From: Gammaproteobacteria bacterium
GTDB lineage: Bacteria > Pseudomonadota > Gammaproteobacteria > SZUA-140
NCBI GenBank assembly: GCA_016218365.1
Contig: JACREF010000010.1
Span: 1 to 64,000 of the forward strand
Reading direction: 5' to 3'
DNA: 64,000 bases
Under the pieces are notes generated by a model. That model ran no database searches and was not told where the DNA came from. It was given only the letters and a program-made list of their open reading frames with translations. This document shows positions 1 through 64,000 of this stretch, one piece after another; positions within the stretch are counted from its first letter, which is position 1; every line of letters starts with the position of its first letter. Made by a program: the position numbers and the translations under genes.

Positions 1-468
1 ACCCTGCCACAGACTGCGCTGCAGCAACCGACTGCCTGGAAATATCAGACCGCCCTGATGCCGACCTTGTATCAGCACATCAATGGTCAGCGCCGTCCCG
101 CAATCGTAGATGCATACCTCCTCACCATAATCGCGAGCCGCAATCATCGCCAGCCAGCGATCGACGCCCAGCGTTGCCGGTTGCTGATACCCGCTGGTAA
201 CCCCGAAACCCTGCGCCTGACTCTGCACACATTCCACCGGGCAACCCCAGCGCTCGGCAAGCCATCGGGTCAGTTCAGTCGTAAACCGCGGCACCACACT
301 CGCCACCAGCACACGCTGCGGAGGGAGCATGTCGAGCCACGCCGCATCCAGCACCTGTGTTGTGCTGGCATCGTAGGCAGCTGTTGCCGCATCCTGGATC
401 ATCCCCTGCCGGGTGAGCCATGCCCACTTCAGATGGCTGTTGCCAGCATCAATCAGCAGGGTCTTCAA
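1..468 (-). CDS. coaX: Type III pantothenate kinase, C-terminus beyond window edge
   Basis: Phosphorylates pantothenate with ATP, the first step of coenzyme A synthesis, in the cytoplasm. Only the first 156 residues are inside the window and the frame is open to base 1. Translation from TTG at 468 gives LKTLLIDAGNSHLKWA, the family's N-terminal phosphate-binding segment (the motif IDAGNS). Further on it gives TLGVDRWLAMIAAR and then DCGTALTID, the type III signature and acidic catalytic region, followed by GGLIFPG. The TTG start overlaps the stop codon of the upstream birA gene (TTGA), so the two genes are translationally coupled. birA followed by coaX is a common proteobacterial order. No ATG lies nearby in frame, so a TTG start is the best choice. 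Identification is firm; the missing part is only the C-terminal half. Confidence 0.93.
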   Translation of the reverse strand, partial: MKTLLIDAGNSHLKWAWLTRQGMIQDAATAAYDASTTQVLDAAWLDMLPPQRVLVASVVPRFTTELTRWLAERWGCPVECVQSQAQGFGVTSGYQQPATLGVDRWLAMIAARDYGEEVCIYDCGTALTIDVLIQGRHQGGLIFPGSRLLQRSLWQG

Positions 469-1472
469 ACGCGCCCCCCTGTCATCGGGGCGACCGCGCG
501 TAAACTGACATCACCGCTATAGAAGCGGCGCAGTTCATTACCGACCTGCACCAGCAAGGCCCCCTTGGCATCGATGCCTGCTGCAATACCATGATAAAGA
601 CCATGAACCGTATCAATCTCGACCTCATGCCCCATCAGGACATCGTTGCTGCTCCAGTCTGCCAGCCATGCGGCGGCATTGCCGCTGGCCAGATCCTCTA
701 TAGCCGCGACCATCACCGTGACAAGCTCGGCGACCAGGTGATTGCGTGATACCGGCTGCCCGCAGCAGCGTTGCAGATCGGTCCATGGCTGGTCAATGTC
801 GGCAGCGGATGATGCCGGCATGTCGACATTGATCCCGACACCGGCCACCATCCGGTAGGCGCCGCCGCCCTCTCCCGCCATCTCGAGCAACAACCCGCCC
901 AACTTGCGGCCATCGACCAGGATATCATTTGGCCATTTCACACCAAGGCCTGCGATACCATAGCCCTTCAGGGCCTGTAGCACGGCAGCGCCGAGCACCA
1001 GCGGCAACAGTGAAATATCAGCGCCGCCACGCTGATCCAGCCACATCATGGACAGATATATGTTACGCGCAAACGGTGATGACCAGCGCCGGCCGCGGCG
1101 CCCGCGTCCGGAGAGCTGCCGCTCGGCCAGGCAGACGCGATAACCGTTGGTGGCAGCACGGTGCAACAGCAGATGGCTATTGGTGGAATCAACCTCGTCA
1201 AGGATCTCGATCTGGCCAATCCTGGCAGAGATCGCCGGGGTCAGCCCGGCTGCGATGCCCTGCTGTGACAGCAACTCCAGCGGCTGCGCCAGACGGTATC
1301 CCCGGCCACGGACGGCAAACACCCCCAGCCCCAGCATCTCGAGCTTCCTGAGGGCCTTCCAGATCGTCGCCCGACTGACACCGGCGTACTCCCCCATCTC
1401 CGCGCCGGAATGAAAATCCCCATCGGACAACATCGACACTAATCTGTACTGCAGTGGTTTCATGCTGCCCAA
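465..1472 (-). CDS. birA: Bifunctional biotin-protein ligase / biotin operon repressor
   Basis: Makes biotinyl-5'-AMP and transfers biotin to the acetyl-CoA carboxylase carrier protein; the long form also represses biotin genes. The 335 residues comprise a winged-helix DNA-binding domain (about residues 5-60, with SRATIWKAL as recognition helix) and the ligase domain. The ligase shows GRGRRG at 122-127 (adenylate-binding loop), KWPNDIL at 179-185 and the catalytic lysine of GRKLGG near 190, then the small C-terminal SH3-like domain. The length matches the bifunctional class rather than the short ligase-only class, so a regulatory role is likely. Translation may begin at the first or the fourth codon (ATG at 1472 or 1463). 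Its stop overlaps the start of coaX. bioA at 6885 is a plausible regulated target, but no operator was identified. Confidence 0.95.
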   Translation of the reverse strand: MGSMKPLQYRLVSMLSDGDFHSGAEMGEYAGVSRATIWKALRKLEMLGLGVFAVRGRGYRLAQPLELLSQQGIAAGLTPAISARIGQIEILDEVDSTNSHLLLHRAATNGYRVCLAERQLSGRGRRGRRWSSPFARNIYLSMMWLDQRGGADISLLPLVLGAAVLQALKGYGIAGLGVKWPNDILVDGRKLGGLLLEMAGEGGGAYRMVAGVGINVDMPASSAADIDQPWTDLQRCCGQPVSRNHLVAELVTVMVAAIEDLASGNAAAWLADWSSNDVLMGHEVEIDTVHGLYHGIAAGIDAKGALLVQVGNELRRFYSGDVSLRAVAPMTGGRV

Positions 1473-1545
1473 CTTGCCATGCCCTGTGCAATTCTAGCGA
1501 ACAGGGACTGGAAAAACACCCGGCAACACCGTTGACTGTAGATTA

Positions 1546-1700
1546 GCAGGCTATTGAAAAACAGCCTGCGTGCGGCGCAAGGAGGCGCCGCCATTTTTCA
1601 AGCCGGGTTTATCTGCTTGAAAAATGGAGCAAAGCAGAAATCACATTTTTGCTTTGCGGGTTGAAAAAGGCCATGGACGGCCTTTTCAACATCCTGTTAG
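1546..1700. repeat. Dispersed element made of five successive hairpins
   Basis: Five inverted repeats lie one after another: GCAGGCT/AGCCTGC (1546-1568), GCGGCGC/GCGCCGC (1572-1591), CATTTTTCAAGC/GCTTGAAAAATG (1592-1626), GCAAAGCA/TGCTTTGC (1629-1657) and GTTGAAAAAGGCC/GGCCTTTTCAAC (1660-1690). The outer ends (GCAGGCTATTGAAAA and the complement of TTTTCAACATCCTGTT) are themselves imperfect inverted repeats, as in miniature transposable elements. The last hairpin with its tail recurs alone at 15013-15042. It lies downstream of the microprotein gene terminator and upstream of birA. It carries no open frame of its own. Confidence 0.75.
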
Positions 1701-1703
1701 ACC

Positions 1704-1733
1704 GAAAAAAAACCGGGCCCCTGCGGGCCCGGT
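1704..1733 (-). terminator. Rho-independent terminator of microprotein gene 1
   Basis: On the minus strand a perfect 9-bp GC stem (ACCGGGCCC with GGGCCCGGT, loop of four) is followed by a run of eight or nine T. It lies 28 bases past the stop of the small gene at 1761-1859, with nothing else on that strand in between, which supports that gene being real and transcribed as its own unit. Confidence 0.88.
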
Positions 1734-1760
1734 CTGCAATCTTTACTGAAATATCCTCGA

Positions 1761-1859
1761 TCACATCACGGCGGCCAGCGCCCATAGTGCCAGCGTGATT
1801 GCCGTCAAACCTATCACGATCATGCTGTCATCAGAACTTGCATCCCTGTGTGCGCTCAT
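1761..1859 (-). CDS. 32-residue single-span membrane microprotein, copy 1
   Basis: A very short gene: ATG at 1859, 32 codons, TGA at 1761. A strong ribosome site, GGAGG, sits 7 bases before the ATG, and a strong terminator follows at 1704-1733, so this looks like a complete small transcription unit. The peptide starts MSAHRDASSDDSM, a polar and acidic N-terminus, then has about 18 hydrophobic residues (IVIGLTAITLALWALAAV) and ends in Met. It would form one membrane helix with the acidic tail on one side. A second gene of identical length and the same plan lies at 2654-2752. No family was recognised; possibilities include a subunit or regulator of a membrane complex, or a small toxin-like peptide. 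The coding call rests on the ribosome site, terminator and the paired copy. Confidence 0.72.
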   Translation of the reverse strand: MSAHRDASSDDSMIVIGLTAITLALWALAAVM

Positions 1860-1904
1860 AACAACACCTCCGGTAGTTGGGTAGAGCCTTGATTCTATTC
1901 CAGT

Positions 1905-1985
1905 GAATACAATTCCATCACAATTAATATGGAAATATTTTAAGACAATTTGACAATATATTGATTGTATTGTTTATTATGACCT
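1905..1985 (-). promoter_or_regulatory. AT-rich leader or promoter region of microprotein gene 1
   Basis: This stretch is strikingly AT-rich against the surrounding GC-rich DNA and lies directly upstream of the microprotein gene on the minus strand. Several -10-like hexamers are present (for example TAGAAT and TAAAAT read on the minus strand) with TTGTCA and TTGTCT as possible -35 boxes. I cannot choose a single promoter. Confidence 0.4.
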
Positions 1986-2078
1986 TGGCATTATCTATTC
2001 AACAGCACGTCAATTTCCCGTCTATCCCGCGCGCCCAGGCACGCCCGGCCTCGCTCAACAACACGCTGACTCATAAAG

Positions 2079-2227
2079 GGAAGCTCTGAATAATTCCATC
2101 CTGGAATTCTCAGAGCACGGAAAGCGGAAAACGTGGTTTTCACTTTCCTTCACTACCATGACCTACTGTCATGGTAGTGGCGGCATATCGGTGTGCCGCA
2201 GGAACCTATGAATTGATCAGAGGTTCC
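2079..2227. repeat. Four-hairpin miniature element, copy 1
   Basis: Bases 2079-2204 match 28355-28480 with only three differences in 126. The copy folds into four consecutive stem-loops: 2083-2116, 2119-2148 (14-base left arm, 3-base loop), 2151-2179 (perfect 12-bp stem, 5-base loop) and 2180-2199. The ends are inverted repeats: GGAAGCTCTGAATAATT at the left and the complement of AATTGATCAGAGGTTCC at the right, which marks the element as MITE-like. No coding frame or transposase is present. It sits between microprotein gene 1 and the small gene at 2324. Confidence 0.85.
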
Positions 2228-2323
2228 AAAGGTAAATAAAAAAGACCTGGTTGCGGCCGCTATCACAACATCGGCACAAATGATGCAGGCACGTTGATGT
2301 CCACACTGATCAGGAGCAATACC

Positions 2324-2593
2324 ATGCTCAGTTATATCTACCAGATCGCCCATTACTTCGAACGGTCACACGGCGTACGCCCCAATGCGCTGTATCTGAA
2401 CAAGGATCATTTCAGACGGCTGCGTGATGCCTTTGGAGACCCTGATGACATCGAGGCCATGACCCGCCATGTCGGGATGCGGCTGATCATCAGCAATGAC
2501 GCGCTGCACCCGCATCTGGCCTACCTGCAGAACCTGGATCCGCGGCGCCGGCATGCCCATGCCAGCACACCGCAACCGGCCCGGGCACGCTGA
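2324..2593 (+). CDS. Conserved-looking hypothetical protein, 89 residues
   Basis: I do not recognise a named family. The start at 2324 (MLSYIYQIAHYF) is chosen because AGGAG lies 8 bases upstream; an in-frame ATG at 2294 lacks such a site. The product has a compact first 65 residues containing aromatic and charged motifs (YIYQIAHYFER, NALYLNKDHFRRL, and RLIISNDALHPH) and a low-complexity Arg/His/Ala/Pro tail. There is no signal peptide or membrane segment, so it is probably cytoplasmic. It lies alone on the plus strand between the two microprotein genes, and the hairpin at 2601-2627 immediately follows its stop, though the T-run of that hairpin favours the opposite strand. Codon usage resembles neighbouring genes. 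Moderately sure it is a real gene, no function assigned. Confidence 0.65.
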   Translation: MLSYIYQIAHYFERSHGVRPNALYLNKDHFRRLRDAFGDPDDIEAMTRHVGMRLIISNDALHPHLAYLQNLDPRRRHAHASTPQPARAR

Positions 2594-2627
2594 AAAGAAA
2601 AAGGCCCATGTTTTACACATGGGCCTT
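2594..2627 (-). terminator. Rho-independent terminator of microprotein gene 2
   Basis: Read on the minus strand, AAGGCCCATGTG pairs with ACATGGGCCTT around a short loop and is followed by TTTTCTTTTC. It lies 27 bases past the stop of the gene at 2654-2752. It may also slow plus-strand transcripts from 2324-2593, but the T-run is on the minus side. Confidence 0.85.
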
Positions 2628-2653
2628 GCGGACTAAAACCCTGATACAGGGTC

Positions 2654-2752
2654 TTACATCACAACCTTGGCAACTGCAGCGACCACCAGCACGATGGCTG
2701 CCAGCGATGTTACCAGGATGAAGTCGTGATCACTTGCTGATTTCTGCGCCAT
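2654..2752 (-). CDS. 32-residue single-span membrane microprotein, copy 2
   Basis: ATG at 2752, 32 codons, TAA at 2654. The ribosome site AGGAAGAGGAGT ends a few bases before the ATG, and a clear terminator follows. The peptide begins MAQKSASDHDF, followed by about 18 hydrophobic residues (ILVTSLAAIVLVVAAVA) and ends KVVM. Length, acidic SxSD-type N-terminus, single helix and terminal VM parallel the gene at 1761-1859, which suggests paralogues. It lies 83 bases downstream of the bactofilin gene on the same strand, so it could be read from the bactofilin promoter or from its own. No known family was recognised. A single-span helix of this size would sit in the inner membrane, possibly bound to a larger complex. 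Confidence 0.72.
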   Translation of the reverse strand: MAQKSASDHDFILVTSLAAIVLVVAAVAKVVM

Positions 2753-2835
2753 ACCCACTCCTCTTCCTTATCTTGGTTTAATACCAGCCCCCGCGGGGAC
2801 GGGCCTATAGACCTTAGCAAATCGGCCACGGCCAT

Positions 2836-3270
2836 TCAAGTCGCCTCTGCTGACTCGTCCGGGCCCAGGCGGCGTTCGCGAAAGCGTACCACCTCGGTAT
2901 TGCCCTGCATCCGGATCTCGCCATCGTGCACAGCACCCTCTTCTATCGCTACCATCGGGGCGGTGATCGTCCCCTTGATGCGGGCGGTACGGGTCACCTC
3001 CAGCTTGTTGCCGGCAATCACGGTGCCCTCAACCCGTCCGGAGATGATCGCATACGGGGCGTTAATGGTCCCCTGCCAGCGCCCCTGCTCCCCGAGCACA
3101 ACCACGGCCTCAAACCTGCCATCACCCTTGACGCTGCCATTGATGATGCTGTTGTCACTGCCCTCGAGCTGACCGATGAACTCACTGTGCTGACCGATCA
3201 GGGTCGTAAATTGTTGTACTTCATCCATAATCCGGCGACGTTTCTTGATGCTCAATGCTGCTCTCCTCAT
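2836..3270 (-). CDS. Bactofilin-family polymer-forming protein
   Basis: Bactofilins self-assemble into filaments used for cell shape, stalk or polar positioning. The core (about residues 25-125) shows the family's short hydrophobic beta-helix repeats, such as STIING-like SIINGSVKG, GTINAPYAIISGRVEG and ARIKGTITAPMVAIEEGAVHDG. The length of 144 is typical. The start is ambiguous: ATG at 3270 has a poor ribosome site, while an in-frame TTG at 3255 is preceded by AGGAG at 7 bases and would give LSIKKRRRIMDE; ATG at 3228 is also possible. The first residues are basic, as is common for membrane-tethering bactofilin tails. It is divergent from the VWA gene at 3435 across a region holding a 14-bp palindrome, and upstream of microprotein gene 2. 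Confidence 0.9.
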   Translation of the reverse strand: MRRAALSIKKRRRIMDEVQQFTTLIGQHSEFIGQLEGSDNSIINGSVKGDGRFEAVVVLGEQGRWQGTINAPYAIISGRVEGTVIAGNKLEVTRTARIKGTITAPMVAIEEGAVHDGEIRMQGNTEVVRFRERRLGPDESAEAT

Positions 3271-3331
3271 TCTTCATCGCTGCGGCCGCACCATACCGAT
3301 CCAGCCAGCAAGCTTAATGTTATTAGGTCAA

Positions 3332-3345
3332 TTCTTGATCAAGAA
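3332..3345. promoter_or_regulatory. Perfect 14-bp palindrome in the divergent intergenic region
   Basis: TTCTTGATCAAGAA is a perfect palindrome placed between the divergent bactofilin and VWA genes, a suitable site for a dimeric regulator. On the minus strand TTGATC within it is followed 17 bases later by CATTAA, a weak promoter candidate for the bactofilin gene. No regulator is identified. Confidence 0.4.
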
Positions 3346-3434
3346 CGGTGTGCGCGCCTTATTTCTCAAGCTATCAAATAGTTATTCCGATAACAACCAT
3401 ACCGGCAGGCCCGTCCACTACTAGGGAAGGCAAC

Positions 3435-5327
3435 ATGAAGGACGCCACGCCACGTGCGCGACTGTTATTATCTGCCCTGTTGTTGACCTTGTCGATGACG
3501 GGACGGCAGGCCGTTGCCCAGACCACCCCCGACGCCACCCCTAAACACCACGAGATCCGCATCCTCATCGATGTCTCGGGCAGCATGAAGGTCAATGATC
3601 CGGAGAACCTGCGCCAACCGGCGCTGCGCTTGATCAGTACCGTGATACCGGATGGTTATCGCGCAGGTGTCTGGACCTTTGGCGAATTCGTCAACATGCT
3701 GATCCCGCCCGAGCCGATCAATGCCGGCTGGCGGACCCGGGTTGCCGAGGCCAGCCAGCAGATTGCATCACATGGCCTGTTTACCAACATCCCGGCCGCG
3801 CTGGATGATGCAAGCTGGGACTGGCTCAAGCCGCCCACCGCTGAGGTCGAACGCAGCCTAATCCTGCTGACCGATGGCCTGGTCGACATCGACCGCGATG
3901 TCACCGTCAACCGCAAGGCCCGCGACAAGCTGCTGAACTCCACACTGCCAGGACTGGAAAAGGGCGGGGTCAAGGTCTATGGCATTGCATTGTCGGAAAA
4001 CGCCGACATTGCACTGCTGCAACAACTGGCAGAACGCACCCATGGTTCATTCGAACAGATCCAGAACGCCGAACAGCTGGAGCGAGTCTTTTTCCGGATG
4101 TTTGAGCGCGCAACCCAGCCTGCTACGGTACCACTGTCAGCCGACAACGAATTCGACATCGACCATTCAATCACTGAACTTACGCTGCTGGTGTTCCGTG
4201 AAGCCAGGGCCCCGGACACTGAGGTCATCCAGCCCGACACCCGCGTCCTGAACAAAGATACCCGCCGCGATCCGAATGTTTCATGGCACCACGAATCCCG
4301 CTATGACCTGGTCACCATCCGCGCGCCGCTGGCCGGACACTGGCGCATCAATGCCCCGGTCAATGAGGACAATCGCGCCATGGTGGTGACCGATCTGCAG
4401 CTGCTCGCCACCCAGCCACCACCACATCTGCTCGAGGGCGACCCGCTGACAGTGAGCATCATGCTGGCCGATCGTGGGCAGGCCATCACCCGCAAGGACT
4501 TCCTGCGCTTCGTCAAGGTTAATGTCACGCAGGACAACGGCAAGGGCCGGCCGGAGCGCTGGCGTGTCAGTGATGACGGCAGAAACTCCGATGCCCAGGC
4601 CGGAGACGGTATCTATACCCTGACCGTGAACAAGGCACTGCCCGGCGGCCAGCACCAGCTGGTCATCAATGCCGAAGGCAAGACATTCCGGCGCGAACGC
4701 CGCTACACCATCACGGTCCATAATGCCCCGGCGCTGGCCCAGCTGACGCCAACCGACAGCAGCGCCCACAGCAGTCCGTCCCTGGTCATCACCCCGATCA
4801 CGGACCTGATCGATCCCGCATCGATGAAGGTCAGTGTGCTGCTGAAAAATGCCAAGGGTGAGGAGCGGCTGGAACCGATCGCCAGCAACCAGGAATGGCG
4901 CCTGGATCTCGGCGAGCGGCTGGAACAGGCGGAATATACTGCTCTGATCGACATCAGTGGCAAACGTCCGAACGGCAAGGCCGTCGCCGCGACACTGCCC
5001 GCGATGAAGCTGGCGCGCACAGCACGCAAGACGGCCGCAGCCGTTGCCAATCCGACTGCCGCAGCACCTGCCACCAAGGCGGCGCAACATCCGGCAGCAA
5101 AAAACAGCAACACGGCACACCAGACCAAGGGCACGCCGCGCAGCCGTCTGCCGCTGTTCTGGATCGAGGTGGCCGCATTCAATATATTGCTGGCGCTCGC
5201 CCTCTACTTTGGCTATCGCCGATGGAAGGGGGTCTTTGCGGCCAAGAAAAAGCCCTGGGATGACCTGGATCATGACGAGTCCGAATCCACTCAACCTACT
5301 GATGCTGACAAAAAGAGTGATGCCTGA
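3435..5327 (+). CDS. Exported von Willebrand factor type A protein with C-terminal membrane anchor
   Basis: The start ATG at 3435 follows AGGGAAGG and begins a signal peptide (hydrophobic residues 10-22, AxA cleavage near 28). A VWA domain runs from about residue 40 to 235 with a complete metal-ion (MIDAS) site: D46-V-S48-G-S50 and LLTDG further on. The middle 250 residues look like extracellular beta-sandwich modules of the kind found in choice-of-anchor VWA proteins. Next comes an Ala/Pro/Lys-rich linker, then a single transmembrane helix (FWIEVAAFNILLALALYFGY) and a short acidic cytoplasmic tail. The protein is therefore periplasmic and held in the inner membrane. Its stop codon overlaps the start of the next gene, which encodes a coiled-coil membrane protein, suggesting the two act together. 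The ligand is unknown. Confidence 0.85.
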   Translation: MKDATPRARLLLSALLLTLSMTGRQAVAQTTPDATPKHHEIRILIDVSGSMKVNDPENLRQPALRLISTVIPDGYRAGVWTFGEFVNMLIPPEPINAGWRTRVAEASQQIASHGLFTNIPAALDDASWDWLKPPTAEVERSLILLTDGLVDIDRDVTVNRKARDKLLNSTLPGLEKGGVKVYGIALSENADIALLQQLAERTHGSFEQIQNAEQLERVFFRMFERATQPATVPLSADNEFDIDHSITELTLLVFREARAPDTEVIQPDTRVLNKDTRRDPNVSWHHESRYDLVTIRAPLAGHWRINAPVNEDNRAMVVTDLQLLATQPPPHLLEGDPLTVSIMLADRGQAITRKDFLRFVKVNVTQDNGKGRPERWRVSDDGRNSDAQAGDGIYTLTVNKALPGGQHQLVINAEGKTFRRERRYTITVHNAPALAQLTPTDSSAHSSPSLVITPITDLIDPASMKVSVLLKNAKGEERLEPIASNQEWRLDLGERLEQAEYTALIDISGKRPNGKAVAATLPAMKLARTARKTAAAVANPTAAAPATKAAQHPAAKNSNTAHQTKGTPRSRLPLFWIEVAAFNILLALALYFGYRRWKGVFAAKKKPWDDLDHDESESTQPTDADKKSDA

Positions 5328-6027
5328 CATGTCGGCACTGACCATCATGCTGATCGAACTGATTGCGGGACTGACGCTGATCTCTGGATTTTTTATCTGG
5401 CGTCATATCCGGAATTACCGTGCCGACCATCAGGCACTGCTGAATCTGACTGAAAAGATCCGCAGCTGCCGCGAGGAGCGCACGGCGACGCTGCGCAACT
5501 TCCTGCATGAGAACTGTGGTTATGAAGACACCAGTGCCGGCGAAACGGCCAAGCTACTGGTCAACTTCGAACAGAAGTTCTACAAAACCATCATGGATAT
5601 CTACCAGAAACGCGACGCCACGGCCGTGAAGGATCTGGATCAGATCACCGAACGGCTGACCACGGCCTATCGCAACCTGACCGCTGATGCCACCAGCAAG
5701 ATGGAGACCTCATTGCAACAGCAACATGAGACGGCCACCGTCCATCTGGCGCAGAGCGCCAAGGAACTGGAACAGAAGAACAACGAACTGCAACAAGAGG
5801 TTTCATCACTGCATAAGGAGATGGAGGTTACAGTCACCGAATATACCTCGGCCTTCCGCAACCGCCAGACTCACAAGCCGGCACCTGCCGCCGCCCCGAC
5901 CCCAGGCGAAGCGCCGGCACCCACTGACCAGGAAATCGAACATGTGGAGCTCAGTGAACCGGCCCCGGCTGTCCCGCCCGACCAACCGCCAGCAGATGTC
6001 GTGGCCAAGCAGGCGCCCAAGACATAA
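5320..6027 (+). CDS. Membrane-anchored coiled-coil protein of unknown function
   Basis: Starts at ATG 5320 (MPDMSAL) or ATG 5329; the first overlaps the stop of the VWA gene by 8 bases, showing translational coupling. About 235 residues: an N-terminal transmembrane helix (TIMLIELIAGLTLISGFFIW), a helical region of about 110 residues, a coiled coil from about 120 to 185 rich in Glu, Gln and Lys (HLAQSAKELEQKNNELQQEV), and a Pro/Ala/Glu-rich tail. No enzyme motif is visible. The topology suggests that the helices and tail lie in the cytoplasm. I do not recognise the family. The obvious inference is a partner for the VWA protein, linking its periplasmic domain to something inside. A terminator hairpin follows at once. 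Confidence 0.75.
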   Translation: MPDMSALTIMLIELIAGLTLISGFFIWRHIRNYRADHQALLNLTEKIRSCREERTATLRNFLHENCGYEDTSAGETAKLLVNFEQKFYKTIMDIYQKRDATAVKDLDQITERLTTAYRNLTADATSKMETSLQQQHETATVHLAQSAKELEQKNNELQQEVSSLHKEMEVTVTEYTSAFRNRQTHKPAPAAAPTPGEAPAPTDQEIEHVELSEPAPAVPPDQPPADVVAKQAPKT

Positions 6028-6029
6028 TG

Positions 6030-6061
6030 AATAACAGGCCGGCAAACGCCAGCCTGTTATT
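6030..6061 (+). terminator. Terminator hairpin after the VWA/coiled-coil pair
   Basis: AATAACAGGC pairs perfectly with GCCTGTTATT across a 12-base loop, 3 bases after the stop of the coiled-coil gene, followed by TTGTACCTT. The T-run is weak. Because the next gene is convergent, the hairpin could serve both strands. Confidence 0.6.
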
Positions 6062-6121
6062 TGTACCTTGATAAACTTGAAAACTGAACAGCCTTGCAGC
6101 CCTTCAGCTGCGCCTACCACG

Positions 6122-6724
6122 TCATAATTTGTCGGCCTCGGCCGCCAGATAGGAGGCCACACCGTCCGCCGTAGGCTTCATGCCCTTGTCGCCCTTCTCC
6201 CAGCCTGCCGGACAGACCTCGCCATGTTTTTCGGTGAACTGCAGCGCATCGATCATGCGCAGCATCTCGTCGACATTGCGGCCCAGCGGCAGGTCATTGA
6301 TCACCTGATGACGGACCACCCCCTCCTTGTCGATCAGGAAGGAGCCGCGCAGCGCCACCGCGTTATTGATCAGCACGTCATAGTCGCGGCTGATATCCTT
6401 GCTCAGGTCCGCCACCAGCGGGTATCTGACCGTGCCGATGCCGCCATTCTTGATTGCGGTGTTACGCCACGCCGCGTGCGAGAAATGGGAGTCCACAGAA
6501 CAGCCGACGACCTGCACGCCGCGCTGTTCGAACTCAGCAATCCGGTGATCAAAGGCAATCAACTCCGACGGACAGACAAAGGTGAAATCCAGCGGGTAGA
6601 AGAACAACACGACCTGTTTCTTGCCGCGATAGTCCGACAACTTGAAATCCTCCTTGAAGCTGCCATCCGGCATCACTGCCGTGGCGGTAAAGTCCGGTGC
6701 AGGCCGGGTAACCAATACGCTCAT
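6122..6724 (-). CDS. 2-Cys peroxiredoxin (AhpC/Prx family)
   Basis: Reduces hydrogen peroxide and organic hydroperoxides with a peroxidatic cysteine recycled by thioredoxin or AhpF. The start at 6724 (MSVLVTRPAPDF) is preceded by GAAGGAGA and matches the family N-terminus. Of 200 residues, C51 in DFTFVCPSE is the peroxidatic cysteine and C171 in EVCPAGW is the resolving cysteine, so it is a typical 2-Cys enzyme. The C-terminal YL/YF-type segment is present as SYLAAE. No ahpF lies nearby, so a thioredoxin partner elsewhere is more likely. It is a stand-alone gene convergent with the VWA pair and divergent from bioA. Confidence 0.94.
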   Translation of the reverse strand: MSVLVTRPAPDFTATAVMPDGSFKEDFKLSDYRGKKQVVLFFYPLDFTFVCPSELIAFDHRIAEFEQRGVQVVGCSVDSHFSHAAWRNTAIKNGGIGTVRYPLVADLSKDISRDYDVLINNAVALRGSFLIDKEGVVRHQVINDLPLGRNVDEMLRMIDALQFTEKHGEVCPAGWEKGDKGMKPTADGVASYLAAEADKL

Positions 6725-6884
6725 CTGTCGTCTCCTTCTCAATGGTTGCGGTATTGCGCTTAGTGTAGCGCGTTTGCAACGGCACCACCAAACCGGCAAA
6801 ACCATGCAAAATTAGGTTATTTATCCCTGCAACCATGACAGCCCTCCCCGCCTGGGCTACACTCCGCTGATCATTGAGACCCTG

Positions 6885-8246
6885 ATGAATATGACCCCAA
6901 ACAACCAGGCCATGATGCAGCGCGATCTTGCGGTGTTATGGCACCCCTGCACCCAGATGAAGGATCACGAGACGCTGCCACTGATCCCGATCCGGCGCGG
7001 CCAGGGCGTCTGGCTTGAGGATTTCGACGGCCGCCAGTATCTCGATGCCATCAGCTCATGGTGGGTCAACCTGTTCGGCCACGCCAACCCGCGCATCACT
7101 GCGGCATTGCAGCAGCAATTGCAAACCCTCGATCATGTGTTGCTCGCCGGCTTCTCCCACGCCCCGGCGATCGAACTGGCGGAACGGTTGATCCAGCTGG
7201 CGCCGCCCGGCCTGCAGCGGGTCTTTTACGCCGACAATGGCTCATCGGCCATCGAGGTGGCACTGAAGATGAGTTATCACTACTGGCGCAACAGCGGGCG
7301 GCCGGACAAGAGCCGCTTCATCACGCTGGCCAACAGCTACCATGGTGAGACGCTTGGCGCACTGGCGGTCGGCAATGTAGCGTTGTACCGCGACACCTAC
7401 GGTCCGCTGCTGATGCCGACGCTGACCGCGCCGTCGCCGGATTGTTATCACCGCGCGCCCGGTGAGACCTGGTACGACTACTCGCTGCGCCGTCTGGCCG
7501 ACATGGAACAATTGCTGGAACAGCACCACCATGCGGTTGCTGCAGTCATCATCGAACCGCTGGTGCAATGCGCCGGCAATATGCGGATGTATGACCCGGT
7601 GTATCTGACCAGGCTGCGCCAGGCCTGCGACCGCTATCAGGTGCATCTGATTGCCGACGAGATCGCCGTCGGCTTTGGCCGCACCGGCACGATGTTTGCT
7701 TGCGAACAGGGCGGGATCACCCCGGATTTTCTGTGCCTGGCCAAGGGACTGACCGGCGGCTGCCTGCCGCTGTCGGCCACACTGACCACCGACACCATTT
7801 ACCAGGCCTTCTACGATGACTATCAGAATCTGACGGCCTTTCTGCATTCCCACAGCTACACCGGGCATCCGCTGGGTTGCAGCGCGGCGCTGGCGACACT
7901 GGACATCTTCGCCGGGGACCAGGTGCTGTCGCGCAATGCCGCACTCGCGCAGGTGATGCGCTCGGCCACCGCCCACCTTGCCGACCACCCGCATGTGGCC
8001 GAGGTTCGCCAACACGGTATGATCCTCGCGATCGAGATGGTACAAGACAAACAGACCCGCACACCCTATCCGTGGCAGCAGCGGCGCGGCCTGCGGGTCT
8101 ATCGTCATGCACTGCAGCAGGGCGTCCTGCTGCGGCCGCTCGGTGACGTGATCTATTTCATGCCACCCTATGTCATCACGCCGGAGCAGATCACCATGCT
8201 GGCACGCGTCACCACCGAAGGCATCGAGCTGGCAACACGGGATTAA
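6885..8246 (+). CDS. bioA: Adenosylmethionine--8-amino-7-oxononanoate aminotransferase
   Basis: Converts KAPA to 7,8-diaminopelargonic acid in biotin synthesis, using S-adenosylmethionine as amino donor and PLP as cofactor. The 453 residues carry the BioA-specific start WHPCTQM (19-25), the GSSAIEVALKM phosphate-binding segment (119-129), DEIAVGFGRTG (259-268) and the PLP lysine K287 in CLAKGLTGG. The length is normal. The start could be ATG 6885 or 6891. The rsmE gene begins 3 bases after its stop, so the two are likely cotranscribed. bioBFHCD are not next to it. BirA, encoded at 465-1472, is the expected regulator, but I could not identify a convincing operator upstream. Confidence 0.95.
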   Translation: MNMTPNNQAMMQRDLAVLWHPCTQMKDHETLPLIPIRRGQGVWLEDFDGRQYLDAISSWWVNLFGHANPRITAALQQQLQTLDHVLLAGFSHAPAIELAERLIQLAPPGLQRVFYADNGSSAIEVALKMSYHYWRNSGRPDKSRFITLANSYHGETLGALAVGNVALYRDTYGPLLMPTLTAPSPDCYHRAPGETWYDYSLRRLADMEQLLEQHHHAVAAVIIEPLVQCAGNMRMYDPVYLTRLRQACDRYQVHLIADEIAVGFGRTGTMFACEQGGITPDFLCLAKGLTGGCLPLSATLTTDTIYQAFYDDYQNLTAFLHSHSYTGHPLGCSAALATLDIFAGDQVLSRNAALAQVMRSATAHLADHPHVAEVRQHGMILAIEMVQDKQTRTPYPWQQRRGLRVYRHALQQGVLLRPLGDVIYFMPPYVITPEQITMLARVTTEGIELATRD

Positions 8247-8249
8247 CAC

Positions 8250-8987
8250 ATGCGCACCATACGCATCTACGTCAACGACACGCTGGAGAACGGCCGGACG
8301 GTTGCGCTCGGTGACAGCGCCGCGACCCATGTCACCCGGGTGCTGCGGCTGCGGCCCGGTGATGCCATCACGCTGTTTAACGGTCAGGGCGGCGAATTCC
8401 CCTCGACGATTGCCGAGGTCAGCAAGCGCGGGGTGACGGTCCTGATCGGGGCCCCTATCGATCATGACACCGAGAGCCCGCTGGCGATCACGCTGGCCCA
8501 AGGTATCTCGCGCGGCGAACGGATGGACTTTTGTCTGCAGAAGGCCACCGAACTCGGGGTGTCACGGGTGGTACCGCTGCTGACGCAACGCTGTAACGTG
8601 CAGTTGAATGGTGACCGGCTGGAACGGCGGCTGCAGCATTGGCACGGCATCCTGGTCGCTGCCTGCGAACAATGCGGCCGCAACCGGATACCGGAATTGC
8701 TGCCGGTCATGGAGCTCGACCAGTGGCTGCAACAGGCCGCCCGCCCCGCTGCCCTGCGTCTGGTGTTGCACCACCGCGGCGCACAACCATTATCATCGCA
8801 CCGTCCGGCCCAGTCTGTAGAATTATTGATCGGTCCGGAAGGCGGGCTCGAAGAGGCCGAGATCAGCGCGGCAACCTCCGAAGGCTATATCGCCACCCGC
8901 CTTGGCCCACGGATACTGCGCACCGAGACCGCCGCCGTTACCGCGCTGGCGGCGCTGCAGACGCTATGGGGTGACTTCAGCCACTGA
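8250..8987 (+). CDS. rsmE: 16S rRNA (uracil(1498)-N(3))-methyltransferase
   Basis: SPOUT-family enzyme that methylates N3 of U1498 in 16S rRNA. Of 245 residues, the N-terminal PUA-like part contains HVTRVLRLRPGD. The C-terminal knot contains LLIGPEGGLEEAEI and LGPRILRTETAA, the S-adenosylmethionine-binding motifs of the family. The length is standard. It starts 3 bases after bioA, so it is probably in one transcript with it. Its last 24 bases overlap the end of the convergent CheB-like gene. Confidence 0.95.
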   Translation: MRTIRIYVNDTLENGRTVALGDSAATHVTRVLRLRPGDAITLFNGQGGEFPSTIAEVSKRGVTVLIGAPIDHDTESPLAITLAQGISRGERMDFCLQKATELGVSRVVPLLTQRCNVQLNGDRLERRLQHWHGILVAACEQCGRNRIPELLPVMELDQWLQQAARPAALRLVLHHRGAQPLSSHRPAQSVELLIGPEGGLEEAEISAATSEGYIATRLGPRILRTETAAVTALAALQTLWGDFSH

Positions 8988-9671
8988 TCGCGGTGCGCGA
9001 ACCACCGTCCTGCCCGACCTGCGCTGCTGTCCCGGCTGATCAAGCAATCGGAGCTCATGCATCAGCCGGTCGGCCATGGCCTCCGGATTGGCGGATAATG
9101 CCACCCGGCAGGACTGGCGGACATGATTCGGCAGGCTGCTGTAGTGGGCACTGGCCGCATCCTGCGCCCAGACGGTCCCGCCATGGCGTATGATCGAATG
9201 ACAGCCCACGACCCCGTCATCGCCGTTGCCGCTGAACACAATGGCCCCGGCATTGGTCTGGTATTGCCGCGCCACGGCCTGCAGCAGCCGGTCAACCGGG
9301 CGCGCCTCCCGCTGCCTGGCCTCCAGCGCGATGACAAGCGCCTCATCATGCATCAGTGTCTGCGGGTCATCGGCCTGCCGGATCGGCAGCACGCTGGTGC
9401 GCTTCAGCAACTCAACCAGTCGCCGCGCGGTCTCACCATCGGTATGCAATGCCACCAGAAAACTTACCCCGGGCTGCGCCGGCAGCCGCGACAAGAAACG
9501 CTGCAATGCCACCGTGACGCCAGTGGTGCCGGTCAGCACACAGACCCGCCGCGCCGGCAGGAACTGGCCGGCGACACCGGGGTCGGCGGCCACCAGCACG
9601 TCGGGGATGACGCGACGACGTATATCACCATGACGATGCGCAGCTGCAGGTTCAACCATGGGCTTTGACAC
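8964..9671 (-). CDS. Orphan CheB-type methylesterase-domain protein, catalytic serine replaced
   Basis: Related to the C-terminal methylesterase domain of CheB, which removes methyl groups from chemoreceptors. I chose GTG at 9671 because AAGGA lies 6 bases upstream. A TTG at 9722 also opens the frame, but it overlaps a perfect -10 box and so cannot be translated from that promoter. In 235 residues the CheB pattern is clear: VLTGTTGVT near 45-53, ALHTD with H76, FSGNGDDGVVG near 145-155 and the segment AQDAASAHYSSLPNHV. The position of the nucleophilic Ser in CheB (G-x-S-x-G) is Thr49 here, so activity is doubtful. There is no receiver domain. No chemotaxis genes are nearby; type IV pilus signalling systems use similar stand-alone CheB-like proteins (ChpB), and pilT lies 47 kb away. 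Confidence 0.75.
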   Translation of the reverse strand: MSKPMVEPAAAHRHGDIRRRVIPDVLVAADPGVAGQFLPARRVCVLTGTTGVTVALQRFLSRLPAQPGVSFLVALHTDGETARRLVELLKRTSVLPIRQADDPQTLMHDEALVIALEARQREARPVDRLLQAVARQYQTNAGAIVFSGNGDDGVVGCHSIIRHGGTVWAQDAASAHYSSLPNHVRQSCRVALSANPEAMADRLMHELRLLDQPGQQRRSGRTVVRAPRSVAEVTP

Positions 9672-9721
9672 AGGACATCCTTTTGCCAGATACATCACAC
9701 CAGACCCGATGTTCGTTGCCA

Positions 9722-9727
9722 ATTATA
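9722..9727 (-). promoter_or_regulatory. -10 box of the CheB-like gene
   Basis: TATAAT on the minus strand, a perfect sigma-70 -10 hexamer, with CTGGCT as a weak -35 seventeen bases upstream. Transcription would begin near 9715, leaving a short leader before the GTG start at 9671. It decides against the upstream TTG start. Confidence 0.5.
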
Positions 9728-9803
9728 GTAAAAGCATCCAAGAAAGCCAGATCTTGTTGTATTATCATCGTCGCTGTCACACGGCATCATTAACCCGCCG
9801 CTC

Positions 9804-9812
9804 TGCTAGAAT
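9804..9812 (+). promoter_or_regulatory. Extended -10 promoter upstream of gshA
   Basis: TGCTAGAAT is an extended -10 element (TG-n-TAGAAT) on the plus strand, 57 bases before the gshA ATG. It probably drives the whole gshA to tonB run. No good -35 is visible, as is usual for extended -10 promoters. Confidence 0.45.
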
Positions 9813-9868
9813 GACGCACCAGCAGACGGCATCTGCACAGGCCTACGCTGTCACCAGGGAAACACTCA

Positions 9869-11182
9869 ATGACCGGCGCCCATGCATCCCCAGTCCCGAA
9901 CCTGACCATCGCCCCCAGCGGCCCGCTGCTGGCATTTGAATCACATCTGCTGCAGCAGCAACCGGCGATCGAATCCTGGTTCCGTCAGCAATGGCAGCAG
10001 ACACCGGCGCCGTTCTATGCCTCGGTCGACCTGCGCAATGCCGGCTTCAAGGTGGCGCCGGTCGACACCAACCTGTTCCCGGCCGGTTTCAATAACCTGA
10101 ACCCTGCCTTCCTGCCGCTGTGCATCCTGGCGGTACAGTCTGCCATCGAACGCGTCTGTCCAACCGCCAACCAGATCCTGCTGATCCCGGAAAGCCATAC
10201 CCGTAATCTCCATTATCTGGAAAGTGTCGCGACGCTACGCGACATCCTCTACAAGGCGGGGTTTCAGGTCCGCATCGGCGCACTGCAAGTCGATGGCACC
10301 ACGGCGCAGGACCTTGCCCTGCCGTCAGGGCGCAAGCTGCATCTGGAACCGCTGCAGCGTCATGACAACCGGGTCGGTGTCGACGGCTTCATACCCTGCA
10401 TGATCCTGCTGAACAATGATCTGGCCGCCGGCCAGCCAGCAATCCTTGAAGATCTTGACCCCAGGCAGACGGTCATCCCGCCGCTGGCACTGGGCTGGTC
10501 ACATCGGCTGAAGTCTGATCATTTCGATCTGTATCGCCAGGTGACAGCAGAGTTTGCCGCGCTGCTGGACATCGACCCGTGGCTGATCACGCCGCTGTTC
10601 CTGCGCTGCGGCCAGATCGACTTCATGAAGCGCGAGGGCGAGCAATGCCTGGCCGATAATGTTGCGACGCTGCTGGCCAATATCCAGAAGAAATACGATG
10701 AATACCAGCTGCCGCACAAACCGTTTGTTGTCATCAAGGCCGACGCCGGCAGCTATGGCATGGGCGTCATGACCGCCCGCTCGCCCGATGATGTCTACGG
10801 GCTCAATCGCAAGCAGCGCACCAGCATGTCGACCTCAAAGAGCGGCCTGGCCACGCGCAGCGTGATGATCCAGGAGGGTGTCTACACCTTCGAGACCTGG
10901 GGTCATGAACAGGCCGTCACTGAACCGGTAGTCTATATGATCGACCATTTCGTGGTCGGCGGCTTCTACCGGGTCCATACCCGGCGCGGCGCCGATGAGA
11001 ACCTCAATGCCCCGGGCATGCATTTCGAACCGCTGGCCTTTGCCGACAGCTGCACCTCACCCGATAACACACTGACCCCCGATGCGCGGCCCAACCGTTT
11101 TTATGCCTACGGGGTCATCGCCCGGCTGGCGCTGCTGGCCGCGGCGCGCGAGGTTCACGGCGCGGGAGGACGCGCGGCATGA
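9869..11182 (+). CDS. gshA: Glutamate--cysteine ligase, Thiobacillus/Acidithiobacillus type
   Basis: Joins glutamate and cysteine to gamma-glutamylcysteine with ATP, the first step of glutathione synthesis. The 437-residue sequence resembles the distinct family described from sulfur- and iron-oxidising proteobacteria rather than E. coli GshA. Characteristic segments are SVDLRNAGFKVAPVDTNLFP, GFNNLNPAF, LIPESHTRN, FVVIKADAGSYGMGVM and VYMIDHFVVGGFYRVH. ATG 9869 is preceded by AGGGAAA. Its last bases overlap gshB (ATGA), so the two enzymes are made together. The presence of this family is the main hint to a lineage related to autotrophic sulfur oxidisers. Confidence 0.92.
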   Translation: MTGAHASPVPNLTIAPSGPLLAFESHLLQQQPAIESWFRQQWQQTPAPFYASVDLRNAGFKVAPVDTNLFPAGFNNLNPAFLPLCILAVQSAIERVCPTANQILLIPESHTRNLHYLESVATLRDILYKAGFQVRIGALQVDGTTAQDLALPSGRKLHLEPLQRHDNRVGVDGFIPCMILLNNDLAAGQPAILEDLDPRQTVIPPLALGWSHRLKSDHFDLYRQVTAEFAALLDIDPWLITPLFLRCGQIDFMKREGEQCLADNVATLLANIQKKYDEYQLPHKPFVVIKADAGSYGMGVMTARSPDDVYGLNRKQRTSMSTSKSGLATRSVMIQEGVYTFETWGHEQAVTEPVVYMIDHFVVGGFYRVHTRRGADENLNAPGMHFEPLAFADSCTSPDNTLTPDARPNRFYAYGVIARLALLAAAREVHGAGGRAA

Positions 11183-12126
11183 TCCGGCTGGGTGTGGTCA
11201 TGGATCCGATCGCCGCGATCAATCCGTACAAGGACAGCACGCTGGCGCTGCTGCTCGAGGCCCAGCGTCGCGGCTGGCACATCGATTATATGGAACAGCA
11301 ACAGCTGTATCTGGCCGACAATACCGTACATGCCACACTGCGGCCGTTGCGGGTCAGCGACGATCGCCAGCACTGGTTCGACTGGGAGGGTCCGGAGGCC
11401 GATGAACCGCTGAACGCGCTCGATGTGATCCTGATGCGCAAGGATCCGCCGTTCGATATTCACTATATCTTCACCACCTACCTGCTGGAACTGGCCGAAC
11501 GCGACGGTGTGCTGGTCGTCAACCGGCCGCGCGCGCTACGCGATGCCAATGAAAAACTGTCGACGGCATGGTTCCCGCACTGCACAGCACCCTCTGTGGT
11601 CAGCAGCCGCGCCCAGGACATCAAACGGTTTCTGGCTCAGCACCAGGACATCATCATCAAGCCGCTGACGGCGATGGGTGGCGCCTCGGTATTCCGGTTG
11701 CGCGCCGGTGATGCCAACCTCAACGTCGTCATCGAGGTGATGACCGATCACGGCCAGACCCCGGTGATGGTCCAGCGCTACCTGCCCGAGATCCGCGACG
11801 GCGACAAACGTATCCTGCTGATCGATGGCGTCCCGGTACCGTATGCGCTGGCGCGTCTGGCCGCCCCGGGCGAGACCCGCGCCAACCTGGCGGCCGGCGG
11901 CAGCAGCCGGCCGCAACCGCTGACGGCACGTGACCGCTGGATCTGCGACCAGGTGGGTCCGACGCTGCGCGACATGGGACTGCTGCTGGTCGGGCTGGAT
12001 GTCATCGGTGACTACCTGACCGAGATCAATGTCACCAGCCCGACCTGCATCCGCGAACTCGATCAGGCCTACGGCCTGAACATCAGCGCCCTCTTGCTGG
12101 ACTGCATCGAGGAGCGGCTGGCATGA
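11179..12126 (+). CDS. gshB: Glutathione synthetase
   Basis: Adds glycine to gamma-glutamylcysteine, completing glutathione. An ATP-grasp enzyme of 315 residues, the usual length. The N-terminal GVVMDPIAAINPYKDSTLAL is typical, as are ILMRKDPPFD, NRPRALRDANEKL, IIKPLTAMGGASVFR (ATP-grasp loop), VMVQRYLPEIRDGDKRI and LTEINVTSPTCIRELD (metal ligands E and N). It starts inside the end of gshA and ends overlapping the apbE-like gene, both by 4 bases, so the operon is very compact. Confidence 0.96.
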   Translation: MIRLGVVMDPIAAINPYKDSTLALLLEAQRRGWHIDYMEQQQLYLADNTVHATLRPLRVSDDRQHWFDWEGPEADEPLNALDVILMRKDPPFDIHYIFTTYLLELAERDGVLVVNRPRALRDANEKLSTAWFPHCTAPSVVSSRAQDIKRFLAQHQDIIIKPLTAMGGASVFRLRAGDANLNVVIEVMTDHGQTPVMVQRYLPEIRDGDKRILLIDGVPVPYALARLAAPGETRANLAAGGSSRPQPLTARDRWICDQVGPTLRDMGLLLVGLDVIGDYLTEINVTSPTCIRELDQAYGLNISALLLDCIEERLA

Positions 12127-13172
12127 TGCGGATATGTCACGGCGCCGTGCTGGCGCTGGCCGTCATCGGGCTCGCGGCCTGCGGACGCAATGCCGGCGAA
12201 CACAGCTACCGGCTGTTTGTCTTCGGCACCCTGGTCGACATCACCACCTACGACGCGCAGCGTGAACGCTCCGACCGCGCCGTCCAGCAGATCGAAGCGG
12301 CGATGCAGCAGATCGATCATGACTGGCATGCCTGGAGGCCGGGGCCGTTCACCGAACTGAACGCCAGGCTCGCCGCCGGTGAGACCGTCACCCTCGACAC
12401 CGTCGCACTGGGACAGATCCGCCGCGCCGCCCAGCTGTCGGCCACCAGCCATGACCTGTTCAACCCGGCCATCGGCAAGCTGATTGCAGTATGGGGGTTC
12501 CACAATGACGATGCCCCATCCGGACCGCCACCGACCCCGCCGCAGATCTATGCCCTGCTGTCGGCGCGGCCGACGATGAAAGACCTGGTGTTCGGTGATG
12601 GCAACACACTGCGCAGCACCAATCCGTCATTGCAGCTCGATTTTGGCGGCTATACCAAGGCCCTGGCCATCGACACCGCCATCGCGATCCTGCAGCGCCA
12701 TAAGATCCACAATGCCATTGTCAACATCGGCGGCGATATGCGCACCATTGGCCGCCACGGGCTGCGCCACTGGCGCATCGGCATCCGCCACCCGCAACAA
12801 CCCGGCGCCATCGCCTCGATCGAAACCGCAGACGACGAATGCATCTTCACCTCCGGCACCTACGAACGGTATTTCGAATATCAGGGCCAGACCTATCATC
12901 ACTTGATCGATCCGCGCAATGGCCAGCCGGCCCGCGGTGTGCTCTCTGTCACCGTGCTGCACAAGGATCCCGCCGTGGCCGAAACCGCCGCCAAGGCGAT
13001 CCTGATCGCCGGGGTCAGTCAATGGCAATACCTGGCGCGTGAGATGGGCGTCAAACAGGTATTAGTGATTGACCAGAACATGCAGTTCCACGCCACCGCA
13101 CAGATGGCCAGCCGCGTGAAATTCGAGATCACCCCGACACCGGATCTCAACATCTCCAAGACGGTGCCATGA
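12123..13172 (+). CDS. apbE: FAD:protein FMN transferase, lipoprotein (ApbE family)
   Basis: Attaches FMN covalently to threonine of periplasmic or membrane flavoproteins such as RnfG/NqrC, using FAD. The first 20 residues form a lipoprotein signal with lipobox LAAC (C20), so the enzyme is a periplasmic lipoprotein. Family motifs: LQLDFGGYTKALAID, NAIVNIGGDMRTIG, TYHHLIDPRNGQPA and the downstream SVTVLHKDPAVAETAAKA. Length 349 is typical. It overlaps gshB at the front and the NusG II gene at the rear. The neighbouring NusG II protein and Gx transporter are frequent companions of ApbE in flavin/redox loci; the flavoprotein substrate is not in the window. Confidence 0.94.
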   Translation: MMRICHGAVLALAVIGLAACGRNAGEHSYRLFVFGTLVDITTYDAQRERSDRAVQQIEAAMQQIDHDWHAWRPGPFTELNARLAAGETVTLDTVALGQIRRAAQLSATSHDLFNPAIGKLIAVWGFHNDDAPSGPPPTPPQIYALLSARPTMKDLVFGDGNTLRSTNPSLQLDFGGYTKALAIDTAIAILQRHKIHNAIVNIGGDMRTIGRHGLRHWRIGIRHPQQPGAIASIETADDECIFTSGTYERYFEYQGQTYHHLIDPRNGQPARGVLSVTVLHKDPAVAETAAKAILIAGVSQWQYLAREMGVKQVLVIDQNMQFHATAQMASRVKFEITPTPDLNISKTVP

Positions 13173-13531
13173 AAAGCGGCGATTACCTGATAGTGACACT
13201 GGCCGCGATCATGCTGATCGCCCTGTATGTGAACATGTGGAGCGCCCCGCAGCAGGCCGGCGATCGCGTCCGCATCGTCGCCGAGGGCAGTGAACCGATC
13301 ATCGCCCCGCTGGATCGCGATCATGTCTACCGGATCCATGGCCGCCTCGGCGACAGCGTCATCGAGATCCACCAGGGTCGTATCCATTTTGCATCCTCGC
13401 CGTGCCCGGGCAAACAATGCATCCATGCCGGCTGGCTGGAACGGGATGGCGATTTCGCCGCTTGCCTGCCCAATGGCATTACTGTTACGGTGCTGGGACG
13501 CAACCCGCGATTCGACGCCATCAACTTCTAG
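13169..13531 (+). CDS. NusG domain II-containing small membrane protein
   Basis: A 120-residue protein with an N-terminal transmembrane anchor (residues 6-23) and a NusG domain II-like beta domain outside. The family hallmark is SSPCPGKQCIHAGW (C79 and C84), followed by the conserved CLPNGI. Two cysteines separated by four residues might form a disulfide or bind a cofactor. Function is not established; the family usually lies beside Gx transporter and ApbE genes, as here. The ATG overlaps the apbE stop. Confidence 0.9.
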   Translation: MKSGDYLIVTLAAIMLIALYVNMWSAPQQAGDRVRIVAEGSEPIIAPLDRDHVYRIHGRLGDSVIEIHQGRIHFASSPCPGKQCIHAGWLERDGDFAACLPNGITVTVLGRNPRFDAINF

Positions 13532-13568
13532 CGCCACCGTGAACAACCCCCATCCGCCCCACCTGATC

Positions 13569-14102
13569 ATGAAGACCACCCGCGACGACCATCGCATTGC
13601 ATGGCTGACCGGGTTGGCGATCCTGATCCATATGCTGGAGAGCACGCTGCCCAGCCCGCTGCCCGGCGTCAAACCGGGCTTGGCCAATGTCATCACGCTG
13701 ATCGTGCTGATGATGTATGGCTGGTCGGCTGCCTGCTGGGTAACGCTGCTGCGCATCCTGGTCGGCAGCCTGCTGCTCGGGACCTTTCTGTCACCGACCT
13801 TCCTGCTCAGCCTGTCCGGCGCCCTGACGATGCTGGCCGCCGCGGCCACCACCCGCCTTGCCCCCGCTGCCTTCGGTCCGATCGGGCTCAGCGTGCTGAT
13901 GGCCATCGCTCACATCGCCGGTCAGTTTGCCGTGGCCTATACCCTGTTCATCCCACACCAGGGACTGTTCAGCCTGCTGCCGCTGCTGATGACGGCCGCG
14001 GTGGCCTTTGGTCTGATCAATGGCCTGATCAGCCAGGCGGTGCTGCGCCGCCTCGGACACCCGACGACAGCCTTGGACCCTGCACGCCGTGAGCACCCGT
14101 AG
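13569..14102 (+). CDS. Gx transporter family membrane protein
   Basis: A membrane protein of 177 residues with about five hydrophobic helices, starting at ATG 13569 (MKTTRDDHRIAWL); GTG at 13539 is an alternative, neither with a strong ribosome site. The pattern HMLESTLPSPLPGVKPGLANVITL is diagnostic for the family once called heptaprenyl diphosphate synthase component I and now Gx transporters, related to ECF-type substrate-binding proteins. The substrate is not known; linkage to ApbE and NusG II proteins suggests a flavin or quinone-related compound. Its 3' end overlaps the following tonB-like gene by 14 bases. Confidence 0.88.
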   Translation: MKTTRDDHRIAWLTGLAILIHMLESTLPSPLPGVKPGLANVITLIVLMMYGWSAACWVTLLRILVGSLLLGTFLSPTFLLSLSGALTMLAAAATTRLAPAAFGPIGLSVLMAIAHIAGQFAVAYTLFIPHQGLFSLLPLLMTAAVAFGLINGLISQAVLRRLGHPTTALDPARREHP

Positions 14103-14976
14103 CCCGCTGCACAACCCTGTCATCACCGCCACTGACCGCCTGGGCCTGACACTGTTTCTGGCGCTGGCGATCCATGCCATCGTCATCCTCGGCGTGACCT
14201 TCACCCCGCAGTTGCTGCACAACAACGACGCGGCGCCGACCCCGATCGAGATCACACTGGTCACGCAGCGCAGCGCTCAGGCCCCTGAAAAAGCCGATCT
14301 GCTGGCACAAAGCAATCTGCTGGGTGGCGGCCAGACCAGCCAGCCGCAGCGGCCACGCGCCCCGGCCACCCGTATCGTCGGGCTGTCCCAGAGCGGCCAC
14401 GACGAGACCCTGTCACTGCCCGGCGCCCCGGCCAGCCCGCAGCAACCGCCGCCGCGTATGACCCGCGCCGAATCAGACTACGCTGTCGCTGACCGCCGTT
14501 CCCAGCCGCTACCGCCGCTGCCGGTCCCGAGTGCCGCCGAACTGGCGCGTCTCAGCATGGAGATCGCCGACCTCAGCGCCGAACTCGACCAATCGTTACA
14601 ATCGTTGTCCAAACAACGCCATCATCGCTACATCTCGGCCCAGACCCGGGAATACCGCGACGCCGCCTACCTCGATGCCTGGCGCTCCAAGGTCGAACGC
14701 ATCGGCAACCTCAATTATCCGGAAGAGGCCCGGCGGCGCGGCCTGTCCGGCAGCCTGATCCTCGATGTCGCACTGAATCCCGATGGCAGCGTGCTGGCCA
14801 TCACCGTGCAGCGCAGCTCGGGGCAGAAGCTGCTCGATGACGCCGCCAAACGCATTGTGCTGCTGGCCGCACCGTATGCGCCGTTCCCGGAGACGATGCG
14901 CAAGGACACCGATGTGCTGCATATCATCCGCAGCTGGCAATTCCTCAACGACAATACACTGTCGACGGGGCGCTAG
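14089..14976 (+). CDS. TonB-family energy transducer
   Basis: Couples the proton motive force of the ExbBD complex to outer-membrane receptors. The GTG start at 14089 lies inside the Gx transporter gene. In 295 residues there is one N-terminal transmembrane segment (about 17-38), a Pro/Gln-rich periplasmic linker, a helical part near 145-185, and a C-terminal TonB domain (about 200-290) with NLNYPEEARRRGLSGSLILD and the VLHIIRSWQF end. It belongs to the shorter type without exbBD next to it. Placement at the end of the glutathione/flavin run suggests uptake of a compound used with those genes, but that is inference. A repeat hairpin follows the stop. Confidence 0.92.
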   Translation: MSTRSPLHNPVITATDRLGLTLFLALAIHAIVILGVTFTPQLLHNNDAAPTPIEITLVTQRSAQAPEKADLLAQSNLLGGGQTSQPQRPRAPATRIVGLSQSGHDETLSLPGAPASPQQPPPRMTRAESDYAVADRRSQPLPPLPVPSAAELARLSMEIADLSAELDQSLQSLSKQRHHRYISAQTREYRDAAYLDAWRSKVERIGNLNYPEEARRRGLSGSLILDVALNPDGSVLAITVQRSSGQKLLDDAAKRIVLLAAPYAPFPETMRKDTDVLHIIRSWQFLNDNTLSTGR

Positions 14977-15012
14977 CCGCAAGCAACCACCGTCGACAGT
15001 GATGACGGGCTG

Positions 15013-15042
15013 GTTGAAAAGGCAACGGATAGCCTTTTCAAC
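15013..15042. repeat. Solo copy of the terminal hairpin of the five-hairpin element
   Basis: GTTGAAAAGGC pairs with GCCTTTTCAAC and is followed by ATTCTGTCAGA, closely matching the end of the element at 1660-1700. Lying between the tonB-like gene and algH, it may act as terminator or as a protein-binding repeat. Confidence 0.7.
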
Positions 15043-15071
15043 ATTCTGTCAGAGACTGATACAATACCCCC

Positions 15072-15638
15072 ATGCCCCAGACCTTCTCGTTGACTGACCA
15101 CTTCCTGATCGCAATGCCGCAGTTACAGGACCCGAATTTTTTCCATGGTGTCACCTATATCTGCGAGCACAACGAAAACGGTGCCATGGGCATCCTGATC
15201 AACCGGCCGCTGGACCTCAGTGAGGCCGAGGTATTCGACCAGCTGGGGCTGCAGATCCCCAATCCGCCCCACCGCGAGCTGCAGCCGGTGTATGTCGGCG
15301 GTCCGGTACAAAGCGAGCGCGGCTTCATCATCCACCACCCGGTCGGCCACTGGGATACCAGTCTGCGGGTCACCCGTGACATCGCCGTGACCTCGTCACG
15401 CGACATCCTCGAGGCCCTGGCACAGGGCCAGGGTCCGCAACGCTATCTGATTGCGCTGGGGTATGCCGGCTGGGGACCGGGCCAGCTCGAGAGCGAACTG
15501 GCCCAGAATGCCTGGATCAATGTCCCGGCCGACGATACCGTCATCTTCAATACCCCGCCAACGCAGCGCTGGGAGGTGGCCGCGGCCCTCGGCGGCATCG
15601 ACCTGGCCCGGCTGTCCGGTGACGTCGGTCATGCCTGA
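15072..15638 (+). CDS. algH: YqgE/AlgH family protein (UPF0301)
   Basis: A 188-residue cytoplasmic protein of the UPF0301 family with the usual FLIAMPQLQDPNFFHGVTYI start, NGAMGILINRPLDL and GYAGWGPGQLESEL. In Pseudomonas the homologue was linked to alginate regulation but the biochemical role is not settled. Its last codons overlap ruvX by 8 bases; algH-ruvX-pyrR-pyrB-pyrC' is a known gammaproteobacterial order. It opens the pyrimidine run. Confidence 0.95.
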   Translation: MPQTFSLTDHFLIAMPQLQDPNFFHGVTYICEHNENGAMGILINRPLDLSEAEVFDQLGLQIPNPPHRELQPVYVGGPVQSERGFIIHHPVGHWDTSLRVTRDIAVTSSRDILEALAQGQGPQRYLIALGYAGWGPGQLESELAQNAWINVPADDTVIFNTPPTQRWEVAAALGGIDLARLSGDVGHA

Positions 15639-16080
15639 GCCGGCGGCGCCACGCACCCTGCTGGGCTTTGACTACGGCAGCAAATTCATCGGCGTCGCCG
15701 TCGGCCAGCAGCTGACCGGCACCAGCTCGCCGCTGCAGACCATCAAGGTCCATGATGACAAACCCGACTGGCCGGCGATCGGCCGCCTGATCGAGACCTG
15801 GCGCCCGGATGCGCTGGTGGTCGGCATCCCGCTGCATATGGATGGGCGCGAACAAGAGATGACCCATGCCGCACGACGTTTCGCAAAACGCCTCGAAGGG
15901 CGGTATCATTTGCCAGTTTATGAGACCGACGAGTTGCTGACCTCGCTGGCGGCGGACCGGATCATCTCCGGACAGCAGGGTGGCCGCCGGAAACCGGTGG
16001 ACAAAGACCGAATCCACCAGGTCTCGGCGCAACTGATCCTGGATACCTTTTTGACAGAGATACGGAACAAGACCTTGTGA
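15631..16080 (+). CDS. ruvX: Putative pre-16S rRNA nuclease / Holliday junction resolvase-like (YqgF)
   Basis: A 149-residue RNase H-fold nuclease implicated in maturation of the 5' end of 16S rRNA. LLGFDYGSKFIGVAVG holds the first catalytic Asp, VVGIPLHMDGREQEMT is the middle motif, VYETDELLTS provides the next acidic residues, and DKDRIHQVSAQLIL carries the last. The start ATG 15631 overlaps algH; its stop overlaps the GTG start of pyrR, so translation is coupled on both sides. Confidence 0.94.
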   Translation: MPEPAAPRTLLGFDYGSKFIGVAVGQQLTGTSSPLQTIKVHDDKPDWPAIGRLIETWRPDALVVGIPLHMDGREQEMTHAARRFAKRLEGRYHLPVYETDELLTSLAADRIISGQQGGRRKPVDKDRIHQVSAQLILDTFLTEIRNKTL

Positions 16081-16574
16081 ACGACATTGAACAGGCCTTG
16101 CACACCATGAGCCGTCAGCTGCAACAACGGCTGGCGCAGCGCCCGGCCAATCCACCGTTGATGGTTGGCATCCACAGTGGCGGGGTGTGGGTGGCGCGGC
16201 GCCTGCACCGGATGCTGGACCTGACCACGCCGCTGGCGATGCTCAACATCTCGTTTTACCGTGACGATTTCACCCGGGTCGGCATCAACCCGCAGGTCAG
16301 GCCCTCGGACATGCCGCTGTCGGTCGATGACCGCGACATCATCCTGGTCGATGACGTGTTGTATACCGGCCGCACCGTGCGCGCCGCGCTCAACGAGTTG
16401 TTCGACTACGGCCGCCCGGCCTCGATCACGCTGGCGGTGCTGGTCGACCGCGGCGGCCGCGAGCTGCCGATCCAGGCCGCTGTCACCGGCATGACGCTGC
16501 AGCTCCCGCCCGGCCAGCATGTCAAGCTCAAGGGACCCGAACCGATGACCCTCAGCGTGGAGGGCGCACCGTGA
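16077..16574 (+). CDS. pyrR: PyrR, pyrimidine operon regulator / uracil phosphoribosyltransferase
   Basis: A PRPP-binding protein of 165 residues with the PRTase loop [18 protein letters not shown] ([10 protein letters not shown] at 91-100), [13 protein letters not shown] and the conserved [10 protein letters not shown]. In Gram-positives PyrR binds mRNA; in gammaproteobacteria with this operon order it is thought to regulate pyr genes and to have uracil phosphoribosyltransferase activity. GTG start, overlapping ruvX and pyrB. I saw no attenuator or PyrR-binding loop between the genes because they overlap; any such control must lie upstream of algH. Confidence 0.95.
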
Positions 16575-17548
16575 ACCGGCACACTATCCAGCTCGATGCG
16601 CAGAACCGGCTGCGCCATTTCCTGACCATCGAGGGGCTGAAACGTTCGTTGCTGATCGAGATCATGGATCTGGCAGAATCGTTCAGCGGCGTCAGCGAAC
16701 AGAGCGTGAAGAAGGTGCCGTTGCTGCGCGGCAAGACCGTCGTCAACCTGTTCTTCGAACCCAGCACCCGCACCCGCACCACCTTCGAGCTGGCGGCCAA
16801 GCGGCTGTCGGCTGATGTGCTGAACATCAATATCGCGGCCTCGGCGACCACCAAGGGTGAGACGCTGCTCGATACCTTGCACAACCTTGAGGCCATGCAT
16901 TGCGACATGTTCGTGGTGCGCCATGCCAGCAGCGGCAGCGCCCACTTCATTGCCAGCCATGTCGCCCCGCACATCAGTGTCATCAACGCCGGTGACGGCC
17001 GCCACGCCCACCCGACCCAGGCGATGCTCGACATGTTCACGATCCGCCGCTTAAAGGGCGACTTTCATAAGCTGAAGGTGGCCATCGTTGGCGATCTGCT
17101 GCACTCACGGGTCGCGCGTTCGCAGATCCATGCGCTGAGCACGCTCGGTGTCGATGAGATCCGCGTCATCGGCCCGCGCACGCTGATCCCGGCCGCGGCC
17201 GAGACCCTCGGTGTCCATGTCTATCACGACATGCGCAACGGCCTGCGCGACGTCGATGTTGTCATCATGCTGCGCCTGCAATATGAACGGATGAACGGTG
17301 CCTTCCTGCCCAGCGAACATGAATATTTCCAGGTATACGGACTGACCGAAGACAAGCTAGCGCTGGCCAAGCCCGATGCCATCGTCATGCATCCTGGCCC
17401 GATCAACCGCGGCGTCGAGATCGCCTCCGATATTGCCGATGGCAGGCAATCGGTGATCCTGCAACAGGTGACCCATGGCATCGCGGTACGCATGGCGGTG
17501 ATGGCGCTGACCATGCGCAGCCATGCCGCTGCGCTGGAGGCCACATAA
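16571..17548 (+). CDS. pyrB: Aspartate carbamoyltransferase catalytic subunit
   Basis: Makes N-carbamoyl-aspartate from carbamoyl phosphate and aspartate, the committed step of pyrimidine synthesis. In 325 residues: [13 protein letters not shown] (carbamoyl-phosphate loop, S65-T-R-T-R-T), [48 protein letters not shown] and [11 protein letters not shown]. The start is GTG 16571. No pyrI follows; instead a degenerate dihydroorotase begins at the pyrB stop. This is the class A ATCase arrangement of pseudomonads, where PyrC' is structurally needed. Confidence 0.97.
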
Positions 17549-18840
17549 TGCGCATCCGCATCAGCCATGGCCGCATCATCGATCCCGCCTCCGGCGTCGA
17601 TTCAATCCAGGACCTCTATATCGCCGCTGGCTGCATCGTGGCGCTCGGCCGCGCCCCCGCGGGCTTCAGCGCTGACCGCACCCTTGACGCCCAGGGTCTG
17701 ATCGTCTGCCCCGGTCTGATCGATCTGCGCGCCCAGCTGCGCGAACCCGGCGAGGAACACAAGGCAACGATCGCCAGCGAGACCCGTGCCGCAGCACAAT
17801 CGGGTATCACCACCCTGTGCTGCCCGCCGGCGACGACGCCAGTCGTCGATACCCCGGCGGTCGTCAACCTGATCCGTAATCGTGCCCGCCAGATCGGTCT
17901 GGCCAAGGTGTTACCGCTCGGGGCCTTGACGCGGGGACTGGACGGCCAGCAGCTGACCGAGATGCGCGCGTTGAAAGAGGCCGGATGCCCCGGCGTCAGC
18001 AATGACCTGCGTCCGCTGGCCAACCTGCTGGTGCTGCGCCGGGCCATGGAATATGCCGCCACCCATGATCTGACGCTGTTTCTGCAACCTGAAGATGCGG
18101 CGCTGGCCAATAGCGGCTGCGTCCATGAAGGTCCGGTGGCCACACGGCTCGGCCTGCCCGGCATCCCGGCGATGGCGGAAACCACCGCGCTGGCCTCGAT
18201 GCTCGCCCTGGCAGAACAGACCGGCGCGCGTTGCCATTTCCAGCTGCTGACCACCGAGCGGGCGGTACAGATGATCGCCGAGGCCCAGGCCCAGGGGCTG
18301 CCCGTCACCGCCGATGTCTCGGCCTATCATCTGCAACTGACGGATCTGGATGTGCTCGATTTTGACAGTCTGTGTCATGTACGGCCGCCGCTGCGCAGCC
18401 AGCGCGACCGTGACGCCTTGCGCAATGGCCTGGGCAGCCATGTCCTGGCGGCGATCTGTTCCGACCACCAGCCGCATGAGGCCGATGCCAAGCTGGCACC
18501 GTTTGTTGAAACCGCGCCCGGCATCAGCGGCCTGGAAACGCTGCTACCGCTGGCACTGAAGCTGGTTGATCAGAATATCCTGTCGCTGTCCGCGGCGATT
18601 GCGACCATCACCACCCATCCGGCCCAGATCCTGCGGCTGCAGGACGGCGGCACGCTGTCGCCCGGCCAGCCGGCCGACGTCTGTATCTTTGATCCGCTGC
18701 ATTACTGGACCCTTGACCCGCATCATATGCACAGCCGCGGACATAATACCCCGTTCCTGGACTGGGAGCTGAAGGGGCGTGTTGTCTATACGCTGCTCGA
18801 TGGCGTGTTGATCCATGAACGCGGCGCCATCCTCGAATGA
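17548..18840 (+). CDS. pyrC': Dihydroorotase-like PyrC', probably non-catalytic ATCase subunit
   Basis: A 430-residue amidohydrolase-fold protein of the dihydroorotase family. The metal-binding HxH at the first strand, normally DxHxHLREPG, is replaced by [12 protein letters not shown], so both histidines are lost. ICSDHQPHE keeps the later DH pair and [11 protein letters not shown] preserves only part of the HxxH region. In Pseudomonas such PyrC' proteins have no dihydroorotase activity but form a dodecamer with PyrB and are needed for ATCase assembly. The overlapping position directly after pyrB supports that role here. A functional pyrC should lie elsewhere in the genome. The start ATG shares one base with the pyrB stop; its own stop overlaps the pyrK start. 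Confidence 0.93.
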
Positions 18841-19769
18841 CCAGCGATCTGATACCCTCTCCCCAACCCTCTCCCGCACGCGGGAGAGGGGGCCTGCACG
18901 CCCAGCGTAATACCCTGTTTGTCGAACAGGCCGAGATCATCAGTCATCAGCCGCATGCTGCCGGCCAGTATACCTTGCGTCTGCTGGCGCCGCAGATTGC
19001 GGCCCGTGCCCAGCCCGGCAGCTTCGTACACTTAAGCTGCGGCGCCGAGCGTCCGATGCGCCGCCCGCTGTCGATCATGCGCGCCGACCCTGACCATGGC
19101 TGGATCGATATCCTGTACAAGGTCATGGGCAGCGGTACCGCGCTGCTGGCCCAGCGGCAGCACGGCGAGCATCTGGACCTGATCGGCCCCATTGGCCGTC
19201 CATTCAGCCCTGACCCGCAGCGCAGCCGGCCATTGCTGATCGGCGGTGGTGTCGGTATCCCGCCGATGGTCTTTCTCGCCGACCGGATGCATCTGCAGCC
19301 TGGCATCACACCCTTGGCCATCCTCGGCTCCGAGGTGCCATTCCCGTTTGCCGCCCAACCCTCACGTATCATCATCCCGGGCCTACCCGCCGGGGTCATC
19401 GCGGCCATGCCGCTGCTGGAAGACTGGGGCATCCCCAGCCGCTTGACCAGCCGCCAGGGCTATGCGGGTTGCTTTGACGGCTATGTTACCGATCTGGCCC
19501 GGGCGTGGCTGGACGGACTGCCGGCCGAGGCACGGGACGAGGTCGAGGTCTTTGCCTGCGGGCCGCATGCCATGCTCGAGGCGGTTGCGGCCCTGGCCCG
19601 TGAATTCTCCCTGCCCTGCCAGGTCTCACTTGAGGAGTTCATGGCCTGCGCCGTCGGTGGCTGTGCCGGCTGCGTAGTGGAAATAACCACGCCGGACGGA
19701 CCGGCGATGAAGCGGGTATGCGTCGACGGGCCGGTGTTCGATGCCCGCCAAGTGTTTTCCACACCCTAG
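18837..19769 (+). CDS. pyrK: Dihydroorotate dehydrogenase electron-transfer subunit (PyrK-like)
   Basis: An FAD and 2Fe-2S flavoprotein that passes electrons from dihydroorotate dehydrogenase B to NAD. In 310 residues: RPMRRPLSIMRAD (FAD-binding RxxS/T region), LLIGGGVGIPPMVFL (pyridine-nucleotide domain), FACGPHAML and the cysteine pattern CAVGGCAGC with a further C in KRVCVDGPVF (C-x4-C-x2-C-xn-C). The ATG overlaps the pyrC' stop. Residues about 7-18 (PSPQPSPARGRGG) are encoded by a dispersed repeat, so the N-terminus is extended by about 15 residues; there is no other ATG or clear start before residue 30. The catalytic subunit PyrD is not in the window. Such subunits in gammaproteobacteria are less usual than class 2 PyrD. 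Confidence 0.9.
   Translation: MTSDLIPSPQPSPARGRGGLHAQRNTLFVEQAEIISHQPHAAGQYTLRLLAPQIAARAQPGSFVHLSCGAERPMRRPLSIMRADPDHGWIDILYKVMGSGTALLAQRQHGEHLDLIGPIGRPFSPDPQRSRPLLIGGGVGIPPMVFLADRMHLQPGITPLAILGSEVPFPFAAQPSRIIIPGLPAGVIAAMPLLEDWGIPSRLTSRQGYAGCFDGYVTDLARAWLDGLPAEARDEVEVFACGPHAMLEAVAALAREFSLPCQVSLEEFMACAVGGCAGCVVEITTPDGPAMKRVCVDGPVFDARQVFSTP
18855..18890. repeat. REP-like palindromic repeat inside the pyrK coding region
   Basis: CCCTCTCCCCAACCCTCTCCC followed by GCACGC and GGGAGAGGG, a GC-rich inverted repeat (CCCTCTCCCG/CGGGAGAGGG) of a type widely dispersed between genes in proteobacteria. Here it lies 18 bases into pyrK and is 36 bases long, a multiple of three, so the frame stays open. Confidence 0.85.
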
Positions 19770-19805
19770 AAACAAGTACGCCGCGTTTCCGCGGCGTACT
19801 TGTTT
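19770..19805. terminator. Bidirectional terminator between pyrK and the CARDB protein gene
   Basis: A perfect 16-bp stem, AAACAAGTACGCCGCG with CGCGGCGTACTTGTTT, with a 4-base loop. It begins one base after the pyrK stop and is 28 bases from the end of the convergent gene at 19833. The flanking T-runs are short on both sides. Confidence 0.85.
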
Positions 19806-19832
19806 CAGATCCTCGGATACTTGATCACACTT

Positions 19833-22800
19833 TCAACTGAACCCGGCCTGCGCCTGCTGACGCCTAAATTGCGTCAATGATAACGAAAGCACGGCGATCA
19901 GCAACCACACACTATCGAGACTGCCGCCGCCACCCGCACCCTCAGTCTTGACCACGGCTACCGCATAGGTCTTCGGTCCACCGCCAGCTGCCATGCTGAC
20001 ACGGCTATTATTGGTCTCCGATAACTCGGCCACCGCGGCATCTGCATCCGCGATTGCACCCAGATAATAACTACCGGTCGGCAGTACGGCATTGATCACC
20101 TGAACTCCAGCATAGGTAGTATTGGTATCCGTCATCGAGAAGTCACCGACCATAGCGGAGTTTGCCGGGGTCGTGCTGGTATAAAACACTACGCCATTCC
20201 TCAGGAAGGTGACCACAGTGCCCTTACGCTGCACGGCAAAACGATCCCCCGCCACATACTTCAGACATGCCGAATTGGTCGGTGACGTCCACTGACATGA
20301 CTTGTACACACCCTTTTCATAGGCGCCGAAAGTACCGCTCAAAGCCAGATTTAACGAATAGTCGATTGTCGTCCAGCCGGTATCGACGTCGGTTACGCTC
20401 AAACCGAACTGACGATTGCGGAGGATATCGACCACATATTCAACACGGCCTTCTGCCGGGATCGTCTGCAAGGAACTAGCGCCTGCAGACCCGAAGCCCG
20501 CCAGCGCCTTCAAGGTGTTACTTGCATCAACAGACGCTTGCGTCACCTTCGTCCAGACAATATTCTCCACCCGGTCAGTCGGCACGGGCAGCAGGACCGA
20601 CGATGTGATCTGCGAGGTATTCCCTGCCAGTCCGCTCATCGCCAAGGTACCCAGACGATAGTCGGCCGCGGTAATCGTCGCGTCAGAAGAGAGGTAGATG
20701 CCGACATTAAAGGCCCCGGCCGCGCCCGCAGTGGTATTCTGTGTCGTCACTGCCACATCAAGATTGGTACCACGGGTTATGCTCGTCGCCGTGGTCGAAA
20801 CTGACGATACGATCAGATCCGCAGCGGAGGTCGGGGTGCTGACGGTGATCTCGATCGGATCCACATAGAGATTGTTATTCTCATTGTTCTCAATGACTGT
20901 GTTAGCCGGGTCAGCGATCCCTCCCAAGTAGTACACACCCGGGGTCAGCGCACCAGGAATGGAGACGGTGGCCGAGCCGGTATCGGTTGTACCGGCAGAC
21001 ATCGCCGGCACGACCCTGCTGCCTACCTTGGTATCGGCGGTCGTTATTGCGTTATCCGTTGACAGGTAGATATCTACCGCCGTATCCGCCAGCGTAGGCC
21101 CAGTACTGCTGGCAACCAGCTTAACGCTGACATTGGCTGTGGTCCCAACCTGCACACCATGTGCCAGCACGCCGCTGATATCCAAATCTGTGATATGGAT
21201 GTCGCCTAGCGTCAGGTCAACAATGGAATTGACCGCAAGCGCTGCGCCTGACACTGCACTGTTATTGGATTCGTTCGCCTCTATAACAGTATTGGCAGGA
21301 TCCACCTTGGCTACCACATAATAATTCTGTGGTGCCACAATATTGTTGGGCACTGTCACTACAGCCGAGCCTGTAACACTGGTGTTGCCGAGCACTGAGG
21401 CAAAGGTACCGCCACTCTTGACCGTCAGGGCGATATCATCGCCATCTCCGGCAACCGTGTTGGCAGACAATGAAAACCCGACATTGACATTCGAGGCATT
21501 GATTGCGCGGATATTGCTGACTGTATAACTCACTGTCAGATCCCGGCCCGCAAGGATACTGGTCACACCACCGAGCCCTATCGAAGATATAGTCAGATCC
21601 GATGGATCGATGATCTGTATCGTCCCCCCAACCAGCTCATTGTTGACCTCACTGTACTCGGTTATCGCACTGCCGGTGTCAGCAATCGCTACCAGATCAT
21701 ACACGGCCTGCGGAATCGTGTTCGGGATCAGATACGAGGAGGTCGCCGTGGTCGACGCGCCCGACGCTAATGCGGCCACGCTAAATTGTGAAATCAAGGT
21801 GTCCGGGAGCACATGGGCACGATCCCGCAGATAGATGCCTACCTGGAAAGGCGACGTCACATCGGCCAGATTACCAATCGACGCGTCACGATTGTTTTTG
21901 ATCGTCGCAGTGAACGTGGTAGACAGGCCATAAACACCCAACGCAGGTGCTGATACCGCTGTCATGACCAGATCGCTGGTGATCAGCCCCACCCTCGATA
22001 CAGTATATTTTACACTCGACCCCTGGTCTGTGCTGCCGGCAAGATAGACCGGAACCGCAGCACTGCCGGCTGCCGCGCTGATACCGCCTGCATAGATACC
22101 GCCGGTCAGGCTGGTCGAAATGAAGCGCCCCTGCCGTTCATCCCCCCCCAGCGGATAGCTGTGTGCCGCATGCCGTGATCCATCCAGGTTCCAGCTCATA
22201 TACATCTGGCTGCTGCCGGCACTCGGTGTACCGGTCAAACCGAAGACAACAACCTTCTGCGCTGCAGCGTCTACCACCACCGACCGGGCAAGGTCACGGC
22301 TGTTCCCGCCAAAATCACGCTCATCTTTCCATAGATACAGACCATCATTGCTATTGAATTTCACCACGCCAACATTGGAGGCATCGCCAATGTTGGTCGT
22401 GACTGCGACGTAGACACCGCCATTGCCATCGAAGGCCATGCTGGCAGGGATATCCTTGCCTGCGAAATCCACCGGCAATGAATCATTCCAGACATTGGTG
22501 CCATCGCTGGCACGTTTACGAATCAGGATCGTTGAATTCCCACCTCCGGCAGAGGCGGTCCCTCTGGTGGTGAAGCCGGCAACGTATAGATCCCCGCTCT
22601 GCGGATCAAGGCCCAGCACCGAGGCGCGGTCTTCGGAGCCGCTATCGTACACCGCGCTGCCACCCGCCCACAGATAGCTGCCATCGACAGCGCTGTATTT
22701 GGTCACGAACACATCTTCATCGATGCAGACGACTGTGCTGCTGGTAGCTGGCGGACAAAGCCGGGTGCCGGCCACATAGGCATTATTGTTTGCATCCAGC

Positions 22801-23507
22801 GCCAAGCCGACTACCAGCCTGTCCCCCGAGCTGGCCGCCGCTTCTGTCTTGGCCCACACCGGCGCGCCACCGGTACTGGAATATTTAACGACGGTCACCC
22901 GCTGCTCGGTGCTGCCGCTCAACACCGAGGTTCCCGCGAGGTATACACTGTTGCCATCGGAGGCCAGCGCCATGCCCACCAGGATATCCCGGCCGGTACT
23001 GTTGTCATATTGCTGCGACCAGATGGTAGCATTGGTCGTCGCGTTGAGTTTGGCAACATAAAAATCCAGGCCACCCGCTGCAGAGGTCACATTGGCCGCG
23101 ATATACAGGTTACCAAGATTGTCCGCTGCCAGCGCCACGCCCTCGTCAAGCTTGACGGCCCCAGCCACATCGATGATACGGGTCCACAGCAGCGCACCTG
23201 CCGGACTGGTCTTCACAACGAGAATATCTGAGCTGCCTGCCACCGTATTCGACGTAGAGTCGGCGTAACCAATGGCATAGACATTGCCGGATGCATCCAC
23301 GGCACTGGCGTTCAGATGGGCCAGCGTCGTTATATCGGAACCGGTCCAGTACACACCCCATGACCTGTCAGGCTGCGTGGTCGTCGACAAGGCCGTAGAC
23401 CATACTGCCAGCGCCGGCCGGGCCACCGCCAGCATCAGCAGCGCCCCGCTAAACGTCATGATGACCTTGAAACGACTCATACCATATCTGCGCCATGTGC
23501 TTCGCAT
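19833..23507 (-). CDS. Very large secreted protein with propeller-like and CARDB repeats and C-terminal sorting tail
   Basis: ATG 23507 (MRSTWRRYGMSRF) is chosen because GGAG lies 8 bases upstream; it opens a signal peptide ending ARPALA. Of 1,224 residues, about 60-480 hold repeats of the kind NAYVAGTRL and GDLYVAGFTTRG (SBBP/beta-propeller type). Four CARDB-like adhesion modules start near 507 (DLVMTAVSAP), 634 (DLTISSIGLG), 762 (DLTLGDIHIT) and 897 (DLIVSSVSTT). The last CARDB is interrupted from about 977 to 1139 by a separate domain. The C-terminus has GAGGGGSLDS, a hydrophobic stretch and FRRQQ, the plan of GlyGly-CTERM tails cut by rhombosortase. It lies 23 bases after the gene at 23531, so they are likely cotranscribed. 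A surface or extracellular adhesive role is inferred. Confidence 0.85.
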   Translation of the reverse strand: MRSTWRRYGMSRFKVIMTFSGALLMLAVARPALAVWSTALSTTTQPDRSWGVYWTGSDITTLAHLNASAVDASGNVYAIGYADSTSNTVAGSSDILVVKTSPAGALLWTRIIDVAGAVKLDEGVALAADNLGNLYIAANVTSAAGGLDFYVAKLNATTNATIWSQQYDNSTGRDILVGMALASDGNSVYLAGTSVLSGSTEQRVTVVKYSSTGGAPVWAKTEAAASSGDRLVVGLALDANNNAYVAGTRLCPPATSSTVVCIDEDVFVTKYSAVDGSYLWAGGSAVYDSGSEDRASVLGLDPQSGDLYVAGFTTRGTASAGGGNSTILIRKRASDGTNVWNDSLPVDFAGKDIPASMAFDGNGGVYVAVTTNIGDASNVGVVKFNSNDGLYLWKDERDFGGNSRDLARSVVVDAAAQKVVVFGLTGTPSAGSSQMYMSWNLDGSRHAAHSYPLGGDERQGRFISTSLTGGIYAGGISAAAGSAAVPVYLAGSTDQGSSVKYTVSRVGLITSDLVMTAVSAPALGVYGLSTTFTATIKNNRDASIGNLADVTSPFQVGIYLRDRAHVLPDTLISQFSVAALASGASTTATSSYLIPNTIPQAVYDLVAIADTGSAITEYSEVNNELVGGTIQIIDPSDLTISSIGLGGVTSILAGRDLTVSYTVSNIRAINASNVNVGFSLSANTVAGDGDDIALTVKSGGTFASVLGNTSVTGSAVVTVPNNIVAPQNYYVVAKVDPANTVIEANESNNSAVSGAALAVNSIVDLTLGDIHITDLDISGVLAHGVQVGTTANVSVKLVASSTGPTLADTAVDIYLSTDNAITTADTKVGSRVVPAMSAGTTDTGSATVSIPGALTPGVYYLGGIADPANTVIENNENNNLYVDPIEITVSTPTSAADLIVSSVSTTATSITRGTNLDVAVTTQNTTAGAAGAFNVGIYLSSDATITAADYRLGTLAMSGLAGNTSQITSSVLLPVPTDRVENIVWTKVTQASVDASNTLKALAGFGSAGASSLQTIPAEGRVEYVVDILRNRQFGLSVTDVDTGWTTIDYSLNLALSGTFGAYEKGVYKSCQWTSPTNSACLKYVAGDRFAVQRKGTVVTFLRNGVVFYTSTTPANSAMVGDFSMTDTNTTYAGVQVINAVLPTGSYYLGAIADADAAVAELSETNNSRVSMAAGGGPKTYAVAVVKTEGAGGGGSLDSVWLLIAVLSLSLTQFRRQQAQAGFS

Positions 23508-23530
23508 GATCATAACTCCGGCTTGTATCG

Positions 23531-24508
23531 TTAAGGTGGGCAAACGGTGAGCGTACGGTGCCCGGTAGCGCACGCCACTTTGTTCTGCTGGTAATCAAAG
23601 AAGCCGGCCCAGTTCAGGCTCAACACATCAAACCCGCCCGCCGCATAGCTGTAGACACCTTCCGTGAATCGCGAGTTATCGACGTCCCAACCATTCGCGC
23701 TATTCCAGCCCGTACCCGGCGCAAAACTATAACGGCCTGCCGTCACGACCGACTGCTGCGCAAAGGCCATATCAAAGTTACCGGCACCGGCAGAGGTGGT
23801 CGGCAGGCTCGAATCAAGGATCGTTGTTGCATTACGGACATCGCCGGCCCGGCTTGAATCGGTATAATTCAGCCGCCGCAGATCGGCCTTGTATTCCAGC
23901 GACAGCGCCCCATCCTTGACGGTCTGGCTGATGACCGGCTTCTTGGTCAGCAACGGTTTCAACACATCCAGTGTCATCCCGGAATCCGACACATAGGTGC
24001 GCATCGTCATCTTGGTCGGGTCACCGGTCCCGACACCAGACAGGTCATAGGGCCTGAACCCTGCCGTGGTCACCGACAAGCCATACGGATCCTTGGCATT
24101 ACCGAACACCCCGCCCGCATAGCCGGCCGCAGCGACCGGATAGGCCGCCTTGCTGCCCATCAAGGCCCGCTCATTACCGCCGGAGTCCGGACTAGACTGC
24201 AGCGATTGGCCGACCTGCGTAAGGCGTGTGTAGTATTCCGTTGCAAAGCCGGTGTAGGCCTCAGAGACAATGGTATGCATATAAACGACATTATCGATCT
24301 GTACTTTTTCTATCGTCAGCCGCGTCCCATCATTTCCTGATGCAACACCGCCGGTCAGGTTCCCGGAGCCGGCCATCGCGACGCCGTCAGGATTGGGGGC
24401 CAAGGTATAAGTAAACTGTGGGGCGGCCTGGGCGTGGGCGCCAAATAACAGGACCGACAGGCCTAACAGCCAGGCTATCGATGTTGAGTACATAGATTTA
24501 CTCTGCAT
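23531..24508 (-). CDS. Exported protein of unknown function
   Basis: The first 28 residues are a clear signal peptide (IAWLLGLSVLLFGAHAQA, cleaved before APQF), preceded by AAAGG. The remaining about 297 residues are rich in Gly, Ser, Thr and Tyr, with alternating hydrophobic patterns expected of beta structure, and end with a Cys pair (ACATGHRTLTVCPP) that could form a disulfide. No transmembrane helix, lipobox or catalytic motif was recognised. It is the first gene of a unit with the large CARDB protein (23 bases between them), so it may be secreted with or bind to that protein. No family assigned; certain that it is coding and exported. Confidence 0.72.
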   Translation of the reverse strand: MQSKSMYSTSIAWLLGLSVLLFGAHAQAAPQFTYTLAPNPDGVAMAGSGNLTGGVASGNDGTRLTIEKVQIDNVVYMHTIVSEAYTGFATEYYTRLTQVGQSLQSSPDSGGNERALMGSKAAYPVAAAGYAGGVFGNAKDPYGLSVTTAGFRPYDLSGVGTGDPTKMTMRTYVSDSGMTLDVLKPLLTKKPVISQTVKDGALSLEYKADLRRLNYTDSSRAGDVRNATTILDSSLPTTSAGAGNFDMAFAQQSVVTAGRYSFAPGTGWNSANGWDVDNSRFTEGVYSYAAGGFDVLSLNWAGFFDYQQNKVACATGHRTLTVCPP

Positions 24509-24645
24509 GGCCTTTACTCGCTATCCAGATTCACATTAATCGAGCCCAACCTGAGACATCATAGTACGAAACTATCCCTGATGGAAGCGACAAAAAAGCC
24601 GGGCATTAAGCAATCCTTAATACTATCGACCATCGCAAGTAATAA

Positions 24646-27330
24646 TTAATCAGCATTCGTAAGGCGCGCTCCGCTGCCCATCCTGACAAGGCAAAAGACC
24701 AGCGCCAACGCTAACCACCACAGATCCAGCCACCCACCACCGCGCTGCTTCAGGATCGGCGTCACCGGGCTGGGGGTGCCCCCGCCATCACTGATAACCA
24801 GCGGGGGTTTGACCGCCCCCCCGGTGCCGCTGCTGCTGCCGCTGCTGGCCATACCAATCTGCGCCATCAGCGTATAGGCGTTATTGGTCATCGGGGCATC
24901 AAATTCGCTGGCGGCCACCCGGGCCTGACTGGTGACCACCTGATCGGTATTGACCTCAACGGTTACATCCAGCTGCGTGGATTGCCCGGCAGCCAGCGTA
25001 GCCAGCAGGCAGCGCACCGCCAGGGAACCCGGCACACTGCAGCGGCCGTCCATCGATTGCTGGTCAAGCTGGGTATTGGGATCCAGCGTCTGATCCAGCA
25101 CCACCGCGGTAGCCGGGTCCGGCCCCTGGTTGGTCACCGTGATCCGATACGTCATCGCCCCACCCTGCGCGACGGGCGCCGTGGCCTGCATCGACACATC
25201 AACATCGACCAGTGGCTCGACCCGGGCCACCAGCGCGTCTATCGCCCCGGCAGAGGCCGCCTGACCGGACTGCGCCGTTGGCAGAAATACCGGCAGGTTG
25301 GTGGAGCGGGTCCTGCCGGCCAGATAGATCCGTCCCTGGCCATCGAGCGCCATCATCCGGCCGATATCACACCTGCCGATGCCGCAGGTGGCAATCTCCT
25401 CTTCGGAGCCGCCGAGGTACATGCCGAGCAGCGGTTTCTCCAGGGCCTGATCAAACTTGATGACGAACAGGTCGGTCTTGCCGGCCAGATAGTTGCTGGC
25501 CGGCAAGTCACTGGAGGTCGTGCGGCCAGCGGCGATCAGCTGCCCCTGGACATTGACGGCCACGGCCTCGAATGCATCCTCACCGGCCCCGCCCATATAC
25601 CCTGAATAAACGAGGTTCCCGGTGGCCTCCAGCTTGACGATGAAGCCATCGCGCATACCCTTCAGGGTGGCCTGATAATGGGCGGCGGGGTCCAGTGGAT
25701 AGAGCGGCCAGTCGGTCGACGAGGTCTGCCCGGCCACATAGACCTGACCCTGGCCATCGACAAAGACACTGCGGGCACCATCACCATTGATGGTGTTGTT
25801 ACCCAGGGCATCGACATGGGCGTCGTTGGCCCCGCCCAGATAGGTCGAAAACTCCAGCACCCCCTGGGCCGAATAGCGCGCGATGAAGGCATCGCTGCAT
25901 CCCAGGCAGCCACTATGCAATTCGGTCTGCCACGGCACACCGGCTGTCGGGAGGTCCGTGGACCAGGTCTCGCCCACCACCCAGACCGCACCGGTGGTCG
26001 CATCGATCGCGATGCCATGGGCCTCGTCGCTGCTGCTGCCGGCCAGCACCTGGCAGAACCCCAGTGCGTATCCGCCTGCCGGACTGGCAACAGCATTGGG
26101 GACGAGCTTCACCAGAAAGACGTCGAGCTGCTGCGGATCCGTCTGAGCACAGGCGGTGCCGCTGAATCCGGCCGCGGCAAACGGCTTATACAGGGTACCC
26201 GTCAGATAGATGTTGCCGGAGCCATCGACGGCAACCCCGGCCACCTCCTCACCAGCCGCGCCGCCAAAACACGTCAGATAAAGCGGCTGGCCCTGCGCCG
26301 TCATCACGGCGACAAAGGCGTCGTAGCTGCCTTCATTGCAGGTCCCGGACGATGAAGGTGTCACCAGGGCCGCCAGTACCGCCCGCCAGCCATCTCCGTC
26401 CTGTGGCTGATCCTCCAATGCCCCCGCGACATAGACATACTGGCCATCGGCACTGACGGTGATCGCCATGCCGCGCTCAAATCCACCGCCTGACTGGCCG
26501 CGCCCCAGATAGGTCGAATACTGCAGCACCCCTGCCGCATCATATTTGCTGATAATGACATCGGATTCGGTGCCATTACCCGCCTGCGTTTTATCCGCGG
26601 CATTCACCGTAGTCGGAAAATTCCCCGAATAGCTGCGCCCGGTCAGATACATATTACCGGCATGGTCCGCGGTGATGGCCGTTGCCTCATCATCGGCGCT
26701 GCCGCCCAGATAACTGGCGAAGGTCACGGCCGGATCGATGACCAGCTGCCGCGCCGGATCGTAGGCCCCCAGCCTGAAGCTGACGCTATCCCGCCCGGTG
26801 ATGGTGAAGGCCACCGCCACCGCTGACCGCTGACCATGGTCATCCAGCTGATAGGCGTGAGGCGCATGATGGCGCAACGCGCCGCGTGCCGTGGCCAGCT
26901 GCAGCTCACCGTGCGGGCCCAGCCGCAGCTGCTGCTGGCCGGTGAACACCATGACGATCTGTTGCGGGTCAGCGCCCGGCTGGACGTTGAAATCATATTC
27001 AGCACGCCCATGCTGCAGATACAGCCGCTGGTCTATCCCGGGATAGACCCCGGGACGCAGCAGGTCGGTGATGTTACCCTCGCCGGAGCCCCCGCTCGAT
27101 GTATCCGCCGGCTGCGGCCTTGCAGACCGGCCATTCTGCAGGCTCATGCGTGCCACGATCTCGCCACCGGCCAAAAAGGCCATGCCGCTCGCAGTCATCT
27201 GCACCTGCAGACCATCGTCGCCCGACACGGTGACGGGACCGGCCCCGGCGACAGCCGCGGCGGTTGCGCTGCACCCTGAAGCCACCGCCCAGAGCAACGG
27301 CACCAGCATCAGGTATCGCAAACCATGCAT
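24646..27330 (-). CDS. Large exported SBBP-repeat protein with DUF11 domain and C-terminal sorting tail
   Basis: Starts at ATG 27330 (MHGLRYLM), 9 or 10 bases after AGGAGG; an earlier frame opening at 27417 lacks a signal. In 894 residues: signal peptide with a possible lipobox (VASGC, C20); an N-terminal region of about 200 residues like the domain preceding SBBP repeats (LLRPGVYPGIDQRLYLQHG, FNVQPGADPQQI); repeated modules such as FASYLGGSADDEATAI, GNMYLTGRSYS and QVYVAGQTSS forming a beta-propeller-like array; a DUF11 module from about 707 to 820 (MTYRITVTNQGPDPATAV); then QRGGGWLDLWWLALALVFCLVRM. The Gly-rich/hydrophobic/Arg end is like GlyGly-CTERM tails. It is convergent with nothing and stands alone between 23531 and the glycosyltransferase. 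Surface-exposed; ligand unknown. Confidence 0.85.
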   Translation of the reverse strand: MHGLRYLMLVPLLWAVASGCSATAAAVAGAGPVTVSGDDGLQVQMTASGMAFLAGGEIVARMSLQNGRSARPQPADTSSGGSGEGNITDLLRPGVYPGIDQRLYLQHGRAEYDFNVQPGADPQQIVMVFTGQQQLRLGPHGELQLATARGALRHHAPHAYQLDDHGQRSAVAVAFTITGRDSVSFRLGAYDPARQLVIDPAVTFASYLGGSADDEATAITADHAGNMYLTGRSYSGNFPTTVNAADKTQAGNGTESDVIISKYDAAGVLQYSTYLGRGQSGGGFERGMAITVSADGQYVYVAGALEDQPQDGDGWRAVLAALVTPSSSGTCNEGSYDAFVAVMTAQGQPLYLTCFGGAAGEEVAGVAVDGSGNIYLTGTLYKPFAAAGFSGTACAQTDPQQLDVFLVKLVPNAVASPAGGYALGFCQVLAGSSSDEAHGIAIDATTGAVWVVGETWSTDLPTAGVPWQTELHSGCLGCSDAFIARYSAQGVLEFSTYLGGANDAHVDALGNNTINGDGARSVFVDGQGQVYVAGQTSSTDWPLYPLDPAAHYQATLKGMRDGFIVKLEATGNLVYSGYMGGAGEDAFEAVAVNVQGQLIAAGRTTSSDLPASNYLAGKTDLFVIKFDQALEKPLLGMYLGGSEEEIATCGIGRCDIGRMMALDGQGRIYLAGRTRSTNLPVFLPTAQSGQAASAGAIDALVARVEPLVDVDVSMQATAPVAQGGAMTYRITVTNQGPDPATAVVLDQTLDPNTQLDQQSMDGRCSVPGSLAVRCLLATLAAGQSTQLDVTVEVNTDQVVTSQARVAASEFDAPMTNNAYTLMAQIGMASSGSSSGTGGAVKPPLVISDGGGTPSPVTPILKQRGGGWLDLWWLALALVFCLVRMGSGARLTNAD

Positions 27331-27499
27331 CACGCCCCACCCTCCTGTCACTGCCTGGTCCCGACCGCTGCCAGATCTCATACAAGTGTTATAGCGCATG
27401 GTCGTATTGTAGCCCATTTCGATGATATCCCGATTAAATCACGCAAGCCGCCCATCATCTGGATCTGCTGACAATTACCCGCTGCACTGCCCCTTCTGG

Positions 27500-28228
27500 C
27501 TACTCGGCAGCCCCTTCAAGACGCCTGTAGACCTGGTAACGATAAAACCTGAGGGAATCCTTGTCCTCCACGAAATCTTTCAGTGTGTATTTGACCGTTC
27601 GCTTCAGGGTCATGTTCTTATCCCAGGTATTGATATGGTGCTGGATGCAAAGGATGGTCTTGAACGGATCAAGCTGAATCATCGGATTGGTGAATCCCCG
27701 GGTGAACAATTGCTCATCCTGGATCACCGCATCATCGGCAAAGCGGTTATCGTTGAGATATTCGCGCCGATAGGCGATCGTGCCATTCGTGGCATGCGTC
27801 GGCGAGAAGGGGCCGGAACAGGAAAGCACCTTGCTCTCCAGATTATAGATATACATCTCGCTTGAGCCCGCCAGCGGATAGCGGCCATGCAACAACCGCT
27901 CTACCGCATGCGCCACCCGCGCCCTGGGATAATAGTCATCATCATCCATATGCACCAGGATCTCGCCGCGCGCCTCGCCCGCGAGGATGTTTCTTTTGGC
28001 GCCAAGCGTCACCGGCTCGAGCCGCAGGTATCTGACCCCCCGGATATCCGCAACCAGGTCGCTGACTGGATCAGCGCCGTCATCGGCGATGATCAATTCC
28101 ATGCGATCCAGCGGATAGCTCTGCAGTCGGAAATTACGGATGAGCTGGGGAATAAATGCCCGCCTGTTACGCGTCGGTGTCAATACGCTGACAAAGGGCT
28201 TATCGCCGGCCAATGATGGAGCCTTCAA
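27500..28228 (-). CDS. Family 2 glycosyltransferase
   Basis: A 242-residue GT-A fold enzyme, mostly the catalytic domain: FVSVLTPTRNRRAFI at the N-terminus, LIIADDGADPVSD, then GAKRNILAGEARGEILVHMDDDDYY with the metal-binding DxD. It lacks membrane helices and is cytoplasmic. The TTG start at 28228 is supported by GGGAGG 7 bases upstream. It probably transfers a sugar to a polysaccharide or glycoprotein acceptor; donor and acceptor cannot be told. It is alone between two large surface-protein regions, which might suggest glycosylation of those proteins. Confidence 0.9.
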   Translation of the reverse strand: MKAPSLAGDKPFVSVLTPTRNRRAFIPQLIRNFRLQSYPLDRMELIIADDGADPVSDLVADIRGVRYLRLEPVTLGAKRNILAGEARGEILVHMDDDDYYPRARVAHAVERLLHGRYPLAGSSEMYIYNLESKVLSCSGPFSPTHATNGTIAYRREYLNDNRFADDAVIQDEQLFTRGFTNPMIQLDPFKTILCIQHHINTWDKNMTLKRTVKYTLKDFVEDKDSLRFYRYQVYRRLEGAAE

Positions 28229-28354
28229 GGTACTGCCTCCCGATATACTATAGCGCTACAGGGCGCCCTCATTCATTCCAACTCCATCACATGCTACGCA
28301 AACACTGCATCCGCCGCCGCGATGGAGGCCCTGAACATATCAGGCATCCCCTAA

Positions 28355-28628
28355 GGAAGCTCTGAATAATTCCATCCTGGAATTCTCAGAGCACGGAAAG
28401 CGGAAAACGTGGTTTTCACTTTCCTTCACTACCATGACCTACTGTCATTGTAGTGGCGGCACATCCGTGTGCCGCAGGAAACTCTGATTAATTCAAAAAT
28501 TACCACGGCCGTCATTCCCGCGAAAGCGGGAATCCAGGTATTACAGGTAGTTATGGATGCCCGCTGGAGCCTGCCCTCGACCCGATCGGGGGCGGGCATG
28601 ACGACAATGCGAATTAATCAGAGCATCC
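28355..28628. repeat. Four-hairpin miniature element, copy 2, with extra internal sequence
   Basis: Bases 28355-28480 repeat 2079-2204 with three changes, then about 150 further bases, and a right end (AATTAATCAGAGCATCC) that is the inverted repeat of the left end (GGAAGCTCTGAATAATT). CTAA occurs on both sides (28351-28354 and 28629-28632), which could be a 4-bp target duplication. The right copy of CTAA supplies the stop codon of the neighbouring gene. The extra part contains the separate REP-like hairpin at 28511-28537 and a GC hairpin near 28570-28600. Confidence 0.8.
28511..28537. repeat. REP-like hairpin nested in the miniature element
   Basis: GTCATTCCCGCGAAAGCGGG followed by AATCCAG; ATTCCCGC pairs with GCGGGAAT around GAAA. 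This sequence is a well-known extragenic repeat in many proteobacteria. It lies between the hairpin block and the right end of the element. Confidence 0.8.
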
Positions 28629-29633
28629 CTAATAATAAAATGTAATCTTGGCCGACAACCGCCAGCCGTCGAAGTTCAGCGGCATCGGGCGATAATAGTT
28701 CCGGCGCGTGGTCGGCTTGAACAACTGACTTACTGTTACCCCGGGCGCAAGGTAACCCAGGCTGCCAGCTGCCATCTCGCCATACGGCATGCCCAGACGG
28801 GTGAGGCCATCGTTGTCAAGAAAGTCATCCTGGATCTTGACGTTGTTCAGCTGGAAGGTGTCCTGCCCCAGCATATAGCCGGCGGCAATCCCCACCGATA
28901 ACGATTTATTCGCCTCCCACTCGCCACCGACACCCAGCTGCAGCGCCTGCAATGCCGCGGTCTGAGCCTTGACGAGCATCACACGGCGAATGCCGATCAG
29001 ATCAACGATCGGGCTATCCAGAAACAGAAACTCCTGCTCGTCCTGATAGTCGATATCAAATATCTCATGCAGCGACAACAGGCTGTACAGCCTGAACCGA
29101 TCAATCTTGCGGAAGTTATAGCGCCAGCCCAACGCATACTCGGTATAGGAAAGCTTGGCGCGACGGGTGCTGGCCACCAGATTGGAAACGTAATATTTCT
29201 GCATTGGCAGATTCCCGACGTTTCTCACCTGGGAGGTGGACTCCCATGATCCGATGCCAATGACCATACTGTGCACGGCGTTGGGCTGCCATTCGAACTC
29301 CACCCCCGTCACCGGGGTAAAGCCCACGCGGGGCACGCTGCTTTCAAATTTCCATTCGACAGTTTCAGTGATATTCGCATCCTGCCCCTGTCCCTGCCCT
29401 CCTTCATACACCAGGACATTGGCTTGCCCAAACAGATCCGCCTGATACACATGGTCGTTCAGTAACGTGAGCTGCGGGGCATGAGTGCCCAGATAGGGCG
29501 TAAACCCCCAGCGCGGGTAATCACCGGCCGCCTGCGCCATCCCTGGCCACAGCAGGACCGCATACACTATGTTGAGGAACCCTCGACTACGAAATGGCTT
29601 CACCACCACGCACTCGTCGCCATCAACGGTCAA
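28629..29633 (-). CDS. Outer-membrane beta-barrel-like protein of unknown function
   Basis: About 334 residues from a TTG that overlaps the RND gene stop; GTG codons near residue 9 would give a better signal peptide (VVVKPFRSRGFLNIVYAVLLWPGMAQA) and may be the true start. The mature part has alternating polar/hydrophobic strands with many Tyr, Trp and Phe, and ends AKITFYY, a typical outer-membrane barrel C-terminus. No family was recognised. It is the last gene of the LolA-like, DUF1302, RND group and shares 4 bases with the RND gene, so it is presumably the outer-membrane partner in the same transport task. Its stop codon touches the inserted miniature element. Confidence 0.78.
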   Translation of the reverse strand: MTVDGDECVVVKPFRSRGFLNIVYAVLLWPGMAQAAGDYPRWGFTPYLGTHAPQLTLLNDHVYQADLFGQANVLVYEGGQGQGQDANITETVEWKFESSVPRVGFTPVTGVEFEWQPNAVHSMVIGIGSWESTSQVRNVGNLPMQKYYVSNLVASTRRAKLSYTEYALGWRYNFRKIDRFRLYSLLSLHEIFDIDYQDEQEFLFLDSPIVDLIGIRRVMLVKAQTAALQALQLGVGGEWEANKSLSVGIAAGYMLGQDTFQLNNVKIQDDFLDNDGLTRLGMPYGEMAAGSLGYLAPGVTVSQLFKPTTRRNYYRPMPLNFDGWRLSAKITFYY

Positions 29634-32131
29634 TCATGCTGCGACGCAGCGGAACGGGCGAAACGCGGCTGCAACCAGGCAAACAGCAGCGGCAGCAACA
29701 GCAAGGCCGCGACGCAGGCACCCACCATATAGGCCGACACGAATACCCCGAGCTTGACATGCGGCGGGAACCGCGACATCAGCAACACCATAAAGCCGAC
29801 CGTGACGACGGCCGCGTTCAGCACGATCGCCTTGCCCACCGAACGCACCGCACCCAGCGACGCCTCGACCTCGGTGCTGCCGGAGCGCACCTCATAGGCA
29901 TATCTGAAGATATAATGCACGGCATAATCGACACCGACACCAATGGCGACACCGGCCGCCAGCACCGTCGACACATCCAGCGGCACCCGCAACCAGCCGG
30001 CAATCCCTGCCACCAGCAGCGTCGTCAAGGTCACCGGTAACACGGTATACAACCCTGCCAGCAAGGAGGTGAACAGCAGGGCGGCGATGATGAAGATACC
30101 CACCTTCGACAACAGGATCGACTTGACCTGGCTGGAGATCAGCAGATCGGCCCAGATATAGGAATTGTTGGCAGAGCTGGCCAGATTGACGTCGACATCC
30201 ATGCCGGCAAACTCGCGCGCGGCATAGTCCTTGACATGTTCGATGATCACCTTCAGGTTCTGGGTGTGATCGGTCTTGATCATGACCACGACATTGGCCT
30301 GTCGATATTCGTAGTCAACCACCGCATCCAGCTGTTCGGGCCGCCCCGACATCGACAGCAGAAACAGCTGCTCGCCGATCTCGGCCTGGGTATCCGGCAG
30401 ACGGTCAAACTTCGGGTCACCGAGATGAAAGGTCTTGTTGGTGCTCTTCAGATAATCGACCAGCGACAGGCTGCTGCCGACATACGGCAGCTGCTCGACA
30501 TCCTGCTGCAAGGCCTCGATCTTGTGCAGCAACGCCGGTGACTTCAGCGCATCCGGCTGCTTGCCGGCGACAATGACGCTGAGAAAGACCGTGCCATCAA
30601 ACTTGTCGTTCAACATCTGTGTCGACCGCACCACCTCGCTGCCGGGCTGGAAATCGGCGATCCAGCTTGAGTCAACGTACAGCGAACGGGCGCCATAGCC
30701 GGCGATGACGGCGACGGCCAGGATGCCAGCGGTGGCCAGCTTGCGGTGCTCGATCATCAAGCGGGCCAGTGCCACCAGGCCCCGGGTCATCAACCCGCTC
30801 TCCTCATGGACCCGCAACGAGCGGCGGCGTTGCAGATAACCGCTGACGTGCGGCCGCATCAGCGTCAATGCCGCCGGGATCAAGGTCACCGATACCAGCC
30901 AGCAGAAGCCGATACCCAGCGCGGTATAGACACCGAAGATACGGAACGGCGGCATGTCGGCCCACAACAGCGACAGGAAACCGATCATGGTGGTCACCGA
31001 GGTGATCAGCATCGGCAGGCCGAGCTGCTGCATCAGCGCGGTCACGATCGGCGCCGGCTCGCGGTGCGGGTCCTCCATGACCACATCCTCGTAATGACTG
31101 AGCAGGTGGATGCCGTTACCGATCCCGACTGCGACCAGGATCACCGGCAGCATGGTCGAGATGGTATACATCGGCGCCCCCAGCGCCGCCATCAGCCCCA
31201 TGGTCCAGACGATCGCGATCGCCACCGTCAACAGCGGCAACACCGTACCACGGAGGGTCCGGAAGATGATGAACAGCGTCGCAGCGATCGCCAGCACCAG
31301 GATCGGGATCATGATCATCATGTCATCGATCGCCTGCAGGCCGGAGGTGACCTCGATGACCGGGCGGCCGGCGATATAGAAGCGGTCACCGTTCGCGGTG
31401 GTGCTGTCGCTGATCACCGTCGGCCAGGTACCGCCGCCCCAGCCGCCACTCTTGTTGTCACCGCCACCACCGGCCTTGTTGTCCCAGTTGGCATTCCCCC
31501 AGTTGCCGCCGGTCTGGTCGCCCGGCTGCCAGTCACCCTGCGACACCCCGCCCAGCTCGGAGGCCAGGATACCCTTGATCATGAAATAGGCCTGGTAACG
31601 ATACTCCTTGCCCTCCTTGAGCCGGGCACGGATCATCGCCGCCGTGCCGTCCTTGGATACCAGGTTGCCAACAAACAGATCGGCATGTTCATAGACCCGC
31701 GCCTTCAGCGCCGCGATCGCCGCATCATCGCTGGGCAGTTCCTTCATCAGCGGGTCGTTATACAGCTCGTCACGGGTGCCGACGAAAACGCCGGCATTGG
31801 ACAGCGAGGCCACGTCCTGGCGGCGCTCAACCAGCACACCCGGCACCTGCTCGACCTTGTCGGTGACGCGCTTGATGCGCGCCAGCGTTTCGGCATTAAA
31901 GACGCCGTGATCGTTCTCAATAGCGATGATGATCGAATCCTTGACGCCAAAGGTGTCCGCGACCTTCTCGTCGAAGACGATCGCCGGATGGCCCTTGGGA
32001 AAATAGACGCGGGCATCGGTCTCCCAGCGCAACTTGCCGAACTGGGTGAGTCCCAGCACGGTGAATACCGCAATCACCGCCAGCGTGGCGCGCGGAAACC
32101 GGATGACCTGACTGTACCAACTGTTCAACAT
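29630..32131 (-). CDS. RND-superfamily lipid/hydrophobe permease (MMPL-type)
   Basis: An inner-membrane proton-driven transporter of 833 residues with the twelve-helix layout of the HAE3/MMPL group: one helix, a large periplasmic loop, five helices, a second helix and loop, five helices. Typical are FRTLRGTVLPLLTVAIAIVWTMG, GNGIHLLSHYED, and GVGVDYAVHYIFRYA. The start ATG 32131 follows AGGGAGCAGAC. A Gly/Asn/Trp-rich insertion of about 40 residues (196-237) lies in the first periplasmic loop. Neighbours are a DUF1302 protein, a LolA-like protein and a barrel, an assembly found in clusters thought to move lipids or other hydrophobic molecules across the envelope. The cargo is unknown. Confidence 0.9.
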   Translation of the reverse strand: MLNSWYSQVIRFPRATLAVIAVFTVLGLTQFGKLRWETDARVYFPKGHPAIVFDEKVADTFGVKDSIIIAIENDHGVFNAETLARIKRVTDKVEQVPGVLVERRQDVASLSNAGVFVGTRDELYNDPLMKELPSDDAAIAALKARVYEHADLFVGNLVSKDGTAAMIRARLKEGKEYRYQAYFMIKGILASELGGVSQGDWQPGDQTGGNWGNANWDNKAGGGGDNKSGGWGGGTWPTVISDSTTANGDRFYIAGRPVIEVTSGLQAIDDMMIMIPILVLAIAATLFIIFRTLRGTVLPLLTVAIAIVWTMGLMAALGAPMYTISTMLPVILVAVGIGNGIHLLSHYEDVVMEDPHREPAPIVTALMQQLGLPMLITSVTTMIGFLSLLWADMPPFRIFGVYTALGIGFCWLVSVTLIPAALTLMRPHVSGYLQRRRSLRVHEESGLMTRGLVALARLMIEHRKLATAGILAVAVIAGYGARSLYVDSSWIADFQPGSEVVRSTQMLNDKFDGTVFLSVIVAGKQPDALKSPALLHKIEALQQDVEQLPYVGSSLSLVDYLKSTNKTFHLGDPKFDRLPDTQAEIGEQLFLLSMSGRPEQLDAVVDYEYRQANVVVMIKTDHTQNLKVIIEHVKDYAAREFAGMDVDVNLASSANNSYIWADLLISSQVKSILLSKVGIFIIAALLFTSLLAGLYTVLPVTLTTLLVAGIAGWLRVPLDVSTVLAAGVAIGVGVDYAVHYIFRYAYEVRSGSTEVEASLGAVRSVGKAIVLNAAVVTVGFMVLLMSRFPPHVKLGVFVSAYMVGACVAALLLLPLLFAWLQPRFARSAASQHD

Positions 32132-32198
32132 GTCTGCTCCCTAGCGTTCTGCACGATTATACCGTAACACCGCCACGCCGTTCCCTGCCGTGGACCTT

Positions 32199-33653
32199 TC
32201 AGAAATTATATTTAACTTCCATCACCAGCCGGTCATTCAGGTCAAAATTGCCGAAAAACCGGAAACGTTGCTCGATCGCGGCGATCTCGGTCGCCCGTCC
32301 ATTGATCGAGGCCACCCCGACCTGCGACCCCTGGCCTGAATACAGGTCCAGCCCGCCGGTAATCTGCAGTTGATCGGTCATTGTAAACGTCAGCCGTGGC
32401 TTTAGATAAGTCTCATTCATGTTGACCGAATAAATCCCCAGCATCTGGAACACCGCCCGGCGCTGCGGCAGTTCCTTGCGGATGAAAAGATTGATCGAGG
32501 TATCGGTCTGCGGCTGGATCAGGCCCGGATCATAACGCGGGATGATCCATTGCACCCCCCCCAGCGACACCTCGGTCCGCAGCAGGTTGAAGTCCAGCCC
32601 GATACCCACCCGGACATGGTCGGCCTGGGCCTCGCCATAACTGTCCACATAGCCGTCGCGGTTGCGATCCACGGTGCTCTTGTAGGCAAAGTATTTGTCC
32701 TTGACGTAGGCCAGCTCCCCCTTGATCACCTGTCCGAACAGCGGCCGCTGCACCGTCATCCCGGTCATCTTGATCCGGCTGAAGGTCGGATAAAAGGCCG
32801 GCTGCTCGACCTGCTCGTCGGCACGCACCTTGCGGAAGATCACCGGGAAATCGTCCCAGGTATCAAAATAGCTCCACGACAGCTCGGTGCCGAGCAGCGT
32901 CGTCGATAACTTGTAGCCATACTCGGCGACCTTGCCGGCCATGGTATCCGGAAAGATGGTACCGGGTACCGTCTGCAGCAGCTCCCATTCCGACCCCGGC
33001 GGCGCGGGCTTGTGAAAACGGATGTCCGGGATCCACACCAGCTCCAGCGTCGAACTGTCGGTCAGATACAGGTGGCTGCGGGCACTCCACAGCGGGATAC
33101 GGTAATCCATCAGATCGAGGTTGACCATCTCCCGGAAGTCCATCGGGTTCAGCTCATCGACCACCCGCACCCCGGTCATCACCCCCCAGACAATAAACTG
33201 CCGGCCGAGCCGCAGATCCGCACGCTCCAGCTGCAGGTCCAGATACAGCTCCCGCAGCTCGGCGACATCATTGTCCTGCTGCTCCTGCAGGCCGGCGATA
33301 TAGTTCAGCGGCTGGATGCTCTCGCGCTCGGCGCGGGCAGCGATGGTATCGTAGTTATACAGGTCATAGACCGTATCATGATAGGCCCAGCCCGCGGCGC
33401 GGAGATCCAGCATTGAAGCGAGCGGGATCTGGCTGTCGAGATAGAGGATATTGCGGATCTTGGTGAAGCTGCGCGGCTCACGGTAGCGATAGGCCGTCTC
33501 ATTCTTGTAATAACCGCTCAGCGTGCTGCCGGCGCCCATCGTCTGCCACCAGCTGCCGTCGCCGGCCAGGGCCGCACTCTGGTTCAGGGTCAGGGTCAGG
33601 ATCAGGGCCGCCGCCGCGACCCATGCCGGCCCCTGCTTCAGTCTGCGCAACAT
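32199..33653 (-). CDS. DUF1302 family outer-membrane protein
   Basis: 484 residues with a signal peptide (hydrophobic stretch AAAALILTLTL, cleaved near ALA-GDG) and a porin-like body. Features of DUF1302 proteins are visible: LRLGRQFIVWGVMTGVRVVDELNPMDFREM, then LWSARSHLYLTDSSTLELVWIPD, and a C-terminus VMEVKYNF ending in Phe as outer-membrane barrels do. DUF1302 genes commonly pair with MMPL permeases and LolA-like or DUF1329 proteins. It lies 67 bases before the RND gene and 204 bases after the LolA-like gene. The 204-base gap contains no further gene that I can support. Confidence 0.88.
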   Translation of the reverse strand: MLRRLKQGPAWVAAAALILTLTLNQSAALAGDGSWWQTMGAGSTLSGYYKNETAYRYREPRSFTKIRNILYLDSQIPLASMLDLRAAGWAYHDTVYDLYNYDTIAARAERESIQPLNYIAGLQEQQDNDVAELRELYLDLQLERADLRLGRQFIVWGVMTGVRVVDELNPMDFREMVNLDLMDYRIPLWSARSHLYLTDSSTLELVWIPDIRFHKPAPPGSEWELLQTVPGTIFPDTMAGKVAEYGYKLSTTLLGTELSWSYFDTWDDFPVIFRKVRADEQVEQPAFYPTFSRIKMTGMTVQRPLFGQVIKGELAYVKDKYFAYKSTVDRNRDGYVDSYGEAQADHVRVGIGLDFNLLRTEVSLGGVQWIIPRYDPGLIQPQTDTSINLFIRKELPQRRAVFQMLGIYSVNMNETYLKPRLTFTMTDQLQITGGLDLYSGQGSQVGVASINGRATEIAAIEQRFRFFGNFDLNDRLVMEVKYNF

Positions 33654-33857
33654 GCTGTTCCCGCTACGTTCGAGCCGTCCAGTTCACAACCTGCCATCAC
33701 ACACGACAGGTCGGCATGGGTCATCTTAACCATAAGACCTGATCACGGCTAAAAAATTCCCGTCCCGGCTGACCACAGCGCCACCCGCCCGGCCAGGCCG
33801 CCACGCGTCATCGCTGGCCCACCGGGCGGGATCGGGGCTGCAACCATATGACCGTAG

Positions 33858-34679
33858 TCAGCGTATCCCGCGCTGCAGCGTACGCTCGCTGAACAGCGCG
33901 TCACTGAGTCCGACATCGATCTCGGGGCTGGTCACTCGGAATACCGAACTGTGTCCGGTCTTGGCATTGTTGACCACGACCTCGTCCCACAACCAGGCCT
34001 TGCCGACCTGCTGCCACTTCAGGACCTGGGTCTTCAGCAGGCTGCCATTGGGTTCATAGAACTCCACCCGTGCCTTGCGGCAGTCGGCCCACTGGCTTAC
34101 CTTGGCATACCACGCGACGACCTTGCCATACAAGGGCCGGGTCTCCTTCGGCAGGCTCTCGACGACATAATACTCGGCGCCATTGCGCTGTTCAGTGCGC
34201 AGCAGGGTATGGGTGTCCTGGGTCAGCAGCCGCGGACTGATATCCTGATAGGTCAGCTCGGAACCGAGGAAACTGTCGCCCGGGTCGCGCACCGACACCC
34301 GGCGGATGCTCTTCAGCGACGGCAGGTACAGCCACTGCTCGGCATTGTTATCCGCGCCGGCGACATAGCCCCAGCGCATAAAGCCCGTGCCACTGGCATC
34401 AGGCGGGAATTCGGTGAACAGTATCATCTTGTCATCGATACCGCCCTTGCCATCAAGATCCTTCCAGTAGCGCTTGTAGACATTCTTCTTTTCATTACCG
34501 CTGGCATCCCGCAGCAGCACCGTCAGCACCGAGCGGTTATCGTGCCCGGCAAAGGTGTCCAGGTCACAACGCTGCACCAGATCGGCGCCGGTCAGCTCCT
34601 CGGCCGCCAGTGTCATACTGGCCAGCACACCCACCACACTGGCAACGGCACGCACGCCGCCCATTACCCCATTGCTCAT
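33858..34679 (-). CDS. Outer-membrane lipoprotein-sorting protein (LolA-like)
   Basis: Starts at ATG 34679 with AGGAGG 7 bases upstream; 273 residues with a signal peptide ending near MTLAAEE. The body shows the LolA/LppX-like pattern of this family: VYKRYWKDL, MILFTEFPPDASGTGFMRW, WLYLPSLKSIRRVS, FLGSELTYQDIS, and YYVVESLPKE. It should fold as a half-barrel that can hold a hydrophobic molecule in the periplasm. Together with the RND and DUF1302 proteins it is likely a shuttle between membranes. Not the housekeeping LolA, which lacks this extended family motif and context. Confidence 0.88.
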   Translation of the reverse strand: MSNGVMGGVRAVASVVGVLASMTLAAEELTGADLVQRCDLDTFAGHDNRSVLTVLLRDASGNEKKNVYKRYWKDLDGKGGIDDKMILFTEFPPDASGTGFMRWGYVAGADNNAEQWLYLPSLKSIRRVSVRDPGDSFLGSELTYQDISPRLLTQDTHTLLRTEQRNGAEYYVVESLPKETRPLYGKVVAWYAKVSQWADCRKARVEFYEPNGSLLKTQVLKWQQVGKAWLWDEVVVNNAKTGHSSVFRVTSPEIDVGLSDALFSERTLQRGIR

Positions 34680-34751
34680 GCTCCATCCTCCTATGCTGTA
34701 TCCAGACCTATGATACCCGGCGCCGCGCACTAAACCGAGCCCCCGTACCGA

Positions 34752-34785
34752 CAAAAGAAAAGGGGGGGTCGCCCCCCCCCTTTCC
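34752..34785 (-). terminator. Strong terminator after the highly expressed exported-protein gene
   Basis: On the minus strand a G9/C7 stem with a short CGA loop is followed by TTTTCTTTTG. It lies 54 bases past the stop of the gene at 34839-35873 and upstream of the LolA-like gene, so it separates the two units. Confidence 0.85.
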
Positions 34786-34838
34786 CCGTACCGTCAACCA
34801 CCCGGCACATGTTACATACTGCTACACAAGCACTTCGA

Positions 34839-35873
34839 TTACGGCATTGCAGTGAACGGATCGATCGCAGAAGCCGTATACGTAGTGGTATACGCTGGGA
34901 AGCCGTTCATGCTGTCAACCCCGAAAGACTCAGCTGGGGTTGTCTCGTTGGCGAAGTCATGCAGCGAGAAGGTGCCTGCGCCAGCGATGTCCTGGGCAAT
35001 CTTCAGGCTAACGATGGTGTCGCCAGCGTTGAAGTTACCTGACGTCGCACCATAGGTCGCGGCACCGCCAGAGATCACGGCGCCACCGGTACGCTCTCTC
35101 AGGGCGAAGGTCTGGGTGGTGCCCGCGCCATCGTTCAGAGATGAATCAGCATCCAGCTTCTTGCTGTTAGAAACGGTCATACCGATCGTCTGCGCGCCAA
35201 CTGCTTCATACGTCGTGGTAGCCAGCTTCAATGAACCCTTGAAGGTTGCATCCGCTACATCGCTGCCGATGGTCAGGTCAACCTTGGTAGCCGTCTGGGC
35301 GTTACCCAGATCACCAAAGCTGTTCTCAACCATATCGAAGGTTGAACCGAAGTTACGAGCGCCGCCCAGGTTGCCTGCCGTCGTGCCATCGATGATGTCG
35401 TTGGTCAGGTGGATCCTGTCGCCAGTGCCTTCAAAGGTGTCGGTCTTCAACGTTGCCTTTGAAACCATACGCTCACCCGCAGTACCGTTTTCACCCAGCA
35501 CCTGGTAGGCAGCCAGACCACCGCTGATTACCGCGTTACCAGAACCATCGGTAGCGTTGATGGCAACGAAGGTTTCAGATGAGAAACCGTCTACACCGCC
35601 GGCAATGGCAGCAGCACCACCAGAACCACCTGCACCGGCAGCAATACCGGCTGCATCGGCGATGATCGTCTGGATGTAGCTCTGACCGTTAGAGTCGGTC
35701 ACGGTGCGCTGCAGGAAACCGGCTTCAGACATCGCGGCTGAACCAGCACCTGAGGTGGTGATGACGCCGTTAGCGGCCATAGACCAACCATCGAAACCAG
35801 GCTGTGCGGCCAGGGCCAGAGCTGGCAGTGCGGCAGACGCCAGACCAACTTTAATCGCTTTACGTAATTGCAT
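34839..35873 (-). CDS. Exported Gly/Ala/Thr-rich protein of unknown function, probably abundant
   Basis: 344 residues with a signal peptide (KAIKVGLASAALPALALAAQ). The mature protein is almost free of Cys and rich in Gly, Ala, Thr and Ser, with repeating beta-like motifs (VISGGLAAYQV, AVISGGAATYG). No known domain was recognised. Expression signals are unusually good: a sigma-70 promoter with extended -10 at 36002-36030, AAGGGGG before the ATG, and a strong terminator. Glycine codons near the start are nearly all GGT, with CGT for early Arg and CTG for Leu, the bias of highly expressed genes, unlike its neighbours. It may be a major surface or periplasmic protein, perhaps a cargo of the adjacent transport set. 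Function is unknown. Confidence 0.78.
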   Translation of the reverse strand: MQLRKAIKVGLASAALPALALAAQPGFDGWSMAANGVITTSGAGSAAMSEAGFLQRTVTDSNGQSYIQTIIADAAGIAAGAGGSGGAAAIAGGVDGFSSETFVAINATDGSGNAVISGGLAAYQVLGENGTAGERMVSKATLKTDTFEGTGDRIHLTNDIIDGTTAGNLGGARNFGSTFDMVENSFGDLGNAQTATKVDLTIGSDVADATFKGSLKLATTTYEAVGAQTIGMTVSNSKKLDADSSLNDGAGTTQTFALRERTGGAVISGGAATYGATSGNFNAGDTIVSLKIAQDIAGAGTFSLHDFANETTPAESFGVDSMNGFPAYTTTYTASAIDPFTAMP

Positions 35874-36001
35874 GTTATTACCCCCTTGTTAGGACTTTCA
35901 GGTTTGTTTACATTCCGACCCGTCTCCCGGATCAAATACTCCTTATCAACCTGCTCCGTTTACCCGTCCCTGGATACGTCGTTATTGGCGACGCACTGTG
36001 G

Positions 36002-36030
36002 AGTCTAGCAACTGACCACCCGTGCGTCAA
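36002..36030 (-). promoter_or_regulatory. Sigma-70 promoter for the abundant exported protein
   Basis: On the minus strand TTGACG (36030-36025), a 17-base spacer, and TAGACT (36007-36002) preceded by TGC, an extended -10. It leaves a leader of about 120 bases before the ATG at 35873. The rest of the 35874-36244 intergenic region shows no gene that I can support. Confidence 0.75.
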
Positions 36031-36244
36031 TCCGTGCCTGCCGCCGCGCCCGCGTCTCACCCCGCCCCGCCTCCAACGGAAAACATTTATAAAATAAAGT
36101 ATTACAGCGACATCGCCGACCGCCGGCATCACACCCGCTCATGCCCGCCAGGCTACGCCCTTAACCCTGCTTTAAGATTCGGACCGCCGATAACAGCGCG
36201 GCAAGGCGGGACGCGCCGCTGACATACCGCCAGGCAAGCCCCCC

Positions 36245-38044
36245 TCAGCCCGCATGATGATCGACGTGCGGGCCGACAGCGGCCCCGCTCAGCCAGCCCT
36301 GCCACATATCACGGTAGGCCTGCTCCAGCGCCCGGGCCAGGCCGCGGCCATCACACAGCGGTGATGACTGAACGAGCGGGCGCAGGCCGGCACGCAGCCG
36401 TTGCAGCCGCTCCGGATCACCGGCCAGCGCGACCGCCTTGGTGATATAGTCCTCGGGGGTGCTGGCGATCAGCTCATGATGGCCGATGGCCTCAAGCATT
36501 GTCGAGGACAGCCGTTCGATGAAGCGACCGCCCTGCAGGGTCACCAGCGGTACCCCCATCCACAATCCCTCCATCGTCGTGGAGCCCCCGGTACGTGGCA
36601 TCGAATCCAGCGCGATATCCACCTCACCATAGCTGGCAAGATGCTCGGCCTGGGTCGCCGACCAGCCACGCAATATCAAGCGCTGAGCGTCGATGCCGTG
36701 GCCGGCAAACTGGGTCTGCAGACGCTGGCACACCCCCTGGTCATCGAGCTGGCGCGCCTTCATCATCAACCGCGATTGTGGCAGCTGGAGCAGGATGCTG
36801 CTCCAGCGCTCCACGGTCAGCGGCGTGATCTTGGTCAGGTCGTTGAAGCTGCCGAAGGTCACCGCCTCGCCCGCCGGACGGACGGACACCGGCGGCGCAA
36901 CGGCCGGCGGTTCGATCGCCAGACAGCAACGCGGCAAGCGCCAGACCTGCTCGACACTCTGCTCGATGCTGCCGGCAGGATGCAGCACGTCATCACTGAT
37001 CCAGTAATCGATGGCGGCCAGGCCGGTGGTGGAGAAATACCCCAGATAGGTGGCCTGGACCGGTGCCGGCTTGTAGGTGAACGCGCCGAGACGGTTCCCC
37101 TTGGTGTGGCCGGCCAGATCGATCAGGATGTCGATGCCATCATCGTGGATGCGGCGCGCCAGGGTCCGGTCATCAAGGTTCTGGGTAAAGCGCCAGCCAT
37201 CCACCAGCAGATGCAAGCGATGCGACACCGGGTCGCTGGCCTCAAGCTCGGCATAACACCAGATCTCGTACTGACTGCGGTCATGCTCCCGCAACAACGG
37301 TTCAACGAAATACCCTACGGCATGGCGGCGAAAATCCGGTGATACGTAACCGATCTTCAGCTTCCTGCCTGGCGGTTGCTGCCGGCTGTGGACATAGGCG
37401 TGGGCCCGGCCCGCCGCCCCGAATACCCGATCCCATTCACGATGGTCGGCCAGCAGCTGGGCCGGCGTCCCCAGCACATTGTAGGAACGCAGAAACAACA
37501 GATTATCAAATGCACCGGTGAAACCGGGATTGAGGGCGATGGCGCGGCGAAACTCCCGCTCCGCGGCCTGATATTCGCCGTTGATCATATGCATCATGCC
37601 GAGGTTGTTGCGCACATCCGCCGACGAAGGCTTGAGCTTCACACACTTGTTCAGATATTCGGCGGCCGGTCCGGGCTGCCCCCGATCCACCAGGATGGCC
37701 CCCAGGGCCAGCAGCACATCGTAATCACGCGGCTTGCGCTGCAAGGCCGCACGCAGCACCTCTACGGCCTCCTGCCAGTTGCTGATCGCACACAGGGCCG
37801 TGGCCAGATGTACCTTATAGGAATTGTTGGTCGGATTGAGTGCGATCGCCCTGCGGGTCAGCTCAATGCCCTGCTCCAGCGCATCGCAACGTATCGCCAC
37901 CTGGCCCAGCAGATGCAAGGCATCCGGCTGGTTGGGATCCGCGCGCAGGATCTCGCGGTACAGCCGCTCGGCCTCGATCAGCCGTCCTGCATTATGATGC
38001 TCCAGCGCTTGCTGCATCACAGCGACAACCTGCCTCCTGTCCAT
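36245..38044 (-). CDS. TPR-containing O-GlcNAc-transferase-like enzyme (GT41)
   Basis: Starts at ATG 38044 with GGAGGGGGG just upstream; 599 residues. The N-terminal 200 contain about five TPRs (EAERLYREILRADPNQPDALHLLGQ, in part; AAEYLNKCVKLKPSSADVRNNLG, in part). The C-terminal domain is of the SPINDLY/OGT type: KIGYVSPDFRRHAVGYF, IDILIDLAGHTKGNRLG, RPAPVQ-like KPAPVQATYLGYFSTTG, GSFNDLTKITPLTVERW, DSMPRTGGSTTMEGLWMG. Bacterial members glycosylate proteins or contribute to surface polysaccharide. It starts 20 bases after the giant TPR protein gene on the same strand, so the two are cotranscribed. Whether the giant protein is its substrate is open. Confidence 0.9.
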   Translation of the reverse strand: MDRRQVVAVMQQALEHHNAGRLIEAERLYREILRADPNQPDALHLLGQVAIRCDALEQGIELTRRAIALNPTNNSYKVHLATALCAISNWQEAVEVLRAALQRKPRDYDVLLALGAILVDRGQPGPAAEYLNKCVKLKPSSADVRNNLGMMHMINGEYQAAEREFRRAIALNPGFTGAFDNLLFLRSYNVLGTPAQLLADHREWDRVFGAAGRAHAYVHSRQQPPGRKLKIGYVSPDFRRHAVGYFVEPLLREHDRSQYEIWCYAELEASDPVSHRLHLLVDGWRFTQNLDDRTLARRIHDDGIDILIDLAGHTKGNRLGAFTYKPAPVQATYLGYFSTTGLAAIDYWISDDVLHPAGSIEQSVEQVWRLPRCCLAIEPPAVAPPVSVRPAGEAVTFGSFNDLTKITPLTVERWSSILLQLPQSRLMMKARQLDDQGVCQRLQTQFAGHGIDAQRLILRGWSATQAEHLASYGEVDIALDSMPRTGGSTTMEGLWMGVPLVTLQGGRFIERLSSTMLEAIGHHELIASTPEDYITKAVALAGDPERLQRLRAGLRPLVQSSPLCDGRGLARALEQAYRDMWQGWLSGAAVGPHVDHHAG

Positions 38045-38063
38045 CCCCCCTCCGGATCCAATA

Positions 38064-41000
38064 CTAGAAATTGAAATTGGCTGACATCGACAGTGAGCGC
38101 GAATCATAACTGCCCAGCGTACCGGACTGCCGCCCCACCGGGCGGCCATCGCCACGGTAGATATACCCCAGCGGCAGATTGGTCCTGGCGATCGCCCAGT
38201 TCATCGCCAACGACAGCGACAAACTGTTATGCGGGCGATAACTCAGGCCAGCCCGCAGTGAATTATCGGCATTTTGCCGGTGCCGGGTAATCCCCAGGCC
38301 GTAGAAGGCGTTACTGTCGGGATAGGTAAACTGCTTGATGCCAAAGCTCACGCCCAGATTGCCGCTGATACCCGGGAAGATGTCTGAAAACAGCGGGCGC
38401 GACACACTGACCAGGCCCTGATGTTGCACCGCGGCATAATCCTTGCCGTAGTCATGCTGGTTCATGGTATTGCTATAGTTATATCCGAACATCCAGTTGC
38501 TACCCCAGATCGACGGCATGCTGTAACTCACTCCCATCGTATAGCTGCTGGTATCGAAGAAATTGTTTTTCAGCGAGATGAAATCGTTGTAACCAATCCG
38601 GATCCCCGCGCGATGGTCAGGCAATTCCTGGGCATTGATCAGCGTAATCCTGGCATCACGCTTGAGCCCCAGCGCGACGCGCAGACGCTGGGCCTCATCA
38701 ACCATCCGGGTATCCCCCAGCGCCAGCGCCCGATCGATCTCCACCTCGGCCTGGTCATAGCGGCCGGTCTCGATGTACAGCTCCGCCAGCTGCATGCGGG
38801 TCGTCAGGTTAAACGGATCCTCGCCGAGGATGCGCGTCATGATCTCCTCGGCCGCCAGGTAATCCTTCCGATAGCGGCGGATCAGCGCCTGGTTCAGCAG
38901 TACCAGATGATCGCCGGGGAGCTCTGCCAGCACCCCGTCCAGGGTGGCCAGCGCCGCGACATGATCACCGGCACGCAACTGTTCCAACCCCTGGTCAAAA
39001 CCCAGCACCGTTAACAACTCACGGTAGACGTCTGCATTGCCGCCTGTTGCCAGCACCTCCTTGTACAGGCTGATGGCCTGTGGCCGCTTGCCCAAGCGTA
39101 GCGTGACCCGCGCCAGCCGCAGCCTGGCATCACGGTAGCCGGGCTGCAGCTGCAGCACCCTGACATAGGCCTGCTCTGCATCGGCATCGATACCGGCCTG
39201 CTCATATAATGCGGCTGCCCGGTACCCTATTTCCACGTCTTGCGGAAAACCCGCCGCCAACCGGCCAAGGGCCTGGGCGGATTCAACCACCTGCCCGAGT
39301 GCGGCACGCTCTTCTTCATTGATGATGGCGACACGCCGGCGGGCAAGTTCACGCTGCGCGTCGCTACCGTCACGGACCACCTGCTGATAATGCTGAACCG
39401 CTTCAGGCCGCCGCCCGGATTTATCATACTGCCCGGCCAGGCCCAGATGGCAGCCGGGGTACTGTGCCGCGCCCTGCACACACGCCTCGAAGACCTGTGT
39501 CGCCTCGGCATCGGCACCCGCCCTGACCAGCAGCTCGGCCAGCCGGAATCTGGGCTCGGCCTGCTGCGGGTAGGCAGCAATCGCCTTTGCCAACAACTCA
39601 CGGACACCCGTTTCATCGCCCCGCGCCGCCACGTGATCAAGACGCTGGAAAAATATCATCAATCGGGCATCATCAGACAGTTTCTGCGGCTGGCTCAACG
39701 CCTGCTGGGCAAGGCTTCGGTACAGGCCCGGGAGCAACTTGTTCATGGCATCGGCATAACCCGTTTCCGGTGCCATGCCCTGTACTTGCTCGGCCTGGGA
39801 GATGGCCTCCTGGTAGGAGGCCATCTCCCGGTACAGCATCACCAGGCGATAACGGGGCTCAGGATTGCCGGGATCGGCCTCCGCTGCCCGCTGATAAGAT
39901 GCCGCTGCTGCTTCATACTCGCGCAATTTCTGATAGGACTCGCCCAGATAGATATTGGTCAATATGTCATCGTGCACATACTCATAGATCCTGCTCAGCG
40001 ACACCAGCGCCTCATCCGGCTTGCCATGCTGCAGCTGTTCGACCCCCGCACGGTAGTACTTCATCCCTTGCGTGCTGCCCGGCACCGGCGCGAGCAACGG
40101 CTGCCCCTGCCGCTGCAATACCAGCTTTGGTTTACCATTGATATAGATCAGGTGAACGGTATCACCCGGAAAGATCTTGTCCGGATTCTTGATCTCAGGA
40201 TTGACGGCCCACAACTCCGGCCACAGCCAGGGATCATTCAACAATGCCTCGGAGATATCCCACAGCGTATCCCCTTCCCGCACCTGGTACTGATTGGTGG
40301 TCTCGGCCGGGGCAGCGGCAAGACTGGCCAGTTTTTGCTGCAGGGCCTCGTTTTCCAGGATATACCTCGGCGGCAACGGCCGCTCGACCACCACCGGCTC
40401 GGCGGCCGGTTCCTGGCCCCGCACCATGATTGAGATACCGATATATTCATCTGGCGTCTCGGTGGCCGTGGCGGGGCGGAAGGCCGCTATCCGTGAAAAA
40501 GGGTTTTTAAAGGTCCAGTTACCGCCCAGCCCGGCACTGTGGCCGCTGCCACTCTCCTCCTCCAGCAACAACCCCTGGACATCCTGGGCCATTGCCGAGA
40601 AATCAAAGCTTCTCCTGCCCAGATTGAGGTCACCGGTCACACCATAACTCGGAGAGATCTGGTCGGTACCGGAGGCATGATTGGAGGTATAGGATCCGCC
40701 TCCGGTCACGGCCAGCGATGATTTCTTGCTGGGGCGAAACGCCCAGCGACCATTCAGATTCAGCGTCGAACCGTAGCCGCTGCTTTTCGGACCGCCGGCC
40801 TTGGCCTCGCTGAGGGTGGCCGAATAGGCAAGGGACGAACTGAAAGGGTTGAGCCTGTTCTGCACCGACTCCAGCTGCAACCGGGCGTTCTCCACCACCC
40901 TATTCGCCTGACCCGAGGCGATGATGGCACGATATTGATCGGAGGCCAGCTCATAGTCACTGCGTTGTGTATACAGCCCCCCGAGGCGCAGTCTGGCGAG

Positions 41001-44000
41001 GACATGATTGGGGTCCAGCCTGACCGCTTCCTGCAACTGAACCAGTGCCTCCTCCTCATTTTTGGCCCTGATCAGCAGCATGGCCATCATGTAATGCGCC
41101 TGGGCGTTGTCAGGGAGGTAAGCACTGATCGCCTGCAGCTCCTGCATCGCCCGCTCCGTCTCCAGCTCGCCATTCAGCTTGTCAACGAGGGTAAAGCGCA
41201 GATCCAGCGCCATGGCCTTCGCCTTGTCTTCGTCGCGCTGCAGGGCGATGCTGCGGGAAAAGTTTTCGATGGCCTCCCGGTATCTTCCCTGGGAGCGATA
41301 TAACAGGGCCAGATTGGTCAGGGCCGACAGGTTATCGGGCGAATATTTTTCCACCAGGGAGAATTCGCGGATGGCATCTTCCGCCATGCCCATTGCCCGG
41401 TACGTCACGGCCAGATTGCTGCGCGCCTCGACATCATAGGGATTCTTGCTCAGCACCTGCAGGTAATCCTGCAACGCCTCCTGTCCACGCCCAGCACGCC
41501 GCAACCGGTCGGCACGCTGCTGATAAAGGGCTGTCAAGGCATCATCGGCCCGGTTCAGATCCTCATCGCTCTGCGACTCCCTGACAACCTGCTCCAGCAA
41601 TTCTATGGCGCTGGTCTCGCGCTCGGTGCGCGCCATCAACAGCCCAAGCTGCAAGCGTGCATACTGATAAGTCGGCGCCACCTTCAGCGATTTATTATAC
41701 AGCTTTTCGGCCCCCCCCTCCTCGCCGACCCGGGCCAGGGCGTTTGCGGTCTGGCTGTACAAAACAGGATCCTCGCCCACCGTTGCCATGATCTCGTCGA
41801 ATATCTTCAACCCCTCATTGATCTTACGCTGGGCTATCAATCGCTCTACATCCCCCACCCCCAGCGGAGACAACGCCAAACGATGTTTTGGGCTGTCGGG
41901 CGCTGAATGCGTCAGGGCATTCTTCAGTTGTGCAGTGGCCTTGGCGAGGTCGTTCCTTTCGTTATAAACCCGGGCCCGTTCCAGGTATAAATCGACATCA
42001 TCCGGCGTCGCGGTCTGGGCCCGATCAAACATCCGATCCGCCTCCTCGTGACGACCTCCGAGCTCATAAGCCAGTGCCGTCTTCAGCAGCAATGAGCCGT
42101 CCTCCGGATGGGTCATCAACAACCTTTCATAGATCTCCAGCGCCCCTGCGACATCCTTATCAGCAAGCCGTTGACTGGCCCGGATCATCCCGGCAGCCAG
42201 GCTGGCCCGGTCCACGGCTTCGGCCGGTTCACCGCGACGAACAATACCGTCATAGATCCGGATGGCGTCGCCATCCTGCTTGAGTGCGAGAAAGATCTCG
42301 GCCATCTTGCTCAGCTTGGCAATATCATCCATACCGGCGCCGAGACTGCGCTGCAGGTAATCCACGGCCCGTTGCGGTTGACGCTGGCTGTCATGGACAC
42401 GCCCAACCCAATATAAGGCCTCGGGATGATCCGGCAATCGATCCAGCAGCCGCAGCGCCAGCTGGCTGGCGGCCGTGTCCTTGCCTGCATCAAGCAGCCC
42501 TGCGATGTGTTCACCAATCGCGGTGATGAGTGTGTCATCCAGCGCCTTGTTGCCGCCCAGCCTGGCCAGGTAATCCTGGCTCTGACGGGTCATCAGAGAA
42601 TCCAGGCTGAGCCGGGCGACCTTGGCTTGCGGTGAGGCAGGTGCAATGGCGATGACCTCACGATTCAACCGCATCCCATCCACTAGCCGCCCCTGCTCCA
42701 GGTAGACCCTGACCAGATTCAGACGAGCATCGAGCTGGCTGTGGTCATATTCCAGCGTCTTCAGATAGGCCTGCTCGGCTTCCCCATTCCTGCCTTGCGC
42801 ATGATAGACATCACCCAATCCCATATACGGGGCGGCGGCGTCGGGCGCAGCCTGTTGCGCCCTGGTAAAGGCCGTGATGGCCTTGTTATAGTCCTTGCCG
42901 GCCAAGGCTTCCCGACCCGCGACCAGCCCCAGGCCATCCATGGCCTTTTGCCTGCTGAGCTGATCCTGCGAGCGGTGGATCACCTCCTGGTACTGCGCAT
43001 AGGCCAACTCACTGCGACCGGTCCGTTGCAACACCCCGGCAAGGCTCAGCCTTGCCTCAATCATGTCTGGTTGCTGCTGCAACACCTGCTGATAGCGGAC
43101 GATGGCCTGGTCGTAGGCGCCCGTTTCTTCATAGGCCCCCGCCAGCGCCTGCAGCAACTTTACATTGCCGGGCGTCTTGGCAAGGCTCTTTTCGATCAAG
43201 GCCAGACCTTGACGACTGTTACCTGTTTTAACCAACGCTATCCCAGACCAGTACAACACGGTGGCATCATTGGGGACGCGCGCCAACATAGCGCTAAACA
43301 CCCTTGAGACCGGGCGATAGGCCTTGCGGGCCAACAGTTTCTTGCCCTCCTCGATATAACCCTTGCGTACCGCCTCATCTGCCAGATCGGCATGCTCGAC
43401 GGCGGCCACCAGCTGATCGGCCTTTTTCTCATACAACCCGACCAGCTGTCTCTCCCCCTCCCTGGCGATCTCGGCGCGACGCGGCTCCCTGATCTGAGCG
43501 GCCACAAGTTCCAGTGTGTCCTGCGCCTCATCGATCCGGCCAGTTTCCTCCAGCAGCTGCCCCAGCCTGAGGCGTGCAGCGAGAAAACCCGGATAGTCTT
43601 CAATCAGCTTTCTGAACTGGGCCTCGGCCTCGGTATAACGCTGTTGTCGCTGATACACCAGACCCACCTTCAGCAGGATCTCCGCCTCCCCCGGCGACAC
43701 TGCCAGGACCTTCTGGTAGCTGGCCAGCGCCTGGGAATATTTTTTCGATTTAAGGTAATCGTCGCCGTCCTTTCCCCCAAGCTGATCGATTATTCCCTGG
43801 CGCTGGCGCGGCGCCAGCGCCAGGGGCAACGCGTCAATGTAAACACGCTGGGCCTGATCGTTCTTGCCCTGCTTACTGTATATCCCGGCCAGCGACAACC
43901 GGGCATCGATATTTCCATTATCAAGATCAATAACGGCAAGAAAGGCCGCCGCGGCCTTGTCCAGCAACCCGGCCTGTTCATAGGTTTGTCCCAGCGCCCG

Positions 44001-45953
44001 CCTCAATGCCACGCTCTTTGGGGCCAGCGCCACGCCACGCTCTATGTCCTGCAGGGCCACATCGTATTTCTTGCGCTTGATGGCGACCTGGGACAGGTAA
44101 TAATGCGCCCGGGCGTCATCAGGTGAATACTGCAATATCAGGTTAAATTTTTCCTCGGCGCCAGCGAGATTCCCCTGTTCCAGCAGCGTATTGCCCTGCT
44201 TAAGCAGATCATTCTCGGCCCTGACCAACTGCGTCTTGGCCTCATTCACCCGCCGGCTGTCATCGCCCTGGACATTCTTCAGATATGGCAATGCCTCGCT
44301 GCTGCGCCCGAGCTCCACCAGCATCCGGCCATAATGAAGATTGGCATCGATATCCTCGGGCTTCAGCGCCAGGATCTCTTTCAGCACCAGCTCCGCCTGG
44401 GGGTAGTTCTTAGTGGCCAGCAGGGCCGTAGCAAAATACAATTTGATCCGGACGTTCCCGGGGATGAGGCCATCCAGCCGTTTTAGAGACTGCACGGCCT
44501 GCCCCGCCCTGCCTTCCCTGAGGTCCTTCAGCGCCTGATTAACCCCCAGCCGATCGAGCACCCGCTCAAAGGCAGGGCCTTCGTTCGGGGTCTGCGAGAT
44601 CAACAATTTCAATTGCTCTGCTGCATGCTCCTTGTCCCCGCGGCCTTCATAGATATTCGCCAATGCCAGATAGATATCGGGATCATCAGGCTTCAGCTCC
44701 CGGGCCCGCGCCAGCATGCGTTCGGCATCCTCTGGCCGCTTGCCGGCCTCATACATACCGCTGGCACGCTTCATAATATCGATATCGTCCGGAAATGCCG
44801 CCAGCAGGGCCTCATATTCGGCAATCGCCGCCGCCGTATCCTGCTGTTTGAAAAATCGCTGCGCCCGCACCACGCCCACGGCACGTCGCGCCTGATCAGC
44901 CAGGCGGGTGTCCTGGCTGGAGTCTATAACTCGATGATAGGTTGACTCGGCATCTTCCAGGCGTCCCGCCTCTTCATAGGCCTGTCCCAGCGACAACACC
45001 AGCCGCAGATTGTCGGCCGCCAGTGATGTGCTTTGTTCTATATGGGCTATGCCATGTTCATAGTCCTTCTGCATCATCAGCGCACGACCCAGCCAGTACT
45101 GTGGCTGCGGATCATCTGGTCGCAGCCCCGCCAGCGGGGTCAACAGCGCCAGCGCCGCCTTGCCGTCACCAGCCTGCACCAACTTCTTGCCACGCTCAAG
45201 GACCATCTTTACCAGATCCTCATCCTGCAGCCATACAGTGACGGACTTGGTTTTCTTCGTCATCTCTCCGGCAAGACTGTCATACAGTGCCCGCAAATTT
45301 TCCTGCGCCTCCTTGGCCTGGTCGGCCTTGAGCGTCTGCCTGGTCATCTTTTCATAAAGCATGATAGCGTCGGCAAGACGCTGGCCCTCCACAAAAAGGC
45401 GACCGAGGTTTAGCTGGGCCTCGATGTTACCGGGCTCCTGCTCCAGGACGGCTCGCAGTACTCGTTCGGCATCATCATGGCGCGTCGCGGCCACATAGGC
45501 CTGCGCCAGGGCAATCCGCAAGCGCGCATTCTGCGGTGCCAGCTCAACACTGCGCACCAGATACCGCAATCCCTCATCAAACTTCTTATCGCGCATGAAG
45601 ATCTGTCCAAGCCAGTAATTGGCCTGGGGCTCATCGGGCGCCTGGTCCAGGATTGCACGGAACACCGTGCGTGCTTCGTCAAACCTGGATTGCGTATACA
45701 ACTCCTTACCACGTCGCACCTGGTCTGCAACATCGACTGCCGGAGCAGATGGGCTGGCAGCCACCTGCCGGACATCGCCCGCCGCCCCCTGGCCTGAAGA
45801 TGACACCCCGGCATCGGCCTCTGCCGCGTGCACCTCATCCAGGGTACGAACCAGCCCTCCACCGCAGCACAGCAGGATTGCGCAGGTGGTGCCACGGACT
45901 AAGCGCCAAGCTGACCTGCCCCTGGAGTCGAGGAGAGAAAAAATAGCCGTCAT
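38064..45953 (-). CDS. Giant TPR protein with LysM domain and two barrel-like segments
   Basis: About 2,629 residues from ATG 45953; a GTG at 46022 also opens the frame, and neither has a good ribosome site. The N-terminus has a signal-like segment (TTCAILLCCGGGLV, then HAAEA). Residues about 75-1695 are an almost continuous TPR array (34-residue units such as AQANYWLGQIFMRDKKFDEG). Residues 1698-1845 look like short amphipathic beta strands (SSLAYSATLSEAK, GLGGNWTFKNPF). A LysM domain follows at 1888-1942 (YQVREGDTLWDISEAL, NPDKIFPGDTVHLI). A second TPR array covers 1965-2430, and 2435-2629 is a beta-rich region ending SMSANFNF, typical of outer-membrane barrels. The plan recalls polysaccharide exporters such as BcsC or PgaA (TPR then barrel) but is much larger and has a LysM insert. 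It lies ahead of the GT41 gene and divergent from a sugar transferase. Confidence 0.85.
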   Translation of the reverse strand: MTAIFSLLDSRGRSAWRLVRGTTCAILLCCGGGLVRTLDEVHAAEADAGVSSSGQGAAGDVRQVAASPSAPAVDVADQVRRGKELYTQSRFDEARTVFRAILDQAPDEPQANYWLGQIFMRDKKFDEGLRYLVRSVELAPQNARLRIALAQAYVAATRHDDAERVLRAVLEQEPGNIEAQLNLGRLFVEGQRLADAIMLYEKMTRQTLKADQAKEAQENLRALYDSLAGEMTKKTKSVTVWLQDEDLVKMVLERGKKLVQAGDGKAALALLTPLAGLRPDDPQPQYWLGRALMMQKDYEHGIAHIEQSTSLAADNLRLVLSLGQAYEEAGRLEDAESTYHRVIDSSQDTRLADQARRAVGVVRAQRFFKQQDTAAAIAEYEALLAAFPDDIDIMKRASGMYEAGKRPEDAERMLARARELKPDDPDIYLALANIYEGRGDKEHAAEQLKLLISQTPNEGPAFERVLDRLGVNQALKDLREGRAGQAVQSLKRLDGLIPGNVRIKLYFATALLATKNYPQAELVLKEILALKPEDIDANLHYGRMLVELGRSSEALPYLKNVQGDDSRRVNEAKTQLVRAENDLLKQGNTLLEQGNLAGAEEKFNLILQYSPDDARAHYYLSQVAIKRKKYDVALQDIERGVALAPKSVALRRALGQTYEQAGLLDKAAAAFLAVIDLDNGNIDARLSLAGIYSKQGKNDQAQRVYIDALPLALAPRQRQGIIDQLGGKDGDDYLKSKKYSQALASYQKVLAVSPGEAEILLKVGLVYQRQQRYTEAEAQFRKLIEDYPGFLAARLRLGQLLEETGRIDEAQDTLELVAAQIREPRRAEIAREGERQLVGLYEKKADQLVAAVEHADLADEAVRKGYIEEGKKLLARKAYRPVSRVFSAMLARVPNDATVLYWSGIALVKTGNSRQGLALIEKSLAKTPGNVKLLQALAGAYEETGAYDQAIVRYQQVLQQQPDMIEARLSLAGVLQRTGRSELAYAQYQEVIHRSQDQLSRQKAMDGLGLVAGREALAGKDYNKAITAFTRAQQAAPDAAAPYMGLGDVYHAQGRNGEAEQAYLKTLEYDHSQLDARLNLVRVYLEQGRLVDGMRLNREVIAIAPASPQAKVARLSLDSLMTRQSQDYLARLGGNKALDDTLITAIGEHIAGLLDAGKDTAASQLALRLLDRLPDHPEALYWVGRVHDSQRQPQRAVDYLQRSLGAGMDDIAKLSKMAEIFLALKQDGDAIRIYDGIVRRGEPAEAVDRASLAAGMIRASQRLADKDVAGALEIYERLLMTHPEDGSLLLKTALAYELGGRHEEADRMFDRAQTATPDDVDLYLERARVYNERNDLAKATAQLKNALTHSAPDSPKHRLALSPLGVGDVERLIAQRKINEGLKIFDEIMATVGEDPVLYSQTANALARVGEEGGAEKLYNKSLKVAPTYQYARLQLGLLMARTERETSAIELLEQVVRESQSDEDLNRADDALTALYQQRADRLRRAGRGQEALQDYLQVLSKNPYDVEARSNLAVTYRAMGMAEDAIREFSLVEKYSPDNLSALTNLALLYRSQGRYREAIENFSRSIALQRDEDKAKAMALDLRFTLVDKLNGELETERAMQELQAISAYLPDNAQAHYMMAMLLIRAKNEEEALVQLQEAVRLDPNHVLARLRLGGLYTQRSDYELASDQYRAIIASGQANRVVENARLQLESVQNRLNPFSSSLAYSATLSEAKAGGPKSSGYGSTLNLNGRWAFRPSKKSSLAVTGGGSYTSNHASGTDQISPSYGVTGDLNLGRRSFDFSAMAQDVQGLLLEEESGSGHSAGLGGNWTFKNPFSRIAAFRPATATETPDEYIGISIMVRGQEPAAEPVVVERPLPPRYILENEALQQKLASLAAAPAETTNQYQVREGDTLWDISEALLNDPWLWPELWAVNPEIKNPDKIFPGDTVHLIYINGKPKLVLQRQGQPLLAPVPGSTQGMKYYRAGVEQLQHGKPDEALVSLSRIYEYVHDDILTNIYLGESYQKLREYEAAAASYQRAAEADPGNPEPRYRLVMLYREMASYQEAISQAEQVQGMAPETGYADAMNKLLPGLYRSLAQQALSQPQKLSDDARLMIFFQRLDHVAARGDETGVRELLAKAIAAYPQQAEPRFRLAELLVRAGADAEATQVFEACVQGAAQYPGCHLGLAGQYDKSGRRPEAVQHYQQVVRDGSDAQRELARRRVAIINEEERAALGQVVESAQALGRLAAGFPQDVEIGYRAAALYEQAGIDADAEQAYVRVLQLQPGYRDARLRLARVTLRLGKRPQAISLYKEVLATGGNADVYRELLTVLGFDQGLEQLRAGDHVAALATLDGVLAELPGDHLVLLNQALIRRYRKDYLAAEEIMTRILGEDPFNLTTRMQLAELYIETGRYDQAEVEIDRALALGDTRMVDEAQRLRVALGLKRDARITLINAQELPDHRAGIRIGYNDFISLKNNFFDTSSYTMGVSYSMPSIWGSNWMFGYNYSNTMNQHDYGKDYAAVQHQGLVSVSRPLFSDIFPGISGNLGVSFGIKQFTYPDSNAFYGLGITRHRQNADNSLRAGLSYRPHNSLSLSLAMNWAIARTNLPLGYIYRGDGRPVGRQSGTLGSYDSRSLSMSANFNF

Positions 45954-46022
45954 GGCACAGGGCTGCCGGTCGCTATCATCTTTGCGGTCGCCCGCATAAC
46001 TGCACGACCCGGCCATAAACAC

Positions 46023-46579
46023 AGTTACACATAGCGCTGACCGGATTAAAATAAATCGGTAATTGTACGTCCATCAAACCCTTCTCGCTTCTCCAGCAAC
46101 CCCCCGATGATCGGCATGGACCCTGGAACATGACAATATTATAGAATATCCGCACTTGTTGCCCGATTAACAGCATATCAACAACGAATCATCAAGCCGG
46201 CCGGACCCATGTACTGGGCAAGCCATCCCGTAATTGGTTTCTGTATTCATGCTGCACGCAATACCCGTCTTCGACACCCTGCCCATCCCTTTGGTTCTCC
46301 GTCCAGGGCACGTTTGGGCACGGTTCATCCAGCTCTTTTTGCAATAACGGGCCCGGGGGTCACGACCCAAACACCCTGCGAGGTTACTAGGCCTCCATGG
46401 TCAAGGATTTTCGCATTCCCGGCTGCCCAGTGGCATACTGCGTTTGGGCACAGCAGGGCACCTGGGCTGCTGTAAGCAACCTCAAACTGGAGAATATTCC
46501 CCAAGATTATCCGCTTTCGCCCTTAAAAATTTCCTGCCCACGTCGACAACCCTCCTGAGCTCAACTACCCCACTCAACC
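46023..46579. other. Long divergent intergenic region with an 11-bp direct repeat
   Basis: No gene is supported here. CGTTTGGGCAC occurs at 46311-46321 and at 46441-46451, and a related sequence in opposite orientation (GACCCAAACACC) lies between them near 46360. The region separates the giant TPR gene from the sugar transferase and must hold promoters for both, but I could not choose them. No ops or JUMPstart element was seen. Confidence 0.4.
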
Positions 46580-47992
46580 ATGGCCAACCATACCCTGATC
46601 AAAGACGCCGACCACCCATTCTCCGGCCTGCTGATGAGGCTTGCCGATCTGGTTGCTGTGGCCACCACCCTGTGGGTGAGCGTCTGGCTCATGGATGTGA
46701 ACTGGACCTTTGCCTACCATGTGGCGCTGCTGCTGGCGGGCATGCTGTTTCTGCTAACAGCCGGCCCGGCCGAACTCTATGATCGCTCCTGGCTCAGTCT
46801 ATCGCTAAACAGCGAGGCCACGCAGGTGTTCAAGGTCTGGTTATGGGTGGTCGTCGGCTTGCTGGGTCTGGCCTACACCACCAAAACTACCGAGATATTT
46901 TCCCGTCGCACCATCACGCTGTGGATGCTGCTTGCCCCATGCTCCCTGATAGGCTGGCGCTTCACCGGTCGTTTTATCATTGGCCGCCTGAACAGACTGG
47001 CCAGGGTTACACTTCGTGTTGCCATAGCCGGCGCCGGACCGCTGGGTCAACAACTTGCCAAGGCCATACAGCAACAGCCCGCCCATGACATGGCCGTAGA
47101 CTCCTTCTATGATGACTTTATCGAAACGGGCCATCAGCCCCTGCCAGGTCTCGCCGCCACGGTACGTGGCACCCTTGACCGGATGATCGATGATGCCCGC
47201 AACGGGGCGTTTGATGTCATCTACCTTGCCTTGCCCATGCGCGCCGAAAGACGGATCAGCGAGGTACTGGATCGGCTCTCAGATGCGCCCTTGCCGGTAT
47301 ACATCGTCCCCGATCTATTCGCCTACTCGCTCATGAACGCAAGAATGTCCAATATCGCCGGTCTGCCGTTGATCAACATCTATGGAACCCCGCATACCGG
47401 CATGGGCGGTATAGTCAAGCGCCTGGAAGATGTCCTGCTGAGTCTGCTGATCCTGTGCCTAGTCTCCGTACCAATGCTGCTGATCGCACTGGCCATCAAG
47501 ATCAGCTCGCCTGGCCCGGTGATCTTCAGACAACACCGCTATGGCCTGGGTGGAGAACGGGTCGAAGTATGGAAGTTCCGCACCATGTATGTCCTTGAGA
47601 ATGATTCCACTATACGACAAACCACTATCGATGATCCGCGCGTTACTCCATTCGGGCGCCTGCTGCGCCGCAGTTCACTCGACGAACTGCCGCAGTTCAT
47701 CAACGTCCTGCAGGGTCATATGTCGATTGTCGGCCCCCGCCCCCATGCGGTAGCCCACAATGAGCTCTACCGAAGACAAATCCCCGGCTACATGCTGCGC
47801 CATCTCGTCAAACCCGGCATCACTGGCTGGGCCCAGGTCAACGGCTGGCGCGGTGAAACCGATACCCTGGACAAGATGGAAAAACGGGTCGAATACGATC
47901 TGGCCTATATCCGCCACTGGTCACTATGGTTTGATATCAAGATCATCCTGCTGACGATGGTGCATGGATTCGTCCACCTACGGGCCTATTAA
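46580..47992 (+). CDS. Undecaprenyl-phosphate sugar phosphotransferase (WcaJ-like)
   Basis: Transfers a sugar-1-phosphate (commonly glucose) from UDP-sugar onto undecaprenyl phosphate, starting an exopolysaccharide repeat unit. Of 470 residues, the N-terminal part has about four membrane helices, then a Rossmann-like cytoplasmic domain, a further helix near 290-310 (LLSLLILCLVSVPMLLIAL) and the catalytic bacterial sugar transferase domain: VIFRQHRYGLGGERVEVWKF, RSSLDELPQFINVLQGHMSI, GPRPHAVAHNE, VKPGITGWAQVNGWRGET. It marks the region as a surface glycan locus. It stands alone on the plus strand, divergent from the giant TPR gene. Confidence 0.94.
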   Translation: MANHTLIKDADHPFSGLLMRLADLVAVATTLWVSVWLMDVNWTFAYHVALLLAGMLFLLTAGPAELYDRSWLSLSLNSEATQVFKVWLWVVVGLLGLAYTTKTTEIFSRRTITLWMLLAPCSLIGWRFTGRFIIGRLNRLARVTLRVAIAGAGPLGQQLAKAIQQQPAHDMAVDSFYDDFIETGHQPLPGLAATVRGTLDRMIDDARNGAFDVIYLALPMRAERRISEVLDRLSDAPLPVYIVPDLFAYSLMNARMSNIAGLPLINIYGTPHTGMGGIVKRLEDVLLSLLILCLVSVPMLLIALAIKISSPGPVIFRQHRYGLGGERVEVWKFRTMYVLENDSTIRQTTIDDPRVTPFGRLLRRSSLDELPQFINVLQGHMSIVGPRPHAVAHNELYRRQIPGYMLRHLVKPGITGWAQVNGWRGETDTLDKMEKRVEYDLAYIRHWSLWFDIKIILLTMVHGFVHLRAY

Positions 47993-48095
47993 ACAGCAGC
48001 TTGATGGCAGCCATTTTTCTTGGCCACTGAACACCGATAACACCTGAACCGCGTCACTGATGGGGGGGGATAACTGGAGCGGCCTGATTGTTGTT

Positions 48096-48974
48096 TCAGT
48101 TGACGGCGGGCCTGACCGTGAGCGCGAGATAATACACTGCACGCTGATCAATGGCATCCGCCTTGGAATAGCGGATGATGATATCGTTATTACCAGGCTT
48201 GACGGCCACCTTGAACTGATCCGCCAGCGGGAACAATATCTTGCCGCCCATCATCAGGGTCTTCTGTCGCATGGCAATATGCCTGCCATCCAGCAGGCTG
48301 CCCTGGTATGTCACCTTGTTATCCGGCGCAAGACTCAACATCTCGGTCTGAATCAGCAACTGCGTAGACACCTTGGACTGGATCCGCAAGATCGTCTGCG
48401 GAGCAACCCCCCAGCGACCACGTGGCAAGGCGCGCCGCTCCTGCACGATATCGCTATCAGCATATGGGCCTTCAAGGCGCCCCCAGCTGGCTATGACCTT
48501 GAGATTGGAACACAACTTTTCATCCATACAATGGATAATGTCGCGTGTTGCGATACGATTCTTCCACAACAGTGCGGCCAGGGTCTTGGTGTCCCCCTCA
48601 CGGGTCACCACCACCAGTCGATCCAGGTACTCGGCCACGTAAAAACTGCCGTCCACCCCCAGCTTGAACGCCGCCTTCTTGCCATTGACGGAGATATCAC
48701 CCTGTTGTGCCAGCTGCTGATACTCTGCATCAGCAAGGGTCAGGAAGCTCACGCGGCGCGACCCGCGCATATCGAAAACATCTGATTCCGGCAATCTGAT
48801 GTGTTTGTTCAAGCCTGCTGCGCTGCTGATCCTCACATCCAGCGCCGAACGCCCCGCGGTAGTTGCCGCATAATTCTCCAGCAAGGCAGCCATTTTTCCA
48901 CGATTCAAAAAGCCATAGCCTATTAGCAGGGCACACATCAGCACAATCACCGTCCAGCGCAGACCGTCCGTCAT
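48096..48974 (-). CDS. Membrane-anchored protein of unknown function, partner of the GT39-like gene
   Basis: 292 residues: an N-terminal membrane helix (WTVIVLMCALLIGYGFL), then a periplasmic part with beta-rich sequence and a Cys pair in IIHCMDEKLCSN. The last 100 residues (for example QTEMLSLAPDNKVTYQGSLL, and FKVAVKPGNNDIIIRY) resemble a carbohydrate-binding-like beta sandwich, but I do not recognise a family. Its ATG overlaps the stop of the membrane glycosyltransferase gene (ATGA), so the two are coupled and probably work together. It is likely to help present or modify the glycan outside the inner membrane. Confidence 0.7.
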   Translation of the reverse strand: MTDGLRWTVIVLMCALLIGYGFLNRGKMAALLENYAATTAGRSALDVRISSAAGLNKHIRLPESDVFDMRGSRRVSFLTLADAEYQQLAQQGDISVNGKKAAFKLGVDGSFYVAEYLDRLVVVTREGDTKTLAALLWKNRIATRDIIHCMDEKLCSNLKVIASWGRLEGPYADSDIVQERRALPRGRWGVAPQTILRIQSKVSTQLLIQTEMLSLAPDNKVTYQGSLLDGRHIAMRQKTLMMGGKILFPLADQFKVAVKPGNNDIIIRYSKADAIDQRAVYYLALTVRPAVN

Positions 48975-50953
48975 GGCCGCGGCTCCTTCCCAAGGTAATA
49001 ATACAACCCGGGCAGCACCGCAAATAGTTCAGGATCACGAATCTCCAGGCAGCGATTCAGCTTACAGCTGCTGACCAGATATGCGTGTTGCCGTTGCAGC
49101 ATCTCCTTAAAACCCGCCCGGACCACACAAACCGCCCCTTGACACTCCAGCATCTGTTGTTGATTGGCATAAATCGCCCGCCGCTGCCACTGCCGGTCAT
49201 AGTAGAGGTACGCCCAGGTCCCTGGCGCCGACTCGCCGGGAAAGTTACTGCGATCACTGCCCAGATAGACAATGGGCTCATGAACCGAAAAATTCTGCAA
49301 CTGCCGATAAAACTGCGGCCGTTCAACAACAAACCATTTGGTGTAATTGGCCGTGGTGCGATACTGGGCATCAGCAGTGATGAAATCTTTCAATGTCCTA
49401 GGATTTGTATATTGCGGCGGCAGCATGTTAATCCCGCTCCAGATCACGCAAACCAGCAACAAGCCATTGACCACTCGCTTCTGGCCCGGCGACTGCAGAA
49501 AGCCGTAATGATGGAGCCAGACCGCTGCGGCTGAAATCATCACCATGGGCATAAAACTAAGCTTGCGATAGCTGTTGGGGTTGTAGTCAACGAACAGGTA
49601 GGCAATGAACAGCAACAGCGCTGTTGTGGTCAACAGCGCGACCGGCTGCGCCCGAAGCCGCGCAGAAAACAGCGCTGCTACTGCAATCACGCAGGCCAGC
49701 AGGCCGAAAACCACGAACTGTGGCCCAAAGCCGGAGACGTTAACCAGATCAGCGCCATAAATAAACTGATAATCGAACAACCGCGGCAACAGCTCCTGGA
49801 GATTCATGGTTAAAAAATCAAAATGGGAAAACCTCCCGGCCAAGGACTGCAAGGCGCCAGAGCTCTGCTCAACGAGGGCGCCACCTTCACCTTGCGTGGT
49901 TTCGTAGGCACCATGCAAACGGCCAAACACCAGGACGTTACGCAAATACCAGTAACCACCAATCAGCACCAGCACCACGAGCGATAACAGACAACTGCGC
50001 AGCAACATCAGGCGGCTCGCAGACTCCCTGAACAGACTGCGCTGCTGCAAAACAATCCAGCAGGAAAAAACCAACAAGGCCACCAAAACAAGCAAAGGCG
50101 CGGTAATCTTGTAGCCAAGCATCAAACCGAATGCAAAGGCTGCCGCCAACAGGTGTCGCGATGCATGTGACCTCAGAAATAATGCCAGCAACAGCAAGCC
50201 GGTGATGAAGCTGATATTCAGGCCGAGGTGATCCTTGACCGTCGTGGCCTGCAGCAGAACAGCGGGGATAAAAAATATTACAATCGCAAATTTCACTGCC
50301 CAAGGCCGATCGACGCCGGACTGGCGCATCACTGCATAACTGACCGGCACCAACAGCAGCGCCCACAACAGCATCGGCAACTCGACCAGCATATCGTCAC
50401 GAAAAAAGGCAAAAAACCACCATGCCAGCACCGTCATGCCCAACGGAGCACCGTTGATAACCGACACGGAAGTTTCGATGGTTGATGGGATAAACTGACG
50501 CTGATACCATTCCACTGCGGGAGGAAGGTGATACACCCATTCGTCCCAGATCTGTGGCGGCAACCAAACGACCTTGGCCAGCAGGACCGCCACCTGGATG
50601 ACAAACAGTATCAGCAGCCAGACCAACGCCCGGTCACGACTCGCCCATAGACTGCGCCCGCCTGCCGACAGCGGCTGCAACCATGGCCGACGGTATCTGC
50701 GCAGGCTATAAAGCACCGCAACAGACAATACAACACTGACACCAATCACTGATGCCGGTGTCAGGTAACGAATCGCCACCCCCAACAATAACACCGTCAC
50801 GGTCAGCTGGGCGAAATACAGTATGCCGGTCATGACCAGCCGCAACGACCACCCACCATCTCCTTCACGAATAAAATAGCCGGCTGCACTGTGGGCGGCC
50901 GCCAGGGCCAGGCCATTGACCAGCAGGAAAACCACCCAATTGAACAACACCAT
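48971..50953 (-). CDS. Polytopic membrane glycosyltransferase (GT39/ArnT-like)
   Basis: About 660 residues from ATG 50953 (AAGGGG 8 bases upstream). It has around 12 membrane helices in the first 480 residues and a C-terminal periplasmic part. LPPQIWDEWVYHLPPAVEWY provides the acidic residues in the first large loop typical of GT-C enzymes using polyprenyl-phosphate sugars. GYWYLRNVLVFGRLHGAYETTQG is also family-like. Acceptor unknown: lipid, glycan or protein. It lies in one unit with the following 48096-48974 gene. Together with the WcaJ-like transferase and the GT41 enzyme it forms a glycan-handling neighbourhood. Confidence 0.82.
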   Translation of the reverse strand: MVLFNWVVFLLVNGLALAAAHSAAGYFIREGDGGWSLRLVMTGILYFAQLTVTVLLLGVAIRYLTPASVIGVSVVLSVAVLYSLRRYRRPWLQPLSAGGRSLWASRDRALVWLLILFVIQVAVLLAKVVWLPPQIWDEWVYHLPPAVEWYQRQFIPSTIETSVSVINGAPLGMTVLAWWFFAFFRDDMLVELPMLLWALLLVPVSYAVMRQSGVDRPWAVKFAIVIFFIPAVLLQATTVKDHLGLNISFITGLLLLALFLRSHASRHLLAAAFAFGLMLGYKITAPLLVLVALLVFSCWIVLQQRSLFRESASRLMLLRSCLLSLVVLVLIGGYWYLRNVLVFGRLHGAYETTQGEGGALVEQSSGALQSLAGRFSHFDFLTMNLQELLPRLFDYQFIYGADLVNVSGFGPQFVVFGLLACVIAVAALFSARLRAQPVALLTTTALLLFIAYLFVDYNPNSYRKLSFMPMVMISAAAVWLHHYGFLQSPGQKRVVNGLLLVCVIWSGINMLPPQYTNPRTLKDFITADAQYRTTANYTKWFVVERPQFYRQLQNFSVHEPIVYLGSDRSNFPGESAPGTWAYLYYDRQWQRRAIYANQQQMLECQGAVCVVRAGFKEMLQRQHAYLVSSCKLNRCLEIRDPELFAVLPGLYYYLGKEPRP

Positions 50954-51112
50954 ACTGACGACCCCTTGACCAAACATGGCTGGACACGCCTGCCCCGTGT
51001 GAAGCCGATCCCAGATCACGAATCTTTAATTGTCTCATAACCGCCCTTGCAATAGCATCCCGGTATAATCGGGGTCGTCTATCAGGGAACCATTCCCGCA
51101 CTTGAGGCGTCT

Positions 51113-51730
51113 ATGGATAAACGACCACAAATCACGATGAAGCCATCCCAAAGCCAACAACTCCGGTTTCAGCAGCTGTTGGCCCCTCATACTGGACCAC
51201 TGTTCCGTCTTGCCTGGCGTTTCTGTGGCTCCCGCCACGATGCCGAGGATCTGCTGCAGGACCTGCTGATCAAGCTCTATCCCCGCCTGCCCGAACTGGA
51301 ACAGGTCGAGCAGTTGCGGCCGTGGCTATCCCGGGTACTCTATCGTCTGTTTATCGACATGCATCGCAGCCAGTCCCGCTCCCCGCTGCATCTGGTTACC
51401 GACCATCATGGCGATGAAGAAGACGCCCCGGATCCGATCCTTGAACAGCCCGCCGACAGCGGGGATGAGCCGGAACACGCCCTGGGCCAGACCCAGCTGC
51501 AACGTGAAATCCAGGCCGGCCTCGACCGTCTGTCAGATAACCACCGCACGGTACTGATGCTGCATGATGTTGAGGGCTACGCCCTGAACGAGATGGAGAT
51601 CATCCTCGATTGCCCGATAGGCACCCTGAAGTCCAGGCTGCATCGTGCGCGGGCCCGGTTGCGGGAACTGCTGATAGAACAGGGAACCGTTTCTGAGCAA
51701 CAAGCGTGTCAAGGGACAGGAGGACAGTAA
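51113..51730 (+). CDS. ECF-type RNA polymerase sigma factor
   Basis: 205 residues with sigma-70 region 2 (AWRFCGSRHDAEDLLQDLLIKLYP, about 34-57) and region 4 (LDRLSDNHRTVLMLHDVEGYALNEMEIIL). An acidic linker joins them (HHGDEEDAPDP). Region 3 is absent, as in ECF factors. GAGGCG precedes the ATG. The next gene, 3 bases after its stop, encodes a zinc-finger anti-sigma factor, the standard pairing. Likely targets are the downstream exported protein and perhaps the TPR-barrel gene, but no ECF promoter was identified. Confidence 0.92.
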   Translation: MDKRPQITMKPSQSQQLRFQQLLAPHTGPLFRLAWRFCGSRHDAEDLLQDLLIKLYPRLPELEQVEQLRPWLSRVLYRLFIDMHRSQSRSPLHLVTDHHGDEEDAPDPILEQPADSGDEPEHALGQTQLQREIQAGLDRLSDNHRTVLMLHDVEGYALNEMEIILDCPIGTLKSRLHRARARLRELLIEQGTVSEQQACQGTGGQ

Positions 51731-51732
51731 AC

Positions 51733-52425
51733 ATGCGCTGCGCTGACTGCCTGAAAAACATCGATAACTGGCTCGATAGGGATCTGGATGCCTTGCAGCA
51801 TCAGGCCATTGATCATCATATCAAATATTGCCCATCATGCCGCAGCACGCTGTTGCATGCCCGACAGCTTAAACTGGCGATGGCGGGCATGCCCGCCATC
51901 GACCCTGACCCTGCATTCCTGGAACGCGCCTTTGTACACGCCGCTGCCACCCCCCGTTCCGGGTCGGCGCCTTCATCCCCCCGTCGTTCTAGGCTGTACG
52001 CCTGGGGTGGCGCCATGGCGGCCTCCGTGGCGATGATGGCAATCGGCACAGCCTACCTGGCTTCGAGCAATATATCCGATGATCCTGCCCCGTTTGCCAG
52101 TCATACGCTGGCGGTGAACCAGCCTCAGGATCTGCGGATGCTGTTCGATTCTGATGCCGCCTTGCAGCACGCCGAGATCACCTTGACCCTGCCTCGCGAT
52201 GTCGAGCTGGCCGGCTTCCCGTCCCAGCGCCAGATCAGCTGGCAGACACAGATCAAGGCTGGCAAGAATCAGCTGGTCCTGCCGCTGATTGCCCGCAAGG
52301 CTACCCGTGGCGAACTGGTGGCCCATATCAGGGGTGGCGATGAATCCGCAACCTTCCGCTTCATGATGACAACGGATGGCTTGGACACCACTCGCCTGGA
52401 CAGTGACTCAACCCCGCTGGTATAA
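51733..52425 (+). CDS. Zinc-finger anti-sigma factor with one membrane helix
   Basis: Starts at ATG 51733, with AGGAGG upstream within the sigma gene end; 230 residues. The N-terminal ZAS motif is H29-x3-C33-x2-C36 (HHIKYCPSCR), with further Cys at 3 and 6 (MRCADCL). A membrane helix (about 97-115, AWGGAMAASVAMMAIGTAYLA) separates this cytoplasmic domain from a periplasmic sensor of about 110 residues rich in beta structure. It should hold the sigma factor at the membrane until a periplasmic signal releases it. The signal is unknown; the envelope location fits with the surface genes nearby. Confidence 0.9.
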   Translation: MRCADCLKNIDNWLDRDLDALQHQAIDHHIKYCPSCRSTLLHARQLKLAMAGMPAIDPDPAFLERAFVHAAATPRSGSAPSSPRRSRLYAWGGAMAASVAMMAIGTAYLASSNISDDPAPFASHTLAVNQPQDLRMLFDSDAALQHAEITLTLPRDVELAGFPSQRQISWQTQIKAGKNQLVLPLIARKATRGELVAHIRGGDESATFRFMMTTDGLDTTRLDSDSTPLV

Positions 52426-52504
52426 CACACAGCGATCAGCGCATTACTTTAAAGACTGAAATAAAGCTATCGCTATCTAAATTAGGACAGGAAGGAGTTT
52501 TGAC

Positions 52505-53068
52505 ATGGATACCCCCCGTTTTATTGCCAGTCTCGGCGGCACAACGCTGCTGGCCTTGTATGTAAGCACGGCCGCGGCCGAGCTGCACCTGATCTCCTCG
52601 GATATTGATGCGGCCTTGACACTGCGCACCTCTGTCAGCGAAAACACCCGGGCAACATCAGACATCATTCACCGCATCAGTCTTCCAGAGCTTCCTGATG
52701 CAGTCAAACGTGAACCACCCCGTAACAACAGTGGTAATCGAGATCACACGTCGCGCAACAGCAGCGCGCGTCGTGATGGCGATCCGGGGGGGCATGCCCC
52801 CGACAAACACTCTGATCACGGCCAGTCCGTACGCCGACTGGCTAATGATCTCGACGGCACCCGCGACAAGGGCGAGGAAGTGTCAAGGCTGGCCCGGGAA
52901 AAGGCACACGAAGCTCGTATCAAGGCCACTGAAGGGGCCTCATCCATCCAGGACGATAGCGCGGCAGAGATAGCAGCCCAACAAGCGATCGAAACCATCT
53001 CCACGGTCCTCCCTGAGGCACCCCATCAGGAAGTCGCCCCCGAAGCAGTAGGTACAGACCTGCATTGA
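52505..53068 (+). CDS. Charged exported protein of unknown function
   Basis: 187 residues with a signal peptide (FIASLGGTTLLALYVSTAAA, cleaved before ELHL) and a strong ribosome site (AGGAAGGAG). The mature part is highly hydrophilic: a region rich in Asn, Arg, Asp, His and Ser (DHTSRNSSARRDGD), then a helical stretch with many Glu, Lys and Arg (VSRLAREKAHEARIKATEG). It is probably partly disordered. No family recognised. It follows the sigma/anti-sigma pair by 80 bases and is followed by a terminator, so it could be the pair's target or read through with them. Function unknown. Confidence 0.72.
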   Translation: MDTPRFIASLGGTTLLALYVSTAAAELHLISSDIDAALTLRTSVSENTRATSDIIHRISLPELPDAVKREPPRNNSGNRDHTSRNSSARRDGDPGGHAPDKHSDHGQSVRRLANDLDGTRDKGEEVSRLAREKAHEARIKATEGASSIQDDSAAEIAAQQAIETISTVLPEAPHQEVAPEAVGTDLH

Positions 53069-53089
53069 GCGCCGCCTTTATCTACTATT

Positions 53090-53115
53090 AAGGCCCACGC
53101 CTCGTGGGCCTTTTT
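53090..53115 (+). terminator. Rho-independent terminator
   Basis: AAGGCCCACG pairs with CGTGGGCCTT with a short loop and is followed by TTTTTATTTA. It ends the unit with the sigma factor and the charged exported protein. Confidence 0.92.
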
Positions 53116-53138
53116 ATTTAGGGGGCAACAACCTATGC

Positions 53139-53147
53139 TGCTATACT
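53139..53147 (+). promoter_or_regulatory. Extended -10 promoter before the TPR-barrel gene
   Basis: TGCTATACT carries both the TG extension and a near-consensus -10. It lies about 30 bases before the start codon of the TPR-barrel gene and just after the preceding terminator. No clear -35. Confidence 0.6.
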
Positions 53148-53177
53148 CTTTCCAGGATCAACGACTTATTGCTGCCG

Positions 53178-54509
53178 ATGAAATGTCTGCTCTCCGCCTG
53201 CGGTCTACTCATGCTACTCAGCATTCACTCAACTGCCTGGGCCCTATCTGACGACCCTTCCGAGTCATTTAGCCGTGGCCAGCAGGCATTCGACAACGGC
53301 GACTATGCGGCAGCATTGCAGGCCTTTCAGCAGGCCAAGTCCCTGGGCATGGACAAACCTTCGTTGTATTACAATCTCGGGGCGGCCTATTATCAAACCG
53401 GGGATTACACCCGCGCCCGCGCCGCCTTCAGACACCTTACACAACACCCGCCGATGGCCGACCTTGGCCATTACAATCTGGCCCTGGTTGCAATCAAACA
53501 GGATGACCGCAACGAAGCCATCCGCCAGCTCAATCAGGTCCTGAATTCAACAAGCAATGACTCAATGCGCGTCCTTGCCAACGACCTGTTACGGCGCCTG
53601 GGGGCACCGCAGCAGCCGCCGGCCAAGATGGATGCTCCAACAACCTCACTGCTGTCGCTCAGCGCCAGCCTGGGCCTGGACGACAACGTGACATTGAGTG
53701 CTGCCGACCAGCCGTTGTCCAGCAGCCAGGCCTCGGATACCTTTCTCGACCTGACGGCCTTTGGCTCGGTCGATGCCTACAGGACATCCTCCCTCTCCGT
53801 CGCCATTGAAGGCAACGCGCTGCTGTTGCAGCACCGGGCCATGAATCCCTACGATGTTGATTATCTCCGCGGCGGGATCAATCTGGGATGGCAACCGACA
53901 GATCACCAGCGTTACCACCTTGGCGGATATGCAGCCAACACCTATCTGGGTAACAGACCCTTCTCGAGGACCCTATCTGTGGAAGGCAATGCCCACTACA
54001 CCATGGCAGGGCGTCTGCCGCTGCAACTGCATTATGAGCTCAACCAGATCAACTCACTGAACAACGCCTATTATTATCTTGAAGGGCGCCAGCAACGAGC
54101 GAGGATTCAGACTGAACTCGGCGCTGGCGATTTCACACTACAACTTGGGTTCACGCACGAGGACAATGATCTTCGTGACCTGATGACCGCCACGACATTC
54201 AGCAGCTACTCACCGCTGCGCGACACCCTTCATGCCCGCTACAGATTTCCGATCGGCACACGGTATTCGGCGACCCTCGGCATCAGCTCCCGACACAGCC
54301 TGTATCGCGATCGCAATCGGCTTGCCGATGGCAGCCTGCTGCGGCGCACCGAACAGCGCCTGAACCTGGGCGCGACGTTGACCCATCCTGTGTCACGGCA
54401 GACCCAGCTGGTCTTCGAATATGAAAACACCAGCAATACGTCAAACATCCCGGGATATACCTATCACCGCCAGCAACTGCTGAGCGGTCTGCAAATCACC
54501 TTCCCATGA
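53178..54509 (+). CDS. Outer-membrane protein with periplasmic TPRs and C-terminal beta-barrel
   Basis: About 443 residues from ATG 53178 (MKCLLSACG); a TTG at 53169 is an alternative. It has a signal peptide ending near TAWA, then about three TPRs (residues 25-130, with DNGDYAAALQAFQQAKSLG and YYNLGAAYYQTGDYTRA), and a beta-barrel of about 280 residues with Tyr- and Arg-rich strands, ending LLSGLQITFP. The plan resembles small outer-membrane exporters or modifiers with TPR-barrel structure, such as Slam-like DUF560 proteins, but I cannot assign it to one. It could act with the glycan genes just upstream or be a target of the ECF sigma factor. Confidence 0.82.
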   Translation: MKCLLSACGLLMLLSIHSTAWALSDDPSESFSRGQQAFDNGDYAAALQAFQQAKSLGMDKPSLYYNLGAAYYQTGDYTRARAAFRHLTQHPPMADLGHYNLALVAIKQDDRNEAIRQLNQVLNSTSNDSMRVLANDLLRRLGAPQQPPAKMDAPTTSLLSLSASLGLDDNVTLSAADQPLSSSQASDTFLDLTAFGSVDAYRTSSLSVAIEGNALLLQHRAMNPYDVDYLRGGINLGWQPTDHQRYHLGGYAANTYLGNRPFSRTLSVEGNAHYTMAGRLPLQLHYELNQINSLNNAYYYLEGRQQRARIQTELGAGDFTLQLGFTHEDNDLRDLMTATTFSSYSPLRDTLHARYRFPIGTRYSATLGISSRHSLYRDRNRLADGSLLRRTEQRLNLGATLTHPVSRQTQLVFEYENTSNTSNIPGYTYHRQQLLSGLQITFP

Positions 54510-54530
54510 CGGCGGAAATAACCGAGAAGA

Positions 54531-55067
54531 TCACTCGGAAACAAGCCGATTCGGCGGATTGATAACAAAAGATCGGGCGGACACCCGGCGCTGCGCCGGC
54601 AACACCAGCGGGGCGAACTCGCGCAGCACTCGGGCATATACCCCACGCTTGAACGACACGACCTCACGCATCGGTCGCCAGTAATTGACCCAACGCCAGT
54701 GATCAAACTCCGGTTGGTTGGTACTGTCAAAGCTGACGCAGGTCTCGTCACCGGTCAGCCGCAACAGAAACCAGATCTGTTTCTGGCCAATACACACCGG
54801 CTGTTGGTGATGGCGCACCATGCGACCCGGCAGCCGATACCTCAGCCAGTCCCGAGTCCTGCCGATCAGCTGCACATCACCGGCCGAAAGACCAATCTCC
54901 TCGCGCAATTCACGGAACATCGCCTGCTCCGGACTCTCCTGCTCCTGCATGCCGCCTTGTGGAAATTGCCAGGCATCCTGGCCAATGCGGCGGGCCCACA
55001 GCAACCGCGCCTGATCGTTGCACAGCACGATCCCGACATTGGCCCTGTACCCCTCACGATCAATCAT
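54531..55067 (-). CDS. rppH: RNA pyrophosphohydrolase
   Basis: Removes pyrophosphate from the 5' triphosphate end of mRNA, which starts decay. A Nudix protein of 178 residues with [15 protein letters not shown] at the start, [11 protein letters not shown] and the Nudix box continuing through ELREEIGLS. The start at 55067 is set by this family N-terminus; an upstream GTG/ATG extension is not conserved. The C-terminus is a little longer than in E. coli. It is convergent with the TPR-barrel gene. Confidence 0.95.
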
Positions 55068-55189
55068 CTGGAAACAACCCCGCGCCAGCTGGCATACTGA
55101 AACATTCTCCCACAAAGAACATCCCGGCCGCAAATGGTCATATCAGGCAATCAGCACAATAACATCCTGAATTAAAAAAGATAAATATC

Positions 55190-55975
55190 ATGAGTCGACC
55201 CACCGTCCGTATCTTTCATCACATGGCCCGTACCGGCGGAACGCTGATTTGCAAATGCCTTGGCTCGATGCAGGGCGTCATTCTTCTCAGTGAAATCCAT
55301 CCGGCCTTCGTCCATATGTTCAACCCACTGGCCCAGGCAACCAGATGGTTCAACTTGTTCAGCGAACAACAGGCCCAAGAGTTTGCCGAGAGCACTCCCA
55401 GTTTCTCCCAGGTCATTGCGACCATCAATGAACGCTGTGATGCCAGCGATCTGAAACTTGTCATCAGGGACTGGAGTCATATCGATTTCACAGGCACCCC
55501 ATTTGTTCAAAAGCCCAGTTATCGATTCGCGCTCTGTGACGCCCTGCAGGCCAACTTCGAGATCATCAATATCTGCTCAGTCCGTCATCCAATCGATCAG
55601 TATCTGAGCCTGAATGCCCTGAACATCATGCAGGGGCATTTGAATATTGACAACTACATACATGGCTACTGGCAGTTCGCCCGCAAATGCCTCGAAACCG
55701 GCTTTATCCGCTATGAGGATTTCACTCATCAGCCTGATTCCACCTTGCAGACATTATGCACACGGCTAAGACTGGAATTCGATCCAGGATACACGCAACG
55801 CTGGCGTCAATATCAGACCATTACCGGCGATACGGTCAATACCAGCAATCGCATTGAAGAGATCCGTCCCTCAACACCTCGGGCTGTTGATCCGAGACTG
55901 CTCGACCATTGCGCCGCCAACCCCTATTATCACGAGGCGCTGCAGATGCTTGGCTACATCCACCCCAGCCAATAA
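55190..55975 (+). CDS. Sulfotransferase-like protein
   Basis: 261 residues with features of PAPS-dependent sulfotransferases: an N-terminal HHMARTGGTLICKCLG, close to the 5'-phosphosulfate loop, and ICSVRHPIDQYLSL, the 3'-phosphate-binding region with the conserved Arg and Ser. These are family-level matches; the acceptor cannot be told. The gene lies between rppH and a HAD phosphatase, two genes that are often neighbours, and its upstream DNA is AT-rich, which suggests a later insertion. Sulfation of a surface glycan made by the nearby locus is an inference. Confidence 0.72.
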   Translation: MSRPTVRIFHHMARTGGTLICKCLGSMQGVILLSEIHPAFVHMFNPLAQATRWFNLFSEQQAQEFAESTPSFSQVIATINERCDASDLKLVIRDWSHIDFTGTPFVQKPSYRFALCDALQANFEIINICSVRHPIDQYLSLNALNIMQGHLNIDNYIHGYWQFARKCLETGFIRYEDFTHQPDSTLQTLCTRLRLEFDPGYTQRWRQYQTITGDTVNTSNRIEEIRPSTPRAVDPRLLDHCAANPYYHEALQMLGYIHPSQ

Positions 55976-56013
55976 TCTCAATCCAACCTGCGAACTTAGA
56001 AGCCATCACCCGT

Positions 56014-56688
56014 ATGAATATAGCCCTGTTTGATCTCGACAACACGCTGCTCGGCGGCGACAGCGACCACCTGTGGGGTCAGTTCCTGATTGAACAGGGC
56101 GCCGTCAACCGCGAATACTATCAACGCGAGAATGACCGTTATTATTGGGAATACCAACATGGCACGCTTGATATCCGTGAATTTCTGGAGTTCTCACTGC
56201 TACCGCTTACCGAGCATGACCTGACCACACTGCACCGCTGGCGACAGCGCTATTTCACTGACAAGATCATCCCGATTATGCTGCCCAAGGCCTATGAGCT
56301 GCTCGATCGACATCGCCGGCTGGGGCATACGCTGGTGATCATCACCGCGACCAACCGTTTTGTCACTGAACCGATTGCGCAACACTTCGGGGTTGACCAC
56401 CTGCTGGCCACGGATCCTGAATTGATAGCCAACCGCTACACCGGCCGGATCGTCGACCCGCCGTGCTTCCGGGAGGGCAAGGTCAAAAAACTGGAGCTAT
56501 GGCTGAGACAAAACGGTCTGAATCTGGCATCGAGCTGGTTTTATTCGGATTCACACAACGACATCCCGCTGCTGGAGCGCGTCACCCATCCCTGTGCCGT
56601 CGATCCCGATGACACGCTGGCCCAGCATGCGTCGATGAAAGGCTGGCCGGTCATCAGCCTGCGTAACAGCGACCCATCACCACGATAA
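56014..56688 (+). CDS. HAD-IB family phosphatase (SerB/histidinol-phosphatase-like)
   Basis: 224 residues starting at ATG 56014 with the HAD nucleophile motif FDLDNTLLGGDSD, then TATNRFVTEPIAQ (motif II), the Lys in EGKVKKLELW and YSDSHNDIPLLE (motif III acidic pair). It is of the subclass with a small helical cap, like phosphoserine phosphatase. The substrate is unknown. It often accompanies rppH; here a sulfotransferase gene lies between them. It is separated from pilT by 24 bases, convergent. Confidence 0.9.
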   Translation: MNIALFDLDNTLLGGDSDHLWGQFLIEQGAVNREYYQRENDRYYWEYQHGTLDIREFLEFSLLPLTEHDLTTLHRWRQRYFTDKIIPIMLPKAYELLDRHRRLGHTLVIITATNRFVTEPIAQHFGVDHLLATDPELIANRYTGRIVDPPCFREGKVKKLELWLRQNGLNLASSWFYSDSHNDIPLLERVTHPCAVDPDDTLAQHASMKGWPVISLRNSDPSPR

Positions 56689-56712
56689 CAAACGCCTTAT
56701 CAGCGCTGACGC

Positions 56713-57750
56713 CTACTGAAAACTGTCCTTGTTCGCGGCCTTGGTGCGGGCATCTTCCTTGGAGATGATGCCCTTGGCCACCATGGCCAGCAGGTTCTGA
56801 TCCAGCGTCTGCATACCAACCGCCTGACCGGTCTGGATCGCCGAGTACATCTGCGGGATCTTGTTCTCGCGGATCAGGTTGCGGATCGCCGGGGTGCCGA
56901 TCATGATCTCGTGTGCCGCAACGCGGCCGCCGCCCTTCTTCTTCAGCAGCGTTTGTGAGATCACGGCGCGCAATGACTCTGACAACATCGAACGCACCAT
57001 CTCCTTCTCCGCGGCCGGAAACACGTCGATGATACGGTCGATGGTCTTGGCAGCCGAACTGGTGTGCAAGGTGCCAAACACCAGATGGCCGGTCTCGGCC
57101 GCGCTCAATGCCAGACCGATGGTCTCCGGATCACGCATTTCACCGACCAGCACGACATCCGGGTCTTCGCGCAAGGCCGAGCGTAGCGCTGAGGCGAAAC
57201 TGAGTGTATCACGGTGGATCTCGCGCTGGTTGATCAGGCATTTCTTGCTCTTGTGCACGAATTCGATCGGATCTTCCAGCGTCAGGATATGGCCATATTC
57301 AGTATCGTTCTTGTAATCGATCATCGCCGCCAGGGTCGTCGACTTGCCGGAACCGGTCGGTCCGGTGACCAGCACGATGCCGCGGGGCTGATCAGAGATC
57401 TGTTTGAAGATCTCCGGTGCATTGAGCTGCTCCAGCGTCAGGATCTCGGATGGAATGGTACGAAACACCGCGCCCATGCCGCGGTTCTGCATAAAGGCAT
57501 TGACGCGGAAGCGGGCCAGGCCCGGGATCTCGAACGAAAAGTCGCTGTCGAACTTTTCTTCGAACTCCTTGCGCTGCTTGTCGTTCATGATGTCGTAGAC
57601 CATCGCCTGCACCGACTTGTGATCCAGCGCCGGGACATTGATACGCCGCATGTCGCCGTCGACACGGATCATCGGCGGCAACCCTGCTGACAGATGAGTA
57701 TCCGATGCCTTGTTCTTGACACCAAAGGCCAGCAATTCTGCGATATCCAT
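56713..57750 (-). CDS. pilT: Type IV pilus retraction ATPase PilT
   Basis: Hexameric ATPase that drives pilus retraction and twitching. Of 345 residues: MDIAELLAFGVKNKASDTHLSAGLPP at the start, Walker A GPTGSGKST, the Asp box TLEDPIEFVH, Walker B DPDVVLVGEMRDPETI, and His box GHLVFGTLHTSSA. Length is standard. No pilU follows on this strand; the next gene is divergent yggS, the usual proteobacterial arrangement. It shows the organism makes type IV pili. Confidence 0.97.
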   Translation of the reverse strand: MDIAELLAFGVKNKASDTHLSAGLPPMIRVDGDMRRINVPALDHKSVQAMVYDIMNDKQRKEFEEKFDSDFSFEIPGLARFRVNAFMQNRGMGAVFRTIPSEILTLEQLNAPEIFKQISDQPRGIVLVTGPTGSGKSTTLAAMIDYKNDTEYGHILTLEDPIEFVHKSKKCLINQREIHRDTLSFASALRSALREDPDVVLVGEMRDPETIGLALSAAETGHLVFGTLHTSSAAKTIDRIIDVFPAAEKEMVRSMLSESLRAVISQTLLKKKGGGRVAAHEIMIGTPAIRNLIRENKIPQMYSAIQTGQAVGMQTLDQNLLAMVAKGIISKEDARTKAANKDSFQ

Positions 57751-57888
57751 ACATATTCTCCCTGCTGTTTCGGACCGCTAACATCCGAAAAAACAACCTG
57801 TTGCAATCTGTTCCAATCTAGCGGCACAGGCAGCTTTACTCTTTAACAAGCAGATGCAGTATTGGTCACTGCAGCATAGAATACGCTG

Positions 57889-58590
57889 ATGCAGCACACA
57901 GTCGATGGACAGCCACTCTCGGTTCGGCTACAAAATGTACAAAACCGGATCCGGACGGCTGAAATATTGTATGGCCGGATCGCAGGATCGGTACAGTTGC
58001 TGGCAATCAGCAAGACAGTGCCGGTACCGCTGATACGGGAGATCGCAGCTTACGGACAGCGGCGATTTGGCGAGAGCTATGTCCAGGAGGCCCTGCCAAA
58101 GATCACAGACCTGCATGACTTGAGGCTGGAATGGCATTTCGTCGGCCCCTTGCAGTCGAACAAGACCCGCGCCGTGGCCAATCATTTCGACTGGGTGCAC
58201 AGCGTCTCCACCGCCAAGGTCGCCCGGCGGCTGCATGAACAACGCCCGGCCGGCCTGCCACCGCTGAATATCTGCCTGCAGGTCAACATTAGTCACGAGG
58301 CCAGCAAATCCGGGGCCGATGCCGCAGATCTGCTGGCGCTGGCCCAGCTGGTTACCGGACTCGAACATCTGAAGCTACGCGGCCTGATGGCCATCCCGGA
58401 ACCTGACGCAGACCCGATTGGTCAAAGAGAACGTTTCAGGGCGGTGCATGATCTTTACCAGATGCTGCAGGCGGCAGGCTTTGCGCTCGATACCCTGTCG
58501 ATGGGCATGTCCGGTGATCTCGAGGCCGCGATCGCCGAGGGCTCGACACTGGTCCGTATCGGCACGGCCCTGTTTGGCGAACGGTCGTAG
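57889..58590 (+). CDS. yggS: YggS family PLP-binding protein (PLP homeostasis)
   Basis: 233 residues binding pyridoxal phosphate but with no known catalysis; influences PLP and amino-acid levels. LLAISKTVPVPLIREI carries the PLP lysine; FGESYVQEALPK, EWHFVGPLQSNKTR and SMGMSGDLEAAIAEGSTLVRIGTALFG are characteristic. A TAGAAT hexamer ends 6 bases before the ATG, so the main transcript may be nearly leaderless. It opens the yggS-proC-yggT run and is divergent from pilT. Confidence 0.94.
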   Translation: MQHTVDGQPLSVRLQNVQNRIRTAEILYGRIAGSVQLLAISKTVPVPLIREIAAYGQRRFGESYVQEALPKITDLHDLRLEWHFVGPLQSNKTRAVANHFDWVHSVSTAKVARRLHEQRPAGLPPLNICLQVNISHEASKSGADAADLLALAQLVTGLEHLKLRGLMAIPEPDADPIGQRERFRAVHDLYQMLQAAGFALDTLSMGMSGDLEAAIAEGSTLVRIGTALFGERS

Positions 58591-58680
58591 CGGGACACCC
58601 GCTTAATTCGCGCTAAATGCGCAAACTATTGATTTCATGATAAACTGGCTCCATTGCATCCAATATTGGCACCTGACGAG

Positions 58681-59514
58681 ATGAACCATCCATCCATCTC
58701 CTTCATCGGCGGCGGCAATATGGCGCGCTGCCTGATCGGCGGCCTGCTCCGCGACGGCTACCCCGCGTCCGCCCTCCATGTCGCCGACCCCAATGAGGAC
58801 ACCTGCACATCGCTGCGGGACGACCTTGGCATCACCGCCAGCACTGACAATTCGGCCGCAGCCGGCCGCGCCGACGTGGTGGTGCTCGCCGTCAAGCCAC
58901 AGGTCATGGCAGAGGTCGCGCGCGGCATCGCTGCCACACTGCAGCAACGCAGACCGCTGATCATCTCGGTCGCCGCAGGTATCCGCATTGCAGCACTCGA
59001 GCGCTGGCTGGGTCAGGGGCTGCCGATCGTACGCGCCATGCCCAATACCCCGGCACTGGTCGGCGCCGGGGCCTCGGCACTGTATGCCAACCACCGGGTC
59101 TCCGACGGCCAGCGCAGCCAGGCCGAATCGATCCTGCGCGCCTCGGGGATCGTGTTATGGCTGGATGACGAGCGCCTGATGGATGCCGTCACAGCGCTGT
59201 CCGGCAGCGGCCCGGCCTATTTCTTCCTGGTCATCGAGGCACTGGAGGCGGCCGGCCGCCGCCTCGGTCTGCCGGCCGCGACCGCACGGTTGCTGACACT
59301 GCAGACTGCCTTTGGCGCTGCCAAGATGGCGCTGGAGAGCACCCTCGACAGCACTGAACTGCGCCGCCGCGTCACCTCACCCGGCGGCACCACCGAGCGC
59401 GCCATAGATGTTCTGGAACAGCACGAGATTCACGCACTGTTTGATGAGGCCCTGCAGGCAGCCTGCCGCCGCTCGGCAGAGCTGGCCGAAACCCTGGGAC
59501 AACATCATGACTAA
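58681..59514 (+). CDS. proC: Pyrroline-5-carboxylate reductase
   Basis: Last step of proline synthesis, reducing pyrroline-5-carboxylate with NADPH. 277 residues: SFIGGGNMARCLIGGLL (dinucleotide fold), VVVLAVKPQVM, MPNTPALVGAGASALYAN and TALSGSGPAYFFLVIEAL, then VTSPGGTTERAI. Start ATG 58681; TTG 58654 is not supported. Its stop overlaps yggT. Confidence 0.96.
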   Translation: MNHPSISFIGGGNMARCLIGGLLRDGYPASALHVADPNEDTCTSLRDDLGITASTDNSAAAGRADVVVLAVKPQVMAEVARGIAATLQQRRPLIISVAAGIRIAALERWLGQGLPIVRAMPNTPALVGAGASALYANHRVSDGQRSQAESILRASGIVLWLDDERLMDAVTALSGSGPAYFFLVIEALEAAGRRLGLPAATARLLTLQTAFGAAKMALESTLDSTELRRRVTSPGGTTERAIDVLEQHEIHALFDEALQAACRRSAELAETLGQHHD

Positions 59515-60085
59515 CGGTTACCTGAGCAATGCGGCGCTGTATCTGGTCGAGGCCATCTCCGGCTTGTACATGATGCTGGTGCTGTTACGCTTTCTGTTGC
59601 AGAAGGCCCGCGCCAGCTTTCATAACCCGTTCAGCCAGTTCATCGTCAAGGTCACCAACCCGCCGCTGAAACCGTTGCGGCGCGTTATCCCGGGCTGGGG
59701 CGGCGTCGACCTGGCTGCGCTGGTGCTGCTGTTCGCGTTGCAGATGGCAACGCTGGCGCTGATCTATCTGATCCTCGGCCAGACCTTCAATCTGGCCGGG
59801 ATGGGTGTGCTGGCCGTGGCCGAATTGCTGAACCTGACCCTGACCACCTACCTGATCACCGTGATCGCCCAGGCCATCCTCAGCTGGGTCGGACCGGGCG
59901 GGCCCAACCCGCTGTCCGGCCTGCTGTACAGCCTGAACGAACCGTTGCTGCGCCCGGTACGTCGACTGCTTCCATTGATCTCCGGCATCGATCTGTCGCC
60001 ATTGGTAGTGCTGATCATCATCCAGCTGCTGAAGATCCTGGCGGTCGCACCGCTGGCCGATCTGGGTAGGGCGCTGGGACATTGA
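59507..60085 (+). CDS. yggT: YggT family membrane protein
   Basis: 192 residues with two halves, each having two membrane helices and a short amphipathic link, as in the YggT family: NPFSQFIVKVTNPPLKPLRRVIPG in part, and its counterpart NEPLLRPVRRLLPLISGIDLSP. Linked to osmotic tolerance and cell division in different species, with no fixed biochemical role. The ATG lies 8 bases inside proC. It would normally be followed by yggU; here a large gene intervenes. Confidence 0.93.
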   Translation: MTNGYLSNAALYLVEAISGLYMMLVLLRFLLQKARASFHNPFSQFIVKVTNPPLKPLRRVIPGWGGVDLAALVLLFALQMATLALIYLILGQTFNLAGMGVLAVAELLNLTLTTYLITVIAQAILSWVGPGGPNPLSGLLYSLNEPLLRPVRRLLPLISGIDLSPLVVLIIIQLLKILAVAPLADLGRALGH

Positions 60086-60098
60086 TGGTGATGATGCC

Positions 60099-62615
60099 AT
60101 GATGCTGACATACCAGCCGCCACGACCTGCACTATTCAAAGCCCTGTGCATGGTCATCGTCATGCTGCTGCCCATCCCTGCGGCCTTCGCCGACTACATC
60201 TACTGGTCGCCAAGCAATCCGCTGCCTGATGGCGTAAACCTCGAGGCAGCGGTCTGGGATGGCACACGTTATCTCGCCGTTGGCAAAAATGGCGTCATCG
60301 CCAGCAGCAACGGTGCGAACTGGACCATCCAGGAATCTGTCTCGATCCAGCACCTGTATGGCATCGCCTACAATGGCACCCGTTATGTCGCCGTCGGCAA
60401 AGACGGGATCGTCCTCAGCAGTGCCGATGGGCAAACCTGGTCGGCGGATAATTCACTGACCACGCGCGACCTGTGGGGTGTACGCTGGATCAATGGACGC
60501 TTCATCGCCTTTGGCGCCTCCGACTATATCTCCTCACAGGCTACGCTGCTGTCGAGCCCTGACGGCATCAACTGGACACGGATCCCCGATCTCGATACCG
60601 GCGGTGCGACGCTACTGAAGATGGACGGCGACGGAATCCGATTGGTCGCCGTAGGCACCTCCGGGCTGGTGATGATCAGCGACGGCAACGCATGGTATCG
60701 CTACAACCTCAGTGCCGCGAACTTCGGCGTCTATGATCAGCGCACCAGCGTGATCCTGAAGGCCGTGGCACTGGACCCGACTGGCAGCGGCAAGCTGGTG
60801 ATCAGCGCCGAGGTACTGATCAAGAACATCGATGGCTCAATCGCCAGCACCCAGGGTTTTCTCGTCAGCGGCAACCTCATCGCCGGCACCAACCCGCTGC
60901 AATTGGATAGCTCGCCCACCCCCACCTACGGCAATGCGGCCACCGACCTTGCCTGGGACAGCACGCAGGTCCTCGCCATCGACAGCATCGGCACGCTGTA
61001 CGCCAGCGCCACCCAGGGTACAAGCTGGTCAACGTTTGCAGCGCCCCCCTCAAAACCGTTACTGAAGGACCTGGTCGGCAACCACCCGCTCAATCCAACC
61101 CAGTATGTAGCCGTCGGTCACGGCAACAGCGCACGGATCGATCCAACCACCCATACCCTGACGCTGACACCTTCCGCGCTGATCAGCGATCTGAGCGCCA
61201 TCACTGTAGGCGGGGCGGGTCTCAACACGCTGGTTGCAACCGGCAGTGGGGCGCTGTATGTCAATGTCCAAGATACCGGCTGGACACCAGTCACGCTGCC
61301 CGTTGGCATCCTATCCGCTGATCTGTCGGCGATCCATTGGGATGGCACACAGTTTCTGGCCAGCGGCCTCGACATCAACGCCACCACTGCAGCCATCATC
61401 CTGTCCAGTAATGACGGCATCACCTGGTTCAAACAGATCATACCGTCCTCCGGCAACGCATTACGGGGCCTGGCGCGCGCCGGTTCAACCTCGGTGGCCG
61501 TTGGTGACAAGCTGAACATACTGTTCAACAGCGGGGCCGACTGGAGCAATGCCGTCACCCTTGATCCCTCGGTAACCGCTCCCGCCACCACGCGCCTGAA
61601 CGGTATCGCCAGCGATGGGAATGTCTTCTTTGCCGTCGGCAACAATGGCACATTACTCGCCAGCAATAACGGGATCAATTGGTCACAGATCCCGCTGAAC
61701 CTGGGCACCACCCCACCAAACTTGAATGCCATCCGCTATCTGGACAGCGAGTTTGTCATTGTCGGTGACAAGGGCACGATCCTGGTCAGTGCCGATGGCG
61801 GCAGCTGGGTCAAGCGCAATACCGGTGTTGATCCCACAAAACATTTCTATGACGCCGCCTGGGGTAACGGCCAGTACTTGATCGTAGGCAGTTCAGACCG
61901 GATCTATTATAAAAAAGATGCCAAAGATCCGCTGGAGATCTGGAAGGAAATGGACATCGACACCCTGAATGCCTCGTCATGGCCGGCGATCAATGATCTG
62001 CACGGCATCACCTGGGATAGCAGGCGCTTCCATGCCGTAGGCCAAGACGGATTCATGCTGCGCAGCAGCGGTGCCGACGTCTTTGTCACCCTCAGTGATG
62101 GCCTGCAAAGCAGTCGTGCCATGGTCACCCAGCATGACACTGTTCATTATGCTGTCACCCTCGGCAACATAGGCAATTTCAACATGGCCCCCGCAAGCCA
62201 GTTGTCGCTGAACGTGGTGTTTCCGGTCAATATGGCCATCGACACTACCAGTCTGCCAGCAGATTGCAGCGTCGCCGGCAATCAGGTCCACTGCACGCTG
62301 AGCGCCGTCACGGCCAAGACCAACCAGTTTCTCACCTTCAGCGGCAAGGTCATGACCGACATCCCGGTCGGCACGCTGGGCAGTCTGTCTACCACGGCGC
62401 AGCTGACCACCGACAACCCGCTGGAGTCCAGCTACAAGGACAATCTGGCTTCGGTCACCACCACCCAGCAATCGCTGACGGACTACTTCAAGTCACAGGA
62501 GGCTGCCCGTGTCAGCGGTGGCGGGGTCGGCGGTGTGGGCTGGAATGGCTTCTTGCTTTGGTTGATGGGCGTGCTGATCGCCCTGCGACGGGGCCGCCGG
62601 CATGCCGGCGGCTGA
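60099..62615 (+). CDS. Large exported repeat protein with GlyGly-CTERM-like tail
   Basis: 838 residues with a signal peptide (FKALCMVIVMLLPIPAAFA). The body has many repeats of the form YNGTRYVAVGKDGIVLSSADG and WS (BNR/photosynthesis system II stability factor-like propeller units), up to about 670. A DUF11-like module follows (YAVTLGNIGNFNMAPASQLS). The end is SGGGVGGVGWNG, a hydrophobic stretch, and ALRRGRR, a GlyGly-CTERM-like sorting signal. The protein should be exported and cleaved or anchored at the surface. It lies between yggT and yggU, two genes usually adjacent, and overlaps yggU by 14 bases, so it was inserted into the operon or captured there. Ligand unknown. Confidence 0.86.
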   Translation: MMLTYQPPRPALFKALCMVIVMLLPIPAAFADYIYWSPSNPLPDGVNLEAAVWDGTRYLAVGKNGVIASSNGANWTIQESVSIQHLYGIAYNGTRYVAVGKDGIVLSSADGQTWSADNSLTTRDLWGVRWINGRFIAFGASDYISSQATLLSSPDGINWTRIPDLDTGGATLLKMDGDGIRLVAVGTSGLVMISDGNAWYRYNLSAANFGVYDQRTSVILKAVALDPTGSGKLVISAEVLIKNIDGSIASTQGFLVSGNLIAGTNPLQLDSSPTPTYGNAATDLAWDSTQVLAIDSIGTLYASATQGTSWSTFAAPPSKPLLKDLVGNHPLNPTQYVAVGHGNSARIDPTTHTLTLTPSALISDLSAITVGGAGLNTLVATGSGALYVNVQDTGWTPVTLPVGILSADLSAIHWDGTQFLASGLDINATTAAIILSSNDGITWFKQIIPSSGNALRGLARAGSTSVAVGDKLNILFNSGADWSNAVTLDPSVTAPATTRLNGIASDGNVFFAVGNNGTLLASNNGINWSQIPLNLGTTPPNLNAIRYLDSEFVIVGDKGTILVSADGGSWVKRNTGVDPTKHFYDAAWGNGQYLIVGSSDRIYYKKDAKDPLEIWKEMDIDTLNASSWPAINDLHGITWDSRRFHAVGQDGFMLRSSGADVFVTLSDGLQSSRAMVTQHDTVHYAVTLGNIGNFNMAPASQLSLNVVFPVNMAIDTTSLPADCSVAGNQVHCTLSAVTAKTNQFLTFSGKVMTDIPVGTLGSLSTTAQLTTDNPLESSYKDNLASVTTTQQSLTDYFKSQEAARVSGGGVGGVGWNGFLLWLMGVLIALRRGRRHAGG

Positions 62616-62898
62616 TACCTGGCTGCACTGGCAGGGCGATGACCTGTTGCTGACGCTCAAGGTCCAGCCGCGCGCCTCACGCGATGAGATCGTCGGGCCT
62701 TATGGTGAGGCCCTGAAGATACGCATCACGGCCCCGCCACTCGACGGCCGGGCCAATGAACACCTGATCGGCTTCATGGCCCGGGAGTTTGGCGTGTCAC
62801 GTCATGCCATTACCCTGGTCAGCGGTGATCAGGGCCGCCATAAACGGCTGCGAATCCACGCCCCGACCCGTTTGCCATCAGCCATCACCCGCCCCTGA
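62602..62898 (+). CDS. yggU: DUF167 family protein YggU
   Basis: 98 residues of the small DUF167/UPF0235 family: LTLKVQPRASRDEIVGPYG, IRITAPPLDGRANEHLI and VSGDQGRHKRLRI. Function is not known. Its start overlaps the preceding gene by 14 bases. It closes the proC-yggT group. Confidence 0.93.
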   Translation: MPAADTWLHWQGDDLLLTLKVQPRASRDEIVGPYGEALKIRITAPPLDGRANEHLIGFMAREFGVSRHAITLVSGDQGRHKRLRIHAPTRLPSAITRP

Positions 62899-63031
62899 TC
62901 ATGGTCGCCGACCTGCTGTCGATTGTTTGAACAACTCAATAAAAATCAATCACTACAGGAATCAGCCGCTGTATCCGATAACACCAGAGGACGCCTAGGG
63001 TCAGAAACGGATCGCATCTTGTTACACTCAA

Positions 63032-64000
63032 ATGTCTGAAAAAGCTATAAAAATTAACCAGCCCGCCCAGGGGCCCGACCAGTTCAAGCACCAGATGCAG
63101 GCCTTTGCCTCCTGGAAAAACGAATTGATCAAGACCATCAATGGTTACCAGCAATGGCTGAAAAAATACGACAAGGGCACCCCGGAGATCGAACTGCGAC
63201 TGTTCGATGCGCTGCAATCGCTGCAGCATGACACCCTGAGCATCGCCTTCGTCGCCGAGTTCTCGCGCGGCAAGACCGAACTGATCAATGCGATCTTCTT
63301 TGCCGATGCCGGTCGCAGGCTGTTGCCATCCGACGTCGGGAGAACGACGATGTGCCCGACCGAACTGCTGTATGACACCGCGCAGAGTCAGGCCTATCTC
63401 AAGATGTTGCCGATCGAAACCCGCCTCAGTGATATGAGCCTAGCCGAATTGAAGGCACAAGCGACTCAGTGGACCATGCTGCCGGTTGATATCAGCTCAC
63501 CGGACAAGATGGCAGAAATCTTCAAAGAAGTGGTCAAGACCAAGCTGGTCTCCAGTGCCGAGGCGGAGAAACTCGGCCTGCTGACCGACGATGTACAGAC
63601 CTCATTGCAACAGAATGCGGGCGGAAGCGCCCAGGTAGAGGTCCCGGTATGGCGCCATGCCATCATCAGCTTCCCGCATCCGCTGCTGCAGCAAGGGCTG
63701 GTGATCCTCGATACCCCGGGCCTGAACGCCCTGGGCAGTGAGCCGGAACTGACACTGAACATGCTGCCCAGCGCCCAGGCAGTGCTGTTTATTCTGTCAG
63801 CCGACACCGGTGTCACCCGCAGCGACCTTGATATCTGGCAAAACCACATCATGGCCTTCCGCAACAAGAAACAATCCGGGCTGATCGCTGTACTCAACAA
63901 GATCGACACCCTGTGGGACGAGATGAAGACCGAGACCGAGGTGCAGGCATCGATCACCGAGCAATGCCGGACCAGCGCAGCGCTGCTTGGCATCGATGCC
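63032..64000 (+). CDS. Dynamin-family GTPase, C-terminus beyond window edge
   Basis: The first 323 residues lie inside the window and the frame remains open. P-loop FVAEFSRGKTELINA (GKT at 80-82; the first P-loop Gly is Ala75), threonine-bearing segment SDVGRTTMCPTEL (switch I), DTPGLNALG (switch II) and LNKIDTLWDE (NKxD) identify a dynamin-like GTPase. Such bacterial proteins remodel or stabilise membranes. There is no obvious ribosome site before ATG 63032. The preceding 62899-63031 interval contains no other gene. Partner genes, if any, are outside. Confidence 0.88.
   Translation, partial: MSEKAIKINQPAQGPDQFKHQMQAFASWKNELIKTINGYQQWLKKYDKGTPEIELRLFDALQSLQHDTLSIAFVAEFSRGKTELINAIFFADAGRRLLPSDVGRTTMCPTELLYDTAQSQAYLKMLPIETRLSDMSLAELKAQATQWTMLPVDISSPDKMAEIFKEVVKTKLVSSAEAEKLGLLTDDVQTSLQQNAGGSAQVEVPVWRHAIISFPHPLLQQGLVILDTPGLNALGSEPELTLNMLPSAQAVLFILSADTGVTRSDLDIWQNHIMAFRNKKQSGLIAVLNKIDTLWDEMKTETEVQASITEQCRTSAALLGIDA

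Follow-up and report, generated by a model that had tools for sequence, protein, structure and literature searches.

A giant TPR-barrel protein with a LysM-bearing insert in a predicted single outer-membrane barrel: a putative T11SS-like exporter in Gammaproteobacteria

The window analysed here, a stretch of 64,000 nucleotides from a gammaproteobacterial contig (JACREF010000010.1), encodes a giant TPR protein on its minus strand (38064..45953, with no stop or frame break in that interval). The reading frame comprises 2,629 residues from its ATG, or 2,652 residues (23 more) from an alternative GTG start at 46022. All parts of the gene are given in minus-strand coordinates. A putative signal peptide is read at residues 1-44 (45822..45953; core TTCAILLCCGGGLV, VHA-AEA site), followed by an N-terminal TPR array at residues 75-1684 (40902..45731). 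A first beta stretch (residues ~1700-1820; 40494..40856), assigned to putative barrel strands 1-6, is separated from a second (residues ~2448-2629; 38067..38612), assigned to putative strands 7-14 and ending in a C-terminal Phe, by about 627 residues (38613..40493). The intervening segment contains a LysM domain (residues 1887-1950; 40104..40295) and a second TPR block (residues 1963-2430; 38664..40067). Pfam TPR families cover the helical parts to their end, starting near residue 80. In a position-specific scan, 40 TPR-like units of 34 residues precede residue 1690 and another 10 lie at residues 1963-2416, whereas shuffled sequences yield a mean of 0.8 units. This layout bears out the sequence-only reading, which described a TPR protein of ~2,600 residues with LysM between two beta-rich stretches. 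The same reading called the array many times longer than in known exporters, which is overstated: BcsC has about 19 TPR repeats, and the count of ~40+10 is roughly two to three times that number.

Downstream of the giant, and on the same strand, lie six genes, the last five of which belong to a conserved cassette. The first encodes a glycosyltransferase with TPRs and a GT41 (SPINDLY/OGT-like) domain (36245..38044; PF13844, 185 bits); its ATG is located 20 bp past the stop of the giant and is preceded by a GGAGG ribosome site. It is followed by genes for a secreted, low-charge protein of 344 aa rich in Gly, Ala and Thr (34839..35873), a LolA-like periplasmic carrier (33858..34754; PF17131, 142 bits), a DUF1302 protein resembling the outer-membrane protein AmeA (32199..33653; PF06980, 58 bits), an inner-membrane RND transporter of the MMPL/HAE3 type (29630..32131; PF03176, and TIGR00921 at 220 bits, below cut-off) and an OMP-like protein of 334 aa (28629..29633), homologs of which stand beside nearly all TPR-barrel genes examined. 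A second secreted protein, of 325 aa (23531..24508, minus strand), is 35% identical to L117_11394 and has a homolog after the cassette in another genome (G012). Two further minus-strand genes (19833-23573 and 24646-27417) encode large secreted proteins with beta-propeller SBBP and CARDB or DUF11 repeats; their C-termini, with a Gly-rich stretch, a hydrophobic helix and a basic tail, resemble a GlyGly-CTERM sorting signal. Genes for an ECF sigma factor and then a zinc-finger anti-sigma factor (51113-52425, plus strand), which lie some 5 kb upstream of where the giant begins, might regulate it. A tRNA-Gly (gcc) is predicted at 11857-11936 (minus strand), antisense within the ORF 11179-12126.

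The giant contains a single LysM domain (residues 1889-1933 in Pfam, 30.8 bits against a cut-off of 20.9). Its best solved relatives are chain 6ve2_O (E = 6.7e-20), which we take to be P. aeruginosa TsaP, and the TsaP chain 3jc8_Ta, and it is 50% identical over 66 residues to a LysM protein of 376 aa encoded in the same genome. Among the giants the LysM domains are 55-61% identical and the barrels only about 30%, which argues that LysM is under strong constraint. By sequence the domain is of the TsaP type and is predicted to anchor the protein to peptidoglycan. TsaP of M. xanthus is peptidoglycan-binding and secretin-associated, according to work cited in PMC7545093. The giant would thus share with TsaP of the type IV pilus secretins both the LysM sequence type and the anchoring of an outer-membrane pore to peptidoglycan. 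However, TsaP is a separate protein of ~380 aa, whereas the LysM of the giant lies inside the barrel's own sequence. LysM-like matches are also seen in two very long frames of related genomes, one of 7,225 aa with two matches (G010:C93:31018-31350) and one of 4,985 aa with a single match (G002:C30).

A search of 94 related genomes for relatives of the giant recovered the middle stretch, complete with LysM, in G009, G010 and G012 (36-38% identity); in G001 and G006 the stretch was present but lacked LysM. In all the genomes with giants, the C-terminal part sits in the same frames as the middle stretch. The order TPR-beta-LysM-TPR-beta therefore recurs in three other genomes from two other genera. 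G009 has it in a single frame of 2,561 aa, and the frames of G010 and G012 are cut by contig ends; the giants lacking LysM measure 2,796 aa (G001) and 2,444 aa (G006, contig-cut). Of the family's 20 genomes, 6 contain a giant, and these represent 4 of its 7 genera. No further giant was found in a class-wide sample of 369 genomes beyond the family, in the order to which the related genome G313 belongs, or in a phylum-wide sample of 399 genomes. A scan of contigs returned mostly TsaP-like LysM genes, and the barrel is present in none of those loci. Within the literature library searched, no paper joined LysM, TPR and an outer-membrane barrel. The C-terminal query also retrieved short TPR-barrel paralogs of ~850-1,300 aa with an unbroken barrel-like end; one of them is an 898-aa frame of the window's own genome.

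The cassette is well supported by its conservation beside both giants and short forms, among them a second copy in the same genome. In G009, G010 and G012 the secreted protein, the LolA-like carrier and the DUF1302 protein are encoded after the giant, as are the MMPL transporter and the OMP where the contig reaches, and in other families the short TPR-barrel genes directly follow DUF1302, MMPL and OMP genes. A GT41 neighbour is proven only in the window and in G001: the giant-adjacent genes of G009 and G006 are contig-cut and show TPRs only, and a more distant TPR gene of G012 gives no GT41 match. After the giant of G001 come a TPR-sulfotransferase gene and then three consecutive TPR-GT41 genes (L113:9594-16708). 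Some short cassettes contain, between the LolA-like and DUF1302 genes, a small conserved gene resembling a ribbon-helix-helix regulator (L074:904-1365, L157:6958-7398, L154:14972-15472). Homologs of the 344-aa secreted protein occur in eight further cassettes, giant and short; these proteins contain little Lys, Arg and Glu but much Gly, Ala and Thr, and have the motif GF[LIA]Q...QTI in common. Since cargo of type 11 secretion systems (T11SS) has been predicted through such gene linkage (PMC12282271), this protein is likely the cargo of the giant. However, it matches no Pfam or NCBIfam family, and it carries no known T11SS cargo domain, whereas T11SS cargo has a C-terminal barrel domain; this counts against a T11SS-like route.

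The nearest characterized cassette is AmeABCD of Castellaniella defragrans, an HAE3 efflux system conferring monoterpene tolerance, in which AmeA, AmeB and AmeD correspond to the DUF1302, LolA-like and HAE3/MMPL proteins, respectively (PMC6394551). The giant and its neighbours may accordingly belong to an envelope-spanning system for lipids or other hydrophobic compounds, in which pump, LolA-like carrier and DUF1302 protein move the substrate and the TPR-barrel protein serves as a peptidoglycan-anchored outer-membrane exit or docking station. Conservation of the cassette agrees with such a role, as do the three of four Ame-type components present at the locus. Two points weaken the T11SS-like export pathway: no LolA/DUF1302/MMPL cassette was seen in 30 kb around the G001 giant, and T11SS exporters are not known to require an MMPL pump or a LolA-like carrier of their own. 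Several short cassettes of the giants' family lack the MMPL gene, which also counts against that pathway; that they keep a gene for a secreted protein while lacking the pump speaks against an Ame-like system. Moreover, the Ame cassette contains a YCF48-like AmeC and no TPR-barrel gene, whereas the giant's cassette has no YCF48-like gene; what it encodes besides the shared components is a further OMP, the secreted protein and the TPR-barrel. Transport of hydrophobic compounds is consequently regarded as an unlikely role, albeit one to be taken seriously.

A profile built from the aligned ends of 15 short TPR-barrel paralogs matches the giant twice, its positions 7-155 at residues 1670-1816 (E = 3.8e-12) and its positions 173-344 at residues 2450-2629 (E = 2e-33). 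The beta parts and the C-terminus are thus barrel-like, as first proposed, and a reading of the beta regions as soluble domains is disfavoured. The short barrels in turn are related to SlipAM: the one of L070 scores 30.4 bits (cut-off 22), other short members are likewise above the cut-off, and a profile-profile comparison with bona fide SlipAM proteins gives a probability of 98.7 (E = 3e-16, 303 columns), compared with 3.1 and 3.5 for two unrelated OMP families of the cassette. Homology over the whole barrel is therefore drawn through the short barrels, which the barrel profile ties to the giant. The giant's own barrel halves give no SlipAM match over the cut-off; hence the giant appears remotely homologous to SlipAM/DUF560 and is best called Slam/T11SS-like, not a member. 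SlipAM/DUF560 proteins serve as the exporters of type 11 secretion and combine TPRs with a barrel of 14 strands (PMC8406197). The giant resembles Slam/T11SS (SlipAM, DUF560, PF04575) in its N-terminal TPRs, in the remote homology of its barrel and in being encoded near a secreted protein, and its barrel may likewise have 14 strands. It differs from the SlipAM relatives in this analysis, which are ~450-550 aa long, have few TPRs and lack both LysM and a barrel insert.

The sequence-only reading had placed the giant with BcsC and PgaA, an assignment that did not hold, as only the TPR parts match those models and the barrel relative is SlipAM/DUF560. BcsC, PgaA and PelB have a TPR arm and a C-terminal barrel as the giant does, and an exporter of that kind would pass exopolysaccharide. 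An undecaprenyl-phosphate glucose phosphotransferase is indeed encoded divergently at 46580, and the PgaA and BcsC models do recognize the TPR parts. However, the giant's barrel matches neither BcsC nor PgaA, the genome lacks BCSC_C, the cassette contains no synthase gene, and the short paralogs stand in the same cassette without polysaccharide genes, so that polysaccharide export is improbable. The PrsT model (TIGR02917) scores 457.1 bits on the giant (cut-off 312.2), over the TPR parts only, and automatic annotation would therefore name it PrsT. PrsT is a PEP-CTERM TPR lipoprotein with a model of 899 TPR positions, whereas the giant, at 2,629 aa, has a barrel, LysM and no clear lipobox; the assignment was rejected. 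Nor does the giant stand beside the exosortase locus, as expected of PrsT: the genome's exosortase gene lies on another contig (G000:C32:42329-43075).

That the two beta regions are halves of one barrel, not two barrels, is well supported by sequence comparison. The short paralogs were retrieved with the C-terminal half only, yet their profile also matches the middle stretch, and conversely a profile of the giants' middle stretch alone matches the N-terminal half of short barrels in other families. The split point is identical in all six giants, with the halves in order. G313, from another family, encodes a protein of 1,769 aa with a long TPR arm and an unbroken barrel (profile positions 7-344, E = 2.4e-51); a second frame, 1,037 aa or more in length and with TPRs only, precedes this gene by ~16 bp (L146:16888-19998). 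The tree places G313 as sister to the giants, which are monophyletic (support 100/100 and 96/90). Since the barrel of G313 is whole and the giants form a single clade, one insertion in the family's lineage would be the simplest history. Because the halves are contiguous in the short paralogs and G313 and split at one point in the giants, a single interrupted Slam-like barrel is very probable. The proposal of an exporter fused to a peptidoglycan anchor and a second TPR-barrel unit thus stands for a TPR exporter type with an anchor and falls for the second unit. The ~630 residues between the halves might also be taken to indicate two membrane parts, with barrels of six and eight strands, or domain swapping in which two chains jointly complete a barrel. 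AlphaFold2, run on residues 1685-2629 as a single sequence with no alignment, yielded no usable structure (mean pLDDT 42, barrel parts mostly <35) and so leaves room for such arrangements. Set against the contiguous halves of the paralogs and the sister protein they are highly improbable, and we know of no stable six-strand outer-membrane barrel. Finally, two genes fused by an error of assembly or annotation, for which nothing speaks except the unusual length, are practically excluded because other genera, whose genomes were assembled independently, show the same order in a single frame.

The interrupted barrel also suggests a topology. The alignment of short paralogs can be read as 14 strands, of which six precede the insertion point and eight follow it; the short turns then lie on the same side of the barrel as the C-terminus. 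As the TPR arm before strand 1 is predicted to be periplasmic and LysM must sit in the same compartment, the 6/7 connection and its insert would be periplasmic. In a test of alternating hydrophobicity, 20.5% of the barrel-alignment columns exceed the 95% null and 12 of the 14 putative strands lie above the threshold, with strands 4 and 5 below it. A structural parallel for insertion at strands 6/7 is the plug domain of PapC (PMC4356140). The ushers PapC and FimD resemble the giant in carrying a soluble domain between strands 6 and 7, but have a 24-strand barrel and an Ig-like plug and lack LysM and TPR. Pfam indicates no sequence relation between the giant and these ushers.

Taken together, the giant is on balance probably a peptidoglycan-anchored, T11SS-like outer-membrane exporter that works with the pathway proposed for its cassette; that what it exports is protein falls a little short of probable. 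The long periplasmic TPR arm would enter the barrel and collect the secreted protein, which the adjacent GT41 enzyme may have glycosylated ahead of its Sec export. The insert of ~630 residues at strands 6/7 would consist of a linker, the LysM domain and the second TPR block leading into strand 7. LysM would hold pore and insert against peptidoglycan, the two TPR blocks may form a periplasmic chamber or bridge for incoming cargo, and the barrel would pass the cargo to the surface. The LolA-like carrier, the DUF1302 protein, the HAE3/MMPL pump and the further OMP would contribute to the same pathway.

The periplasmic turns of outer-membrane barrels are normally short. A peptidoglycan-binding insert of 630 residues would therefore offer a rare natural test of how BAM folds an interrupted barrel, and the giant would also test whether a tie to the wall benefits exporters. 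More tentatively, and with considerable doubt, the cassettes may represent a gammaproteobacterial export system, absent from the papers found, that comprises a secreted protein, a LolA-like carrier, a DUF1302 protein, an HAE3/MMPL pump, an OMP and a T11SS-like TPR-barrel; the proton-driven pump would provide what is missing from a simple T11SS, and one family would have its pore locked to peptidoglycan by the insert of LysM and TPRs. The giant would also extend the Slam/T11SS kind of exporter to very long TPR arms and link it to an HAE3/LolA/DUF1302 cassette, and the conserved candidate cargo makes the questions of cargo and energy directly testable.
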